The notes below the pieces were generated by a model, which worked only from the letters and a program-made list of their open reading frames with translations, was not told where the DNA came from and did no database searches. A stretch of DNA of 64,000 nucleotides from Chaetoderma sp. LZ-2023a (taxonomy: Eukaryota > Mollusca > Caudofoveata > Chaetodermatida > Chaetodermatidae): NCBI GenBank assembly GCA_034401795.1, contig CM067369.1, positions 140,442,496-140,506,495 on the forward strand, given 5' to 3'. Shown here in pieces: positions 1 through 64,000 of the stretch. Numbering within the stretch: the stretch's first letter is position 1; every line of letters begins with the position of its first letter. Made by a program: the position numbers and the translations under genes.

Positions 1-100
1 CGGCAAATACCGCTTTGCCATCCGCTGTTAGCAGATCATATACTTGATATGTTCATGGCGACAGAGATGTCTATTAAACCAAATGGATGGCTAGCGAAGC
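1..100 (+). repeat. Exact 100-bp repeat of the gag segment at 2,039-2,138
   Basis: Bases 1-100 match 2,039-2,138 without a difference. After that both copies enter a C-rich tract and diverge: the first continues into DIRS leader sequence, the second into more gag. Either a neighbouring DIRS copy was joined through the poly-C, or this is an assembly join at the poly-C. Confidence 0.9.
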
Positions 101-869
101 CCCCCCCCCCCCCCCCCCTCCAAGTTATCAGGTGAACACTAGTACAATTTTCGTCTTAATTATGTCTTAATTACGAGTTGTTACCTATTTCCGTGACTTG
201 GTATAGACGTGATAGACACCCAGAAAACTTGTAATATTCTTATCTGGCGCCATAAAATACTAATCTCTCTTTATGTTTGTGTCCACAGGTTCCTGTCAGG
301 AGGTTTGTACACATCTAAGAGGGTTTGTCTCCACGTTTTCCCTATAAAATGTTAGGAAAAAGACTGCCCAGGGTGATACACGCTTCCATAAGAGCAAGCT
401 TGTCATTCTGCCCTCTGGTCCCTCCCCTCCCTTTATAAGTAAGTGAGTGGTGAAGAGGAGCAGCTCGTCTGTGGAGTTTTCAAGAGCAGGACATGGTAGT
501 ATGCCTTTGCTAAAGACGCAGGTACTCTAGTTATGCTATGTGACACTAATATTTTTAGAAATATTTGTGATTATTTGCTGCCAATATTTTTTGTCATACT
601 GTTTATCTGTATCATTATCATAGGCTATTACTGTGTTCATTTACTGTTTAGTATGCTCTTGTATTTGAATACAATTCGTCTTACACCTGGATGTTGTTCG
701 TCTGTTTCTATTTTGGAAATTATGATGCCGTCCTGTTATGGCCTGTAGGTGAATTCTCTCTCTTTAAATGGGTTAGTTTATTTTAAAAAAATATTTTATA
801 ATTATAAAAGAAACTTTAAATCATTGTCGTCGTCTTGTCCCTTTTTCAGAAGCCTTCTTGTGCCTTTGT

Positions 870-2880
870 AACCGTTCAGTCAAGCTTAAGTTTGCTCCTC
901 ACCTATCTGTTAAATGTTCACCTTGCAGTCCGTTGTTAAAATGTGATGTCTGTAAACAGGGTGGGTGGGTGAGGAGGCGACTTATTCTCTGAATTCTTGT
1001 CATTACAGGCAAAGGATAAGGCATCGGAGGAGGAGAAATGTATGAAAAAGAGTGTGAGTGGAAGAGTAAGAGAAAGGCCTTTGTTTCTTCGAAAATGGAG
1101 TCTTTCAGGTTGGAGATGATGGGGGAGATGAAAAAGACAATAAAAGATCTGGTTGCTTCGCTGCTTCGCAGCATGGTCCTTGCGTGCTTTATTGTCTTCT
1201 TCATCTGCCCCTGAGCAGCAAATCCCCACTGCTGATTCTGGTGTCCGTCGTGGCCCGTGGTCCGAAAATGTTCCAGAATCAATGGTGGCTTCAGTAGATC
1301 TTGGAAGGCCTGCCGCCTTGCCAATGAATCCTGGAGAAGGCCTAAATGATCCCGGCTGGAGGCTTGCCTCGTCGGTTGATCTTGGGCCGGGGCCGCTGGA
1401 GCCAGGTTCGCGCCTGGCGAGTCCGCACCCTAGAGGTACCGCTTCCTCTTACGGTACCTTCCCAGGCCAGCCCGGGTTAGCACTCTTTGCTAGCCCAGAG
1501 ACATTCTATCATGGCCAGGAGGAAGAGGATTTTCTGCTGGACTCACCCGTTGAAGCCGTGGACATGGAAATGGACATACGTGACCCCTCGCGGGGAGCAC
1601 TGGCAAACTTTTCTGTATGTCTACTCCCGCAGGGTAGGCTTTCAAGGTTCAAGGGGTGTCCCGGGGTGGAGCGGATGACCGCCGTTACCGTATACCTCAG
1701 CTTGCTGAGGATATGACGGCGACTGGTCCGGGCCATGATGTGGTGAATTAGACCCCACACGCTTCCATGGCGCCGGCTCCTGGCTTGGCGCAAAGCATGC
1801 CTGATCTCTCGGGTCCGCATGTTTTCTCTGGCTTGCCAGGTGTATCCACGGCTCCAGCCACATTCACACCTGTGAGTGCTGTAGAGGATGACGAAGGCCC
1901 ACCTTGTCGAGCACTCACAGGTGGCCACAGAGGAGGACTGCTATGACGCGTGCCAATGGCTTGTAAGCGTCAGGCCAGAAGTCAGTGTGGAACTGTCAGT
2001 AAGCAAGCGGGATCAACACCCGTGGCTGTCTGGAAAACCGGCAAATACCGCTTTGCCATCCGCTGTTAGCAGATCATATACTTGATATGTTCATGGCGAC
2101 AGAGATGTCTATTAAACCAAATGGATGGCTAGCGAAGCACCCACCCCCCCTCCCCCCTTCAAGGTGGCAAAGCGATGTCGTATCGTTGCTGGTCAATACC
2201 AGAAGTACGGTATAGTGCCAAAACCGAGCGCTGATGATCGCGCAGCGCTTGGCAAAGACGCGCCCAGGCTCTCATTCTGACACGGGAGCGCTGTGCTCGA
2301 GCTCGCTGCGCTCAGCAAACACCGCGTTCTGCGATGCAGGGGAGAGCTTAAGAGCGTCCATAGCGGTGCTCTCGCATGTCTCCCAGCTGTTACAGGGTGT
2401 AGTGACAGCATCTGCCTTGCACCAAGCAAGCCCAGTTCAGAGAGCCATCCAGGATGGTTGATAGAAGGGACTGGCTCTGGACTGCATGACGCGGGCGGTG
2501 GCTAGAAGTGTAGGGCAAGGCGCACTTTTGCACTAGACAATTTGTTATCGTCCCAGGACTTATAAAACAGGCTTCTGCAGATGCCTATGTCAGGTCCTGG
2601 TCTCTTTGGGGGTGAGGGATGTAGACACCTCCAAGAGACAGTCACACTAGTCAACAATCAGAGGGCGCTACACAAGCAATTTGAGGTGCTCCATCCACAG
2701 CAGGCCCGAGGTGGCGCTGGTCAAGTCAGAGGCCAGCCACCAGCGCAGCGTAGGCCACGGCCACACCAGCACCGGCCTGCAGTAGAGGGGGTGGGGCACA
2801 GGCTCAGCCGCTGCCAGTCAGGCAGCCGCCCGCCGCGGCGGGCAAGTCACGGCCCGTGGCGTGTGAGGATCTGATGGGCC
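870..2880 (+). pseudogene. gag-like remnant of DIRS element 1
   Basis: Fossil gag of the DIRS element. It can be recognised by alignment in order with the open gag at 31,708-33,837: the Cys-rich head near 890-960, the acidic and proline-rich middle, and the Arg-rich tail near 2,700-2,870. It is broken many times. Minus-strand open frames over this region are shadows. Confidence 0.75.
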
Positions 2881-2939
2881 GATTTTCACAAGAACCACAC
2901 CAATGCTAGAACCAGAGACAGTCCCACTCTTGCACTGCT

Positions 2940-4110
2940 TATGTCCACCTCTCCCTAGGTGGACCAGTGGGAGGTCGATTGACCCTCCATAAGCGGTTAG
3001 TGGGAGCGGTTAACCTAGGACCGCTTAGTCTTGCGACGGCTTTCAGCTGGGTACCAGCCCGACTGAGCGATAGGCCCACCATTGCACCTGTCTCTGGTTC
3101 CGATCTGGACTCAAATTCCAAGAGATCCAAATCAACGGTTGTGTATATATAAATTCCCTCATACAAAAAGGAGCAATTCAACTGGCACAAAATTGCCTGG
3201 CCTTCTATTCAACCGTGTTTCTAGTGACAAAGAGCACTGGATGGTGGAGACCAATTCCCAACCTCAAGCCATTGAACAAGTTCATAGACACACCAAGTTT
3301 CAAAATGAAAACAATCAAGACGGTGTTGGCGGGGTTGGAGGAATGAATGTGGACAGCATCAATAGATCTGAAGGATGCTTATTTCCACATTCCATTTGCG
3401 AAGAGTTTTTGGCGGTACCTGAGATTTGTTTTTCAGGGCCGACAGTGGGAATTCAAGGTTCTTCCATTTAGAATTTCCACGGCTCCTCAGGTTTTCACCA
3501 GGGTGGTTCTTGCAATTACAGCATACCTCGGGATGAGAAGCATAGCAGTCCACACTTACATAGATGATTGGCTGTTAAAAGCACACAATCAGGAAAGTCT
3601 ATCAGCAAATCTGGAGATAGTTTTGAAAACTCTCACAGACGTAGGCTGGATAATAAATTTTCAGAAATCAGAGCTGACTCCATCCCAGAAGTTTGTTTAC
3701 CTGGGAATGTTCTTCGCTCAAGAGATAGGATATGTTTATCTTACTCAGGAGAGAGTAGAAATACTCATCTCAGTAATACGGTCAGTGTGCATCAGTCGTC
3801 ATGTACTGGCACGGGTTTACTTGAGAATGCTGGGGTTCCAGATCCAAGCGCTTTTGCAACAGATGCGCTAGCTATCAGTTGGGAGGGAATGTATGCATAC
3901 GCATTCCCACCAGCAATCTGGATTCCAGAAGTTCTTCAGAAAATCAGGCAGGAGGAGTGCCAAGTGCTTCTGATCACCCCAAATTGGCCAAGCCGATCAT
4001 GGTACATGGATCTGCTGGACCGTCTGGTCTGCAATCTGGTTCCTCTGCCTCTGATGGACAATATTATTTTCCAGGGCAAGTCCCTTCACAACAACCCGTC
4101 AATGTTCCAA
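2940..4110 (+). pseudogene. Reverse transcriptase remnant of DIRS element 1
   Basis: Fossil pol segment. The reverse transcriptase core is recognisable from the block around DLKDAYFHIP (about 3,363-3,392) and the catalytic block YIDDWLLKA (about 3,559-3,585). The downstream segment contains the DIRS motif DALAISW and the AFPPA block near 3,900. The copy is broken. Confidence 0.8.
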
Positions 4111-4119
4111 TTGACTGCG

Positions 4120-5234
4120 TGAATGTTGTCAAGGAGTCTAAAATCAAGGAGGACTTTTCTGAGCAAGCAGCCATGTTTATGGCAAGAGCCAGAGGTGGGG
4201 TTGGGGGGGGGGGGGGTTGTCAACCTCCAGAGCATATAACTATGAAATCAATGGATTTGCAGAATGGTGCTCAAACAGAGATGTTAGTCCAATGGATGCA
4301 TCTATTCAGGTAGTAGCCGATTTCCTCTGTCACCTGTATGATGCCTATAGCCTGAAGCCTAACTCTATTGCTGTCTACAAGTCAGCTTTAATGTCAGTTA
4401 TCCCTTGCTTGGCTGATAGGGGAAGTGACGAAGTCTGTTCATAAACACTTTAATAAAAGGCATGGGTAATCTAAGACCGAGAAATCCTCAAGCGATTCCG
4501 TCTTGGAGTTTATCTCTAGTACTTCAAGTTCTAGCTGATAAACCCTTTGAACCACTAAGCTCCATTTCTACGAAAATGTTGACGCTTAAAACTCGATTTT
4601 TAATTGCTATGGCCTCTGCAAGACGGAGAAGCGAAATTCACGCTTTATCCACCGAGGCAGACCGTTATGTGGTTACAGGGGAAGGCCTTAGGCTTCTACC
4701 TAGGATTAATTTGATGACTAAAAACCAGTCTTTGAAATATCCAGGTCAACCTATTATTTTACCGACTAGATATGCTCCTAATTCAAAAGCCTGGTGTCCA
4801 TCCATTGAAGTTTATCTCTAGTGCTTCAAGTTCTAGCTGATAAACCCTTTGAACCACTAAGCTCAATTTCTACGAAAATGTTGACGCTTAAAACTCTATT
4901 TTTAATTGCTGCGGCCTCTGCAAGACGGAGAAGTGAAATTCACGCTTTAGCCACTGAGGCAGACCGTTATGTGGTTACAGGGGAAGGCCTTAGGCTTCTA
5001 CCTAGAATTAATTCGATGGCTAAAAACCAGTCTGAAATATCCAGGTCAACCTATTATTTTACCGACTAGATATGCTCCTAATTCAAAAGCATGGTGTCCA
5101 GTTCGCGCATTAAACAGGTACAAACAATGTACACAGGAATGGCGGATGGACCCATCCTCGTTATGATTGTCTTATATTGAACCCCATGGCAGGGCTTCAA
5201 AAGATACTATATCTAGGTGGATTGCGGAATGTAT
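4120..5234 (+). pseudogene. Tyrosine recombinase remnant of DIRS element 1, 5' part
   Basis: Fossil recombinase. The blocks NLRPRNPQAIPSW and RRRSEIHAL (with the first catalytic arginine of the tyrosine recombinase family) are visible. It is internally rearranged and broken. The 3' part, with the remaining catalytic region, lies beyond the insertion, at 6,806-7,020. Confidence 0.8.
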
Positions 5235-6805
5235 TGTCACGGGCCACCCCTCGTGGTGAGGACTAGGGATATAATGACGACAACAACAGAGGCGACAACC
5301 TCAATAAGACAGACCAATGATGGCTCACAGTGTCACCCAGACACTAATAATGGTAGTGTGACAACAGTAGCAGCTTCCCGAGAAGCTCTCTGTCCAATAT
5401 CCCTTCTATCACCCAGGCGGATCCAGTAACAACCAAGTTTGGGTTCGTGTGCTGTGCTCACTGCTCGAATCCTTCGGCTGACATAAGCCAGATAATAACA
5501 CAAGAGATGGTTTTAAATAAACAACAAACAGGTAACTTTATTTACAACTATAAACAGCCTAGTAAAACAGCATCTGACAGATGCTCAGATGTCACGGTAC
5601 ATTGACGAATTGTATACCATATAGCTCGCCCTATCTCGGCAATAGGTCTAACTCGCTTGCCGAAGTGCAAGCGAGACAACTCTTGACGGTCTATACCGTA
5701 AAGGGACGTAACCCCTCATGCTACACCAATGTAGACAGACGTAAACAAATGTGACGCAAATAGTAAACAGTACTACGCCGCACTGCTGCTGGTCTACCAA
5801 TAGCAGTTATATTCTAATAAAATGCTATTCATCTATCACCAACGATGGTAGACAGCTATGGTGGGCCAACTATGGTGGACCAACTATGGTGGAACTATGG
5901 TGGACCAACTATGGTGGACCAACTATGGTGGACGAACTATGGTGGACCGACTGATTAACAAAGGCTAGTGGTCAACCAACGTAATACCCATTCTCGGTAA
6001 CTCGCCAATATCACGTCAGTTACGCACGCTCGACAATGCCAATCAATCGGGACACCTCTGTTCAATGACAGGTCTGTATGTTTGTGGTGGGTGTGTGGTG
6101 GGCATAGAACTGTGGTGGAATTATGGTGGGAACGATATGATTATGACGAGTAGATGATACCGTAAATATCAAACAAACTGCAGGCTCTCCTATGTAAAAA
6201 TAGGCCCAGACCACAGTTTAGTTCGTAAGCAATCGTACCGTTTCCGCTGCTATCATCTCCTGCACCATAATAATTGCAACACAGGACTTCTACACTTCCA
6301 CCACAATTTATGCTAAAGGTAAACTATCTAGCGTAAAGCTTGATCTGGTTTGGTTGGTTGTCCGAAACGCCCACCCCGATTTAAAGCAAAGGGGACTATT
6401 TATAGTAACATTTCCTTATTGTTACGTCACACATTCCATCTCGAGTCACATTATGACGTGCTTCAGCGTGAGCTGAAGCGTGCCAGAATTCTGACACGTG
6501 ATACGATGCGCCGTTATCCTTCCCAGAATACTGTGCGCTAATTATTCAAAATGGATGCGCCCACAATTTTAGGAAAATCTAATAAAGAATTAACCTATCT
6601 AAACGATAAATAAACCCTAAATATCAGAGGACATGATGGATAAGTGTTGTAGGTAACAGCCGCTATCTGGCAAACAGGTAATGACATACTAATGTTGACA
6701 GAAACTGGTAAAACCGTGGTATAATAGGTAATGAAATCACCTGTCTCCATGACATAACAAGACATGCAGGCATGTCTTGAAATGTCATAGGGGCAGATCG
6801 TCTCA
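5235..6805. mobile_element. TG...CA-bounded insertion in DIRS element 1, possible solo LTR
   Basis: The insertion starts TGTCACGGGC and ends CGTCTCA. It is flanked on both sides by GTAT (5,231-5,234 and 6,806-6,809) and interrupts the recombinase at a place where the related element at 30.7 kb is continuous. TG...CA ends with a short duplication fit a solo LTR of about 1.57 kb, but no LTR pair, primer site or coding part is visible to settle the family. It carries an AATAAA-like stretch near 5,516 and a minisatellite at 5,858-5,952. Confidence 0.45.
5858..5952. repeat. Minisatellite, 14-15 bp unit
   Basis: About six copies of a unit close to CTATGGTGGACCAA, inside the 5,235-6,805 insertion. 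Related single units (TGGTGGAATTATGGTGG) recur near 6,110-6,130. Confidence 0.85.
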
Positions 6806-7534
6806 GTATTAAATTTTGCCACAAATCCGCCACTGGTAAACAAGTTGACTTAGCCAAGGCCCACAGTGTCTGTGGCATAGTGGCATCCACCGCCCTGTTT
6901 AATGGGGTGTCAGTGGATGACATTATGTCGGTAGCTTAGTGGCACTGTAAGTCAAGTTTTACTGATCATTACCTCCGTGATACCACTAATCCCCTTGCCG
7001 TATCGATTTTCAAAAGATGATCAGGTGTATATATTGTAGATAAGTTGCACTTGCTGTCTGCAGACAGCACATTTTAATTATGGAAACAACCGCATAATCG
7101 TGTATCATTTTTTCCTTCACTGAAGTGGACTGAATGGATACAGCTTACATGCATAGGGGCAGTACTGCCTTTTGTTGTTACATAATTTATTGTCACGATG
7201 GATTACCCTATTTAATGAAAAGGTAATGGTACCTGTGTATCATGTGGCTCATTTACTGAGAGTATACGAAAATGAAGCCTTTCATCTCGTGTCCTGTAGT
7301 ACTTAGCACCAGTACTTAGAGAGCATATGGGACATTGAGGTCATAGCCTCTCCTTTGACATATGGTCATTACTCTCACCATCGGTTTGTGTTATCCGATG
7401 TTCAAATCATTGCCTGATTGTGTGTGTCACACAATTTCAGATGTTAGTGCTTCATGCGCAAAAGCGCGCAAGGGATGAGCTGGTCTTTTGACCTCGTCTC
7501 CCTCCCGCTGAATTCACTGACGAATTCTGGCAAT

Positions 7535-7903
7535 ATCATAGTGTTACAGAGGTAAATATATCTCTTGAAGTGAAATAAACGAAATCACGGATTTCTTTTT
7601 TAACGAGAGAGTAGTTATACTTACCTCCCTAGCACAGATCCAGCCTCTCCGCCCCACAGACACTCGGTCTTCAGGCTTGTAAGTTGCACGTGTCGGCCAA
7701 TAGTAAAGCTGAGGCAATGTCAGTCTGCGCATGCGCGAGGTTGGGGCTGGCATCCAGCAGACTGACCTGTCTACCTGCCCAGTAGGGGCACCTTTCTTTT
7801 TAAATCTGAGGTTATTGAGCGAACGTCGATATTTAGGAAATATCATAGAGTGTTAGGGAGGTAAGTATAACTACTCTCTCGTGAAAAAAAATCTGGTTTC
7901 GTT
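7535..7903 (+). repeat. Internal complementary region and right inverted repeat of DIRS element 1
   Basis: At 7,535-7,650 is the stretch that in related copies is the reverse complement of both outer ends, and from about 7,690 to 7,903 the right inverted repeat, including the block TGCCCAGTAGGGGCACC shared by elements 1, 2 and 3. The right border is placed where the sequence stops matching the internal complementary region. Confidence 0.82.
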
Positions 7904-8180
7904 TATTTTACTCTTGATTTTCCTTTTGACGAATTTGTCAGACCCGTGGATTGAATAGCGGCTTCCCTGCGGATCTATTGCCAGACATCCTTCTATAGTT
8001 TTAGCGTTACTGATTGTGATTGTTGTTTCCCTTTTTGTGAGGTCATGTCTGTTGATGAACTGTTTCCTTAAGTGCTCTAGGCGAGTAGGTGCGTTGTGTG
8101 TGTTGGTGGTGGAAGCTTAGCCATCTTATTAGTCCGGTAAAACCAGGGGACTATAGGTTTGCTCTCCATCTGTCCATTCG
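7904..8180. other. Unassigned spacer
   Basis: I see no gene or clear repeat between the end of DIRS element 1 and the first tandem unit. Confidence 0.5.
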
Positions 8181-8870
8181 TCCATCTGTCACAATTGGTT
8201 TTCCACACTTTTTTCCGCATCCCTTCAAGATATTATACTAAAAATTGTTACATTGCTGTATTATAAGGAGTAACTCCTTATAGAGCAAGTTCGAGTTTCA
8301 GACATTTTCTTCAATTTTTTCGACTTAGGCAATATGAAAAATATAAGTTTTCAGCAATTGTTTTCACACTCCTTCAAGACATTCAACTGAGAATTGGTAC
8401 ATTGCTTTGTTATGAGAAGTTACAGCAGAAGGTCGAGTTTCACATGTTTCCATAAATCTTTTATGGAGTTATGCCCCCTTTCGACTTATGAAATATGAAA
8501 AATATAAGTTTTCCACACTTTTTCGCACTCCTTCAAGGTATTCAACTGAGAATTGGTAGGTTGATTAATTATACCGAGTTACAGAGCAAGTTTGAGTTTC
8601 AGGCATTTTCATCAATTTTCATGGAGTTATGCCCCCTTTTGTCTTAGGAAATATGAAAAATATAAGTTTTCCACAATTGTTTTCGCACTCCTTCAAGACA
8701 GTCAGCTGAGACATGGTACATTGCTTTGTTATGAGAAGTTACGGCAGAAAGTCGAGTGTCAGGTATTTCCATCCATTTTTATCTCGCATTTTCATGAAGT
8801 TGAAAAAAGAGATTTTGGGAGAGGGGGAAAAATGTTGGCATCGGTGTTGGCATCTGGACAGGTTAATCTT
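8180..8870. repeat. Degenerate tandem repeat, period about 160 bp
   Basis: At least four diverged units. The anchor TCGACTTA recurs at about 8,320, 8,481 and 8,640 (spacing 161 and 159). Each unit has 'gagttatgcccc', 'gaaaaatataagtttt', 'cgcactccttcaag' and 'attggtacattgc'. A small piece of the same family returns at 13,570-13,870. Open frames in the array are chance. Confidence 0.85.
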
Positions 8871-11180
8871 TTTAAAATGACATTTGTGCTTATCCGATTT
8901 GAAAAAAATATTACACAGACACTTAGAACTAGTCTGCATCAAAATTATATTAATTTTATAATTTTTCCGTACTTTTATCATGTTTGAACATAGAATATTT
9001 TATGTGTCAAGAGTTATCTTTCTTGACTGTGTTACGGTTTTTTTTAAACGACATTTTCACCCACAAGGGGTTATCCGATTTAAAAAACAGCTTCACATAT
9101 TTGTTCTATACGATGCTTAGGACCAGTGCACATCCAAAAGAAATCGACTTTCAAATTCTTTCCAGATTTTTTCGGCGTTTGAACTTTGACTATTTTAGTG
9201 TTGATTTGCATGCAGATTATATCCTGGTTATGGTTCTTGGCTGTGTTAAGTTTTTTTTAAATGACATTTGCACCAACAAGGGGTTATCTAATTTGAATAA
9301 AACTTCACAGATTTGTTCTATATGATGCTTAGGACTAGTCCACATCAAAAAGAAATCGACTTTGACATTTTTTTCAGGTTTTTTCACCGTTTTAACTCTT
9401 TTATTGCCTGATTTGTATGCCGGTTATGTGGCCAGGTTTAGGTTTTGGCTGCGTTAATTTTTTTTTAAACAACATTTACACCAACAATGGTTTATGCAAT
9501 TTAAATAAAACTTCACAAAGATGTTCTATACGATGCTTAGGACTAGTCCACATAAAAGGCAATCGACTTTGACATTTTTTCTGGATTTTTTCATTGTTTA
9601 AACTCTGACTATTTTATGGCTAATTTGTATGCAGGTTATATATCCTGGTTATGATTCTTGGCTGCGTTAATTTTTTAAAAAACGACATATGCACCCACAA
9701 GGGGTTATCAGATTTCAGTAAAACTTCACAGATTTGTTCTATATGATGCTTAGGACTTGTCCACATAAAAAGTAAAAGGATTTTCAAAAATTTTCCATAT
9801 TTTTTCACGGTTTGAATTTAATTTATTTTAAGGCTGATTTGTGTGCAGGTTATGTATTCAAGTTAGGGCTGCGCGGTTTGGCTTACAGCCATATCGGTTT
9901 CGATATGACTTTTCATATCGGTTTTAACCGAATATCGGTTTTATGGACATGAAACAAAAAATTTAAATGATAAAAATTAGCACGAAAACAGAGCGTATTT
10001 TCATGCCCTGATACATTCGTAACGTTTTACGCCTTTAAAGCTTAATATACCTTATAATATCCATCATCGTGGGAGTGAAATTATTAAGTAGACCGCCTAA
10101 ATATTACGCACAGTTAAATAAACATCGTTTATTTTGTCAAAATTAATCATAAATCAGCAAAACAGGTTGCGAAAAGACGTAAATAACGCGATTGTAATTA
10201 ATTATGATGTAATTATCTCCCTTTCTTCTTTCATTTCCAATTCGACCCGAGAACGAAATCATGCCTTGAAGAAAATATTAACTGTAATATTGCGATCGCG
10301 AATTTCATAAGTTAATATGATATTGTGTATAGAAGACAACGTTTTAAAAACGGTTTGAGTAATAATTTTATTTAAAATTATATCCTAATCAGCATTATAG
10401 TTATTGGCGAGATTTTGATGCAATCTGCCGATTTAGTGTTGGGACGACTTTGCATTATGTTACGGGTGACGTAAATAAAATGGATGCCGTTGTTTAGAAA
10501 GGTTTTCCCCATACAAATTTTAATGACAAATTCCCACATTAGTATTGTGTTTTATATTGCAAATTTATCTGAGACTACCAGAGAAAAGACGAGTGGATAT
10601 TTATTTAATTAATTCGCTGCTTGATTTCTCTCGGCGTGCAGCGAGTTACATGGAGTTACACAATATGCGCAATTGGGGCCACGTTCAATTATTAGTTGCC
10701 CCGAACATAGCTTAATGGAAAGTATGGCCATTATTATTCATTACGATTTTCATACTCGTTAGTATCTTTTATTTTTAACAATCCTGATACGAAAAACCGA
10801 AAATATGTTCATATTCGGTTTTTCGATATTTATTTTGTATAATCGGTTATAAAACCGTCAGTGCAGGATATCGGTTTTAAATATGGTATCGGTATATCGC
10901 GCAGCTCTAATTCAAGTATAGGTTTTTGCTGCATTAATTTTTTTTTTAAATGACATTTACACCCACAAGGGTTTATGAAATTTGAATAAAACTTTGCAGA
11001 TGTGTTCTATACCATACTTAGGACTTGTCCACATAAAAAGTAAATTGATTTTCAAAAAATTTCCATATTTTTTCGGCATTTGACCTTTGATAATTTTATG
11101 GCTGATTTGCATCCAGGTTATATGTATTATGCTGTGGTTAATGTTTTTTCAAATGACAATTTAATCAGCAACGGCTTGCT
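8870..11180. repeat. Degenerate tandem repeat, period about 210 bp, split by a hAT element
   Basis: The anchor TGTTCTATA recurs at about 9,101, 9,313, 9,521 and 9,734 (spacing 208-213), and again near 11,000 after the inserted element at 9,864-10,909. Each unit holds a T-run, 'aaatgacatttacacc', 'aaggggttat', 'aaaacttcacag' and 'cttaggactagtccac'. No gene is seen. Confidence 0.85.
9864..10909. mobile_element. hAT-like non-autonomous DNA transposon with 8-bp target duplication
   Basis: The left end TAGGGCTGCGCGG and right end CGCGCAGCTCTA are inverted, giving a 12-13 bp terminal repeat with one mismatch. The exact 8-bp duplication ATTCAAGT flanks it at 9,856-9,863 and 10,910-10,917. Terminal form and 8-bp duplication fit the hAT superfamily. 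The subterminal parts are rich in 'atcggtttt'/'aaaaccgata' motifs in both orientations. No transposase frame is present in its 1,046 bp. It interrupts a tandem array, so it is younger than the array. Confidence 0.85.
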
Positions 11181-13560
11181 TTTGAAACTTGAAACCTTGA
11201 AGAGGATTATACCTATGGCCAAGGATGGACATGGAACTTTTGGAATTTTGTTCCGACCCCCCCCCCCCCCCCTGGCCTGGGCCCAAGGGTCAAAAGGTCA
11301 AAATTGGCCAGTAATTATCAATTGTAATGTAACTCCTCCTAGACCAGACCATTTCAGATAGAGACTTAAAACTTTGGGAATGATTGCACATATGGACAGG
11401 GATGTGCATGACACTTTTGGAATTTTGGCATGACCCCAGAGGCAGGGCCCTTGGGGTGAGAAATGTGTTGGTCAAAATTTAAATTTTTCGAAAGCTTGTC
11501 ACATCACATATCATTTTCAAGCCAATGATGAGTAGACTACAGTACAAGAAATTATTTGGATCTTGGGTCAAACTGAGGGTATGGGGTTGGGGGGGGGGAA
11601 ACAGGGTCAAAAGGTCAAAGGTGGGCACCAATCGATTGTAATAAACTACTCCTAGACCATTTCAGATCGAAACTTAAAACTTTGGGGATCATTGCACATA
11701 TGGCCAGGGATGTGCATGACACTTGGAATTGTGGTATGACTCCAGGGGTACGGCCCTGGGGGTGGGGACTATGGGTATAAAATTTAATTTATCCAAAGTT
11801 GGTCATATCACATGTCATTTTCAAGCCAGTGATGAGTAGACTACAGTACAAGGAATAATTTTGATCTTGGGTCAAACTGAGGGTAGGAGGCGGGGGTAAA
11901 AAATGGGCACCAATCGATTGTAACTTAACTCCTAGACCATTTCACATCCAAATATGTATTATGCTGATTGTTTTTGAAAATGTTTCTTCTTTTTCAGACT
12001 ATGAACTTTACTTATGTTTGGACGATTTGCCTTTTCGTTAGCCCCAGGGGGCCAGTTGTCATTACAATGAGTAATGACTTCAGGTTACTCCTTGGCAGAA
12101 AGGCTTTATGGTTCAGTCTCCAAGCTATGCTTGCCCGATGAGTAATACCTTGGGTGTTTTGAATCGGCATGTTGATTGTCAAATTTCAAAATGAGACTGT
12201 ATCCGGTGGTCCATCATATCCTGTGATGTACAATTAATATACAGTACAGATAAGCAGGACTCGGTACACTCAAGTCAAGAATGGACCTGAGGAAGCTAAG
12301 GATTTCGGCTGAGGACAAGACACAGTGGGCAAAAGTGATGGACTGATTGCAGCTGTAGGATGTTTCTACTACAGCCGCATAAAACAGTAATCATACATAC
12401 ATACAGGTAAGCTATTTGCTATCTTCTGATAGCTCTTGTGGAATTTTGGTATGACCCCAGGGGTATGGCCCTCGGGGTGGGAAATGTGAGAATAGAAAAT
12501 AGAAGATTGTAATGTGACTCCTAGACCATTTCACATCCAAATATGTATTATGCTGATTGTTTTTGAAAATGTTTTTTCTTTTTTCAGACTGAACTTCGCT
12601 TATGTTTGGACCATTTGCCTTTTGGTTAGCCCCAGGGGGCCAGTTGTCATTACAATGAGTAATGACTTCAGGTTACTCCTTGGCAGAAAGGCTTTATGGT
12701 TCAGTCTCCAAGCTATGCTTGCCCGATGAGGGTGCCAGTTGCCATTACTATGACTTCAGGTTACTTCCGAGCAGAAAGGCTTTATGGTTCAGTCTCCAAG
12801 CTATGCTTGCCCGAAGCTTTGCTTGCCCGATGGGTAGTGCTATGGGTATTTTGAATCGGCATGTTGATTGTCAAATTTCAAAATGAGACTCCGGTGGTCC
12901 ATCATATCCTGTGATGTACAATTAATATACAGCACAGGTAAGCTATTTGCTATCTTGTGATAGCTCTTGTGGAATTTTGGTATGACCCCAGGGGTACGGC
13001 CCTGGGTGGTGGGAAATGTGGGCTAAAAATATAATTTTTCCAAAGGTGGTCACTGGTCATGTTGCATATCATTTTGAAGCCAATGATGAGTAGACTACAG
13101 TACAAGGAATTACTTTGATCTTAGGTCAAACTGAGGGTAGGGGGTGGGGTCGAAAGTGGGCACCAATCGATTGTAAAGCAACTAGACCATTTCACATAGA
13201 AACTTGAAAATTTCGTTATGATTACACATATGGCCAGGGATGTGCATGATACATTGGTATTTTGATATCAACCCCCCCCCCCCCCCCCCCAGGGGCAGGA
13301 GTGGGGGAAATGGTGGATAGAAAATAAATTTGATCAAATGTGGTCATGTCACATATCATTTTGAAACTTGTAGTTAGTAGACTACAGTACAAGAAATTAT
13401 CTTGTTCTTGAATCAATCTGAGGGCAGTGGCCAGGGGTCAAATGGGCAATCTAATTCTATATATATGTACATGGCTTGGACATTATTTTTTCGCAGAATA
13501 TTTAGTGCTGGGCCGACTGGGTCCTGCGGTACCTTAAAAATGTGAGATATTTGGTATCTT
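11180..13560. repeat. Complex repeat block with about 300-bp units and a 0.6-kb duplication
   Basis: Units with 'gaccatttcagat', 'cacatatggccagggatgtgcatga', 'tgatgagtagactacagtacaag' and 'cttgggtcaaactgaggg' recur near 11,350, 11,650, 11,930, 12,530 and 13,190. The stretch 11,930-12,240 is closely repeated at 12,525-12,935. C- or G-runs occur near 11,260, 11,590 and 13,270. No gene is recognised. Confidence 0.75.
12250..12402 (+). mobile_element. 5'-truncated LINE 3' tail
   Basis: The stretch is missing from the closely related sister copy at 12,925-12,935, where ACAG runs straight into GTAAGCTATTTGC. It ends in a CATA microsatellite tail and is flanked by ACAG on both sides. A short frame from 12,281 reads MDLRKLRISAEDKTQW and then stops, resembling the carboxyl end of LINE reverse transcriptase ORFs. 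A tail of simple repeats, 5' truncation and a small target duplication fit a dead-on-arrival LINE insertion. The clade is not determinable from about 150 bp. Confidence 0.5.
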
Positions 13561-14160
13561 CTGATACCTCTTGTTGATGGAGTTATGCCCCCTTTCGACT
13601 TATGAAATTTATGAAAAATATTGGTTTTCCACACTTTTTCGCACTCCTTCAGGATATTCAAATGAAAATTGGTACATTGACTTGGTACGAGTAGTTACAG
13701 ATCAGGTTTGAGTTTCAGATGTTTCTGTCAATTTTTGATGGAATTACATCCCATTTCGACTTATTCGTTCTCCTTCACCATTAACTGAAACTTGGTACAT
13801 TGCTTTGTTATGAGAAGTTACAGATTAAGTTCGGGTTTCAGCAGGTTCTGCAAATTTTTATTGGAGTTTTTGACTGTCGATCTCTGAAGGTTTATATCAC
13901 CAGGTAGGGGAAATGTATTGCAAAGCAATACTTACAGAATGCTTGTTAGGGCCTCACACCGGAATGTGCGAAAGCCCTATGGTAATGACTGCGTCAGTCT
14001 GTCCATCTCTGTCTATCCACAATAGTTTGTAAACAGAATATCATACAGAACTGCTTCAGGTATTTTAATGAAACTTGGTGTATGCCTCAGTTATGATACG
14101 TAGATGTGCCTTTTGAAGAATTCACCTTTATATGTCCAACCCTTTGGGTGAAAATGGGCT
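13560..14160. repeat. Tandem repeat pieces (160-bp and 164-bp families)
   Basis: The first half resembles the 8.2-8.9 kb array. The second half, from about 13,985, starts the 164-bp family that resumes at 20,655, after DIRS element 2. DIRS element 2 therefore landed inside this array. Confidence 0.75.
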
Positions 14161-14355
14161 TTTCACTTCAAGAGTATACTTACCTCCCTAATACTCTTTG
14201 ATATTGCTAAATATCGGCTTTCACTCAATAAAACACTCAGATTAAAAAAGTAAGGTGCCCCTACTGGGCAGGTAGTCAGAAGTCAGTCAGGCGGATGCCA
14301 GCCCCACCACCGCGCATGCGCCAACTAGTACTTCCTCTTTGCTAATTTATTGGCT
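14161..14355 (+). repeat. Left inverted terminal repeat of DIRS element 2
   Basis: The reverse complement of 20,434-20,630, sharing blocks such as TGCCCAGTAGGGGCACC and TGGTGGGGCTGGCATCCGCC (on the opposite strand). It begins CACTTCAAGAGTATACTTAC after a T-run that serves as the likely recombination core. Confidence 0.9.
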
Positions 14356-15199
14356 GAGGGTTCCATGCAATTTTTTGCTCCAAAGTTTTTGAACTTGTTT
14401 TCTGAAAAGTTGTAATCTAAGTAGAAATACCTTGTGGATGATGTCTGAGCTTCAGAAAGGCGTGTTGTCTCCAGGGGAGGACCCAGGACCTATTCATCAG
14501 GTGACTTCTATTATATTTTAGCGAGTTTGTCCCATAGTAATGTGTTTCCGGGACTCGCGTTTATTGTGATAAGCACCTAAAATAACTGGTTTATTTATAA
14601 ATGGCGCTATGAAATACTAATCTCTCTTTGTGTTTATGTCCATAGGTATCTATCTATGATTGAACAGGACAGCACATCGTTAGAGGGTTTGTTTTTCTCT
14701 CCACCAAGGTTCCATTTCCTACAAACATTGTTAGGTTATCTAAACAAAAATCTATGCCCAGTGAGTTGGAGGCCTCGGAAGAAGGTCTCACTTTGCCCTC
14801 TTGGTCTACTTCCTTCCCTTTAAAGGTGGAGAGAGTTAAGAGGTCATAGTGTTGGTGGAGTATCCAGTGCATCAGAGAGGATGGTTTGTCTATGCTAAAG
14901 ACTCAGGTATTCTAGTTATGATATGAGGCACTTCAATTATATTTGAAAATATTTGTGAAATCTGCTGCCATTTTATCATTGTTTATCTGATGTCTGTATA
15001 GTCTCTATGTCTCTATCCTTTCTAGTTAAGATGTTCGGGATATGAATACAATTCGTCCTTACACCTGGATGTTTGTTTCCGATCGAATTAACTTCTTATT
15101 TTTGAAGTTATGATGTCATAATCAGCCTTGCACTTTATTAACATTTAAAGTTTTGCCCAACCACCTTCCCTCTCATTGTCTTCGTCCTCTGGCCTGTTT

Positions 15200-16990
15200 C
15201 AGAGACCTGGTTGTCCTTCGGGTGGTCGTTTCTTGAAAGACCGATTCGCCCCACACTTGTGTTTCCAGTGCAGTCCCTGTGGACCACTGCTTAAATGCGA
15301 TATATGTAAACAGTGGGAGGGGGTGAGCTAATGACCGATTTTTTGTCGTTACAGGCTAAGGAGAAGGTTGCTGAGGAGGAGAGAAGAGCTAAGAGAGAGG
15401 TATCTGGTAAGAAGGGTAAGAGGAAGGCCTCGTCCTCTGTGGATATGGAGGCCTTCCGTGTTGAGATGTTGGGAGAGATGAAGAGGACCATCAAGGATTT
15501 GGTTCCAGAGTTGCTCCGTGGCATGCTTCCTGGACCAAATCTTTTGTTGTCCTCCTCATCTGCTTCGGAGCAGATAATCCCTGCCTCTGAATCTGGTTTC
15601 TCTAGGGTCCTACCAGTTTTCGAAGATTCAGAGGTGGCCCCATTAGAGGGGGTGGTCCAGGACATTGGCAGCAGACTTGCCGCGCCGGTGTCCATGGACG
15701 GTTGTCGCTGGAGCCTGGTGCCTGCTTATCAGGCCAGGATTTTCCGCACACTACAGGTACCAGTGCCTCTTATGGTACCTTTCCTGGCCAGTCTGGGTTA
15801 GCACTCTTCGCTGACCCGGAGTCTAATCTTTCTGGCCAGGAGGAAGAGGATTATCTGCTGGGTTCTCCTTCTGATGCCGTGACCATAGACATTGACGTCT
15901 GTGCACCCCTTGCAGTGAATACAGGCGACATTATCCATGGTTCTACTCAAGCAGGAGTAGGGTTCACGGCACAGAAGGTGCCCCGGGTTGGATCTGACGG
16001 CCAGGTCTACCGCATACCTCGGCTTGCTGAGAGTGTAGCAGGTGCTGGCCAGGGCCGTGGTATGGCATTAAGCGCCCCGCCCAATACCACGGCGCCTCCT
16101 CCTGGTCAAGCCAGTCAGTTTAGCATGCCTGTTCTTTCGGACCTGCATGCTTTCTCTGGCTTGCCAGGAGTGTCAGGTTATCCAGCCTCAAGCACACCTG
16201 CGAACGCTCACGAGGAAGACGAAGTCCCTCGTCTTGTAGCGCTCTCGCAGGTAGCCACAGAGGAGGACTGGTCGGACGATTGTCAGTGACTTATAAGCAT
16301 CAGGCCAGACCTGCCTGTGGAACAGTCGGCCAGCCAGCGGGATCACCGCCTGTGGTTGGCAGGTAGATCGGCTGAGCGCAATGCCATCTCTGCCACTGGC
16401 TGAACATATTGTAGATATGTTCACAGCGGCAGAGACGTCCATCAAGGCGCATGGACGTCTCGCGAAGGCTCCTCGCGAGGTGGCGAGGCGTTGCTGCATC
16501 GTATCTGATGAGTATCAGAAATATGGTGTGGTGCCTAAGCCGAGCGTGGATGACCGTGCGGCATTAGGCGAGGACACACGGCCAGGCTCCCGGTCTGACA
16601 CGGGAGCGCTTAGCAGAATGCAAAGCGTTCAGCTAATACCGCGATGCGGAGGAGTGTGGGAGAGCGTCTATTGCGGCGCTTTCTGATGTCTCCCAGCTGT
16701 TACAGGGGGTAGTAACGGCATCTGTGTCGCGCCAGCCTAGCCCGGTAACGGTCAATAACCAGAGGGCTTTGCGCGAGTAGTTTGAGGTGCTCCGCAGAGA
16801 GTGCGTTCGCGCAGCACCCCCTACGTATCATCCCCTGCAGGCTCGAGGTGGTAGTGGCCAGCAGCGAGGGGGGGGGGGAGGCGCAAGCTCCTCCGGCACA
16901 GCCAGCCAGGCAGCCGCCCGTGCACCGAGGTGCGTGTGGCACTGGTCGTGGCGTGCGCGGATCTGGTCGTGGTAATCGTGCCTGATGGGT
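15200..16990 (+). pseudogene. gag-like remnant of DIRS element 2
   Basis: Fossil gag aligned along its length with the open gag of element 3: Cys-rich head (about 15,200-15,320, with CSPCGPLLKCDICK), a Lys/Arg-rich region, a Ser/Pro/acidic middle and an Arg/Gly-rich tail. It is broken. Confidence 0.8.
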
Positions 16991-17079
16991 CGGTTATCAC
17001 GGTGAGAACCACTCTGGTGCTTCTGGCCAAGGAGACAGTGCCACTCTTGCACTCTTTACGTCCGCCTCTCTCCCTAGGT

Positions 17080-18480
17080 GGTCCAGTGGGGGACCGATTG
17101 GCCCACCACAAGCAAGAGTGGGAACGGTTAACTCAGGACCATTTAGTCTTGCGATGGCTTTCAGTCGGGTATCATCCCGATTGGATTACAGGCCCTCCAT
17201 CGTGACTGTCTCTGGTGCCAATCTGGACTCCAATTCCATGGGATCCAGATCAGCGGTTGTGTATAGAGGAAGAGATAAATTCCCTCATACAAAAAGGAGC
17301 AATTCAACCGGCACAAGATTGTCCGGGCTTCTATTCAACCGTGTTCCTAGTAGCAAAAAGCAGTGGAGGGTGGAGACCAATTCTCAACCTCAAGCCATTG
17401 AACAAGTTCATAGACACATCCAGTTTCAAAATGGAGACAGTGAAATCGGTGTTGGCAGGGTTGGAGAAGGGGATGTGGACAGCTTCACTAGATTTGAAGG
17501 ATGCTTATTTCCACATTCCTATAGCGAGGAGTTTCCGTCGCTTCCTGAGATTCGCATTCCAGGGCAGATAGTGGGAATTCAGGGTGTTACCCTTCGGAAT
17601 TTCTACGGCTCCTCGGGTCTTCACCAGGGTGGTTCTTGCAATAACAGCATACCTCCGCAGGAGAAGCATAGCAGTCCACACGTACATAGATGACTGGCTG
17701 TTAAAAGCACACAACCAGGAAAGTTTATCAGCAAATCTGGAGATAGTTTTGAAAACTCTCACAGATTTAGGCTGGGTAATCAATTTTCAAAAATCAGAGC
17801 TGACTCCATCCCAGAGGTTTGTCTACCTGGTAATGCTTTTCGATCTGGAGATAGGATGTGTTTATCCTACTCAGGAAAGAGTTCAGATACTCATCTCAGT
17901 AATACAGTCAGTGTGCAACAGTCATCATGTCCTGGCACGAGTTTACCTGAGAATGCTGGGATTAATGGTTTCTCTGGAACCAGTCATTCCTCAGGCGGCC
18001 TTACGCAGGCAGCCGATCCAATTATTTCTCATGACGCAATGGGCTCAGAGTACAGGTTCTCTGGACTCAAGTGTGTCAGTGCCGGAGCCTCTAATTCACC
18101 ACCTTCAATGGTGGTTGAAGGCAGAGAATCTCCTGGTGGGGGTGATGCTAACCCCTCCTCACCCTCAGGTAACGCTGTATACAGATGCATCGATGGGGGT
18201 GGGGGTGGGGGTGGGGAGCTTGCCTGGAAGAATCCACGATATCAGGGCTTTGGAATCTGGAACAGTCAATAGAACATATAAATCTACTGGAATTACGAGC
18301 AGTAGTCCTGGACCTGGGTCTGTATGATGACATGGAAACTGCTTTGCTGGTGCCTGAATCACAGGATTACCTTGAAAGCAGTTCATATTCCGGGAAGGTT
18401 AAATCTGTTAGCAGAATAATTGAGCCGAAGAATGAGTGTTTTACCTACGGAATGAATGGCAACTGAATCAATGTGTGGCG
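17080..18480 (+). pseudogene. Reverse transcriptase and RNase H remnant of DIRS element 2
   Basis: Fossil pol. The reverse transcriptase core holds DLKDAYFHIPIARSF, LPFGISTAPRVFTRV and the catalytic YIDDWLLKA block (about 17,680-17,710). RNase H begins near 18,170 (VTLYTDASM). It is broken. Confidence 0.85.
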
Positions 18481-18489
18481 GACCGTCTT

Positions 18490-19730
18490 TTCAAACACTG
18501 GGGGAAACCCAACATAGATTTGTTCGCAACGAAGTAGAATGCGAAGATGATGACATACGTCTCTCCGATTCCAGATCCAAGCGCTATCGCAACAGATGCG
18601 CTAGCGATTAGCTGGATGGGAATGTATGCATACGCATTCCCTCCAGCAATCCTGATTCCGAAATTTTTTCAGAAAATCAGACAGGAGTGCCAAGTGCTTC
18701 TGATCGCCCAAATTGGTCAAGCCGATCATGGTATATGGATCTGCTGGACCTTCTGGTCTGCAATCCAGTTCCTCTGCCTCTGATGGACAATATTATCTTC
18801 CAGGGCAAGGCCCTTCACAACAATCCGTCAATGTTCAGATTGACTGCATGGATGTTGTCAAGGAATCTAGAATTAAGGAGGGCTTTTCTGAGCAAGTAGC
18901 CATGTTTAAGGCAAAAGCCAGGAGGGGGTCAACGTCCAGAGCATATAATTATAAAATCGACAGATTTGCAGAATGGTGCTCAAGAAGATGTGTTAATCCA
19001 ATGGATTCATCTATTCAGGTAGTAGCTGATTTCCTCTGTCACCTGTATGATGCCTATAGCCTCAAGCCTAACTCTATTGCTGGTTATAAATCAGCTTTAA
19101 TGACAGTTATCCCTTGCTTGGCTAATAGGGGGAGTGATGAAGCAAGCACATTAAATACTTTAATTAAAGGCATGGGCAATCTAAGACCAAGGAATCCCCC
19201 AGTGATTCCGTCTTGGAGTTTATCTCTAGTGCTTCAGGTACTAGGTGATAAGCCTTTTGAACCACTTAGTTCCATTTCTATGAAAATGTTGACACTTAAA
19301 ACTGTATTTTTAATTGCTGCGGCCTCGGCTAGGCGTAGAAGTGAAATTCATGCCTTATCAGCCGAGGCAGACCGTTTTGTGGTTACAGGGGAAGGCCTTA
19401 AGCTTCTACCTAGGATTAATTTCATGTCTAAGAATCAGTCTTTGAAATATCCAGGTCAACCCATTTCTTTGCCAGCTTTGACTAGATATGATCCTAATTC
19501 AAAAGCATTGTGTCCAGTCTGAGCATTAAACTGGTACAAACAACGTACTCAGGAATGGCGGACGGACCGGTCAGCATTATGGTTGTCATATATTGAACCC
19601 CATGGCAGGGCATCCCCTGTGGATGGCATTATGTCAGTAGCTCAGTGGCACTGTGAGTCAAGTTTTACAGACCATTACCTCCGTGACACCTCGAATCCTC
19701 TCGCCTTATCGATGTTGAAAAAATAATTTA
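18490..19730 (+). pseudogene. Post-RNase H segment and tyrosine recombinase remnant of DIRS element 2
   Basis: Fossil. The first part holds the DIRS segment with AISWMGMYAYAFPPA. The recombinase follows from about 18,840, with NLRPRNPPVIPSW and ARRRSEIHALS (first catalytic Arg). The last block near 19,650-19,690 has the Tyr-bearing DHYLRDT. It is broken. Confidence 0.85.
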
Positions 19731-20264
19731 GGTGTACATATTTGATGAGGTTTCCTCATTTTTTATATATTGCGCATTTAATCAATGGAATCAACCACTT
19801 ATTTGGACTGCATCAGTCTTCACCAATGGGGAGATGATGACAGCCACCATTCTTCACAAGGTCAGTCTTGTTTTTGTGGTGCCCATTGTTAATTGTGCTG
19901 ACACGTGACCCTTCGTTATTAATATGGTGATGGTACGTGTTTCATGTACATGGTTCATTATTGAGAGTATACGAAAATGAAGCCTTTTCGTTTATTGTCC
20001 TATAGTACATGGCACTTGTACGTAGAGAGCGTATGGGACATTGAGGTCATTCAGTCTTCCTCCCAAGAAGAGGGGGAAGGGAGAGCGCATATGACATATG
20101 GTCATCTCTCAACCGTCGGTTGTGTTAGCCGATGTTCAAATCTTACCTGATTGTGTTTCCACACAATTTCAGAAGTTTCAGTGCCTTTAATGCAGAAAAA
20201 GCGCATAGGGAAGAGCTGGTATTTTTACCTCGCCTCCCTCCTGCCGAATTCCCTGACGAATTCT

Positions 20265-20654
20265 GGCAATATCAAAGAGTATTAGGGAGGTAAGTATACT
20301 CTTGAAGTGCAATAAACAAAATCACGGATTTCTTTTTTCATGAGAGAGTTGATACTTACCTCCCTAATACGGACCCGGCCTCTCCGCCCCACTGAGGCTC
20401 AGTCTTCAGGCTATTGTAATGTTGCATAGTGTCAGCCAATGAATTAGTCAGAGGAAGTACTAGTCGGCGCATGCACGGTGGTGGGGCTGGCATCCGCCTG
20501 ACTGACTTCTGACTACCTGCCCAGTAGGGGCACCTTACTTTTTTAATCTGAGTATTTTATTGAGTGAAAGCCGATATTTAGCAATATCAAAGAGTATTAG
20601 GGAGGTAAGTATCAACTCTCTCGCGAAAAAAGAGATCCGTGATTTCATTTATTT
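20265..20654 (+). repeat. Internal complementary region and right inverted repeat of DIRS element 2
   Basis: The stretch at about 20,265-20,370 is the reverse complement of the left end followed by that of the right end. It reads as a copy of the circle junction and forms a near-palindrome (GTATTAGGGAGGTAAGTA ... TACTTACCTCCCTAATAC). The right inverted repeat follows after a short spacer and ends in the T-run at 20,648-20,655. Confidence 0.9.
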
Positions 20655-21297
20655 TAATGCAAAAACTCACGATTTTTGTCAATTTCCTCGTAAACACCAT
20701 ATGATACAGAATCGCATAAAGTAATTTAATGAAACTTGACAGGAGGCTTTTTTATGATGGCTAGAATTGCCTTTTCAAGTATTCACCATTATAGGTTCAA
20801 TATTTGGTGAAAATGGTTTTTAGTGTAAAAACTCACGATTTTTTCAATTTCCTCATAAGCAGCAGATCATACAGAACCCCTTCAGATATTTGAATGAAAC
20901 TTGGTGTATGCCTCAGTTACGATATGCAGAACTGCCTCTTGAAGAATTCACCGGTCCAAGATTTTGGGTGAAAACGGGTTTTCTAATTCCAAAACTCAGA
21001 GTATTTGCCAATTTCCTTGTAAACACCATATCATACAGATTCGCTTAAAATAATTTAATGAAACAGCAGGTGTCTTCTTTATGATGGCTAGATGTGCCTT
21101 TTGGAAAATTCACCTTCATAGGTTCAATATTTTGGGTGAAAATGGGCTTTTTAATACAAAAAAACTCACAATTTTTATCAATTTTCTCATTTAAAAGTAA
21201 TTGTTCCAATACATGTACGTTAGAATGTAATAGTATTACCCTTTTCATTTTAAATGCCCTGAAGTAATGCTTCAGTTCAAAAGAAATATGAAAACTA
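20655..21297. repeat. Degenerate tandem repeat, period about 164 bp
   Basis: The anchor GAAAC recurs in the same context at 20,731, 20,896 and 21,060 (spacing 165 and 164). It is the same family as 13,985-14,160 to the left of DIRS element 2. Units carry 'ctcacgattttt', 'caatttcctcgtaaacacc', 'atcatacaga' and 'gaattcacc'. Confidence 0.85.
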
Positions 21298-21445
21298 TAG
21301 AAGGCTGTTTTTGAAACGTTACCAGCGAAATGAATCTGGCTCATTTAACAAGTCAGTAAATTTTCAAAAATAGTCTTCTCTTGGCCTACTCATGGACATT
21401 ATTCAAGACCACCACATAAGCCGTTTTAGGCTGGATTGAGCATTA
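21298..21445. repeat. Palindromic MITE-like unit (TTAACCC family), partial
   Basis: It contains 'aaattttcaaaaatagtcttct' and the following flank 'caagaccac...ataagccgtttt' found in eight other places in the window. The left half is decayed. Confidence 0.7.
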
Positions 21446-21785
21446 ACCCTCTCAACGACAAATACCTCAAAAAGTACATTGTTTACGATTTATAGTATAT
21501 TCTGTTGAATATTTTAAAATTAATATGTTGGGAAGTGGTTGCTGCTTTAGGCAGCAGCAGCTACCAGTCAAATTAATTTCAAAATGGTTAACAGTTTTCC
21601 TATTCATGTTTGCCTTGAAAATGTGATATGGGGAATTCATCGGTGACAGGGTTAGCAGCTTAAAGTTACATGGAGATCAGCCAGGGCCAAATCTGTGGTG
21701 AAATGGTCCTTACACAGAGGTGGTCTGAATGTAGAATATGATCATCATACTTTACTACTATATATTCTCTGTGTTGTAATTACAG
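21446..21785. other. Intron sequence with one hairpin of the TGTTGAATATTTT family
   Basis: An imperfect palindrome at about 21,498-21,600 has 'ttgaatattttaaaattaat' opposed to 'aattaatttcaaaatgg' around a GCTGCT-rich centre. The rest is unassigned up to the splice acceptor at 21,785. Confidence 0.6.
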
Positions 21786-21954
21786 CCGATGGTATTGATA
21801 CAAGGATTCATGGTATAAAGATTAAGTCTGCAAATGATGTTACTTTACCAAAGTTCAGTGTCGACACATTTCAGGGTCCAGAGCTTGTACGCTTCCCACT
21901 ATTGGAGCCATATTCACCAGATGAGCTACTTCGCAGGTCACTGCTACTCTACAG
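21786..21954 (+). CDS. HECTD4: HECT E3 ubiquitin ligase (HECTD4-like), internal exon a
   Basis: Internal coding exon of 169 nt. It is preceded by a pyrimidine-rich AATTACAG acceptor and followed by a GTGTGC donor. It begins with the last two bases of a split codon and encodes 55 full codons, including RIHGIKIKSANDVTLPKF and FPLLEPYSPDELLRRSLL, then leaves a 2-nt remainder that the next exon completes to Arg. Base composition and uninterrupted, well-formed protein set it apart from the repeats around it. The product is a very large ubiquitin ligase whose HECT domain starts two to four exons later. The HECTD4 assignment is from memory of the conserved C-terminal third; other giant HECT ligases such as HERC1 are the alternative. 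Upstream exons were not found in the window. Confidence 0.75.
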
Positions 21955-23061
21955 GTGTGCTCCAACACAGACATTAAATATTCATCAGAGCGAAATTTTT
22001 GATTTTAGGAAAAATTTAAAGGAAATTGTCAAAATGCGTCTCCTCCGTAGCTGCTTGACAAATTTCATCCAAATTTGACTATTATGTTAGGCTCCTGAAC
22101 TTTTATTCAAAATTTTAATTTGACAATTTTTGTGATGAAAACCTTGAATGCAGGAAATTGTCAAAGCGCACTCCTCATTAACCGCTTTAACCAAATTTAG
22201 CTGGAAGTATTCTATGGTTGTAGGTTCCAGAAATTCTATTCAGAGTTTTGATTGGTCAAACTTTTGTGTGAAAATCTTAGATTGTATAAAAAATTTAATG
22301 GAAAATTGTCAAAGCACATTTCTTCTTTAACCACTTGGTAGATTTGAACCGAATTTGGCTGGAAAGATCCTACGATTTTAATTGGTTGTTTTTTTGGCGA
22401 CCATCTTAGATTTTCAAAGAATATTTTGGAACCATTTAAAACGCTATTTCTTAACTGTCTGACTGCTGAGTTTTTGCAGGCGACTTATTCCAAGGATTAT
22501 GTTTCTGGACTTTATATAGACGAAATATGTTGAAAACAGTTTGACTAACCCACCAACAACTTTCAGTCAAATTTGTTTCAAAATATTCAGCAAGTCAAGG
22601 GTTTTTGCTCATTGAAATTATTGTCGGGTGGCTTGGATTAGCAAGACAGTTAATCAATTGGCAGATTTCAACGAGACTTGGGTGGAATGATCTTATTGCA
22701 GGAGGCAACGTATCAAACAGGAATTTTGATTGGTCAATTTCTTTGGTGGCCATCTGACTTTCTGAAAATTGTTCCGAAATCCTTTAAAAGATATCTGCTA
22801 AACTGTTTGGTTAATTTTAACCAAATTTGGCTGGAACGATTCTGTGATTGTAGCCTCTAGAACATTTATTCCGAATTTTGATCGTCGATTTACTGTTGGC
22901 CATCTTGGTTTTTCTGGCCATTTTCCGGAACCATTTAAAATGTTACTTTTAGGCCTCTTGTTTTGTACATAGTAATCAAACTCTGTGTATTCATGCATTA
23001 AGGTATGTAGTGTAGCAAATGTAGGTCAGTGTGACCCACCTTTCATGTTTCACCGGCAGCT

Positions 23062-23231
23062 ACTGAGAAGACTATTTTTGAAAATTTACCACTGGAATGA
23101 CTGGCTCGTTTATCGAGCCAGACATTTTTGTGGTAAATTTTCAAAAATAGTCTTCTTTTAGTCTGCAAATGGATAGTTCTCAAAACCACTGCAGAAGCCA
23201 TTTTTGGCGGATATGAGTGTTAAAGGGTTAA
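23062..23231. repeat. Palindromic MITE-like unit (TTAACCC family)
   Basis: The arms 'gaagactatttttgaaaatt' and their exact reverse complement enclose 'tggaatgactggctcg' and its decayed partner, giving 26-nt perfect outer arms. It is followed by the family flank ending AAAGGGTTAA at 23,231. Confidence 0.85.
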
Positions 23232-23249
23232 TACCCTGTATGTCCTAAT

Positions 23250-23463
23250 CCTTAATCGTTAAATTTGTTCGAGAAAAATTTCCATTTGCAGAACACGCAG
23301 AGACTATTTTTTTTAACATTTATCACTGGAATGACTGGCTTGCTTATTGAGCCAATCATTCTAGTGATAAATTTTCCAAAATACTTTTCTGTTTGTCTGC
23401 AGATGCACATTTCTCAAGACCACTACAGAAGTAATTTTTGGCCGGCCTGAATATTAAATGGTT
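23250..23463. repeat. Palindromic MITE-like unit (TTAACCC family), diverged
   Basis: The same architecture as the unit just upstream: 'ttaatcgttaaatttgttc', a 'tttgcaga' block, a palindrome centred on 'gactggcttgcttattgagcc', and the flank ending in GGTTAA. The arms show more differences than in the preceding copy. Confidence 0.8.
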
Positions 23464-24882
23464 AAGCAGATTCAGACTTTGACTCAATAGATCAGAAATG
23501 CTCACAACATAGAATTTATAATAGCGCGTTTTTAGCTGCGGGTCAATAAACCATTATGTTTCTTAGTTAGTTAGTCAGTCAGTCACAAAAGTGCCTATTG
23601 TGCCTAGTGTTATCAGAAATGTGTTCGAAAGTACAGGAGAATGCCTTTTGCTACATCAAAATTGGCCAACAACTGAGTGAGATATCCCTGAAAACTGTTT
23701 TGCAAATAATGACTGAATATTGACAGCTTATTCCTGGCTGTCATTTCAAGAACTGTTTGTATTTAAGGCAATCAAACAAGGTGTATACACACAATCTAGT
23801 CTTAAGATATGTAGTGTAACAAAAGTAGGTCATTATGATGGCAGTGTGACCGAACTGTCATGCTTAACTCGCAGCTACTAAGATTTTATCGACATTGTTT
23901 TTTTTAGCTCAACTGGCCTGAAAGACAAGTGAGCTTATGTTATTGTGACCATCCCTCGTCCATCGGTTGTCTGTCTGTCATCATGTCCATTGATTTTTTC
24001 TTTAAACGCCTACTCATTAACCGTTTGGCAGATTTCAACCTAATTTGGCTGGAGGGACCCTATGGGGCTGGGTAGGCTTCAGAAAATGTATACATAATTC
24101 TGATTACTCCATTCTGCCTGGTAGTGCCCTAGACTTCTATTAAGACAGCAGGTGCTCAATTTCCAAACCAATATCTCTGAGAAAAGAGGTGGGCTTATGT
24201 TAGGTGTATTTCAAGAAAAAGTTGAACTCCATTCTCTAAAATGGTTAAAACTGATAGACAATAACATGAAAATTAAACACAATTTCACTGTACAAATTCT
24301 CACCACCTTGCGACTGTGTTTTAATGTATACCTCAAAAACATCATCTCAGAAGTGAAATTATTAAATGGGACCACCTAAATATTGTGTATCCTTTTACAA
24401 GTTTACTCATCATTAACCACTTGGCTGATTTCAACTAAATTCAATTGGAAGGACAACGGGATGCTAGGTTACAGAACTTGTATACAGAATTTTGATTGGT
24501 CAATGTTTATGAAATCAGTTAAAAGACTGACTGCTCCTCATTAACTGCTTGTGTGATTTCAACCAAAACTTGGCTGATAGGATGCTATTGTCATAGGCCT
24601 CAGAACTTGTACAAAGAATTTTGATTGGTCGATTTTTCCGGTGAACATCTTGGATTTTCCGAACATTTTAAAGATTTAGGAAAATTTTCCAGGTGAGCGA
24701 CACAGGTCCTTGGTTCTTTAAAATCAGTAGTTACACCGTGGTTCATAGTATTCATTGTATATTCATTACATATCGCCATCCCTTCCTGCTATTCTGTTTA
24801 CAAAGTTTTGAAACTGTTTCATATGTTCTAATCATGCTGACACGTTTCTTTCTTGCAGTGAATAGTTTATTTTGTGTTGTAG

Positions 24883-24964
24883 ATTTATGGCAATAGTCGA
24901 CAGTATTCTCCCGTATATGGTGCCAGCCTGGCATTACACTATGGGTGCCTATACGGGGCTTCAG
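24883..24964 (+). CDS. HECTD4: HECT E3 ubiquitin ligase (HECTD4-like), internal exon b
   Basis: An 82-nt exon between a TGTTGTAG acceptor and a GTAGGA donor. Its first base completes the Arg codon left open by the exon at 21,786-21,954; it then reads 27 codons, including VDSILPYMVPAWHYTMGAYT, and ends on a codon boundary. The phase match and the unbroken hydrophobic, Pro/Trp-containing peptide support a real exon. A second AG upstream (TTTCTTGCAG at about 24,858) would run into a stop in this frame and is not preferred. Confidence 0.75.
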
Positions 24965-25613
24965 GTAGGAGAGCTTAGATAGTACTTAATTCGTCCTTGT
25001 TATGGGTTTATTCATTTTGATGTTATCTGAATTATGTTTATGCATTCTAACTTTCTGATTTTTTGCTTTCCTGACTGGCACTGGTATTGGTATGGCTAGA
25101 ACTGGAAGCTTGGTTTAAATGGATGAATCCAATATGTTACTCAAGTATTGATATCAGAATCAATTACATTACATATTGGCTGACGTTGCAATCATAATTG
25201 ACAGACAATACTCCATCATGAACCTGGAATATTCCATCAGTTGTACAAATTGGATGTCTTTACTATTTAATAAACATTCTGTTGCCATAGGGAACAACAA
25301 ATCCCTGTCAAATTAGCTTCAAAATATTCAATAAAATGTTTAATAAATTGTCACTTCCCAAAGTACATGTAACAGTTCATACACAATGGTGGCAGACCTT
25401 TCGGCTTTCATGATGGACTCACGTCATCTTGGTTGTGACATCCTCTAACAAGTGACATGCATTTTGATTATGACATCAGATATTTGAGTGACAGATCGTA
25501 TTCCTACATGGAATATTTGATTTATGAGTCAAGTGCAAATGTGACATGGCATGCAGACTGCTCATGGCCTGGGTCTTTCCATTAAAATTGGCTCAGCAGT
25601 TAATGATGAGTAG
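24965..25613 (+). other. Intron 2 of the HECT gene, first part
   Basis: No gene. A decayed hairpin of the TGTTGAATATTTT family lies at about 25,270-25,345. The stretch 25,400-25,530 ('gtgacatgcattttgattatgacatcagata') resembles 37,905-38,035 near the other end of the same intron. Confidence 0.6.
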
Positions 25614-27385
25614 CAGTGTTGCCCACAACATCTGATTTTTGGGGGTCCCAAGGACCCCACACCCTCAGATTTGGGGGTCCCACTGTAAAATCTGGGGGTC
25701 CCATGGGGTCCTCATCTGAAATATGGGGTCCCATGTTTTTTTCTTCAAATAAACACAACACATTGATCTAATTATAAAGCACTTTATTAAACATGTTGAA
25801 AACAGTGCCAGTCATTCCAGTGGTAAATTTTCAAAATTATGTATTCTGTGATCTACAATGGTGGCTAAAATTGATCTATTGAAGTGGCCCTTGTATATTT
25901 AACTAATAACATTTGAACTGCATGTCAATACACAATAACTTAAAGCACTGTACTTGTTTGTTGTCTGATAAACCAACCTACATTGACAACCTTGTATGAT
26001 TAACATTTCCAAAGACCACAACATTAGTAATTAGCAAAGACCACTGCATTAATTTTTCTATTAAACCCTAACTTGGCTTTGGACGAATTGAAAAATTACG
26101 AGTATCTGGGGTGAGTTTGCTCAAGGACTACTTGACCTACTTCGATATAATGCGCGTGCATTTTTTATAATTTAACTGGAATGACCAAATATAGTGGAAT
26201 ACATAGGTTAAGAGCAGACAAAACAATAATTTATCAATCTGTAACGCGATTGTTGATTGGTTGAAGCATAGATAACGCATTAGCGTGTATCCAATAAGGA
26301 AGCTTGTATCGGTTTGAGCTACACACTGTTTGGGAAAAAAAAAATCAATATTTTAACGCATGCCTACCTGTAGATCGATGCACATCGCTGCTGGGATGAG
26401 CTTTTTAGTTGAGAAATTGGGAACACCGAACGCTCGAGTATTGCTAAACATTATAAAACACTAATCCATCAGTCAATTAATCAGCCGCTATTGCTAAATA
26501 AAAGATGGCTTATAGCGCGTATTGATACCGTTATTCAAACAGCAATACAAAGACATCGCCGCTAATCCGTCAAATGACCATTCAAATGTAAAAGATATCA
26601 CAATATCTTCCATATATTCCTTCATCCATTTAGATATTTTGATAAGTAAATAGAAAAAAATATTTTGCTTGTAAGTCGTTGCTGCTTTAGGCAAGTAGCC
26701 ATGCGCAAATTAATTTCAAAATATTCAGCAGATTAGTGATAACAACTTTGTGATCTGTCCAATGTTCTGATCTGTGAAAGGATTAAGATGCCCAGACACG
26801 TTTGTATACGCTTGATCAGTTGTATTGGATTTCTCAAGTGTGAGTTCCTCTAGAGGGCGATTCCACTGTTATCCAATCAAATACTGACACGTCATACTGA
26901 CGATTAGCACAACAGACAGAAACATGGCGGGTATTTTTGCAGTTTGTAGGCCAAACAAGGCGACTAACATCGGGCTTGTAAACTCATTACTTATAAAAAA
27001 TTAGATCAAATGGAATACTAAGGATGATTTGGGGATTGTGTTTACAATTAAATGTGGTGGTTGAATCTGATTTATGGGCATTAACAACTTTGAGTTGTGC
27101 AAGAAAACATACAACAAATCATAGTCTTAAACAACGCAGTAAGTTCGTTTTTATTGAACACACAATACATTAGGTATATTTTAAAAAGTAAAAACATGCA
27201 CAAATAAATATACACACACGATAATATAATCGATACTTAAGCACACACCAAAGTTACCAGTTTCCGTTACACTTTTTCACTGCGTCCCTCGTGCGTCCTC
27301 GGGGACGCAGAGGGTTAATTTGTATGCGTCGCTCTGCCATTTTTATGCGTATATACGTGCAAAAGGACGCATAAGGGCAACTCTG
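25614..27385. mobile_element. hAT-like non-autonomous DNA transposon with 8-bp target duplication
   Basis: The left end CAGTGTTGCCC and right end GGGCAACTCTG form an 11-bp inverted repeat with one mismatch. The exact 8-bp duplication ATGAGTAG flanks it at 25,606-25,613 and 27,386-27,393. CAGNGTTGCC termini with 8-bp duplications are typical of hAT elements. The left subterminal part is rich in GGGTCCC/GGGACCCC motifs, the right in GACGCA/TGCGTC motifs. A fragment of the TTAACCC palindrome family ('gccagtcattccagtggtaa') lies inside at about 25,808. No transposase frame is seen in 1,772 bp, so it is non-autonomous. Confidence 0.85.
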
Positions 27386-27917
27386 ATGAGTAGTTTGTTA
27401 ATCTGTTTCCTGCAAAATTTTGAAATTCCAAGAGAGTCACCAAAACATTGTGCAATCAAATTTCTGCACAGAACTTGTGAACGGTCCTACAATAGAGTCC
27501 TTCTAATCAAGTATGGTTGAACTCAACCTAACAGTTAATGAGTAGTAGTCTGTTAATCAATTGCTCGGACATTTTTGGAACTTTCGACAAGTACTGAACT
27601 CTACTGGTCTAGGGTAATTCGAGCTAAGTTTGTTTGAAAATGACCAAGCAGTTATTAGGAGTAGTCTTTTAAGCAATTCCCAAATCCAAGATTGTTGTTG
27701 GAAAAATTGACCAGTTAAGTTCCATTCTAGTGTCATTGCAGACACATTTTGTTGAAATTAGCTGAGCGGTTGATGAGTAGTTTTTAAGCAATTTTGGGAA
27801 ATTCTAAAATGGTTGCCATAAAAATGAAGCAATCAAATTTCAGTTTAGAGTTCTTGACCCTCCCAGACAAGCTTACTTGAAATTGAACCAGCAGTTACTG
27901 AGGAGTACTCTTTTAAG
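27386..27917. repeat. Degenerate tandem units, about 110-160 bp
   Basis: Repeats of 'agcagttaatgagtagtctgttaa', 'ttcgacaag/tccaagat' and 'gcaatcaaattt'. The hAT element at 25,614 inserted in this array; matching array sequence lies on both sides of it. Confidence 0.7.
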
Positions 27918-27985
27918 GAGAAAATTTTGGTCAACTTGGATTTCCCAAAAATGTTGAGGAAATCCAAGTTGACCAAAATTTTCTC
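27918..27985. repeat. Perfect 28-bp inverted repeat (hairpin)
   Basis: Arms 27,918-27,945 and 27,958-27,985 are exact reverse complements (GAGAAAATTTTGGTCAACTT and onward), separated by a 12-nt loop CAAAAATGTTGA. There is no mismatch in 28 bp. Confidence 0.95.
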
Positions 27986-28440
27986 TGTTCAGTCTACCTT
28001 CTTCAATCCGATGGATGACATGAATTGTATAGGCAGCCTGACGGTGTCATCATACACGGTTCATCACATCGGACCAGGTGGCATAGTGTCCCTTTCTCAG
28101 GCCAAAAATAACTTCTCTCTTGTCAAGTTGTTGACACACATTTTGATTTGGCCTGTAGCCTCTATTTAGAGTGGCCCATTCAGTCTTAACTCTGTTCTAC
28201 CACAGGGTCGTGACTTCTCTAAAGGAGACTGTGTTGTTGATCCGTGGTTGGCTGCTAACTGCCTTGGCAAGTTGGTCTGCCTGATATTTCTGCATAGGCA
28301 AGGATCCATTGTAGTACTGTCTTAGTCCCAGCAGCAAGCAAGGCCAGTTCTTTCCTCAGGCCTCTGAAACCTACCTGTACCACTTTACCTAAGTTTGCTT
28401 AAAATTGAGTGATTTTTATACCCAGGCCAAAAAATAGGAT
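27986..28440. other. Unassigned intron sequence
   Basis: I see no repeat or gene that I can name. A short open stretch after CACAG at 28,205 (reading GRDFSKGDCVVDPWLAANC) could be old coding sequence, but it has no phase support with the HECT exons. Confidence 0.4.
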
Positions 28441-28940
28441 TTGTATTATGTGATGGCGTTTACCGGCGGGCAAGCGGCAGAGTGGTTTCTGCACGATAAC
28501 TCCGCTCCGAATATTGACGATGATCCGAATTCCAAGATGGCCGCCAGCCATCTTGAAGATTGGTTTCTGTACGATAACTCCACTACCATTTATCAGATCG
28601 CTTTGAAATGTCATAGGATGATTGGACTAGGTCTAAGGAAGAAACCTATCGAAATCGACGCTGATCTGAAGTCCGAGATGGCCACCAGCCACTGACGATC
28701 ATTTTGAAAATTGGTTTTCGAATGATAACTCCAATTTTGTGTGGTGGATCGCTTTGAAACTTCATGGGATTTTTGGACCTGAGGAAGAAACATATCAAAT
28801 TTGTAGATGATCTGAAATCGAATATGGCTGCCAGCCACCGACTGCCATCTTGAAAATTGGTTTCTGGATGATAACTCCATGTTTGTTTAGTGGATCGCTT
28901 TGAAACCTCAGAGGATGACTGGTCTACTGGTCTGAGGAAG
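28441..28940. repeat. Degenerate tandem repeat, about 150 bp
   Basis: Three or four units share 'aagatggccgccagccatcttga', 'ttggtttctg.acgataactcc', 'gatcgctttgaaa' and 'gaggaagaaa'. The open frame across it (28,441-28,695) reads low-information repeat and is not counted as a gene. Confidence 0.75.
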
Positions 28941-29440
28941 AAATCGCTATTTTCTGATAGCTCTCAGTCATTGGTATGTCATCATGGCGGGGTATTATGC
29001 TCCGTTTTTGGAGCTCTTGTTAAGAAGATATGTTTTGAATGATTTGCAAATGATTTGGGAAAATACATGGCTGCAGAAACATTTACCACTAGATTTGTGT
29101 ATAGAAGTTCTGAGACCTCTCACCATAGTGTTCTGAGTATGTTTGATTTAAAATTGGTTGAGGAGGTAATGACATGAATGAGGAGTAGTCTTTTAAATAA
29201 TAAGTTGCCGGACTGCTGGACAGACATGACAGTCGCCATGGTATAAGCATGGTTTCAGGAGACTAACGTTAAAAGGTTAGTTTTTAGTTGTGGCTCGCAA
29301 CTAGCAGAAAGCTTGGTCTGTCAGTCGGTTGGTATGTATACAATTTGTGTTATTTTTGGCAAACCCATCAATGTCACAACTATTGCCTGCTTGTAGTTGT
29401 TTGATAGAACTGATATGAAGATGTCCATCCATCAAATCAC
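28941..29440. other. Unassigned intron sequence
   Basis: No gene and no repeat that I could align with confidence. Confidence 0.4.
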
Positions 29441-30200
29441 TTTCTCTCCTTAACGGGTTGACTGATTTCAACCATATTTGACTAGAAGGATCCTATGCTG
29501 GTATGCTCCAGAGCATCTATTCAGAATTTTAATTGGTCAATTTTTGGGGGTGAAAATCATAGATTTTATGAAAAATTTACCGGAAATTGTTAAAATGCTA
29601 CTCCTTAGCTGCTAGACATATTTCAACCAAATTTGGTTATACAGATTCTATGGTGGTAGGCTCTAGAAAGTCTATTCAGAATTTTGATTGATCAATTCTT
29701 TGGGTGAAAAACTTAGATTTTATGAAATATTTACCAGAAATTGTCAAAGCGCATCTACTTAGCTGCGTTGTGGATTTAAACCAAATTTGGCTGGAAGGAT
29801 TCTATGGCGGTAGGCTCCAGAACATCTATTCAGAATTTTGCTTGGTCATTTTTTTTTGGTGAATTTCTTATATTTTATCAAATATTTACTGGAAATTGTC
29901 AAAATGCGTCTTCTCTTTAGCTGTTGGACAGATTTCAATTTGGGTAGAAAGACCCTATTAAACCTCTATTCAAAATTTGCTATGGTAAATTTTTTTCGAA
30001 CAAAAGTGTAGATTTTATGAAAAATTTACCGAAAATTGTCAAAGCGCATCTCCTCCTTAACCACTTCGTGGATTTTAACCAAATTTAACTGGAGTGATCC
30101 TATGGTGGTAGACTGTAGAGCTTCTATTCAGAATTTTGATTGGTCTATTTTTAGCGACCGTCTTGGATATTCCAAAAATTTTCTGGAACCGTTTACAACG
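29440..30200. repeat. Degenerate tandem repeat, period about 155 bp
   Basis: The anchor 'aaccaaatttggctgga' or its variants recurs at about 29,468, 29,625, 29,779 and 30,078. Units also carry 'tctattcagaattttgattggtc', 'agattttatgaaaaattta' and 'gaaattgtcaaa'. It is the same family as in intron 1, and in inverted orientation at 61.4-63.5 kb. Confidence 0.85.
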
Positions 30201-30675
30201 CTAAGACTTTAACAAGGGCCCGATTTCAACAAAATTTAAGTGGAACGATCTTATCGCAGTAGGCTTCAATATATCAAATAAATTAGTCTCAAAATAATTC
30301 TTGTCTGTGAGGCATTAAAGGGTTATTAATTTAGTGTATAACTGCTGTGAGCCACCAGACAATAACTTCACTTGGCAATAACTCTGACCTCTGAATATTT
30401 TGGAAACAAGTTGACTGAAAGTGCCACCAACAACTTTCAGTCAAATTGTTTTCAAAATAATCAGCATATCCAGTTTCACCCCACGGAAAATGTAGTCTGC
30501 AGAAATTCATCTAAAACCACTTTAAACTATGATTGTATGAGTGCCAGTATCTTGTCAGTTAAATCACAGAATTGGATTAATGAATAGATGATATGCCCCT
30601 TCCATTTCTAGCTAAGCTCCATCCACTTTTTACATGTGTTGTAATCGGTTTGAAATTCTGAATGCTGAATTCCCA
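30200..30675. other. Intron sequence with a decayed hairpin
   Basis: A hairpin of the TGTTGAATATTTT family at about 30,395-30,470 has 'aactttcagtcaaattgttt'. The rest is unassigned. Confidence 0.5.
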
Positions 30676-30870
30676 TTTCACTTCAAGAGTATACTTACCT
30701 CCCTAATACTTTTGATATTGCTAAATATTGGCTTTCACTCAATAAACACTCAGATTTAAAACAGTTAGGTGCCCCTACTGGGCAGGGAGTCAGAGCGTAG
30801 TCTGGCGGATGCCAGCCCCACCACCGCGCATGCGCAGACTAGCACTTCCTCTTTGCTAGATTATTGGCAA
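30676..30870 (+). repeat. Left inverted terminal repeat of DIRS element 3
   Basis: The reverse complement of about 37,508-37,700, essentially identical apart from a small difference near the inner edge. It starts TTTCACTTCAAGAGTATACT. Confidence 0.92.
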
Positions 30871-31707
30871 AGAGATCACACATGTTTTTTTGTTCAATAG
30901 CTTTTTCGCTCTCTTAAACTGTTTAAGTGGTGTTTGTTTGGAGTGTTAGTCACTTTTTTGGATGGCGGATAGGAATACGTCGCCACAGGAGGACGGGGAC
31001 CTTTAAATCAGGTGACTTCTAGTAAAATTAGCGAGTTTTCTTCCCGGTGTATTGTGTTTCCGGGACTCGCGTTTACCGTGATAAGCGCCTTGGTTGGTTG
31101 GGTTATATCAACTCGGTGCTACCTAGGACTAATTTCTCTTTCTGTTTATGTCCACAGGTCTGTATGACGCTAGGTGGTGACGTCACAGTACCAGAGAATT
31201 AGTATTCTCTCCACCATGGTTCCATTTCCTACTAACACTGTTAGGTTATCTAACCAAATGAAAAATTATGTCCAGTGAGTTGGAGGCCTGGTATAAAGGT
31301 CTTCTCACTTTGCCCTCTTGTTCCAATTCCTTCCCCATGAGGTGGAGAGAGTTAAGAGGCGTGCAGATGGTGGAGTTTCCGGTTCGTCACGTTGGATGGT
31401 TTGTCTATACAAAGTGTCAGGTATCTAGTTATTGATAATGTGGTGATGTTAATTATTGTAAACAATCAAAGGGAGATAATTAACATTTTTGCCAGAAAAG
31501 AGTTATCTATATGTATCTGATGGTTGTGTAGTCAACTTATCCATTCAGCATACAATTCGTCTTTGCACTTGGATGTTTTGTTGGGATCGAATTTTTCCTG
31601 TCACGGGATTAATGACGTCATAATCAGCTGGCTATGTATTTATTAGCAATTCAAGCGCTAGGCTGGTTTTTGATGTATATTGATCTTTATGATCGTTTTC
31701 CTTCTCC

Positions 31708-33837
31708 TTGAGTTGGATTGAGTTTCTAAGCTTAACTAGTTGCTCATACTCCTTGTCCTTTGCCCTGTTTCAGGGACCGGGTTGCGCGTCCTGTGGACGT
31801 TTTATGCATGTGAAGTTCTGGCCGCATCTGTGTTATCGATGTAGCCCTTGTGGTCCATTGATTAATTGTGACATATGTAAGCACTGGGGGGGCGAGTTAA
31901 TGTCCGAATTCTTGTGCTGCTTACAGGCGACGGACAAGGTGGTAGTGGAGGAGAAGAAGAAGAAGCGGAAACGAGAGGTTGTAAGTAAGAAGGGTAAGGG
32001 GAAGGTCTCGTCCGCGGTGGATATGGAGACCTTCCGGACCGAGATGTTGGGAGAGATGAAGAGGACAATAAAAGATTTGGTTCCAGGGTTGCTTCGTGGC
32101 ATGCTTCCTGGACCAGATCCTTTATTGTCCTCATCATCGGCTTCGGAGCAGGTAATCCCCGCCTCTGGATCGATTTTCCTTAGTCCGCTTCCGTTGTCCG
32201 ACGATTCAGAGGTGGCCCCATTAGAGGGGGCGTTCCACGGCCCTGGCAGCAGGCTTATTGCCGCGCCGATAGGGGACCGTGGACGGTTGTCGCTGGAACC
32301 CGCTGGCTGCTTATCAGTCCAGGGGTATCCGCACGCCGCGGTGGCCAGTACCTCCTATGGCACCGTTCCTGGTCAGCCCGGGTTAGCTCTCTTTGCTGAC
32401 CCGGGGTCTAATCTTTCTGACCAGGGTGATGAGGATTACCTGCTAGGGTCGCCGTCTGACGACGTGGACATGGATGAAGACGTTTGTGCACCCCTCGCGG
32501 GGAATACAGGCGCTTTTTTCCACGGTATTACTCACCCTGGAGTAAGGTCCGCGGTTCAGGTGGTGGCCCAGGGCGCTGCTGATGGCCAGCGGTACCGCAT
32601 ACCTCGGCTTGCCGAGAGTGTAGCTGGTGCTGGCCGGGCCCGTGGTAGGGCTATATATACCCCGCGCTCTACCGCGGTGCCTGCTCCTGGTCAAACCAGT
32701 GATATTCTCATGCCGGTGCTGTCAGGCCCGCATGTTTTCCCTGGCTTGCCAGGTGTATCAGCGTACCCGCCGTCAAGCTCTACTGCTTGCGCTCAGGAGG
32801 AAGACGAAGGACCCCGTCTTGTAGAGCGCTCGCAGTTAGCCACGGAGGAGGATTGGTATGACGCTTGCCAGTGGTTGGTGAGCGTTAGGCCTGATCTGCC
32901 CGTGGAGCAGTCGGCTAGCCACCGTGTTCACACGCCGTGGTTAGCTGGGAAACCAACTGCTAACGCTATGCCTTCTCTGCCGCTGGCGGAGCATGTCGTT
33001 GACATGTTCAAGGCGGCGGAGGCGTCCATTAACACGAGTGGACGTCTCGCGAAGGCCCCTCGCGAGGTGGCCAGGCGTTGTCGCATCGTGCCCCTGGACT
33101 ACCAGCGGTACGGTGTGGTACCCAAGCCCAGCGTGGATGACCGCGCGGCTTTGGGTGAGGATACGCGGCCAGGATCCCGTTCTGACGCGGGGGTCTTGTG
33201 CGCGAACGCGTTGCGTTCGGCGAATACCGCGTTGCGTGATGCGGAGGAGAGTGGGAGGGCTTCGATTGCCGCTCTGTCCCACGTCTCCCAGCTGTTACAG
33301 GGGGTAGTAACGGCATCCGCATCGCGCCAGCCAGGCCCGCTCGCGGTCCAGCGAACCATCCAGGATGGTATTAACCTGGCGCTGGACTGTATGACGCGGG
33401 CGGTGACCAGGAGTGTCAGGGCAAGACGCACATTTGCCCTGGACAATCTGTGCCCGTCTCAGGACCTGTATAATAGGCTACTCCGTACGCCTATGACGGG
33501 TCCTGGTCTTTTTGGAGGTGAGGGATGTCGCCACCTCCAGGAGACGGTCACCCTGGTGTATAACCAGAGGGCGCTGCGCGAACAGTTTGAGGTACTGCGT
33601 CGTGCTAACGTTCGCGCCGCGGCCCCTGCGTATCGTCCCCTGCAGGCTCGAGGTGGTGCTGGCCAAGTCAGAGGCCAGCCGCCGTCGCAGCGCCGGCCTC
33701 GGCCGCGTGCGATTCGGCCAGCAGTGAGGGGGGCGCAGGCTCCTCAGCCGCCGTCAGCCAGGCAGCCGCCCGTGCACCGAGGTGCGCGCGGGGCGGGGCG
33801 GGTCGCGCGAGGATCTGGGCGTGGTTATCGTTCCTGA
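31708..33837 (+). CDS. gag-like protein of DIRS element 3
   Basis: A frame of 709 residues, the presumed nucleic-acid-binding structural protein of the element. A Cys/His-rich head at residues about 25-60 has the pattern CxxC...HxCxxCxxC...CDxC (CASCG, HLCYRCSPC, CDICK). A Lys/Arg-rich stretch (residues about 78-100), a long Ser/Pro/acidic middle with LLSSSSASEQ, and an Arg/Gly-rich tail ending near GSGRGYRS follow. It overlaps the start of the reverse transcriptase frame by 56 nt. The true amino terminus is uncertain: a polypyrimidine-AG (about 31,758-31,771) just before the Cys-rich head is conserved in all copies and could be a leader splice acceptor. Confidence 0.85.
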   Translation: MSWIEFLSLTSCSYSLSFALFQGPGCASCGRFMHVKFWPHLCYRCSPCGPLINCDICKHWGGELMSEFLCCLQATDKVVVEEKKKKRKREVVSKKGKGKVSSAVDMETFRTEMLGEMKRTIKDLVPGLLRGMLPGPDPLLSSSSASEQVIPASGSIFLSPLPLSDDSEVAPLEGAFHGPGSRLIAAPIGDRGRLSLEPAGCLSVQGYPHAAVASTSYGTVPGQPGLALFADPGSNLSDQGDEDYLLGSPSDDVDMDEDVCAPLAGNTGAFFHGITHPGVRSAVQVVAQGAADGQRYRIPRLAESVAGAGRARGRAIYTPRSTAVPAPGQTSDILMPVLSGPHVFPGLPGVSAYPPSSSTACAQEEDEGPRLVERSQLATEEDWYDACQWLVSVRPDLPVEQSASHRVHTPWLAGKPTANAMPSLPLAEHVVDMFKAAEASINTSGRLAKAPREVARRCRIVPLDYQRYGVVPKPSVDDRAALGEDTRPGSRSDAGVLCANALRSANTALRDAEESGRASIAALSHVSQLLQGVVTASASRQPGPLAVQRTIQDGINLALDCMTRAVTRSVRARRTFALDNLCPSQDLYNRLLRTPMTGPGLFGGEGCRHLQETVTLVYNQRALREQFEVLRRANVRAAAPAYRPLQARGGAGQVRGQPPSQRRPRPRAIRPAVRGAQAPQPPSARQPPVHRGARGAGRVARGSGRGYRS

Positions 33838-35968
33838 CAGGGCGCTTACCGCGGTAAGGACCACGCCGGTGTGTATGGCGACGGAGACAGTGCCGCTCTT
33901 GCATGCCTTGTGTCCACCACGGTCCCTAGGTGGACCGGTGGGAGGCCGGCTAGCCGACCACATGCAAGAGTGGGAACGGTTAACTCAGGACCGTTTAGTC
34001 TTGCGATGGCTTTCCGTGGGGTATCATCCAGAATGGATGACAGGCCCGCCGTCGCGACTGTCTCTGGTGCCAGTCTGGACTCCCATTCCGAGAGATCCAG
34101 ATCAAAGGTTGTGTATCGAGGAGGAGATAAATTCCCTCGTACAAAAAGGAGCTATTCAGCCGGCACAAAGGTGTCCGGGCTTCTATTCAACCCTGTTCTT
34201 GGTAACAAAACGCACCGGTGGGTGGAGACCGATTCTCAACCTCAAGCCATTGAACAAGTTCATCGAGACGCCCAGTTTCAAGATGGAAACGGTGCGCTCG
34301 GTGTTGGCGGGGTTGGAGAGGGGGATGTGGACGGCGTCGATAGATTTGAAGGACGCTTATTTCCACATCCCCATCCACAGGAGTTTCTGTCGCTTCCTGA
34401 GATTTGCATTCCAGGGCAGACAGTGGGAATTCAGGGTGTTGCCCTTCGGAATTTCCACGGCTCCTCGGGTTTTCACCCGTGTGGTTCTTGCGATCACAGC
34501 ATACCTCCGCAGGAGAAGCATAGCAGTCCACACGTACATAGACGACTGGCTGTTGAAAGCGCACACCCGGGAAAGTTTGTCCGCCAATCTGGAGATTGTT
34601 TTGAAAATTCTCACAGACTTGGGCTGGATGATCAATTTCCCAAAATCAGAGCTGACTCCATCCCAGAAGTTTGTTTACCTGGGGATGTTCTTCGATCTGG
34701 AGACAGGATATGTTTATCCTACTCAGGAGAGAGTTCAAATACTCATCTCGTTGATTCAGTCAGTGTGCGACAGTCGTCATGTCCTGGCACGGGTTTACTT
34801 GAGAATGCTGGGGTTGATGGTTTCGTTGGAACCAGTCATTCCTCAGGCCGCCTTACGCAGGCGGCCGATCCAGTTGTTTCTCATGACACAATGGACCCAG
34901 AGTACAGGTTCGCTGGACTCGAATGTGTCAGTGTTGGCGCCTCTGATTCACCACCTGCAATGGTGGTTGAATACAGAGAATCTCTTACCGGGGGTTTTGC
35001 TAACCCCTCCCCACCCTCAGGTGACTGTGTATACAGATGCATCGATGGAGGGCTGGGGAGCTTGCCTGGAAGAATCCACGATATCAGGGCTTTGGAATCT
35101 GGAACAGTCACAGGAACATATAAATCTACTGGAGCTAAGAGCAGTAGTCCTGGGCCTGGAACATTTCTTACAGAAAGTTCAGGGCAAGATTGTTCTTATT
35201 CGTTCAGACAACTCAACAGTTGTGACTTACATAAACCGCCAGGGCGGAACGAAGTCGCCCAGTCTCTGTATGATGACATGGAAACTGCTTTGTTGGTGTC
35301 TGGATCACCAGATTACCTTGAAAGCAGTTCATATTCCGGGAAGGTTAAACCTGCTAGCAGACTCATTGAGCCGAAGGATGAGTGTTTTACCCACGGAATG
35401 GCAACTAAATCAATGTGTGGCGGATCGTCTGTTCGACCATTGGGGGAAACCCAACATCGATTTGTTCGCAACGAAGAAGAATGCGAAGATGACGACGTAC
35501 GTCTCTCCGATTCCGGATCCAAGCGCTTTCGCAACAGATGCGTTAGCTATCAGCTGGGGGAGAATGTATGCATACGCATTCCCTCCAGCAATCCTGATTC
35601 CAAAAATTCTTCAGAAAATCAGACAAGAGGAATGCCAAGTGCTTCTGATCGCCCCGGATTGGCCAAGCCGATCATGGTATACGGATCTGCTGGACCTTCT
35701 GGTCTGCAATCCGGTTCCTCTGCCTCTGATGGACGATATTATCTTCCAGGGCAAGGCCCTTCACAACAATCCGTCAATGTTCAGATTGACTGCGTGGATG
35801 TTGTCAAGGAATCTAGAATTAAGGAGGGCTTTTCTGAGCAAGCAGCCATGTTTATGGCCAAAACCAGGAGGGGGTCAACCTCCAGAGCATATAATTATAA
35901 AATCAACAGATTTGCAGAATGGTGCTCAAAAAGATGTATTGATCCAATGGATTCATCTATTCAAGTAG
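33782..35968 (+). CDS. Reverse transcriptase-RNase H polyprotein of DIRS element 3
   Basis: A frame of 728 residues. The reverse transcriptase spans residues about 100-300, with GGWRPILNLKPLNKFIE, DLKDAYFHIPIHRSF, LPFGISTAPRVFTRV and the catalytic YIDDWLLKA. RNase H spans about 415-560, with YTDASMEGWG, HINLLELRAV, RSDNSTVVTYIN and HIPGRLNLLADSLSR, giving the D-E-D-D carboxylate set. A third conserved segment (about 580-690, with NIDLFAT, PDPSAFATDALAISW and YAFPPAILIPK) follows. In DIRS elements this segment has been described as a putative DNA adenine methyltransferase region. Length and domain order are normal for DIRS. Confidence 0.93.
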   Translation: MRAGRGGSREDLGVVIVPDRALTAVRTTPVCMATETVPLLHALCPPRSLGGPVGGRLADHMQEWERLTQDRLVLRWLSVGYHPEWMTGPPSRLSLVPVWTPIPRDPDQRLCIEEEINSLVQKGAIQPAQRCPGFYSTLFLVTKRTGGWRPILNLKPLNKFIETPSFKMETVRSVLAGLERGMWTASIDLKDAYFHIPIHRSFCRFLRFAFQGRQWEFRVLPFGISTAPRVFTRVVLAITAYLRRRSIAVHTYIDDWLLKAHTRESLSANLEIVLKILTDLGWMINFPKSELTPSQKFVYLGMFFDLETGYVYPTQERVQILISLIQSVCDSRHVLARVYLRMLGLMVSLEPVIPQAALRRRPIQLFLMTQWTQSTGSLDSNVSVLAPLIHHLQWWLNTENLLPGVLLTPPHPQVTVYTDASMEGWGACLEESTISGLWNLEQSQEHINLLELRAVVLGLEHFLQKVQGKIVLIRSDNSTVVTYINRQGGTKSPSLCMMTWKLLCWCLDHQITLKAVHIPGRLNLLADSLSRRMSVLPTEWQLNQCVADRLFDHWGKPNIDLFATKKNAKMTTYVSPIPDPSAFATDALAISWGRMYAYAFPPAILIPKILQKIRQEECQVLLIAPDWPSRSWYTDLLDLLVCNPVPLPLMDDIIFQGKALHNNPSMFRLTAWMLSRNLELRRAFLSKQPCLWPKPGGGQPPEHIIIKSTDLQNGAQKDVLIQWIHLFK

Positions 35969-36807
35969 TAGCTGATTTCCTCTGTCACCTCTATGATGCC
36001 TATAGCCTCAAGCCTAACTCTATTGCTGGTTATAAGTCAGCATTAATGTCTGTTATTCCTTGCTTGGCTAAGAGGGGAAGTGATGAAGTAAATACATTGA
36101 ATGTATTAATTAAAGGCATGGGCAATCTAAGACCAAGGAATCCTCCTGTGATTCCGTCTTGGAGTTTATCGCTAGTGCTTCAAGTACTAGGTGATAAGCC
36201 TTTTGAACCACTTAGTTCCATTTCTATGAAACTATTAACACTGAAGACTGTGTTTTTAATTGCTGCGGCTTCGGCTAGGCGTAGGAGTGAGATTCATGCC
36301 TTATCAGCCGAGGATGACCGTTTTGTGGTTTCAGGGGAAGGCCTTAAGCTGCTACCTAGGATTAATTTCTTGGCTAAAAATCAGTCGTTGAAATATCCAG
36401 GTCAACCTATTATTTTGCCTGCTTTAACTAGATATGATCCTAATTCTAAAGCATGGTGTCCCGTCCGGGCACTGCGCCGGTACAAACAACGTACGGCGGC
36501 ATGGCGCACCGACCAGTCAGCGTTATGGTTGTCATATATTGAACCCCATGGGAGGGCTTCTAAGGACACCATTTCCAGGTGGATTGTGGAATGCATTCAG
36601 TTTTGCCATAAATCCGCCACCGGGAAGCAGGTTGACGTGGCCAAGGCTCACAGTGTCCGCGGCGTAGTGACATCCACGGCCCTATTTAATGGGGTCCCTG
36701 TGGATGATATTATGTCGGTGGCTCAGTGGCACTGTGAGTCAAGTTTTACAGACCATTATCTCCGTGACACCTCTAATCCTCTCGCCTTGTCGGTTTTGAA
36801 AAAATAA
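33871..36807 (+). CDS. Tyrosine recombinase frame of DIRS element 3
   Basis: A frame of 978 residues. The recombinase itself occupies roughly the last 330 residues (from about 35,800): FAEWCSKRCIDPMDSSIQ, NLRPRNPPVIPSW, the catalytic Arg in ARRRSEIHALS, the HxxR block AHSVRG and the nucleophile Tyr in FTDHYLRDT. It would integrate the circular DNA form without making a target duplication. The upstream two thirds overlap the reverse transcriptase gene in another frame, with Ser/Gly-rich, low-similarity peptide. DIRS elements are known for overlapping pol and recombinase frames. Where translation really begins is not visible. Confidence 0.88.
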   Translation: MYGDGDSAALACLVSTTVPRWTGGRPASRPHARVGTVNSGPFSLAMAFRGVSSRMDDRPAVATVSGASLDSHSERSRSKVVYRGGDKFPRTKRSYSAGTKVSGLLFNPVLGNKTHRWVETDSQPQAIEQVHRDAQFQDGNGALGVGGVGEGDVDGVDRFEGRLFPHPHPQEFLSLPEICIPGQTVGIQGVALRNFHGSSGFHPCGSCDHSIPPQEKHSSPHVHRRLAVESAHPGKFVRQSGDCFENSHRLGLDDQFPKIRADSIPEVCLPGDVLRSGDRICLSYSGESSNTHLVDSVSVRQSSCPGTGLLENAGVDGFVGTSHSSGRLTQAADPVVSHDTMDPEYRFAGLECVSVGASDSPPAMVVEYRESLTGGFANPSPPSGDCVYRCIDGGLGSLPGRIHDIRALESGTVTGTYKSTGAKSSSPGPGTFLTESSGQDCSYSFRQLNSCDLHKPPGRNEVAQSLYDDMETALLVSGSPDYLESSSYSGKVKPASRLIEPKDECFTHGMATKSMCGGSSVRPLGETQHRFVRNEEECEDDDVRLSDSGSKRFRNRCVSYQLGENVCIRIPSSNPDSKNSSENQTRGMPSASDRPGLAKPIMVYGSAGPSGLQSGSSASDGRYYLPGQGPSQQSVNVQIDCVDVVKESRIKEGFSEQAAMFMAKTRRGSTSRAYNYKINRFAEWCSKRCIDPMDSSIQVVADFLCHLYDAYSLKPNSIAGYKSALMSVIPCLAKRGSDEVNTLNVLIKGMGNLRPRNPPVIPSWSLSLVLQVLGDKPFEPLSSISMKLLTLKTVFLIAAASARRRSEIHALSAEDDRFVVSGEGLKLLPRINFLAKNQSLKYPGQPIILPALTRYDPNSKAWCPVRALRRYKQRTAAWRTDQSALWLSYIEPHGRASKDTISRWIVECIQFCHKSATGKQVDVAKAHSVRGVVTSTALFNGVPVDDIMSVAQWHCESSFTDHYLRDTSNPLALSVLKK

Positions 36808-37329
36808 ATCGGTTTATATTTTTTGAGGTGATTTCCTCATTACTTATATATATCACAATTAATTTATGGAAACACCCACTTTTTTGGGCCTGCATCAGTC
36901 TTTACCGATGGGAAGATGATGTCAGCAGCCATTTTCAACAAGGTCAGTCTTGTTCATGTGTTGTCCGTTGTTGATTGTATTGTCACGATTACCCGTTATT
37001 AATATGGTGATGGTTTGTGTATTTGTGTGGTTCATTGTTGAGAGTTACGAAAATGGAGCTTTTTCGTCTCTGTCCTGTAGTACATGGCACTTGTACGTAG
37101 AGAGCGTATAGGACATTGAGGTCAGTCGACTCTTCCTCCCAGGAAGGAGGGGGGGGAGCGCATATGACATTCGGTCATCTCTCATACATCGGTCGTGTTA
37201 TCCGATGGTTAGTCAAATCCTGACTGTTTTTTCTTACAGTTTCAGAAGTTTAAGTGCCTTAAACGCAGAAAAGCGTATTGGGATGAGCTGGTCTTTTGAC
37301 CTCGCCTCCCTCCCGCCAGATTCACTTTC

Positions 37330-37721
37330 GAATTCTGGCAATATCAAAAGTATTAGGGAGGTAAGTATACTCTTGAAGTGAAATAAACGAAATCTAGGAT
37401 TTCTTTTTTCACGAGAGAGTTGATACTTACCTCCCTAGATACGGACCCGGCCTCTCCACCCCACAGAGGCTCGGTCTTCAGGCTCTTAATAGTTGCATGT
37501 GTGTCAGCCAATAATCTAGTCAGAGGAAGTGCTAGTCTGCGCATGCGCGGTGGTGGGGCTGGCATCCGCCAGACTACGCTCTGACTCCCTGCCCAGTAGG
37601 GGCACCTAACTGTTTTAAATCTGAGTGTTTATTGAGTGAAAGCCAATATTTAGCAATATCAAAAGTATTAGGGAGGTAAGTATCAACTCTCTCGTGAAAA
37701 AAGAAATCCTAGATTTCGTTT
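37330..37721 (+). repeat. Internal complementary region and right inverted repeat of DIRS element 3
   Basis: The stretch at about 37,345-37,440 equals the reverse complement of the left end joined to that of the right end (GTATTAGGGAGGTAAGTATA ... GATACTTACCTCCCTAGATA). The right inverted repeat follows and ends near TTTCGTTTA at 37,721. Confidence 0.92.
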
Positions 37722-38067
37722 AATCCCAGAGTCAACTTGAGGTAACTATACAGGTAAGCTGTTGAATCTTTTGAAACTATGGTGGGCTGTTGCTGCCATA
37801 TGTTGCTGCTTATGGCAGCACCAGCTACAAAGAAAAATTAAGTTCAAACTATTCAACAGAAAAATTTTAAATTGATCAAATACATACAATTCGTACATTT
37901 TTGTGACATAATTTCGATTTTCGTGATGGAGCTACACCATTTTCATATGACCTCAGGTAACATGTGACATATTTGATTATGATGTCAGATACTTGATTGT
38001 ACTTGATTGACAGATCATATACCTACATTGCTGACACATATCTGAATGTTATCTGTGTCTATTTCAG
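37722..38067 (+). other. Intron 2 of the HECT gene, last part
   Basis: A hairpin of the TGTTGAATATTTT family at about 37,763-37,861 has CTGTTGAAT opposed to ATTCAACAG around a TTGCTGC centre. After it comes the stretch that resembles 25,400-25,530, and then the acceptor ATCTGTGTCTATTTCAG. Confidence 0.65.
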
Positions 38068-38144
38068 ACTGTGCGCCAGATTTTGCCATTGTCACAGAAA
38101 AGACTGACTCTGATTGAACTTATTCTCAAGGAGTCTAGCACTGA
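38068..38144 (+). CDS. HECTD4: HECT E3 ubiquitin ligase (HECTD4-like), internal exon c
   Basis: A 77-nt exon with a strong acceptor (TGTGTCTATTTCAG) and a GTATGT donor. It starts on a codon boundary, as the previous exon requires, and reads 25 codons, including TVRQILPLSQKRLTLIELIL. It leaves two bases (GA) that the first base of the exon at 57,289 completes to Glu. The helical, Leu-rich peptide continues the region just before the HECT domain. DIRS element 3 lies in the intron upstream and the 17-kb nested transposon block in the intron downstream. Confidence 0.75.
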
Positions 38145-39718
38145 GTATGTTAAATGTTTGTACGATGTCTTGAATGTCACACAGACACCTTGTAGCTTAA
38201 TCAGTTGAACCTGAAACTCAAAATTCAAAAGATCATTCCAATTTAATTAATATTCTTTAAAATTTTGACAATAATTTAACTGCGAACTGTTGTTGCCTAT
38301 GGTAGCTACAATTTCCTGTCAAATTAGATTCGAAATAGTCAACAACTTAACTGTATAATAATCTTGAAATTAATATTCTTGAATTTCAGTGTTCAAGCAG
38401 TTATAATGGTTAAATTTTGTCAAGAAAATTTCAATTTTCTAATAGACTTACTTTGCGGACCAGGAGAAAACTATTTTCAAAGATTTACAATAAAATAACT
38501 GGTTCGATTATCGAGCTCGCCAATCCAGTGGTAAATTTTCAAAAATAGTCTACAATATCTTAAATCTCACACACAGATATTGTGGTTTTAGACCTTTAAT
38601 GGTCAAATTTGAACAATGGACATTTTTCAAGACCACTGAGGAAGCTGTTTTTGGCTGGTTTGGCCATTAAAGGGTTAATTATTTCGGTCAGTGTTGTGTA
38701 GATGATATTTATCCCCATGCATTTCAAAAGTGAGAGACTGTTTTTCTTGACATCAGTCTATGAATGCAATTAGTAATGGCTGCCATTGCATGATGGGTCT
38801 CTGTTAGTTGGAAAATATTATATTTGACCCTTTAGAGTAATTCAATGTTTTAAAATTAACCCTTTAAGCCTTAAATCTGTTCAATAAAATTTCCATTTTC
38901 TCAAAGAAAATCAATTTGCTGAGCAAAAGAAGACTATTTTTGAAAATTTGTCAGTGGAATGACTGGCTCGGTTATCGAGCCAGTCATTCCAGTGGTAAAT
39001 TTTCAAAAATAGTCTGTTGGTTTGCAAGTGAACATTTCTCAAGACCACTGCATAAGCCATTTTTTGGCTGATATAAGTGTTCAAGGGTTAAGCTCAATCA
39101 TATGCTTACAGAGCGACTTGAAAATTTGAGGATAATTAGACGTAAAGCAGCAACAACTTTCAGTCAATTAGTTTAACATTTTTCAAGAGAATATTTGGGA
39201 CAGCCTAGTGAATGGCATAGCTAGGTATTGTAAAAAATTGCTTAAGTCCTCAAATGCAGGGCTCAAAATAAACCATGTTTACATGTACAGTGATTTGTTG
39301 TTGTGCTGGTAAAATACTTATATTAGATGCACTGTGAACAAATGTATTATGTTTTATTAAGGTTTCATATTTAGTGTTTAATTACCTTAGGCCTAAACCT
39401 CTGGTATTTTAGAATGGTCTTAACTATCAGCACTCACTGTTAAAATAAATAACGTAACAAAAGATTTATTCTGACTACTTTTCTCAGCCTTGATCCACTA
39501 CACAAATATACGCTATTAAGCCTTTAACACTCAAGCCAGCCAAAAATTGCTTCTCAAGTGGTTTTATATGATCTTCTCATAGGGTAGTTTTGAATTGTAG
39601 TTTATAAATAAGCTACCTAGGCAAACAGATTGAAAAAGTTGGCACATGTTTACTCAGAATCCTGCTGGTGAATGACTGAGCTAACAAAGGGATTTTGTGC
39701 TTTTATTGGACATAATAG
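38145..39718 (+). other. Intron 3 of the HECT gene, first part: palindromic repeats
   Basis: It holds a TGTTGAATATTTT-type hairpin at about 38,255-38,345, TTAACCC-family palindromes at 38,395-38,676 and 38,858-39,091, and another decayed hairpin near 39,120-39,190. The remainder up to 39,718 is unassigned and AT-rich. Confidence 0.65.
38858..39091. repeat. Palindromic MITE-like unit (TTAACCC family), best-preserved ends
   Basis: It starts TTAACCCTTTAAG and ends GTTCAAGGGTTAA, an inverted terminal repeat bounded by TTAA. The centre is a near-perfect palindrome: 'gaagactatttttgaaaatt' ... 'ggctcggttatcgagcc' ... 'aaattttcaaaaatagtc'. Length is 234 bp. TTAA borders with CCCTT ends suggest a piggyBac-type MITE; Kolobok also uses TTAA. 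Confidence 0.8.
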
Positions 39719-40029
39719 TCCGTGGGCTGGAGGGGCCCACCTGGATATCCCCCCCCCCCGCCACTAATTGACGAAACTATATTTTTCTAACAGCTTTCGA
39801 TGTCCTCTTTAAGATTATGTATGTTAACATGTGATAAACTGGGACTCAATATGGTTTTTGATGGGTTATGTTAGAGCTAATACCCACAGTGAAGCAGACC
39901 ATATTACGGGTTAGGGGTATTAAAAACTGAACTATCTTTTGATAGAATCGTTGTAGTTTGGTGATCGACCACTCAAAATGTTGCTTATAGTATCGTCTAT
40001 GATTGCATATGGGTTACATGAAAATCAGG
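39719..40029 (+). repeat. Outer part of the left terminal repeat of the long-TIR transposon
   Basis: The reverse complement of about 56,565-56,876 with high identity; the main difference is the length of the C/G run near 39,751. The repeat resumes at 53,004 after the DIRS insertion. Confidence 0.92.
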
Positions 40030-40205
40030 TTCTACTTCGAATAATACTTACCAGATGTACTATTATGATAATGTCTATTATCTAGTCTAGCTCAAAATAA
40101 ACAATTAAAACGCCGCACTCTCCTGGTCCTGCCCATACTGTGTCCGGGAATACCATAGCCGCAGGTACCGAGTCAATTCCCAATCACAGTCAGATTCGTC
40201 TATTT
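40030..40205 (+). repeat. Left inverted terminal repeat of DIRS element 4
   Basis: The reverse complement of about 52,808-52,965. It shares AATACTTACCAGATGTACTA at the tip and the GGTACCGAGTCAATTCCCAA block (on opposite strands) further in. Confidence 0.92.
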
Positions 40206-40792
40206 TGCGCTTTTGAAAAGTCGCTGTTTTTCTAGACCTAGTTAATTGAGCAATAAGGAGTTTAGCGAGCGTATTTTACGTGGTTATCGGTGGACTCATG
40301 GAGGAATTGGGAAAATCATCACAGGGGCAGGTTGTATCAATCTAGAATTTATACATTCATGCCATAATGACTGTTTGAAATTTCCTTAAATTGGCACATT
40401 GTTTTAAAATGTTAGCCATTGTTGGAGTCGCTTCTGTACCCGTTAACTTTTAGTTTAATTTGGGTACTCGGTTAATTTTCTCTTGCGACTCGGTTCCTCT
40501 AAATATGGATGCGCCCTTAGCCAAGATGGCAGCGCCCATGAATTATGTCGTTCTTGGCCTGGTGTGTCTATGCACTCTGTTTATCGCCGATATTAGCTTT
40601 CGCTTCATTGTCGAGGGTGTTTGTAGAGATCGGCGATGTAGCCTTGGTGATTTAACGTTAGTTAAAGGCTGAGTTGTGTGTTTTAAAAAATTTTCACTCA
40701 AAAAAGTTTCAAATATCTCCTGCCTAAGAACTTGATTATCATTAATTTAAGAGAAAGTTAATGTGTTTAAGAAATCTTAACTATCAAGTCGA

Positions 40793-42805
40793 TTGTGCGT
40801 ATTGCTCGTCATCATTTGTCATGTGCAGCGTTTTAATTTTTCCCTGTGTTCGCAGAAACCTAAAAATCTGGATACGTTGTGCCAAAAGTGCAACCGGTTC
40901 ATGAAACGGAAGTATTTGGGACATCACTGCATGGCATGCGCCCAGTGTAAGGTCGGGAGCCCTTGTGATGTGTGTGTGAAGTGGTCGTCGGCAATGGTGG
41001 CAGAGTTCGACAGGGATCGGCGTGCGAGACTGGAGAGGATCGCGAAGGATAAGGCAGCGAAGTTGCAGCAGGCGTCGTTGATGGGACTGGAAGGTCGGCT
41101 GAATGACAGGATGGATTCAGCTCTGGGCGTATGGGCAGCCCAGTTCAAGGCAATGTTTGAATCATTGCAGTCCACGGTCCCGGTGACGCAAGCTGGTGCA
41201 GGACAACCATTAGGTGGTCCGGCTAGTTCTGCTGAGGGTCATGCACCTGCCCCTTCTCTGTCCTTGGCTCAAGAGCCGACGATAGAGGAGGAAGATTTGT
41301 TGCTGATGGAAGATTCCGGCATGCCGGATCTTTCTAAGACGTCAATGCCCGGTACGTCCCAGGGGTCGCTCTCGGGATTAGTACGGGTTTGCCAGGCGGA
41401 CGGTGATGTCGACGTTCCGTCGGGCATTTTCCATCCGCTATTTGTGCAACCGGAGGGGTCAGCAGAGCCGTGTTTTGCGGTTCCTGCTGGTATCCCGGCG
41501 GCGTTAGGTGCGGCTCCTATCGGAATGCCGTCGCCTGCCATAGGTAAAGCGGTCGTGGTCCCGACTCCCGTGCTGGAGCCAACGGACTGCGGAGAATCCG
41601 GGTCTGGCGATTCGTTAGACACCGGTGCCGCTGGTAGTCGCGCTGTGGATGCGCTCTGTCTTGGCAGAGACATGTCTCATAGCGCTCAGCATGGATCGTC
41701 GGTGGCCCTCTCATCTAAGGGAGAGAGGGAGGATGAAAACGGGAGTTCATTGATGGACGAGTCCGTTTTCTGCACCGGAGCTGAATGGGTGCAGGTCCTC
41801 GGATGGATGACCAATCGTCTCGGGTTGGCATCTGATCTGGGATCTCAGCGCGATCCGGCGATGGAGCGGATGTCAGAGCGAGCGGCTAGCGCTCTGTCAA
41901 GTGGCTCTTCTGCCATGCCGACACTCCCGTTGGACACGCAGACTTCTGACATGCTGGAAGTTGCGGCATACCGTCTGGTTCAGCCAGACTATGCATTGCC
42001 AAAGGCCCCGAAGGGGATAAGGAGTAGGGTCCGTTTTCCGGAGCTGGCCTATCATCAGTACGCCCGTGTTCCACGGTTTTCCGTTGCGGAACGAGAGGCT
42101 CTGAATAGGCCGTTGGCTGGGAAAGCTAAGGGGCGGTCGCATCCTTTGGTTTCCCAGACCAACAAAGACCCGTTCAATGAGCTCACGCTCATTGAAGATG
42201 CGGCGAGGGCAGCCATGGCTGCGCTGTCGCACGGGTGTACCGTCCTGCAGGGTATGCTGGACTGCACGGTCCCGGCGTTGTTCGGGACACCATGCGCCTG
42301 TCTCAGGATTGCCAGGGCCAGGGTGTTCACTAGGACATTGGCAGAAAGGCGGAAAATGGTTCTCGATTGTGTAGAACCAGGACCAGAGATGAGGGCTGCA
42401 TTGTCTTCTGCGCCTTTCATAGGTCCAGGCTTGTTCGGCGGCTCGGCACGACAAGCTCTCTCCAAGGTCGCTTCAATGGTTGCAGGACAGGAGGTAGTCG
42501 GCAAGTCGTGGAAGTCGACTAAGAGGACACAGCCGCAGCAGTCCTACAGGCAACATCGCCAGGAGCAGCAACGACAGCGTCCTAGATCGCCCTTCCGTCC
42601 TTCTGGCCGTGATGCCCATACGCCATCCGGATCACAGGGACCTGGCCGTTCATCCTCATACAAGTCCTCTAATAAGAGGCTGTATGAGGAAGACAGGAAG
42701 GGTGGCGGTTCGGGCCGTGGCGGCTACCGTAAGGATAGCCGTGGCGGCGGTTCTGGACCGTCGTACTACAAGAAACCGAGGGGCGGCCGTGGGGCTCGTT
42801 CCTGA
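40793..42805 (+). CDS. gag-like protein of DIRS element 4
   Basis: An open frame of 670 residues. The Cys/His-rich head (CQKC, GHHCMACAQC, CDVCVKW) has the same spacing logic as in element 3, showing this module is conserved across DIRS subfamilies. An acidic Ser/Pro middle and a Gln/Arg/Gly-rich tail (QQQRQRPRSPF, RGGYRKDSRGGGSG) follow. A pyrimidine-rich CTGTGTTCGCAG lies just before the head, again a possible leader splice acceptor. The upstream short frame at 40,460-40,672 is leader sequence. Confidence 0.85.
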   Translation: MCVLLVIICHVQRFNFSLCSQKPKNLDTLCQKCNRFMKRKYLGHHCMACAQCKVGSPCDVCVKWSSAMVAEFDRDRRARLERIAKDKAAKLQQASLMGLEGRLNDRMDSALGVWAAQFKAMFESLQSTVPVTQAGAGQPLGGPASSAEGHAPAPSLSLAQEPTIEEEDLLLMEDSGMPDLSKTSMPGTSQGSLSGLVRVCQADGDVDVPSGIFHPLFVQPEGSAEPCFAVPAGIPAALGAAPIGMPSPAIGKAVVVPTPVLEPTDCGESGSGDSLDTGAAGSRAVDALCLGRDMSHSAQHGSSVALSSKGEREDENGSSLMDESVFCTGAEWVQVLGWMTNRLGLASDLGSQRDPAMERMSERAASALSSGSSAMPTLPLDTQTSDMLEVAAYRLVQPDYALPKAPKGIRSRVRFPELAYHQYARVPRFSVAEREALNRPLAGKAKGRSHPLVSQTNKDPFNELTLIEDAARAAMAALSHGCTVLQGMLDCTVPALFGTPCACLRIARARVFTRTLAERRKMVLDCVEPGPEMRAALSSAPFIGPGLFGGSARQALSKVASMVAGQEVVGKSWKSTKRTQPQQSYRQHRQEQQRQRPRSPFRPSGRDAHTPSGSQGPGRSSSYKSSNKRLYEEDRKGGGSGRGGYRKDSRGGGSGPSYYKKPRGGRGARS

Positions 42806-42829
42806 CGGGTTTCCGGCGGAACCAGTACC

Positions 42830-43608
42830 GGTGGCTTTGGAGGCGAATGGAGTCGAGAATCTTCACCCAAGCGATTTAGCGTCTTATCAGCCAATCTTGA
42901 CCGACAGCTGGGTGCAGATTCCTTCCGTCGGAGGCAGACTTCAGTTATTCCTAAGCCAATGGGAACAGGTCGTGCGCGACTGTTTAGTTTGTCAGTGGAT
43001 AAGAAACGGCTACGATCCGGACTGGCTCATCCATCAATCGTTAGTTCCGTTAACCTCGACTCCAATATGGACTCCTGTTCCAAGGGAATCAGATCGTCTA
43101 GACGCCATTCGGTCAGAAATAGAATCTCTTCGTCAGAAGAAGGCGATTCATCTAGTCAAAGATCAGTCTTCACTGGGCTTCTATTCGATCATGTTCCTCG
43201 TTCCGAAGCGTACCGGAGGATGGAGACCAATTCTCAATCTCAAACCGTTGAACAAATTTATTCTTTCTCCCAAATTTCAGATGGAGACGGTAGCAGCGGT
43301 AATGACAGGGCTGAGGAAAGGCATGTGGGGAGTGTCGATAGATCTGAAGGATGCATATTTTCATATTCCAATGTCAATTCCTTTTCAGAAGTACCTTCGT
43401 TTTGCATTCCAAGACAATGTTTGGGAATTCAATGCTCTCCCGTTTCGGCCTGACCACAGCTCTGAGGGTCTTCACCAAGGTTGTTCTCGCCATAACTTCT
43501 TTACTTCACAGGAGAAACATAGCTGTTCACACGTACATAGACGACTGGCTGCTAAAGGCGGGGAATCCAGTCACTCTGCGCAGCAATCTGCAGGTAGTCC
43601 TAGCCTTA
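42830..43608 (+). pseudogene. Reverse transcriptase of DIRS element 4, part before the insertion
   Basis: Fossil pol part with GGWRPILNLKPLNKFIL, DLKDAYFHIPMSIPF and the catalytic YIDDWLLKA block near 43,537-43,563. It is cut by the TTAA-flanked insertion at 43,613. Confidence 0.85.
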
Positions 43609-44099
43609 TTAACCCTAAGGAACCTACGAGCCGTCTAGACGGCGCGCAAAAAACGTACAAATAAACCTACGAGCCGTCTGGACGGTTTTCAATAATTGGA
43701 CGTAGAGAACTACGCGCCGTCTGGACGGCTTTAAGAGCACCAGTTTTCGATCGCTAAATACGCAAGCATTACGGGCGTTTTATCCAATCAAACTTAGCAT
43801 TACATTACGTCAGATGATTAAATTTTATAAATCCACTGTTGATTGGTCAATTCAGTTTGTTTACAAATTTCTACGGGAAAATATAAATAGTTTTATGTGA
43901 ATGAAATTCCTAGCGTAAAATCGTCAACGATAGCGTGTCGATTCCTTTATTTAACCGAGTACTCGATTCCCTGATGGTCGGAATCGCTTAGTGAGAATAT
44001 CTAACCTAATTTATAATTGCGTCGGTAAAATATTACATACAGCTGAATAGCTACACTGACGCCTACAAGATTTAAAGTGCATCCTTACATAGCTTGCCC

Positions 44100-47000
44100 A
44101 TTAATACCATTATATCACACCCGTCATTTAGCTTCTAGGGAGATATTGGCGTGCGTCTACGGTCTAATTTCTGTTCCTCAATCATCTATCATGATAACGA
44201 ATGTTACTGGGTCAATACGGGCCCGTAACATGCATTATTAAAGTAATGCCAGTCATAAGACAATAGCTTGCTATTATTGCCCTTTGAAATCACCTTTGTT
44301 GACTGTTCCAGTTTTATTTCCGTTTTCTATTGTTCTTTCATCTTATAAATGTTTCTCCTCTTTTTTTCTTCAGGATCATATGGCGAATAGGACAGTTATC
44401 TGGTTGAGATTTCATGAAAATGATGATTCTGTAATCCTATCTTCTGCACTATTTTATTAACCCCTACCATTGTCAAAATTTTAAATTTTCAAATTAAATT
44501 AAAAGAACTGGTGTTCTTGTCTCACCAGATTTGGTGGAAGATGTTGCTGTCGTAGATAGCAACATCATCTACCAAACCAAAGTTGTTAAAAAATGTACAC
44601 TAGTTTCTATTAGTAGAAGTAGAACAGTACCAGTTTTCCAGGCTATTGGCACATTAAAAGATAGAATATTGACATAAGAGTGGTAAGGGTTAAATCTGAT
44701 GCGCTTGATGTAAATCTACTGTACCATTTTATTTCGAATCACTTATTGTATAAGCTGCCATTATAAATTACATGTATGTCAAATACAGTTTCTTCTATGT
44801 AAGAGTGTCATATTACTTAGTAGGACTGGTGATTAAATTGTTGAATATTTTGAGATCGATTGGACTGGAAGATGTTGCTGCATTAGGTGACAACGTGTTC
44901 CAGTGGTAAAGCTTGCGTATTAAATTAAATAATACATGAATACTGTATTATTTGAAAGCTATCAGTGTAAATATCAAATAAAGTTTACTTGAAGTGATAG
45001 GGAGAGAGAGAATCTCGTCTTAGGTAATCAGACTGGACTATGTATAGTAGATTTGTTGAATATATCAAGTCCACTTTGATTGGAAACTGGTGTTGTTTTG
45101 GACAACAATAGATTCCAATTAAATTTGTCAAAATATACTCAACAGATTGTTTCTTTAGATTGCAGGTACTTTTGATCTTTATTGCTATTCATTCCTGGAT
45201 TATTACCCTTGCCCTAAGGGGAAAGAGGGTATTATGTGTGTGCATGCGTCCAGTATTGCATCTAAAAAACTACTGATCCGATTCGTTTAAAATTTTAACA
45301 CACCAAACCAACATAACCTAAACAAGGGTTTCTAGACTTTGGCTGTGATCTGTGTGATCATACATAAAGATTTAACAAATTGGATATGACAAAAACGGTA
45401 GGGTGGTCTCGGCGGTGGTTTACAATCTCCGATTACTCCTGTTCATAATGTTATTTATCAAGCATCAAGTCTTCGACAATGCTGGTAAGTGAGTGATAAC
45501 TAGATTGCTTGGTCGATGACGCATTATAGCAAATCCCCATGCTCACCACTTTGACCTCATTACCCATCCCATCCCTGGGGGCGTATACTCTGCACTCCAT
45601 ACTCACATACCAAATTTGTTTGAATTAGTTTCATTACACAGAGACTGTAGTGGATTGATTTGAAAAATCTGGATGTCATCAGAGGAAGTGATCTGTGAGA
45701 GCAGGAGTTAAAATCAACATGAGCCAGAGGCTAGTAGAAATTGACCAGGGTTAATACAATGACCAGCCCAATGGTAACAATTCATTTGTCAACCCGTTAA
45801 TGGTCATGGTGGTCAATGAATGCCTCTGCAGTGATCTTAAGAAATGTTGATTAGCAGAGCAAGACTTTTTGAAAATTTACCACTAGAATGCTCGGTAATT
45901 GAGCCAGTCATTCCAGTTGTAAAATTTCAAAAATAGTCTTCCCTTGGTCTGTATAGAAAATTTGAAGGGCTAAAGTAGAATCTAGTAATCACTAGTCCTA
46001 TCTGAACGTAGTGGCTCATTTGGCTTAATTTCAATTCATGGAGAGGGTGTCAACTGGTGTGCGAGAGTGGTCTATGAAAAATCCAGAAATCTAGATAAAT
46101 CTGGAAGACTCCAATCTCTGCTTACAATAAATTTCTTGACCTTTTAACCCCTTCTCCAACCCAAAGAAATAAATGTCAGGCAATCCACAATTAATAGGGC
46201 AACCCACACACCAAATTTCTTTGAATTCCACACAACAGTTTGGGAGTAAAATATGAGACATTTTTTTTGGATATTTGAACTTTGGACCCCACCCCTGACC
46301 TTCAGTGGGCGGGGCCAAATCTAAATGTTGTCTTGCAAAGCGCAATCATATGGGTAACCGCCATAACAAATTTGGTTGAAATCGACCCAACTGTTTGGGA
46401 GGAGATAGCATGATGGACATACAGATAAGTGGATGGAGGCAATTATATCCCCATTTTTTCAAAACATGGAGATAATGAATGGACTCAAGGAGACAAGGTA
46501 GGTATGGGGATAATGAATGGACAAGGTTGGTAGGTATAATTAATTCAGTCATCATACTAAAATGTAATTTTCTTTCGGATTGAGAAATTAGGCTACAACC
46601 ATCATTTGCCATGCCACATTGTTTTAAGGACTTGTCACGAAAGGGTTAAACATAGTAAAAACTGGAATTGACAAAAGGAAGGAGAGCAGAAATTTAGATT
46701 TTCTAATGGATAATTTTTTAGCTATGCCCCGCCCATCTCTACATAAGCTCCATCGATGATTTGCGCGTGTTGGGATCAGTTTATATACTTTGAATCCTGA
46801 ATTCCAAATTTCATGGTAACCATAGATACCGCTAACTTGGTGAATATTTTGAAACCAATTTCAAGTACTTTGATTTGACTGAAAGCTGTTGCTGCCCAAC
46901 TCACCAGGTCAGCAAAGGCAAACTAATTCTAAAATATTCACCAGTTTTCCTTTATAAATTTTAATTTTTTCTCATTAAAGTGAGATATGGGCAATTCATC

Positions 47001-47850
47001 TCTTACCTTGATCTTGTGCATGTTACATTGTGTAGATTTCACTCTGCTGTCGCTGCTACTCACATAACAAATTCAGTTGACGTTTTGCCCCTCCCCCATC
47101 AGCCTCTTCCGACCCGAGCAGTGTCACAGCCTAATGTATTAGGTTGTCTCACATTCTACACCCATAGGGCCATGATATGGTAAATCACCAGATTTGGTTA
47201 TATTCCTTTAACAGTCTTCCATCAACCCTACCCCCCCCCCCCCCCCTCTGGGAATGGAGCCTAGTGTAAATGGTATCTCCCAATCCACAAGCATATTGGT
47301 AATTTACACAATAATTTTGATTGAATTCTACCAAAAACTTTCTGAGGAGATGGATGGACAGACAGACAGATGGAGGCGATTGTAATATCCCTGCAGTTTT
47401 TTCAAAACGTGTGGGTATAATTAAGAGATTAAATTTAATTTATTGATATTTGATTCAAATCCCACCCAATCTTAAATGATACATAGAGCTTATGTGAGAT
47501 GCACATTAGCTGAGCGCTCGGGAATACGGTTGATAACAGTCGGCAGTCGATCCAGAACAGCCGCCGGCATAGCTGTCAGCCATTGATGTGTGTAGTAGGT
47601 GATCATGTTTCGAATGTACATCATCATGTTTTAGTTCAAATATACTGTTTCCATACAAAAATTAGATTATAGAGTAACACATGTCATCAAGTTTTTATTT
47701 TTATAAAATCCATGTTAGTAAATCCATTAGGCGTAGCAGGAAAAACTGAGTCCGTTTAGAGTTTAGAAGCCATCGCCCATCAGTCACCTGCAAAAAATAG
47801 GAAGGATAAGTTAGAAATATCCAAATTCTAGAAGTGTTATATTAAGACTT
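44100..47850. other. Interior of the TTAA-flanked insertion: host-like repeat matrix
   Basis: It holds hairpins of the TGTTGAATATTTT family at about 44,475-44,600, 44,838-44,915, 45,055-45,145 and 46,845-46,945, and a TTAACCC-type palindrome at about 45,790-45,975. Two related stretches at about 46,340-46,480 and 47,300-47,420 share 'aggagat', 'gatggaggc' and 'ttttttcaaaac', and a C-run lies near 47,229. Minus-strand frames at 46,091-46,612 resemble no family I know. Confidence 0.55.
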
Positions 47851-48062
47851 TAACAATCAAATTTTTTCATGAAAATTTAAATTTTCTCAGATAATGCCCA
47901 TATGCAGACCAAGAGCAAGTCATTCCAGTGATACATTTTCAAAAATAATCTTACTTTGGTCGGAAAATTTACATTTTCCTCGACAACTGCAGCAGTTTTG
48001 GTCTGACTCAAATGTTAAATGGTTAACAATATACATGTACGGCGCAAGGTCATAGGTATATA

Positions 48063-48185
48063 TAGTCCGAGTCTGCTCTGACTCAACCCGTCCCAGTGAC
48101 AGATATTTGGACAGACTGTCACAGACTGACAGTCTGTCCAAATATCTGTCACAGGGGCAGGTTGAGTCAGAGCAGACTCAGACTA
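48063..48185. repeat. Long near-perfect palindrome, 59-nt arms
   Basis: Arms 48,063-48,121 and 48,127-48,185 with a 5-nt loop CAGAC. The inner 24 bp and outer 20 bp pair without gaps; a few differences lie in the C-rich part between (CCCGTCCCA against its partner). It lies within the TTAA-flanked insertion and is much longer than the MITE-type hairpins nearby. Confidence 0.92.
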
Positions 48186-48499
48186 AGGGATACACTGGTA
48201 AACATTATGACCCGACAACGGGTGTTATGGTCATACACCACCTTCAGATTTTAGCGCATAAATGAAATGAATAATAAAATAAATGGTGGGCATATATCGT
48301 CCAAGGAGGGAGTATGACTACTAGTTACTGGATTAACCTTTTCAATCGACAAGAGCGAATAATAAATTTGCTACGAATGTTTCAAAATTCTGTTGAATAT
48401 TTTGAAACTAATTAAACTGGCTAAGGCAGCACCAGCTTCACATTGGATTCCAAATATTCAACATCTTACATTTACAATGACTGTAAATGTGGAGTTCTG

Positions 48500-49977
48500 G
48501 AATTTCAGGTTCAAATGTGACAATTGTTTTTGATTTTGGCCACCCAAGTTTATTTCAGGGCCCCGGTTCTCTATATCTGTGATCAGAGGATACTGGCCAC
48601 ACAGTAAATGGTGATAGAATGTTTGTAACCAGGGCAATAGTGAAATATTTGTTTTCTAAGGAATTATTAGTAAGTTCCAGTCATCAATGATTATTAGTAA
48701 ATGTGCTGTTACTTGTAAGTTTTCAGTTACTCAATGACTAATTTAACTGAGAAAGTTATAGATTGTGTTAAGAGAGCAGCTGAACCAATAATATATAAAT
48801 CAATTTCGTTTACCTCTGGTCGCGAAATCACAATAAGGTTATAGATAAACAATCCGATAATCTCAATCATCGATGCGTGTCTTTGTTTACAATTTCCGAG
48901 ATAACTTACTCTTCAAATTACTAGCATTAATTAGGCCGAGTTGAGATGCGAAAGTTGTCAAATATATCGGCATCCCACTTCCCGATTGGCAATATCGTTA
49001 ATCTAGTGATCTGTCTACTTCTTAGTTTGTGGCGTACAAGAAATATGCATAGATTGACATATTTGAACACGCAACTATTTTGCAAAACAGCTGATCGTGT
49101 CGCCATCTTGCCGGAAAAATTAATATTCATGTATTCCCGACCAATCAGACGCATCAATCTTATAGTACGTCATACGGTGTTGCCAATAACGGGTAATGAG
49201 CTTGGTACTCGTATTTTAGATACGGGTACAATTCTACAAATTCCTGTCGTTCTCTCGCGATCTTTCACGATAAACGATTCCTATTTGGGACGCCGCTACG
49301 AAAAAATGTCCGATGCTAGAGAATCTTAGTGTAAAACATTCGCGTTCGCTTTTTAAACGGCTGAGTGCACCCAGCAATGCTACATAGCATAAAATTTGCC
49401 ATTTATTCGCTGTCAACGCTGAGAAACTCTGGTATGTGTTCGATTATGTATAAAGGAATTACTCAACATTGAATGAGGCCTCCCCCCCAAAATAATGACC
49501 GGAATTTCTCGAAATTTTACGGTACCATGACATAATATAATTGTCGTTTTCACATCTTATCGGATGAAAACCTTCATGAAACTTTGGTATCTGTTAGTTT
49601 TAATACCATTGTGATTAAATTTATCAATGGCATTTGTAAAATTAAAAAAAACTTCGATAAACTTTGCAAAAATAGACCAATGTATTTATCCTATAAGGTG
49701 TGGCCATTTTGAGAAGCAGGTTGACTAACTAAAATATATTTTATTCATACAAATTTTATATGTACTTAAAGGTATTTTATTGCCCTTTCTAATGATATAT
49801 AGTTTTATATATAGTGATCTGTTACTTTGCCAAAAATAGTTAATACAGTTGGAATGGTAGCACTGCGACGCTATCACTCCATTACCGCTAACAGGCTAGG
49901 TTTCTAAGCAAGTTTCTAGCTTTTGGCTGTAGGGTTTCTAGCACTTTTTTTGTAAATTCTTGGTAGGGCCCAGAGGG
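48500..49977. other. Right part of the TTAA-flanked insertion, unassigned
   Basis: The + strand frame 48,946-49,329 (127 codons) shows no domain I recognise. The last 130 bases hold repeated 'ggtttctaa/gc' motifs before the terminal AGAGGG. No clear repeat otherwise. Confidence 0.45.
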
Positions 49978-49981
49978 TTAA

Positions 49982-51339
49982 AGGATCTAGGGTGGATTGT
50001 GAATCTAGAGAAATCAGAACTGACTCCATCCCAGGAGTTTGTTTATCTGGGAATCTTTTCCAATCTCAGGGATGGCGTAGCATTTCCGGCGGAGAGCAGA
50101 GTCAAAAGCCTGATTGCAGTTTTGGAGTCGGTTTCTCTAGGAGCCTATCTGACGGCGCGCCAGTTTCTCAGGATGCTGGGGTTACTAGTATCTTTAGAGA
50201 AGGTGGTTCCATATGCGGCACTCAGGCCAATTCAGATGTATCTAATGTCATTCTGGTCTCTGAAAACGGATTCGTTATCTCTGAGGATACCAGTAAAAGA
50301 ACAGTTGATATTCCACCTTCAGTGGTGGTTATCGGAACAGAATCTCCTGCGAGGTGTTCCTTTACAACCCCCTCAGCCTCAGATGTCCATCTTCACGGAT
50401 GCATCGTTGACGGGTTGGGGAGCGGTATTGGACAATCAGTCAGTGTCAGGGGAATGGGATCGGACCAATGCGCAGAAACATATCAATGTGCTGGAACTAT
50501 TAGCGGTGGTATTTGCACTTCGAAAGTTCAAGAGTCTAATTCAAGACAAAGTTGTCCTAATAAGGACAGACAACTCAACAGTGGTGTCTTATTTGAACCG
50601 CCAGGGCGGGACGAGATCACCAGAGTTGTGTATGATGGTTTGGAACCTTCTGCTGTGGTGCCAAGAGAGGAATATTATTCTTCGGGCAGCACACATTCCA
50701 GGAAGATTGAACATCCTAGCGGATGCTCTCAGTCGAAGGACGGTTTGTCGTCCGACGGAATGGCAGCTCAACCAATCGGTAGCGGAGGTTCTATTCAAAC
50801 AATGGGGCAAGCCAAATGTGGACCTGTTTGCGATGAATCAAAACGCAAAGATGGTCACTTACGTGTCACCGATCCCGGACCCGCTAGCCTTAGCAGTAGA
50901 CGCACTGGCGATAAGTTGGGAGGGAATGTACGCGTATGCGTACCCTCCAACAATTCTCATCCTGAAAGTTCTGACAAAGATAAGAGAGGGGATGTGCCAA
51001 GTACTACTGATCGCCCCGTATTGGCCAGTCCGATCATGGTTTACGGATCTGCTGGACCTTCTGGTCTGCAATCCAATCTCTCTTCCAGACGCAAGAGATC
51101 TAATCTCTCAGAACAAGGGTCTGTACCTTCACGACAGACCAGAAATGTTCAGATTGACTGCATGGATGTTGTCAAGCAGCGTGCAATTGAGGGTGGCTTT
51201 TCTGAGCAAGCAGCGAAGTTTGTTGCTTCAGCCAGAAGAGTTTCAACCACAAAAACATATAATTATAGAATCAACAAATTTGCACAGTGGTGTGAGAGAG
51301 GAGATATTGATCCCTTTTCTGCATCTGTTCAACACGTAG
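49982..51339 (+). pseudogene. Pol of DIRS element 4, part after the insertion
   Basis: Fossil pol part. The end of the reverse transcriptase (KSELTPSQEFVYLG), RNase H (FTDASLTGWG, HINVLELLAV, RTDNSTVVSYLN, HIPGRLNILADALSR) and the conserved post-RNase H segment (NVDLFAMNQNAK, AVDALAISWEG, YAYPPTILI) are all readable. Confidence 0.87.
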
Positions 51340-52182
51340 CAGATTTTATCTGTCATTTATACGAAGTTGACAAACTTGTACCTTCTACCCTAGCAGCATA
51401 TAAGTCTGCATTAGCTTCAGTCATTCCCCGTCTCACTGTTGGAGGAGTGGAGAATGACACCTTGAATGAAGTTATCAAAGGAATGAGCAATCTGCGACCT
51501 AGACAGCCAATTCCTATTCCATCTTGGAATCTATATCTTGTTCTACAGGTTTTAGGACAGGCTCCTTTTGAACCGATTAGATCTATTGATATTGTTAACT
51601 ATTAAATCAGTTTTCTTGGTTGCAGCAGCGTCGACGAGAAGGAGAAGCGAAATTCATGCGCTTTCTGCCGAACAAGACCGTTTTGTCGTCACGGGTGAAG
51701 GTTTAAGACTACTTCCGCGTCTTTGTTTCCTGGCAAAGAATCAGTCACTTAAATATCCAGGACAGCCGATCAATTTGCCAAGTTTAACTAGACATGACCC
51801 AAACTCTTCTGTTTGGTGTCCTGTTAGATGTCTTAAAATGTATAAGAAACGTACTAATGAGTGGAGAGACGACCCAAAATCTCTGTGGTTATGTCTCAAA
51901 GCTCCCCATTTACGTGCCTCGAAATATACTATTTCTCGTTGGATAGTTGACGCTATTAAGATGTCGCACAAAATCGCTACAGGAAAGCAGATTGATCGTG
52001 CGAATGCCCATCAGGTCCGAGCACTAGCAGCAGCATCGGCCCTTTATAAGGGTGTCTCATTAGAGGAGGTGATGTCTGTAGCACAATGGCATGCCGAGTC
52101 GTCATTCACTGATTTCTACCTTCGCGACATCTCCAGCTCACTTAATCCAGTAGCCATCGCCAATCTGTCGAATCTAAACTAA
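51180..52182 (+). pseudogene. Tyrosine recombinase of DIRS element 4
   Basis: Fossil recombinase. The blocks seen are NLRPRQPIPIPSWN, the catalytic Arg in STRRRSEIHALS, the HxxR block AHQVRA and the Tyr in FTDFYLRDI. Its similarity to element 3 is clear, but it belongs to a different subfamily. It is broken once. Confidence 0.88.
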
Positions 52183-52640
52183 GCCACTTCCGACCACTAC
52201 TTCGCACACATCACTAAAGTCTTCCGCCTACACTGAACAAACGCTATGCACATGACTGAGTACGACCGTGAAAAGATCAAGCACTCAAAATGGTGAGTGT
52301 TTACATTAATTAAGTGGCTATAAATATGTTTACTTACAGTCAAAATACCAGACTGCTTATTTTATACTGGACTGCCCTAGCTGAGACTTGGGTCTGACAC
52401 GGGTCTGGTGGGTGTTGCATCCCCAGTGACAGCCCTCTGAATTTTGTGCGGACAAAAGAGGGGGGGGGGGGAGCGCGGTCTAGACCATGGAAGTTTAGCA
52501 CTATGAGTCAGATAGCAGAACCCAAGCGTATGCCAGGGTTCTAGTCTCTTCACAACCTTCTCTGTTGGATGGTAGTTGAGTGCTGGTTCGAGCCTCACCT
52601 CCTCCCACCGGCATTTTCTGGCTGTCGAAATCTGGAGTTT

Positions 52641-53003
52641 ATCATAATAGTACATCTGGTAAGTATTATTCGAAGTAGAATCAAAAAAGCATCCGCTTTT
52701 TTTTCTACAAGAATTCTTAATACTTACCAGATGTACTATGGCCCTGCCTCAGCCGCCCCGCTGAGGTGAGGCTGAGCTGCTTTCGCAGTTTGCCAATGCA
52801 AACATAAGACGAATCACTGTGATTGGGAATTGACTCGGTACCTGCGGCTATGGTATTCCCGGACACAGTATGGGCAGGACCAGGAGAGTGCGGAGTTTTA
52901 ATTGTTTATTTTGAGCTAGACTAGATAATAGACATTATCATAATAGTACATCTGGTAAGTATTAAGAATTCTCGTAGAAACAAAAGCGGATGCTTTTTTG
53001 ATT
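52641..53003 (+). repeat. Internal complementary region and right inverted repeat of DIRS element 4
   Basis: The stretch 52,641-52,741 is the reverse complement of the left tip followed by that of the right tip (AGTACATCTGGTAAGTATTA ... AATACTTACCAGATGTACTA). The right inverted repeat then runs to about 53,003, where long-TIR transposon sequence resumes with CACAATGAGATC. Confidence 0.92.
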
Positions 53004-53665
53004 CACAATGAGATCTGCAGAGGTCAACAGGTCACAAATCTTCGCCACAGCTTAAAATCTAGCAAGTGTATGTTGCTATCACCGACCAAGCACCTGTAAA
53101 GGAACACTCTAGTTTTAACAGCTTAAGATTGATCAAAAGGCACCATTTGACAAATATAATGAGTAAAAGTTTACTCATTTAACAGAATATTGTTACTATG
53201 ACAACTGACAGCATGTCCAATTTTTGATAATCGATGAAAAATGCATTCATTGTAAATAATTAAGTAGATTTTGATAGAATCGTTGTAGATTGGTGATAGA
53301 CCACTCAAAATGTTGCTTATAGTATCGTCTATGATTGCATATGATTTACATGGAACTCAGTTTCATAATGAGGTCGGCAGAGGTCTAAAGGTAACAAATC
53401 TTCGCCACGGCTTAAAATCTAGCAACTATATGTTGCTGTCACTGACCAAGCACCGGTAAAGGAACATTCTAGTTTTAACAGATTAGGATCGATTAAAAGG
53501 AACCATCTGACAAATATAATGAGTAAAAGTTTACTCATTTAATAAAATAGTGTCACTATGACAACTGACAGCATAGCCAATTTTTGAGAATCGATGAAAA
53601 ATGCAATCATTGTAAGCTAAACTTGAAATGAGCATATCATCGAACCGAAATTGTGTAGAGCAATA
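53004..53665 (+). repeat. Inner part of the left terminal repeat of the long-TIR transposon
   Basis: It matches the reverse complement of about 55,925-56,565. It shows the internal unit twice: AGGTC-containing starts at 53,009 and 53,368 give a period of about 359 bp. Confidence 0.9.
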
Positions 53666-53983
53666 AAAGAGCATTTAAAATGTTTTTATTGTTGCTTGAT
53701 TTACCCACCGACTATAAATCCACTAGCTATATTTGAACTCCTCTTAATTCGTCACTGTCACTATTATCTGCCGAGTCGTCTCAATTTTCGCTATCTTCGT
53801 CAGTGGAACTGTATTCCTGTTTATTCTATTCCTTTTCACATTCCTTCTCTAGAATATTAGCCAACATAGATGGCAGTATCTCACCATCACACCACTTGGC
53901 TCGAGTCACTGTTCACTCTATACAGTCCAGCCATTATTCTCAGTGGGTTCAGGGATGTATGGCTTTGGTACGTGGGCTCGCTT

Positions 53984-55640
53984 TCAAATAGTTACCTGAT
54001 AGTTAACCCTCTTTATGTGCTCGCAGAGGCAAACTCTCGGGGGAGGTAAGGTGGATAAGTCAACGTTTTTCTTGAGATTGATATTTTTCTCTGCATCACC
54101 ACATTTTGCCATTAACATTGAGAAACGAAGTCTGTCAACGTTTGTTATGGGAGTAACCTTGTACAGTCCGCAGGTGAAATCTTCTAATTGAACAAAGAGA
54201 TTCTCTGTGATGTCCCATGGCTCACTAATGGTTGTATCACATTTGGTGAAGGCATGAAAACCCAGAAGGGCAGAACAGTAAAGCGGTGTAAAATTCTTAG
54301 CCCATCTTGAAATGCTTAACAGCTTTCGATTGTTTTCAGAACCAGTATCAAATAATACGCGTGTCTTCATGATTTGGGCATAGTACAGGAGAATTAAAAC
54401 TACATCGCCAGGTCGACTTCTGATACGCACAAAATCATAGCCCATAGTTGTATAAGCACAATAGAGAATAACCCTTAATTGTATCTGTTTCTTCTTGGTC
54501 AGATTCTATGGCTTGTTTTCAAGTTTTTTTTTTTTATTAGTTCAAATAAATCTATATTCCTTTCAAGTCTCTCTGTAATAAAAGTCTCTTTGGCCAGTTT
54601 CCCAAATGACTTGGCAGCCATGATATCGGTTTGGATATGGGTAGGTGCAGGAGCACCAGCCCCAATACAGAACAGCTTATCATTATAATCGAGACTGAAA
54701 GGATTCATGAAGCTTTCTACGGACTCCATTACATTTACAGTGGCTACCTCACTTTTGCGTACCTGTGAAGGACGGACATCCCAATGTCTATTGTTCCTGT
54801 CTGTCTGGTCTGTCATATCTGCCATTTGGAGCATTGTTTCCACATATCTTGCTCGTTCATATACCGTCTCACCAACGTCGATGTGCATCATAGTTATTCA
54901 AGATAACAGATACGCCAGCCACGCTTCCTCCTGCTCATGCATGTGATATTGCGTGCTTCATAAATGTCTTCTCTATTGTTTTGTATACTGCCCCCAAATT
55001 TCCAGGCACAGCAGATCTTGCAAAACTTATAGCACCTATCTTAATCAGCTCTGTTGCTCCGGGGTGCGATTCTTCTTTGCTTGCCAAGAAAACAGAAAAG
55101 TAGGTAAGATACCTTGCATAATTCTGCCCATCAAAACTAAAGAACAGGTCAGCCATTCGATTACGACATGTTCCGTACAAATAGTAATTGTTTGTCTTAA
55201 CTGCATTTAGGAGAGACCACAGCAACCAAACATGGTCCATATAAGATAACCAAAACTGGGCAGTCTTACCTAATTCGCCATTACTCGCAGTCGCAAGTCT
55301 GAGTAGTCATTTAGATATGAATGAAACGCTGTATCATTCGACAATAGTTCGAAATTCTCTTTGGTTCTTACTTCTAATAATGTGGTTACTTTTGCCAATG
55401 AATTTGGTGGCAAATTCTCTAATAATCGGACCCTTTCGTAGAATGGTATTTGTAGAGTAGCAATCGTTCAAGACCTTCAGCCATTGCTTTGTGGCAGTAG
55501 ATGGCCCGACTATAATTCACACCAGACAGCACACCTTTAATAGATCCGGAAGACATCAGGCCAGATTCTAGTAGAATCTCAGTGAATCCAAATCCACTCA
55601 TCTTCTTTCCTATATGATTTTCATATAGGCGCATGCCAAA
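53984..55640 (-). pseudogene. Decayed transposon protein gene (NYARY / FHAFTxCDTT family)
   Basis: Four minus-strand pieces in order: 55,634-55,419, 55,240-54,935, 54,891-54,499 and 54,445-53,984. They lie in different frames with short gaps. Readable motifs are GKTAQFWLSYMD (just upstream of the second piece), FDGQNYARYL, ESHPGATELI, ERARYVETML, ESFMNPFSLDYNDKL, ALLGFHAFTKCDTTISE and HIKRVNYQ. This order matches, from memory, a large unnamed family of repeat-encoded proteins in cnidarians and molluscs, where the GFHAFTGCDT block lies in a PIN-like nuclease-type fold. Frameshifts or stops separate the pieces; introns are the other possibility. Its place between long inverted repeats suggests it was the element's own transposition protein. 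Confidence 0.65.
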
Positions 55641-55924
55641 TGAAATGTACCAATCATAACTATGTGATCCTTGTAGTAGTCTGGACCTTTCCTAAGCTTT
55701 CATACACTCGCCTAGATCAAAGTTCGTTATGGTATATTTCTGCCCAACATCTTCCGATGCCTTTTTGGACATTCTTAGACACTCTTTTACAGTGGCATAT
55801 TCTGTTATTGATCAAATGCTTTCTAATTACATCTTACTTCTTCGATTTTTTACTCCTGATGCTGTATTTGTTGCTTGATTAGCATATAAAGTCCATCTAT
55901 ATCTAAAGCAATTACTTTACACAA

Positions 55925-56876
55925 TTTCGATTCAATGTTATGCTCATTTCATGTTTAGTTTACAATGATTACATTTTTCATCAATTCTAAAAAATTGGCT
56001 GTTCTGTCAGTTGTCATAGTAACAATATTCTATTAAATGAGTAATCTTACTCATTATATTTGTCAAATGGTGCCTTTTGATCAATCTTAAGCTGTTAAAA
56101 CTAGAATGTTCCTCTACTGGTGCTTGGTCGGTGATAGCAACATACAGTTTCTAGATTTTAAGCTGTGGTGAAGATTTGTGACATTTTGACCTCTGCTGAC
56201 CTCATTAAGAAACTGATTTGCATGGAAACCATATGCAATCGTGAACGATACTATAAGCAACATTTTGAGTGGTTGATCACCAATCTACACTGATTCTATA
56301 AAAATCTACTTAATTAGTTTACAATGATTACATTTTTCATCGATTCTCAAAAATGGGCTATTCTGTCAGGTGTCATAGTAACAATATTCTATTAAATGAG
56401 TAATCCTTTACTCATTATATTTGTCAAATGGTGCCTTTTGATCAATCTAAAGCTGTTAAAACTAGAATGTTCCTTTACTGGTGCTTAGTCGGTGATAGCA
56501 ACACACAGTTGTTAGATTTTAAGCTGTGGCGAATATTTGTGACCTTTTGACCTCTGCCGATCTTATTATGAAACCGATTTGCATGTAACCCATATGCAAT
56601 CGTAGACGATACTATAAGCAACGTTTTGAGTGGTCGATCACTAATCTACAATGATTCTATCAAAATATATCTCAGTTTTTAATACCCATACCCCTTAATA
56701 TGGTCTGCTTCACTGTGGGTATTAACTCTAATATAACCCATCAAAACCATATTGAGTCCCAGTTTATCACATGTTAACATACATAATCTTAAAGAGGACA
56801 TCGAAAGCTGTTAGAAAAATATAGTTTTGTCGGGGGGGGGGGGGGTGTATCCAGGTGGGCCCCTCCAGCCCACGGA
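55925..56876 (-). repeat. Right terminal repeat of the long-TIR transposon
   Basis: About 0.95 kb, inverted relative to the left repeat. The two internal units lie at about 55,960-56,310 and 56,320-56,665. A G-run of about 14 (56,832) sits opposite the C-run of the left repeat. Confidence 0.9.
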
Positions 56877-57288
56877 ATACAACATAGGTTCAAATAATAT
56901 AGAGATTACAAACTAAATCTAAAATGGCTTTTATGGTTCTAGTTAGTTAAAAGTGAAATTAGTGTACCATATACACATTATCTAATCCAATTAACTCTTT
57001 AATGACGAAGCACGCCAAAACCGGCCTCCACAGTTGTCCTGGGGAATGCCCATTTGCAGGCCAATAGAAGGCTATTTTTGAAAAATTTGCCAATGAAATG
57101 ACTGACTCGATAACAAAGCCATTCATTCCAGTGGTAAAATTAAAAAAATTACCTGTTGGCGTGAAAATGGCAGTTCAATAAGCAAATTGTTTGATTTTCT
57201 TGACCAAATCTAGCCTTTAATGGCTTAAAGAAGAGTATTAGTCTATGTGACATCACCAATGTGTAATATATGTTGCTATTTTATTCAG
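56877..57288 (+). other. Intron 3 of the HECT gene, last part
   Basis: It holds a decayed TTAACCC-type palindrome at about 56,995-57,228 (TTAACTCTTTAATG ... CTTTAATGGCTTAA, centre 'gactgactcgataacaaagcc'). It then runs into the acceptor TTGCTATTTTATTCAG. Confidence 0.65.
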
Positions 57289-57453
57289 AGCTCCCGCTGA
57301 CATTCCTAAGCTGTACATTAATCGACGTGCAGCCGCTGATCACCGTGATGACCCAACTCATGACCCAGAGTACAAACAAAGTGTATTTGCACAGATATAT
57401 AATGTGCTGAGGACATATGGTCGAGATCGTTATACACAACCATTGGACTACAG
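57289..57453 (+). CDS. HECTD4: HECT E3 ubiquitin ligase (HECTD4-like), internal exon d
   Basis: A 165-nt exon with acceptor TTTTATTCAG and donor GTGAGA. The first base completes the Glu codon left by the exon at 38,068. It then reads 54 codons, including APADIPKLYINRRAAADHRD, DPEYKQSVFAQIY and RYTQPLDY, and leaves AG, which the next exon completes to Arg. The charged DHRDDPTHDPEYK stretch leads directly into the HECT domain in giant HECT ligases of this type. Its intron upstream is 19.1 kb, almost all transposon. Confidence 0.8.
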
Positions 57454-57761
57454 GTGAGATTGCTATATGTACAGTCTATCTGTATGGATAGGCATAGGAG
57501 GTATAGACAACCTCTGTTTAAAGAGGTCATAAAATCAGGGTAACCTAACTCAGAATTACAATCTGTATTTAACCTTCATCATGCCCTTATCATGCTGATG
57601 CCACAATGAATAAGAAGGAGATTTGTGTACCTTTGTTGCTAAAACAGAGAGCAGCGGCTTACAGCAGCAGTGTTTCCAAAACACCAATTGTCTAAAAGAG
57701 AATGGAAGTTATGATCTCAAATTCTTTCTCCCTATAAGATTAAATGTACTAAATATCAGGT

Positions 57762-57837
<76 letters not shown>

Positions 57838-57960
57838 CCTCCCTCCCTCCCTCCCTCCCTCCCTCCCTCCCTCCCTCCCACCCTCCCTCCCTCCCTCCCT
57901 CCCTCCCTCCCTCCCTCCCTCCCTCTTCTTCCCATCCCCATCCCTCCCTTTCCCTCTCTC
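57762..57960. repeat. Compound microsatellite (CT)n(CCCT)n
   Basis: About 70 bp of CT followed by about 90 bp of CCCT units with one CCCA variant, then decayed CCCAT/CCCT. The pure pyrimidine strand could form triplex structure. Confidence 0.97.
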
Positions 57961-58054
57961 TCTTGTGAAGGACGCCATTAGATAACTGTGTATGTAATTA
58001 ACTAGAATTTACGTAATGTTTTTATTTTGACCAATTTAACCCTGAAATCCCAAT

Positions 58055-58070
58055 ATTTAAATTTACACAT

Positions 58071-58146
<76 letters not shown>

Positions 58147-58155
58147 ATGTGTTTA

Positions 58156-58251
<96 letters not shown>

Positions 58252-58262
58252 ATATATATTTA
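58055..58262. repeat. (AT)n microsatellite with inverted flanks
   Basis: The first AT run (about 58,074-58,141) is bracketed by ATTTACACATTCTC and GAGAATGTGTTTAAAT, which are near-exact reverse complements, so the whole can fold as a cruciform. A second run follows at about 58,160-58,260. Confidence 0.95.
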
Positions 58263-58358
58263 AAATTTGTATTAGTCTTGTAAACTACGATTTGGATTAT
58301 TGAATTCTTTAGCCTTTGTCCATAGCAAGAATAACCCTTTTGTCACTTATGTATGTAG

Positions 58359-58527
58359 ATGGTCAAGTCGACATGAGCAGTGGTGGGAGTGTAAATTCCT
58401 GTCAGAGGGGATCATTGATCAGGGTGGAGGCTTTAGAGACAGTCTATCTGACCTGGCGGAAGAACTGTGTCCAAGCAGTATTGACAGCCAAGTACCATTA
58501 CCATTCTTTGTCAGAGCACCAAACCAG
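58359..58527 (+). CDS. HECTD4: HECT E3 ubiquitin ligase (HECTD4-like), exon e: start of HECT domain
   Basis: A 169-nt exon between TGTATGTAG and GTACAA. Its first base completes Arg with the previous exon, then 56 codons follow: [37 protein letters not shown] and [11 protein letters not shown]. The [13 protein letters not shown] block is the first strand-helix signature of the HECT N-lobe (the GEGxxDxGG region of the family). The protein takes ubiquitin from an E2 onto a C-terminal cysteine; that part is encoded downstream, outside the window. The QWWECKF and PLPFFVR blocks point to HECTD4 rather than HERC2 or UBR5, from memory only. Confidence 0.85.
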
Positions 58528-58790
58528 GTACAATTGATAAGTTCACAGTATGTTTTATATTCACTTATGAATATGCCTATAAATATGATTAGCATAAAAT
58601 TGTTAGCAATTTGTTACAGCTTCATTGCTAATGTCAGTATGGCATTAAATTGACACATTTTCAGATGCTAGGATGGGTACCTTGAAAAGGCCTTAAATAC
58701 AGGAGATTCATAAGATTTATATACTAATCAGCTCCCAGTTAAGTTGGTCTCAAAATATTAACCCTTTTGGAACTCAATTTTTAGCTCGAC
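58528..58790 (+). other. Next intron of the HECT gene, unassigned part
   Basis: AT-rich with no feature seen. The next HECT exon is not found in the remaining 5.4 kb of the window. Confidence 0.5.
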
Positions 58791-59310
58791 TTTACGAAGT
58801 AAAACAAGCTATTGTGATACCATGCACGTCATCATACTAGACCCAAACTTCGACACATGCCTCATTGTAGTGTGACAACATCACACAAGGATGTTGGGAT
58901 CAAAAGCTCAAAGGTCAAGGCCAGTGTAAAACCTTGGGTATTTTCAACATTAACATTTTCCGTTTAGCTCAACTTTTCTTGTTATATCTCATGTTTAGTT
59001 AATCATACTTGAACCAAACTTGGGCATATGCTTCCTTGTAATGACACAGCATCACACAATGACCTTGGAGTTAAAAGGTCAAAGGTAAAGGTTGCTGTGA
59101 CCTTGGTAAAAACCCAGTTTTTTCAATATTAACATTTTCTGTTTAGCTCAACTTAACAGTTTACATTTCATCTTTGGTTAATCATACTGGACCCAAATTT
59201 GGACACATGCTTCCATATAATGAGAGAGCATGACATAATGACCTTGTGGTCAAAAGGTCAAGGTCATTGTGACATTGGTAAAACTTTAACATTAACATTT
59301 GTGTTTACAG
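58790..59310. repeat. Degenerate tandem repeat, period about 175 bp
   Basis: Three units. The anchor ATCATACT recurs at 58,831, 59,002 and 59,181. Units share 'gacccaaacttggacacatgcttcc', 'cagcatcacacaatgaccttg', 'ggtcaaaggtcaaggt' and 'aacattaacatttt'. Confidence 0.88.
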
Positions 59311-59324
59311 TACAGATCTTAATA

Positions 59325-59392
59325 GCCGATTTGCATGTCCGAATGCGCATAACCGGATATAAAAAACGTGCGCGGTGCAGTCTGGGATTAAT
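59325..59392 (+). promoter_or_regulatory. Possible promoter of the SAP-like gene
   Basis: An exact octamer ATTTGCAT (59,329-59,336), a TATA-like GGATATAAAAAA (about 59,356-59,367) and CG-containing sequence lie just before the ATG at 59,393. The spacing leaves only a very short leader, so the call is weak. Confidence 0.3.
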
Positions 59393-59589
59393 ATGAGTCC
59401 TAACAACGGCGTAAACAAATCCGCGAAAACTATCGATACAACGTCTGCGATGGACAAATTAACCGAAAATGACATCCCTGGGGCCCGTTTAGTTAAACCA
59501 TTTGAATGCGCGACGGTACCCGAGCTTAAGCGATGGCTTAAATGCAGAAATGCATCAGTAACTGAGAAGAAACCGGCGCTAATTGACAG
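59393..59589 (+). CDS. First coding exon of a protein with a SAP-like motif
   Basis: It begins at ATG 59,393 and runs 65 codons plus two bases to a consensus donor AG|GTAAGT. The peptide has an ordinary Ser/Thr/Asp-rich head, then [20 protein letters not shown] and [20 protein letters not shown]. That is the helix-loop-helix spacing of a SAP-type DNA-binding motif (LxxxTVxELKxWLxxR...KxxLxxR). Such amino-terminal motifs are common in uncharacterised invertebrate multi-copy proteins, some with YqaJ or zinc-finger domains, but the rest is not identifiable here. It lies in an intron of the HECT gene on the same strand and is in a different context from the HECT exons. It may be a retro-amplified or transposon-associated gene. 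The upstream GTG-started extension is not preferred. Confidence 0.55.
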
Positions 59590-59739
59590 GTAAGTTCTGA
59601 AGATTAGATATATTTTCGTGGCAATTACTGTTTACTAGCTGTCAACCGTGCGCTAAATATAAACACTTACAAGTGTATGGATGGTATTTAAACGCAAACG
59701 GATATGCTGCGCTATGACACTCACCATGCCCACATAGTT

Positions 59740-59975
59740 TAACCCTTCAGTGACCAAGCCGACCAAAACACACTTCTGCAATGGCTTTGAAAAACATAAA
59801 TTTCCAGGTAAAAAAATCCTATTTTTTAGATTTACAACTGGAATGACTAGCTTGATAACAGAGCCAGTCACTCAAGCGGTAATCTTAAAAAATTGCATTC
59901 ACTTGCCTTGAAAATGAAAATTTCAATAACAAAAGATTACATTTTTCATGACAAACCTTGACAATTACAGGGTTA
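59740..59975. repeat. Palindromic MITE-like unit (TTAACCC family)
   Basis: It starts TTAACCCTTCAGTG and ends TTACAGGGTTAA, 236 bp. The centre 'actggaatgactagcttgat' opposes 'gagccagtcactcaag'. Both TTAA borders are present, although the interior is diverged. Confidence 0.8.
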
Positions 59976-59990
59976 AATAAGAAAATATTG

Positions 59991-60850
59991 AATATTAGTA
60001 CATCTCTGTACCCTCCTCCATGTAGACTAAGTAAGTAACCTCCACGTGAACACACACGTATGCACACCTCTTGCTGAACATTAGTACATCTCTGTACCCT
60101 CCTCCATGTAGACTAAGTAAGTAACCTCCACGTGAACACACACGTATGCACACCTCTTGCTGAACATTAGTACATCTCTGTACCCTCCTCCATGTAGACT
60201 AAGTAAGTAACCTCCACGCGAAGACACACGTATGCACATCTCTTGCTGAACATTAGTACATCTCTGTACCCTCCTCCATGTAGACTAAGTAAGTAACCTC
60301 CACGCGAAGACACACGTATGCACATCTCTTGCTGAACATTAGTACATCTCTGTACCCTCCTCCATGTAGACTAAGTAAGTAACCTCCACGCGAACACACA
60401 CGTATGCACACCTCTTGCTGAACATTAGTACATCTCTGTACCCTCCTCCATGTAGACTAAGTAAGTAACCTCCACGTGAACACACACGTATGCACACCTC
60501 TTGCTGAACATTAGTACATCTCTGTACCCTCCTCCATGTAGACTAAGTAAGTAACCTCCACGCGAAGACACACGTATGCACACCTCTTGCTGAACATTAG
60601 TACATCTCTGTACCCTCCTCCATGTAGACTAAGTAAGTAACCTCCACGCGAACACACACGCATGCACACCTCTTGCTGAACATTAGTACATCTCTGTACC
60701 CTCCTCCATGTAGACTAAGTAAGTAACCTCCACGCGAACACACACGTATGCACACCTCTTGCTGAACATTAGTACATCTCTGTACCCTCCTCCATGTAGA
60801 CTAAGTAAGTAACCTCCACGCGAACACACACGTATGCACACCTCTTGCTG
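59991..60850. repeat. Minisatellite, 86-bp unit, 10 copies
   Basis: The anchor ATTAGTACATCTCTGTACCC recurs every 86 bp at 59,994, 60,080, 60,166 and so on to 60,768. Units are nearly identical and vary mainly at CACGTG/CACGCG, GAACAC/GAAGAC, ACGTATGC/ACGCATGC and CACCTC/CATCTC. Each holds a local palindrome GTACATCTCTGTAC. It is not a CRISPR, since there are no variable spacers. Confidence 0.97.
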
Positions 60851-60958
60851 AAGAGACAAAACATTTCAGGTAAGCATACATTAAATGTTATATATAGGGG
60901 CATACTTAACCCCTCACCAACACATCCCTGAAAAAGTATATGCTTATCGATATAAAAC

Positions 60959-61268
60959 ACTAGCGATTAATGACAGACCGTCACCCAAACGCTGATTGGT
61001 CAAATACTCTATGATGCGCATGCGTAATAGTGCAACTATCCGACTTAGCAAAATGAAATTCAATTTAATTCTACATAATTCAAACAAAGAAATTTTAATT
61101 GAATAGTCATCACAAGGTCGCATGAGGTAAATGCATCAGTTTCCGTGCTCTCCCAGCTATCATGGAGTCTAGATGAATTTTTTTTTAAGTTGGATAATCA
61201 CGGATTACGCATGCGCATCACTTTGGACCAATCATCGTTTGGGTGGCGGTCTGCCATTAATCGCTAGT
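60959..61268. mobile_element. MITE with about 67-bp inverted ends
   Basis: Arms 60,959-61,028 (ACTAGCGATTAATGACAGAC onward to GATGCGCATGCGTAAT) and 61,204-61,268 are reverse complements with about ten differences. The 175-bp interior is AT-rich with no frame. Target duplication is not clear, so the superfamily is open. Confidence 0.75.
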
Positions 61269-61284
61269 ATATAACTTATTTTTG

Positions 61285-61375
61285 CCAAATATTTTAAAAT
61301 TAATTTGACTGGAAGCAGTTGCAGCTTAAGGTAACAATGGCTTCCAGTCAAATTAATTTCAAAATATTCCAGTTT
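61285..61375. repeat. Hairpin of the TGTTGAATATTTT family, well preserved
   Basis: 'aaatattttaaaattaattt' and 'gactggaag' pair with 'cttccagtc' and 'aaattaatttcaaaatatt' around a GCAGCTTAAGGTAAC loop. It is the clearest of about a dozen copies in the window. Confidence 0.85.
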
Positions 61376-61449
61376 TCATGGCAAATGATTGCTGTTAAAT
61401 TGATATCCTAGGATTTTACCTGTACAAATTCTGACTATTAGTTCTGTCT

Positions 61450-62190
61450 AGCATCAGTCCAGAGAATACCTCAAGCAAAATTTGACTGAAATGTTCCAAG
61501 AGGTATAGATCAGATTTACGGAAAATTTAGGAAAATCCAAGCTAGCTAATGAAAATAAATTGACCAACCAAAATTCTCATTCGTGATCTTGAAGCCTATC
61601 AGCATAACATTGTTCCCACATCCTTCTAGCCAAATTTGGTTGACATCCAATAAGCGCCTAAATTCTGTAATAAAATCTAAGAATTTCACCAAATAAATGG
61701 ATCAATAAACTGAACAGAATTTCTAGAGCCTACCAGAAAACCCAAATTCTGAATAGTTCTAGAGGCTACTGACTACTATAGAATCCTTCCAACCAAATTT
61801 GTTAAAGTCTGTCAAGCCGCTAAGAAACATTTTGACAACTTTCGGTAAACTTTTCATAAAATCTAACATTTTCACCCAAAAAGTGAACCAATCAAAATTC
61901 TGAATAAACCATCTGGAGCATACCCTGATTGGATCATTCTAGTTAAATTTTGTTGAAATGTCAAGCACCAAATTTGATTGAAATGCCCTACACCCTCCCG
62001 GCCTCCCCAAAAAGAAAAAATATTGACCTATCAAAATTCTGGATACAAGTTCTGAAGCCTACACCCAGGGTCCTTCCAGCCAAATTAGGTTGAAATCCAT
62101 CATGCGGCTGAGGACTAATGTTTTAAGCAAAAGTTGACGGACAGTCGACGGATACTCACCATGTGATGGCATGAGCTCACTTAACCCTTC
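61450..62190 (-). repeat. Degenerate tandem repeat, about 155 bp, inverted orientation
   Basis: Units with 'ccttccagccaaattaggttgaaat', 'aattctgaata' and 'aatctaagattttcaccaaa' are the reverse complement of the family at 22-23 and 29.4-30.2 kb. Confidence 0.8.
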
Positions 62191-62790
62191 ATGCCAGGCG
62201 AGCTAATAATAGGACAAAAATAAAATAAAATCATGATACCAGCATCTAGATTCAAGATACTTTATTTTCATATAAGTAAATAATTTTTTGTTTTTTTGTA
62301 TTACATACAGGATAGAATATGATACAATATGGATTGTATTATCTCCCTCTAATATATCCATTGAGAAATAATTATGAGCTTATGTCCAACTGTTCAAAAT
62401 CTACCCCATCCAAAAAAGTTTTCATGAACTTTGTTTGCGAAGGGAAATACATCTGACGATAACAAAACTATTTTGCTTAAATGTCACAGTGGTCACATAT
62501 GCAGGGATCTATATAACTCAATTTTTTAAATGGTGATCCATACAGATCGGTACACTAGAAACTTCAAAGATCCCTGGAATTTTGTACTGATCCGTACAGT
62601 AGTATTGCACCGAAAACTAGAAAACATTATTTGACTCAGAGGGCTCCGCAGTCAGTGAAAATACCTTTCTCTATGTAGTAGGTAGCAATTTTATTCAGAG
62701 CCTTCATATTATTAAACTAGAGGACCAAGGCCCTGTGGTGCTCACCAGGGCCATTTGCATTTGAACCATTTGCATTTGAACCATTTGCAT
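62190..62790. other. Unassigned AT-rich spacer
   Basis: No gene seen. A 15-bp unit (ATTTGCATTTGAACC) is repeated three times at about 62,743-62,793. Confidence 0.6.
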
Positions 62791-63565
62791 TTAAATAGAC
62801 ATCCAAGATGACCACCAAAAGAATTGACCAATCAAAATTCTGTATCTACATTACGAAGCCTATCCACCTAGGGTCCTTGCAGGTGAGTTTGATTGAAATC
62901 GGCTAAGTGATGAGGTGTAGCCGTTTGACTGATTTACCAAAACTTGGAAAACCCAAGATGGTCACAAGAAAAATTGACCAATCAAAATTCTGTATACAAG
63001 ATCTGAAGGAAGGCTACCACCATAGTGTCCAAGTCTGGTTGGAATTGCCCAAGCAGTTAATGAGGCCTAGCGTTTTAAACGATATCCTGTAAATTTGTCA
63101 TAAAATTCAAGATTTTCACCAAAAAATTGACCAATCAAAATTCTGTAAATTTTGTATACAATTTCTGAAATCTACCCCCCATTAAGGTTCTTCCAGCCAA
63201 ACTAGGTTGGAATCCGACCAGCGGTTAATGAGAAGTAGTGTTTTGACTATTTCCGGTAATTTAAAATAATAAAATCTAAGATTTTCACCCAAAAAGTTAA
63301 ACAATCAGAAATTTGAATATAACTCTAGAGCCTACCTCCATATGATTCTTCAAGCCAGATTTGGCTGAAATCTGTCAAGCAGCTATAGACTAGCATTTTG
63401 ACCAATTCCGGTACATTTTTTCATAAAATCTAAGATTTTCACGCAAAAAATTTATCAATAAAAATTGTGAATAGAATTTCTACAACTTACCACGATAGAA
63501 TCAGTCTAGATAAATTTGTTTGAAATATGTCAAGTAGCTATGGATGAAAATTTCCGGTAAATTTA
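62790..63565 (-). repeat. Degenerate tandem repeat, about 155 bp, inverted orientation
   Basis: Continuation of the family at 61,450-62,190, with 'gaccaatcaaaattctgtata' and 'ttaatgag.ctagcgttttaa' recurring. It ends at a C-run of about 22 (63,570-63,591). Confidence 0.8.
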
Positions 63566-63591
63566 TATCTCCCCCCCCCCCCCCCCCCCCG

Positions 63592-64000
63592 GTCTTGTCA
63601 ACTCAACTCCTCTTAGAGGTCCCCAATGGATTAACTTAAAATTTCGTCCACATCGTCAGTATCATGTGCAGATGTGCATGTGCTTTTTTCACGGCCAAAA
63701 AAATCATTCGATGCAGAGTTATCGCCCTGTAAATATCTTAAAGCTGATACATAAACTGCATGGCCAATCATTTCTTGTCAACGCAACCCGTCCTACACAT
63801 TCTTTTGAAACTTGGTAAGTGTTATCATTACCACGTGAAGGTATGCATGTGCTATCCATATACCTGTAGAGTGTACATCCATCCAGTTGTCCAAAATGTA
63901 TGTATGCCCCTCTGTCGGACAATCATTTCTTGTCAACGAACTCCTCCGAGAGATCTCAATGGATTAACTTAAAATTTTGTCGACAATATCAATATCATGT
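63592..64000. repeat. Degenerate tandem repeat, about 155-180 bp
   Basis: The anchor CTTGTCAAC recurs at about 63,594, 63,775 and 63,929, with 'caatggattaacttaaaattt' following two of them. It runs off the window edge. Confidence 0.75.

What the first reader, a model, noticed from the sequence alone, without database searches (positions are those of the whole stretch)
39719..56876. Three-level transposon nest inside one host intron
A DNA transposon with about 0.93-kb inverted ends (39,719-56,876) contains a DIRS element (40,030-53,003) exactly within its left repeat. That DIRS element contains a TTAA-flanked 6.4-kb insertion (43,613-49,977) within its reverse transcriptase. The right repeat of the outer element shows the uninterrupted sequence ('caaatcggtttcataatgag' on the opposite strand), so the DIRS target site is directly visible. 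The order of events is therefore fixed: outer element, then DIRS, then the TTAA insertion, all in the intron between HECT exons c and d.
Basis: seen in the sequence. Interest (0 to 1): 0.8.

Follow-up and report, generated by a model that had tools for sequence, protein, structure and literature searches.

The report
Four jumping genes nested in intron
Inside an intron of an animal HECTD3 gene, four mobile elements sit inside one another like Russian dolls, and related copies elsewhere in the same genome show what each insertion site looked like before it was hit; the nest itself is ordinary genome history, unusually well documented.

Summary
The nest is real, and one level deeper than reported. 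An old dispersed repeat (~205 bp) was split by a DNA transposon (39,716-56,879; ~0.98-kb inverted ends, 3-bp target duplication). Its left end was split by a DIRS1-like retrotransposon (40,030-53,004; exchange at a TTC trinucleotide). The DIRS reverse transcriptase was split by a 6,365-bp TTAA element (43,613-49,977; piggyBac-like ends, no transposase found).

Each insertion has pre-insertion sites in paralogous copies: 23 of 40 matches to the outer element's joined flanks cross the joint, three undisturbed copies of the DIRS target lie in the outer element's own repeats, and 19 of 19 fetched DIRS relatives have the single TTAA. Neither composite joint was seen elsewhere among the 40 scored matches of each search, so nesting order most likely is order of arrival. 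The host gene is HECTD3.

The mechanisms are known; this is a new member of a known kind. Side result: in DIRS relatives the left junction nearly always keeps the element's TTC (29 of 31) while the right often differs (9 of 35). A published DIRS table leans the same way, hinting at one-sided (one-strand) integration.

The parts
39580..39715 (.). left part of an old dispersed repeat (level 1 of the nest)
   Evidence: joined flanks match 40 other places at 68-87%; 23 of these cross the joint; 11 of 12 fetched relatives align across it, with gaps in several
56883..56950 (.). right part of the same old repeat
39713..39715 (+). left target-site duplication of the outer element, TAA (right copy: CAA)
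   Evidence: intact 3-bp duplications TCA, GCC, TTT in three other copies
56880..56882 (+). right target-site duplication of the outer element, CAA
39716..56879 (-). outer DNA transposon (level 2), superfamily not settled; remnant coding region on - strand
   Evidence: long terminal inverted repeats, TAG...CTA ends, 3-bp duplication; 45 matches incl. the window, 40 of 1335 candidates scored
39716..40029 (+). outer left inverted repeat, part before the DIRS
53005..53665 (+). outer left inverted repeat, part after the DIRS
55910..56879 (-). outer right inverted repeat (uninterrupted)
55955..56666 (-). two ~361-bp tandem units inside the right inverted repeat; the left repeat has the same pair
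   Evidence: TRF; four-unit alignment (88-90% identical pairwise)
53984..55306 (-). remnant coding region of the outer element in three frames
   Evidence: related frames in three other copies; no Pfam match over cut-off
40030..53004 (+). DIRS1-like retrotransposon (level 3) with TTC at both ends
40042..40208 (+). DIRS left inverted terminal repeat
   Evidence: 97% to 52,798-52,964
52798..52964 (-). DIRS right inverted terminal repeat
52639..52739 (+). internal complementary region; overlap 52,678-52,680 is the 3-bp circular junction (GAA = TTC on the other strand)
   Evidence: matches left end 42/42 and right end 60/62
40781..42805 (+). DIRS gag-like open frame, 674 codons (named by position only)
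   Evidence: no Pfam match
42498..43612 (+). DIRS reverse transcriptase, part before the TTAA insert
   Evidence: RVT_1 E = 1.2e-7
49978..51339 (+). DIRS reverse transcriptase end, RNase H and Dam-like region
   Evidence: RT_RNaseH E = 3.1e-9, Dam 0.01 below cut-off
51556..52182 (+). DIRS tyrosine-recombinase region
   Evidence: Phage_integrase E = 0.028, below cut-off
43613..49977 (+). TTAA element (level 4), 6,365 bp, CCCT...AGGG ends, no transposase found
   Evidence: TTAA at 20 of 20 left ends and 12 of 12 right ends read, window included; six frames without Pfam match
43609..43612 (+). TTAA target duplication, left
49978..49981 (+). TTAA target duplication, right
53361..53364 (+). undisturbed copy of the DIRS target (TTTC) in the second tandem unit of the left repeat
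56570..56573 (-). undisturbed copy of the DIRS target in the right repeat, unit 1
56209..56212 (-). undisturbed copy of the DIRS target in the right repeat, unit 2
24883..24964 (+). HECTD3 exon upstream of the nest (match to chain positions 412-442), AG/GT borders
57289..57453 (+). HECTD3 exon downstream of the nest (match to chain positions 470-522), AG/GT borders

Best explanation
A four-level nest made by successive insertions in one intron of the host HECTD3 gene. An old ~205-bp dispersed repeat was already there. A DNA transposon with ~0.98-kb inverted ends inserted into it by ordinary cut-and-paste, duplicating 3 bp. A DIRS1-like retrotransposon then inserted in the left inverted repeat: reverse-transcribed copy, circle with a TTC junction, tyrosine-recombinase exchange with a genomic TTC, no target duplication. 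Last, a 6.4-kb element without a transposase of its own inserted at a TTAA in the DIRS reverse transcriptase, most likely moved in trans by one of the genome's many piggyBac-type transposases. Shown: junction anatomy, family membership, pre-insertion sites, and that each composite joint is found once among the scored matches. Inferred from the known families: the enzymes and intermediates.
For: Outer: arms 876/976 identical; 3-bp duplications TCA, GCC, TTT in three complete copies and TAA/CAA here; 23 of 40 non-window matches cross the joined flanks, 11 of 12 fetched ones align across. DIRS: inverted ends plus complementary region with 3-bp overlap; circular junction TTC in 18 of 18 relatives, left trinucleotide TTC in 29 of 31, right in 26 of 35; three paralogous empty sites TTTC. 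TTAA element: 20 of 20 left and 12 of 12 right ends at TTAA; 18 of 28 paired copies 6.25-6.40 kb long; 19 of 19 fetched DIRS relatives have the single TTAA, and 17 of 19 go on at 183-187 of 190 identical bases. Order: outer right arm plus interior carry more private change (100/3156) than the DIRS (9/925), p = 1e-4; each composite joint found once among 40 scored matches. 119 matches to the piggyBac-type transposase domain in the genome.
Against: DIRS and TTAA element are not separated in age by private changes (p = 0.47). The outer 3-bp duplication is imperfect here (TAA/CAA) and the right end has ATA for CTA; at the joint the window lacks roughly 10-25 bp that several relatives of the old repeat have, so that empty site is less exact than the other two. 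The private-change rates rest on different numbers of relatives (three for the outer interior, 17-19 for DIRS and TTAA element). Only the best 40 of 1,434 and 1,523 candidates were scored. No autonomous partner of the TTAA element was identified. No empty allele was seen: the joined-flank search found no second copy of this locus among its 40 scored candidates of 219.
Confidence: 0.94

Rival explanations
1. The DIRS element already carried the TTAA insert when it retrotransposed here, so two levels arrived as one.
For: Private divergence does not separate the two (9/925 against 27/1988, p = 0.47).
Against: Retrotransposition leaves the donor; a 200-bp query across the joint is matched in full only here, while 20 other matches hold only the TTAA-element half and 19 only the DIRS half (40 of 1,434 candidates scored). 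An interrupted reverse transcriptase and a 13-kb RNA would need help in trans (inference).
Confidence: 0.03
2. The outer transposon moved into the intron with the DIRS already inside its left end.
For: Cut-and-paste leaves no donor, so absence of a second joint does not exclude it.
Against: A 17-kb cargo with an interrupted end is an unlikely substrate (inference); the outer copy has about three times the private change of the DIRS; no other copy of the joint among 40 scored matches.
Confidence: 0.04
3. The nest is an assembly artefact that joins unrelated repeat copies.
For: The pieces are high-copy families, the usual cause of mis-joins.
Against: Each joint falls at the biological end of its family with the expected target signature, and target sequence resumes in register on the other side; the contig is 278 Mb long.
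Confidence: 0.01

Closest known systems
DIRS1-like retrotransposons (DIRS order)
   Same: inverted terminal repeats, internal complementary region with a 3-bp circular junction, RT and RNase H, insertion without target duplication (definition as in PMC3266345, passages and section 10 read)
   Different: circular junction TTC; TTC does not occur as a whole word in the main text of PMC3266345, which reports NTT at both ends for 23 of its 28 elements; this copy is interrupted by a TTAA insert
piggyBac superfamily
   Same: TTAA duplication and ends starting CCCT (PMC10813416, passages read, lists CACTA, CCCTC, CCCTT and CCCAT as end motifs)
   Different: 6.4 kb without any recognisable transposase; 15-bp ends only 11/15 alike
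AcademX lineage of Academ DNA transposons
   Same: 3- or 4-bp target duplication (PMC10045372, passage read); a motif resembling XPG nucleases is recalled from memory
   Different: no nuclease or transposase domain recognised in the window or one relative, no related PDB chain; 0.98-kb inverted repeats with internal duplication
Nested transposons used as genome stratigraphy (REANNOTATE, PMC2672092; search listing with the start of the abstract only)
   Same: order of events read from nesting
   Different: here each level is also backed by paralogous pre-insertion sites

Membership tests
DIRS1-like retrotransposon | inverted terminal repeats | tested here: met
   40,042-40,208 / 52,798-52,964, 97%
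DIRS1-like retrotransposon | internal complementary region with 3-bp circular junction | tested here: met
   52,639-52,739 matches left end 42/42 and right end 60/62, overlap TTC; TTC in 18 of 18 relatives examined
DIRS1-like retrotransposon | RT and RNase H domains | tested here: met
   RVT_1 1.2e-7, RT_RNaseH 3.1e-9, both over cut-off
DIRS1-like retrotransposon | methyltransferase domain | tested here: inconclusive
   Pfam Dam E = 0.01, below its cut-off
DIRS1-like retrotransposon | tyrosine recombinase | tested here: inconclusive
   Phage_integrase E = 0.028, below its cut-off
DIRS1-like retrotransposon | no target-site duplication beyond the trinucleotide | tested here: met
   filled against three empty paralogous sites
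piggyBac superfamily (non-autonomous) | TTAA target duplication | tested here: met
   20/20 left, 12/12 right ends; 19/19 fetched empty sites have one TTAA
piggyBac superfamily (non-autonomous) | ends beginning CCC with short inverted repeats | tested here: met
   CCCTAAGG... and CCCTCTGG..., 11 of 15 alike; against: the best local alignment of the two 400-bp ends is not above shuffles
piggyBac superfamily (non-autonomous) | DDE transposase (DDE_Tnp_1_7) | tested here: not met
   no Pfam match in six frames; so not an autonomous member
AcademX | 3- or 4-bp target duplication | tested here: met
   TCA, GCC, TTT in three complete copies
AcademX | transposase with XPG-like nuclease domain | tested here: not met
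Not filed as AcademX

The most novel reading that the evidence does not exclude
DIRS integration is one-sided. The left junction keeps the element's own core trinucleotide and the right junction takes the target's, as expected if only one strand of the circle is exchanged (or heteroduplex is always resolved the same way). The target then needs only a partial match, here a final C. Support: of 31 complete junction pairs in this family, 22 are TTC/TTC, 7 are TTC/other and 2 are other/TTC; right cores are NNC in 35 of 35. In the published table of 28 DIRS elements, of 8 with unequal ends and a 3-bp junction, 7 have the start equal to the circular junction and 1 the end (my count). Weak points: left-against-right p is only 0.049, the nest's own DIRS is TTC/TTC and so uninformative, and no orthologous empty site was available.
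Probability: 0.3. Interest if true: 0.55.

Novelty: new member of a known kind. Interest (0 to 1): 0.35.

Why it matters
The nest is a clean, internally controlled record: each insertion can be checked against undisturbed copies of its own target in the same genome, so target signatures and order are read directly instead of assumed. The families behind it are useful for open questions. The DIRS family has many young copies whose paired junctions allow the tyrosine-recombinase integration step, in the paper read here a proposed model, to be tested statistically. The TTAA family is a large (6.4 kb), recently spread element in which no enzyme gene was found.

Tried and rejected
Looked for a fifth level inside the TTAA element (palindrome 48,063-48,185, MITE-like 45,827-45,951). 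Rejected: one relative (L078) aligns throughout 45,513-49,981 at 98.4%, palindrome included, and 6,365 bp is close to the commonest length. Suspected a hot spot because L026 has a flank ending like the DIRS site; rejected, its flank gave no DIRS match. Of 20 TTAA-element copies, the window, L020 (97% to this DIRS) and L010 (82%) lie in this DIRS family or a near relative, at different places; L019 has matches to the other DIRS family; abundance is enough to explain this. Naming the outer element: Pfam, PDB and a viral-contig scan gave nothing usable; structure prediction unavailable. Dating the TTAA element against the DIRS by private changes failed to separate them. Rfam found nothing at its gathering thresholds in the window. 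An autonomous partner for the TTAA element was not identified; none of the listed transposase matches lies within about 10 kb of a listed end pair, judged by eye. Paper PMC10294476 (passages) was read for Academ and not used.

Rows dropped or special: L058 and L063 left out of the RT divergence set (indels); L016 aligns badly from 500 bp inward (789 of 1,397 sites differ) but stayed among the 20 rows that set the majority; L005 taken as a duplicate of L004; L042 (DIRS copies head to tail) and the window not used for junction pairs; C366, C1324 and C1506 skipped as apparent duplicates of C802, C2429 and C1995; left ends not found for the copies of L032, L128, L132 and L142. Some counted places may still be duplicates (C806/C371 among the 28 lengths; C11:47,646,462 and 47,776,665 among the 23 of 40). 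Relatives were picked by similarity to the window, which lowers its apparent private change; right-end copies were picked by right-end score, which under-samples non-TTC right ends and may favour the final C. The outer age test pooled right arm and interior; the left arm (51/951) was not pooled.
Full report
THE PLACE. The window is position 140,442,496-140,506,495 of a 278-Mb contig (C11) in a 2.44-Gb genome of 2,753 contigs. It carries exons of HECTD3. Translated pieces match the solved HECTD3 (PDB 9r85, chain positions) at 348-418 (4.3e-8), 412-442 (2.5e-4), 470-522 (4.1e-10) and 521-579 (1.4e-26). With AG/GT borders these give exons 21,786-21,954, 24,883-24,964, 57,289-57,453 and 58,359-58,527. 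The nest lies between the second and third. Positions 443-469 were not located: three frames of 24,972-30,673 gave no match, and 37,723-39,715 and 56,883-57,288 were not searched in this way, so a small exon in between is not excluded.

LEVEL 2, THE OUTER TRANSPOSON. The two arms align with 876 of 976 ungapped columns identical once the DIRS is skipped. Each arm holds two ~361-bp tandem units. The genome search lists 39 other arms of 920 bp or more at 89-93% identity (40 of 1,335 candidates scored), and the 2.25-kb interior is 92.6-94.0% alike in three other copies. Of 11 distinct other arm ends read, 10 carry TAG/CTA outside the TCC/GGA; the exception is L049 (TAA). The element therefore begins TAG and ends CTA. 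Three copies with both ends readable have 3-bp duplications outside that: TCA, GCC and TTT. In the window the right end reads ATA and the duplication TAA/CAA, two single changes. The interior keeps fragments of a gene in three frames on the - strand, likewise spread over several frames in three relatives. Pfam gave nothing over a cut-off and PDB nothing related. The 3-bp duplication fits AcademX (PMC10045372, passage), but the defining enzyme was not found, so it is left unclassified.

LEVEL 1, THE OLDER REPEAT. Joining 160 bp from each side of the outer element and searching the genome gave the two window halves plus 40 other matches at 68-87%; by my count of the listing 23 of these 40 cross the joint. 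Of 12 fetched, 11 align across it, several with gaps there, and one only on both sides separately. The window reads ...GACATAA / CAACATAGG...; two of the 12 read GACAATAGG exactly, three more differ by one base and two by two, which fits a CAA target with one changed left base but does not prove it. Some relatives stand as inverted pairs about 560-640 bp apart. The outer element therefore has paralogous pre-insertion sites too, and the nest has four levels.

LEVEL 3, THE DIRS. The element 40,030-53,004 has inverted ends, an internal complementary region matching the left end 42/42 and the right end 60/62 with the overlap TTC, and RT and RNase H domains. The methyltransferase- and recombinase-like matches are below Pfam's cut-offs; a second DIRS in the window (33,728-35,968) gives RVT_1 3.4e-22. 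The pre-insertion sequence is present three times in the outer element (53,361-53,364, 56,209-56,212, 56,570-56,573), each reading TTTC; the filled site reads ...cagg-TTC...TTC-acaatgag. In relatives the circular junction is TTC in 18 of 18 examined. The RT also appears to change frame between about 43.46 and 43.50 kb, independently of the insert, and the recombinase region is split over two frames near 51.6 kb (read by eye). The joint outer/DIRS is matched in full only here among 40 scored of 1,523 candidates.

LEVEL 4, THE TTAA ELEMENT. All 20 left ends and all 12 right ends read in the genome abut TTAA, with CCCTAAGG and AGAGGG termini; both sets include the window copy. Of 28 copies whose two ends I could pair, 18 are 6.25-6.40 kb long. 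Six frames have no Pfam match. The longest listed frame, 132 codons, recurs in two relatives and had no Pfam match. The genome has 119 matches to the piggyBac-type transposase domain, many with open frames over 500 codons, so movement in trans is plausible but not shown. The empty site is plain: the 19 places that hold only the DIRS half were all fetched, and 19 of 19 read ...CTTATTAA-AGGATCTA...; 17 of them go on at 183-187 of 190 identical bases (149 and 98 in the other two). By the way they were chosen they could not carry this joint; what they show is the intact site. The DIRS/TTAA-element joint is matched in full only here among 40 scored of 1,434 candidates; 20 others hold the TTAA-element half and 19 the DIRS half.

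ORDER AND AGE. Private changes against the majority of relatives: outer right arm 31/943, left arm 51/951, interior 69/2213; DIRS 6/636 and 3/289; TTAA element 5/500 and 22/1488. Outer (right arm plus interior) against DIRS p = 1e-4; TTAA element against DIRS p = 0.47, with the TTAA element nominally the higher. Divergence thus supports the outer element being older, but is silent on the last two, where the nesting and the joint seen only once carry the argument.

A POINT ABOUT DIRS INTEGRATION. Junctions of relatives (35 right ends, 31 left ends, 31 complete pairs, window not counted) show left TTC in 29 of 31 (others TTT, TTG) and right TTC in 26 of 35 (GTC 5, TGC, TCC, AAC, GAC 1 each), Fisher p = 0.049. 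Complete pairs with unequal ends: 7 with the left equal to the core, 2 with the right. The right third base is C in 35 of 35. In Table 3 of PMC3266345 (section 10 read), of 8 elements with unequal ends and a 3-bp junction, 7 have the start equal to the junction and 1 the end; two more with a 2-bp junction were set aside. The left keeping the element's core and the right taking the target's is what exchange of a single strand would give. Biased resolution of heteroduplex would give the same, and the two left-end exceptions may be later mutations. In a search of the held library for DIRS with circular junction, tyrosine recombinase, target site and trinucleotide (at least four of the five), only that paper held the term circular junction among the four listed.

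VERDICT. Each step is the textbook behaviour of a known kind of element. The value lies in the completeness of the internal controls and in the families that the nest led to.

Noticed in passing
window 1-7,912; 14,161-20,653; 30,675-37,722: Three further DIRS elements of another family (the first is cut by the window edge), coding on the + strand like the focal DIRS and the gene; the third keeps three long stop-free frames of 714, 746 and 989 codons.
   Followed up: partly
L042 (G000:C9:1,078,089-1,078,733): A DIRS right end runs straight into a DIRS left end with one TTC between: head-to-tail copies, as expected from insertion at, or integration of, a circle junction.
   Followed up: no
L032 (G000:C7:82,065,627): The focal DIRS family lies next to sequence like the 3' region of the other DIRS family, at a GTC: another DIRS-in-DIRS nest.
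   Followed up: no
window 43,613-49,977 and relatives L010-L028, L080-L090: A 6.4-kb TTAA family without recognisable transposase, over 1,000 first-look candidates, the 40 scored at each end 97-99% alike: long and young for a non-autonomous DNA transposon.
   Followed up: partly
G000:C14:102,861,690-102,874,824 and C12:131,418,556-131,431,908: Two TTAA-element copies with ends about 13.1-13.4 kb apart, so probably themselves carrying a ~7-kb insert.
   Followed up: no
window 52,183-52,364: The stretch just after the recombinase frame matches most listed relatives at only 82-84% while the next 640 bp is 97-98% alike; against L076 the window lacks about 29 and 128 bp here. Deletions or a mosaic copy.
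   Followed up: partly
window 59,989-60,852: Ten tandem 86-bp units, 98% alike, in the intron after the exon at 58.4 kb.
   Followed up: no
window 23,066-23,231; 38,928-39,091; 45,827-45,951; 57,031-57,159: A short repeat, partly palindromic, in several introns, in the TTAA element and in flanks of some of its relatives.
   Followed up: no

Follow-up and report, generated by a model that had tools for sequence, protein, structure and literature searches.

Between two exons of a host gene, the window (the whole stretch of 64,000 nucleotides, or 64 kb, analysed here) carries three transposable elements inserted one into another. The host gene is HECTD3, parts of which are recognised in three open reading frames (ORFs):

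21,656-22,075, plus strand: ORF with the HECTD3 exon for residues 348-418, matching PDB 9r85
57,251-57,454, plus strand: ORF with the HECTD3 exon for residues 470-522, the match beginning 414 bp right of the nest
58,276-58,650: ORF with HECTD3 residues 521-579, matching HECTD3 (PDB 9r85)

The first-pass annotation had placed the nest between "HECT exons c and d". HECTD3 does lie on either side, with the exons for residues 348-418 and 470-522 as neighbours, but the exact intron is not established by this, as no exon for residues 419-469 turned up; a single candidate ORF gave no match. Further to the right, a tandem array occupies positions 59,989-60,852, with about ten copies of an 86-bp unit that are 97-99% identical.

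The outermost element is a DNA transposon, present as a decayed deletion copy with long inverted arms, the left of which is interrupted by a retrotransposon of the DIRS type:

39,720-56,875, minus strand (coding strand): outer DNA transposon, decayed copy with deletions, 4,184 bp once DIRS is removed
39,720-40,029, plus strand: outer 310 bp of the left arm, from self-alignment
53,002-53,664, plus strand: rest of the left arm beyond DIRS, with the second subrepeat of about 356 bp and an uninterrupted target at 53,336-53,395
53,897-55,811, minus strand: broken gene of the outer element; the searches used six open pieces of it, which lie in changing frames
55,911-56,875, minus strand: right arm, with two subrepeats of about 356 bp, both uninterrupted at the DIRS target

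Self-alignment of the window pairs 39,716-40,032 with 56,879-56,570 (90.9% identity, 439 bits) and 53,002-53,664 with 56,572-55,911 (89.0% identity, 863 bits); because of these 439 and 863 bits and of joints that are exact to the base, a chance match is excluded. The nest is genuine, and its coordinates as first proposed agree to within 1-3 bases. The arms, initially given as 0.93 kb between ends at 39,719 and 56,876, measure 973 bp on the left (two pieces joined) and 965 bp on the right, and the sharp outer ends, CCGTGGGCTGG (CCGTGGGCTGGAGGGGCCCACC), stand at 39,720 and 56,875. The identity between the arms is 90.6% over 964 sites (K2P 0.101). Each arm is built from two tandem subrepeats of about 356 bp, with 88-91% identity among the four copies. 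No target duplication of 3-4 bp adjoins the sharp ends; ACAT occurs 6 bp out on both sides, which has a 13% probability of arising by chance.

Inside the left arm, 310 bp from its end, lies the second element, which is itself split by a third:

40,030-53,004, plus strand: DIRS1-like retrotransposon, TTC at both edges, about 6.6 kb without its insert
40,781-42,802, plus strand: open gag-like ORF of 674 aa, 27% identical to a DIRS relative over 296 alignment positions
42,806-43,635, plus strand: 5' part of the reverse transcriptase, in two frames (42,806-43,453 and 43,348-43,635)
49,942-51,336, plus strand: 3' part of the reverse transcriptase, RNase H and a weak Dam-like methyltransferase match (Pfam)
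49,956-52,179, plus strand: tyrosine recombinase, in two frames (49,956-51,602 and 51,556-52,179)
52,647-52,739, minus strand: internal complementary region, whose reverse complement equals right end-TTC-left end at 98/100 bases

Significant Pfam matches are obtained for RVT_1, RT_RNaseH and the SAM-like integrase (recombinase N-terminal) domain, and weak ones for Dam (E 0.01) and the catalytic phage-integrase domain (E 0.028). The element thus contains reverse transcriptase, RNase H, methyltransferase-like and tyrosine recombinase domains, the set found in the DIRS1-like elements described in excerpts of PMC3266345. Its coding capacity is broken by shifts of reading frame near 43.4 and 51.6 kb and by the TTAA-flanked insert, into which the reverse transcriptase frame that carries YIDD (43,348-43,635) runs at 43,613. 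The end of the recombinase is 67% identical over 192 residues to a relative at 33.8-36.8 kb.

Three relatives of this element lie in the window. The one at 30,676-37,722, 2 kb left of the nest, is full-length, and its open ORFs measure 714, 746 and 989 aa, the latter two sharing 2,131 bp read in different frames; PMC3266345 reports no long ORF overlap among its own mollusc elements. Two more relatives (939-7,910 and 14,161-20,856) have broken frames and a complementary-region junction that, by eye, is close to ATT and not to TTC.

The joint between DIRS and the arm can be read to the base. The element spans 40,030-53,001, with TTC at both edges (40,030-40,032 and 53,002-53,004), and the arms of the outer element align across the joint free of gaps. 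The bounds given by the first-pass annotation, 40,030-53,003, are exact at the start, and 53,003 falls inside the TTC core at 53,002-53,004. Its observation that an empty target is visible in the opposite arm was borne out by three uninterrupted copies in place of one (one in the left arm, two in the right), namely CAGTTTCATAATG, CGGTTTCATAATA and CAGTTTCTTAATG, all with TTC at the site; the two beyond the copy first quoted are at 53,336-53,395 and, as reverse complement, at 56,180-56,235. The target sequence that had been quoted, caaatcggtttcataatgag, is absent from both strands of the window, and the right-arm copy reads CAAATCGGTTTCATAATAAG, which differs by one base; the conclusion that an empty site exists stands despite this slip.

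According to the DIRS1 model, as set out in excerpts of PMC3266345, the 3-bp junction of a circular intermediate recombines with an identical genomic triplet and no target duplication results. The joint described here matches this prediction: the inverted terminal repeats and the complementary region overlap on a 3-bp junction, and integration has taken place at a triplet equal to it (TTC in 3/3 uninterrupted copies) without target duplication, as in the DIRS1-like elements of the same source. Because the complementary region and the three empty targets all carry TTC, nothing beyond this core was lost or duplicated. The base that precedes TTC is A on the circle side, T in the empty copies and G in the filled left arm; since circle side and empty copies differ at this position, the exact shared core is TTC, and the G is presumably a later or older substitution. 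Within Table 3 of PMC3266345, 23 of the 28 elements begin and end with NTT and lengths run from 3.8 to 6.3 kb, whereas the element analysed here is longer (about 6.6 kb) and its junction, TTC/GAA, is found in 0/28 of them. The core may belong to the NTT class with a C shared by chance, the TT being kept.

The third element interrupts the reverse transcriptase of DIRS and brings repeats of its own:

43,609-43,612: TTAA duplication, left
43,613-49,977: TTAA-flanked insert within the DIRS reverse transcriptase, 6,365 bp, with ends CCCT..AGGG
45,780-45,980, minus strand: copy of a short dispersed repeat, which has eleven further matches across the window, some of them weak
48,063-48,185: 123-bp inverted-repeat element, arms 93% complementary, TA at both edges
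49,978-49,981: TTAA duplication, right

The body at 43,613-49,977 with TTAA on both sides is precisely as first described, and the three DIRS relatives at 3.63, 17.75 and 34.6 kb (3/3 in the window) are uninterrupted at the insertion site. Duplication of the TTAA target and CC..GG ends, both of which occur here, are features of piggyBac, while Kolobok elements also use TTAA but end in 5'-RR (excerpts of PMC10045372 and PMC9587614). Among the 62 ORFs of at least 40 aa lying wholly inside the insert, the 10 scanned include no transposase and match no Pfam family above its cut-off, with one weak match to DUF3932 (E 0.092). The insert is likely of the piggyBac type and, given these 10 ORFs, likely non-autonomous. 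Absence of the transposase is expected of a non-autonomous copy. Like non-autonomous piggyBac elements, it has the TTAA duplication and the CCCT..AGGG ends, but it is set apart by its 6.4 kb, by the lack of a transposase in the ORFs scanned and by the GCCGTCTRGACGG repeats at the left end only (three copies at 43,630-43,728 and none elsewhere in the insert). The insert contains two copies of the dispersed repeat (45.78-45.98 and 47.91-48.03 kb), which is found in twelve places across 21,299-59,924, is partly palindromic and has a core like CCAGTGGTAAATTTTCAAAAATAG. The description of the nest as three-level is right for the three nested elements, but the copies of the dispersed repeat and the 123-bp inverted-repeat element probably add a fourth level inside the TTAA insert.

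That unrelated repeats were mis-joined during assembly is very hard to credit. Although the window is rich in repeats, both inner insertions obey the rules of their element types to the base: the TTC core equals the DIRS junction, TTAA is duplicated and the arms of the outer element continue seamlessly. Self-alignment and base-exact joints confirm a nest in which DIRS occupies the inverted repeat of the outer element and the TTAA insert the reverse transcriptase of DIRS, three elements nested one in another between two HECTD3 exons.

As far as sequence allows, containment shows the order of insertion to be outer element, then DIRS, then TTAA insert. Levels of divergence point the same way. The outer arms differ at 91/964 sites, compared with 2/100 between the DIRS complementary region and the DIRS ends (Fisher p 0.008) and 1/158, plus a 2-base gap, between the two inverted ends of DIRS (p 1.3e-5), these two DIRS comparisons having sites in common. 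According to excerpts of PMC3266345, DIRS terminal extensions are in theory 100% identical to their complement. Such values would support, though not prove, that the outer element preceded DIRS, and part of the arm divergence may predate insertion.

The original statement that this order is fixed and that all insertions occurred in the intron holds for the order, by containment, but not for the place, because a container can move later together with its cargo when helped in trans. It is improbable, at any rate, that the nest arose at another place and reached this one, entirely or in part, as cargo mobilised by trans-acting enzymes. All three elements look defective or split and would in any case depend on help in trans. 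Both the DIRS ends and the terminal 310 bp of the left arm are preserved, and no sequence feature ties any of the insertions to this locus. Yet it seems less likely that a 17-kb element moved with one arm broken 310 bp from its end, or that a DIRS element burdened with 6.4 kb of extra sequence was reverse-transcribed, than that three separate insertions took place, and self-alignment detects no second copy of the nest within the 64-kb window. We infer that the nest was assembled at its present HECTD3 intron locus.

The protein of the outer element belongs to an animal family of about 1000 residues, hardly covered by Pfam, with a predicted XPG/FEN nuclease fold in its C-terminal half. DUF6589 stays under its cut-off in the members of the family tested. 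The copy in the nest is incomplete: it lacks P0001 residues ~512-735, as well as the 506 (P0009) and 624 (P0019) residues upstream of the match. Two members of the family, P0019 and P0022, come from records filed under Candidatus Thiodiazotropha, a bacterium that lives in symbiosis with bivalves, and probably represent host DNA in those assemblies.

An XPG-type nuclease combined with a transposase is the distinguishing feature of AcademX. Because the predicted XPG/FEN fold is present in this family, the outer element, to which the first-pass annotation had given no family name, is likely an Academ transposon of the AcademX type. Inverted ends and a predicted XPG/FEN-like nuclease half are shared with Academ, and the other half of the protein may be transposase-like. 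The differences are several: the copy is 4.2 kb long, compared with a bivalve mean of 5,565 bp (PMC10294476); its arms, of about 0.97 kb, each comprise two tandem subrepeats of about 356 bp; its protein has lost the N-terminal region and some of the nuclease; the named homologues lie outside bivalves; and the target duplication of 3 or 4 bp that excerpts of PMC10045372 give for Academ, where the nuclease is specified only as such, is not found adjoining the sharp ends.

This last difference also bears on a second reading, possible but rather unlikely, in which the element is real and belongs to another DDE superfamily or to a nameless lineage with an XPG-like nuclease. No transposase family figures among the 13 Pfam families matched at E <= 5 by any of 32 homologues, the best weak fold matches are to hAT (Hermes), and the named mollusc homologues are from gastropods, while Academ is found almost only in bivalves (PMC10294476). 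Against it counts the predicted nuclease fold on which the Academ assignment is based.

Taken together, we consider it highly probable that a likely Academ element in the HECTD3 intron region received a DIRS element, presumably as a circle recombining at a TTC, and that this in turn received a TTAA insert likely of the piggyBac type. The outer element would have been moved by a DDE transposase with the aid of an XPG-type nuclease. DIRS would have been joined into a circle via its complementary region and integrated at the 3-bp TTC of the left arm by its own tyrosine recombinase, and the TTAA insert in the DIRS reverse transcriptase would have been moved in trans, by an enzyme supplied elsewhere. 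A bolder formulation is offered tentatively, at somewhat less than an even chance: that one filled and three empty sites amount to a base-exact test of circle recombination at TTC with no loss or gain, and that the outer element stands for an unannotated animal lineage whose kilobase arms consist of tandem subrepeats and whose protein joins an XPG/FEN nuclease to a Hermes-like transposase.

Nested transposons are common, and nesting as such is ordinary here. Over a third of the candidate coding MULEs of maize and rice hold nested insertions (excerpts of PMC3903597), likewise younger elements within older ones, whereas in the present case an end repeat was hit, and the other copies of this repeat still show the empty site. 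By itself the nest changes little; its value resides in the empty sites that come with it and in the poorly annotated protein family of the outer element. Both inner insertions have their own empty site within the same 64 kb, in the sister arms for DIRS and in the three DIRS relatives for the TTAA insert; the 3-bp-core model of DIRS can be checked to the base without recourse to other genomes, and the DIRS ends together with the internal complement provide an internal clock. The nest further brings into view a family of animal proteins that Pfam barely covers, with one half predicted to be an XPG-like nuclease.
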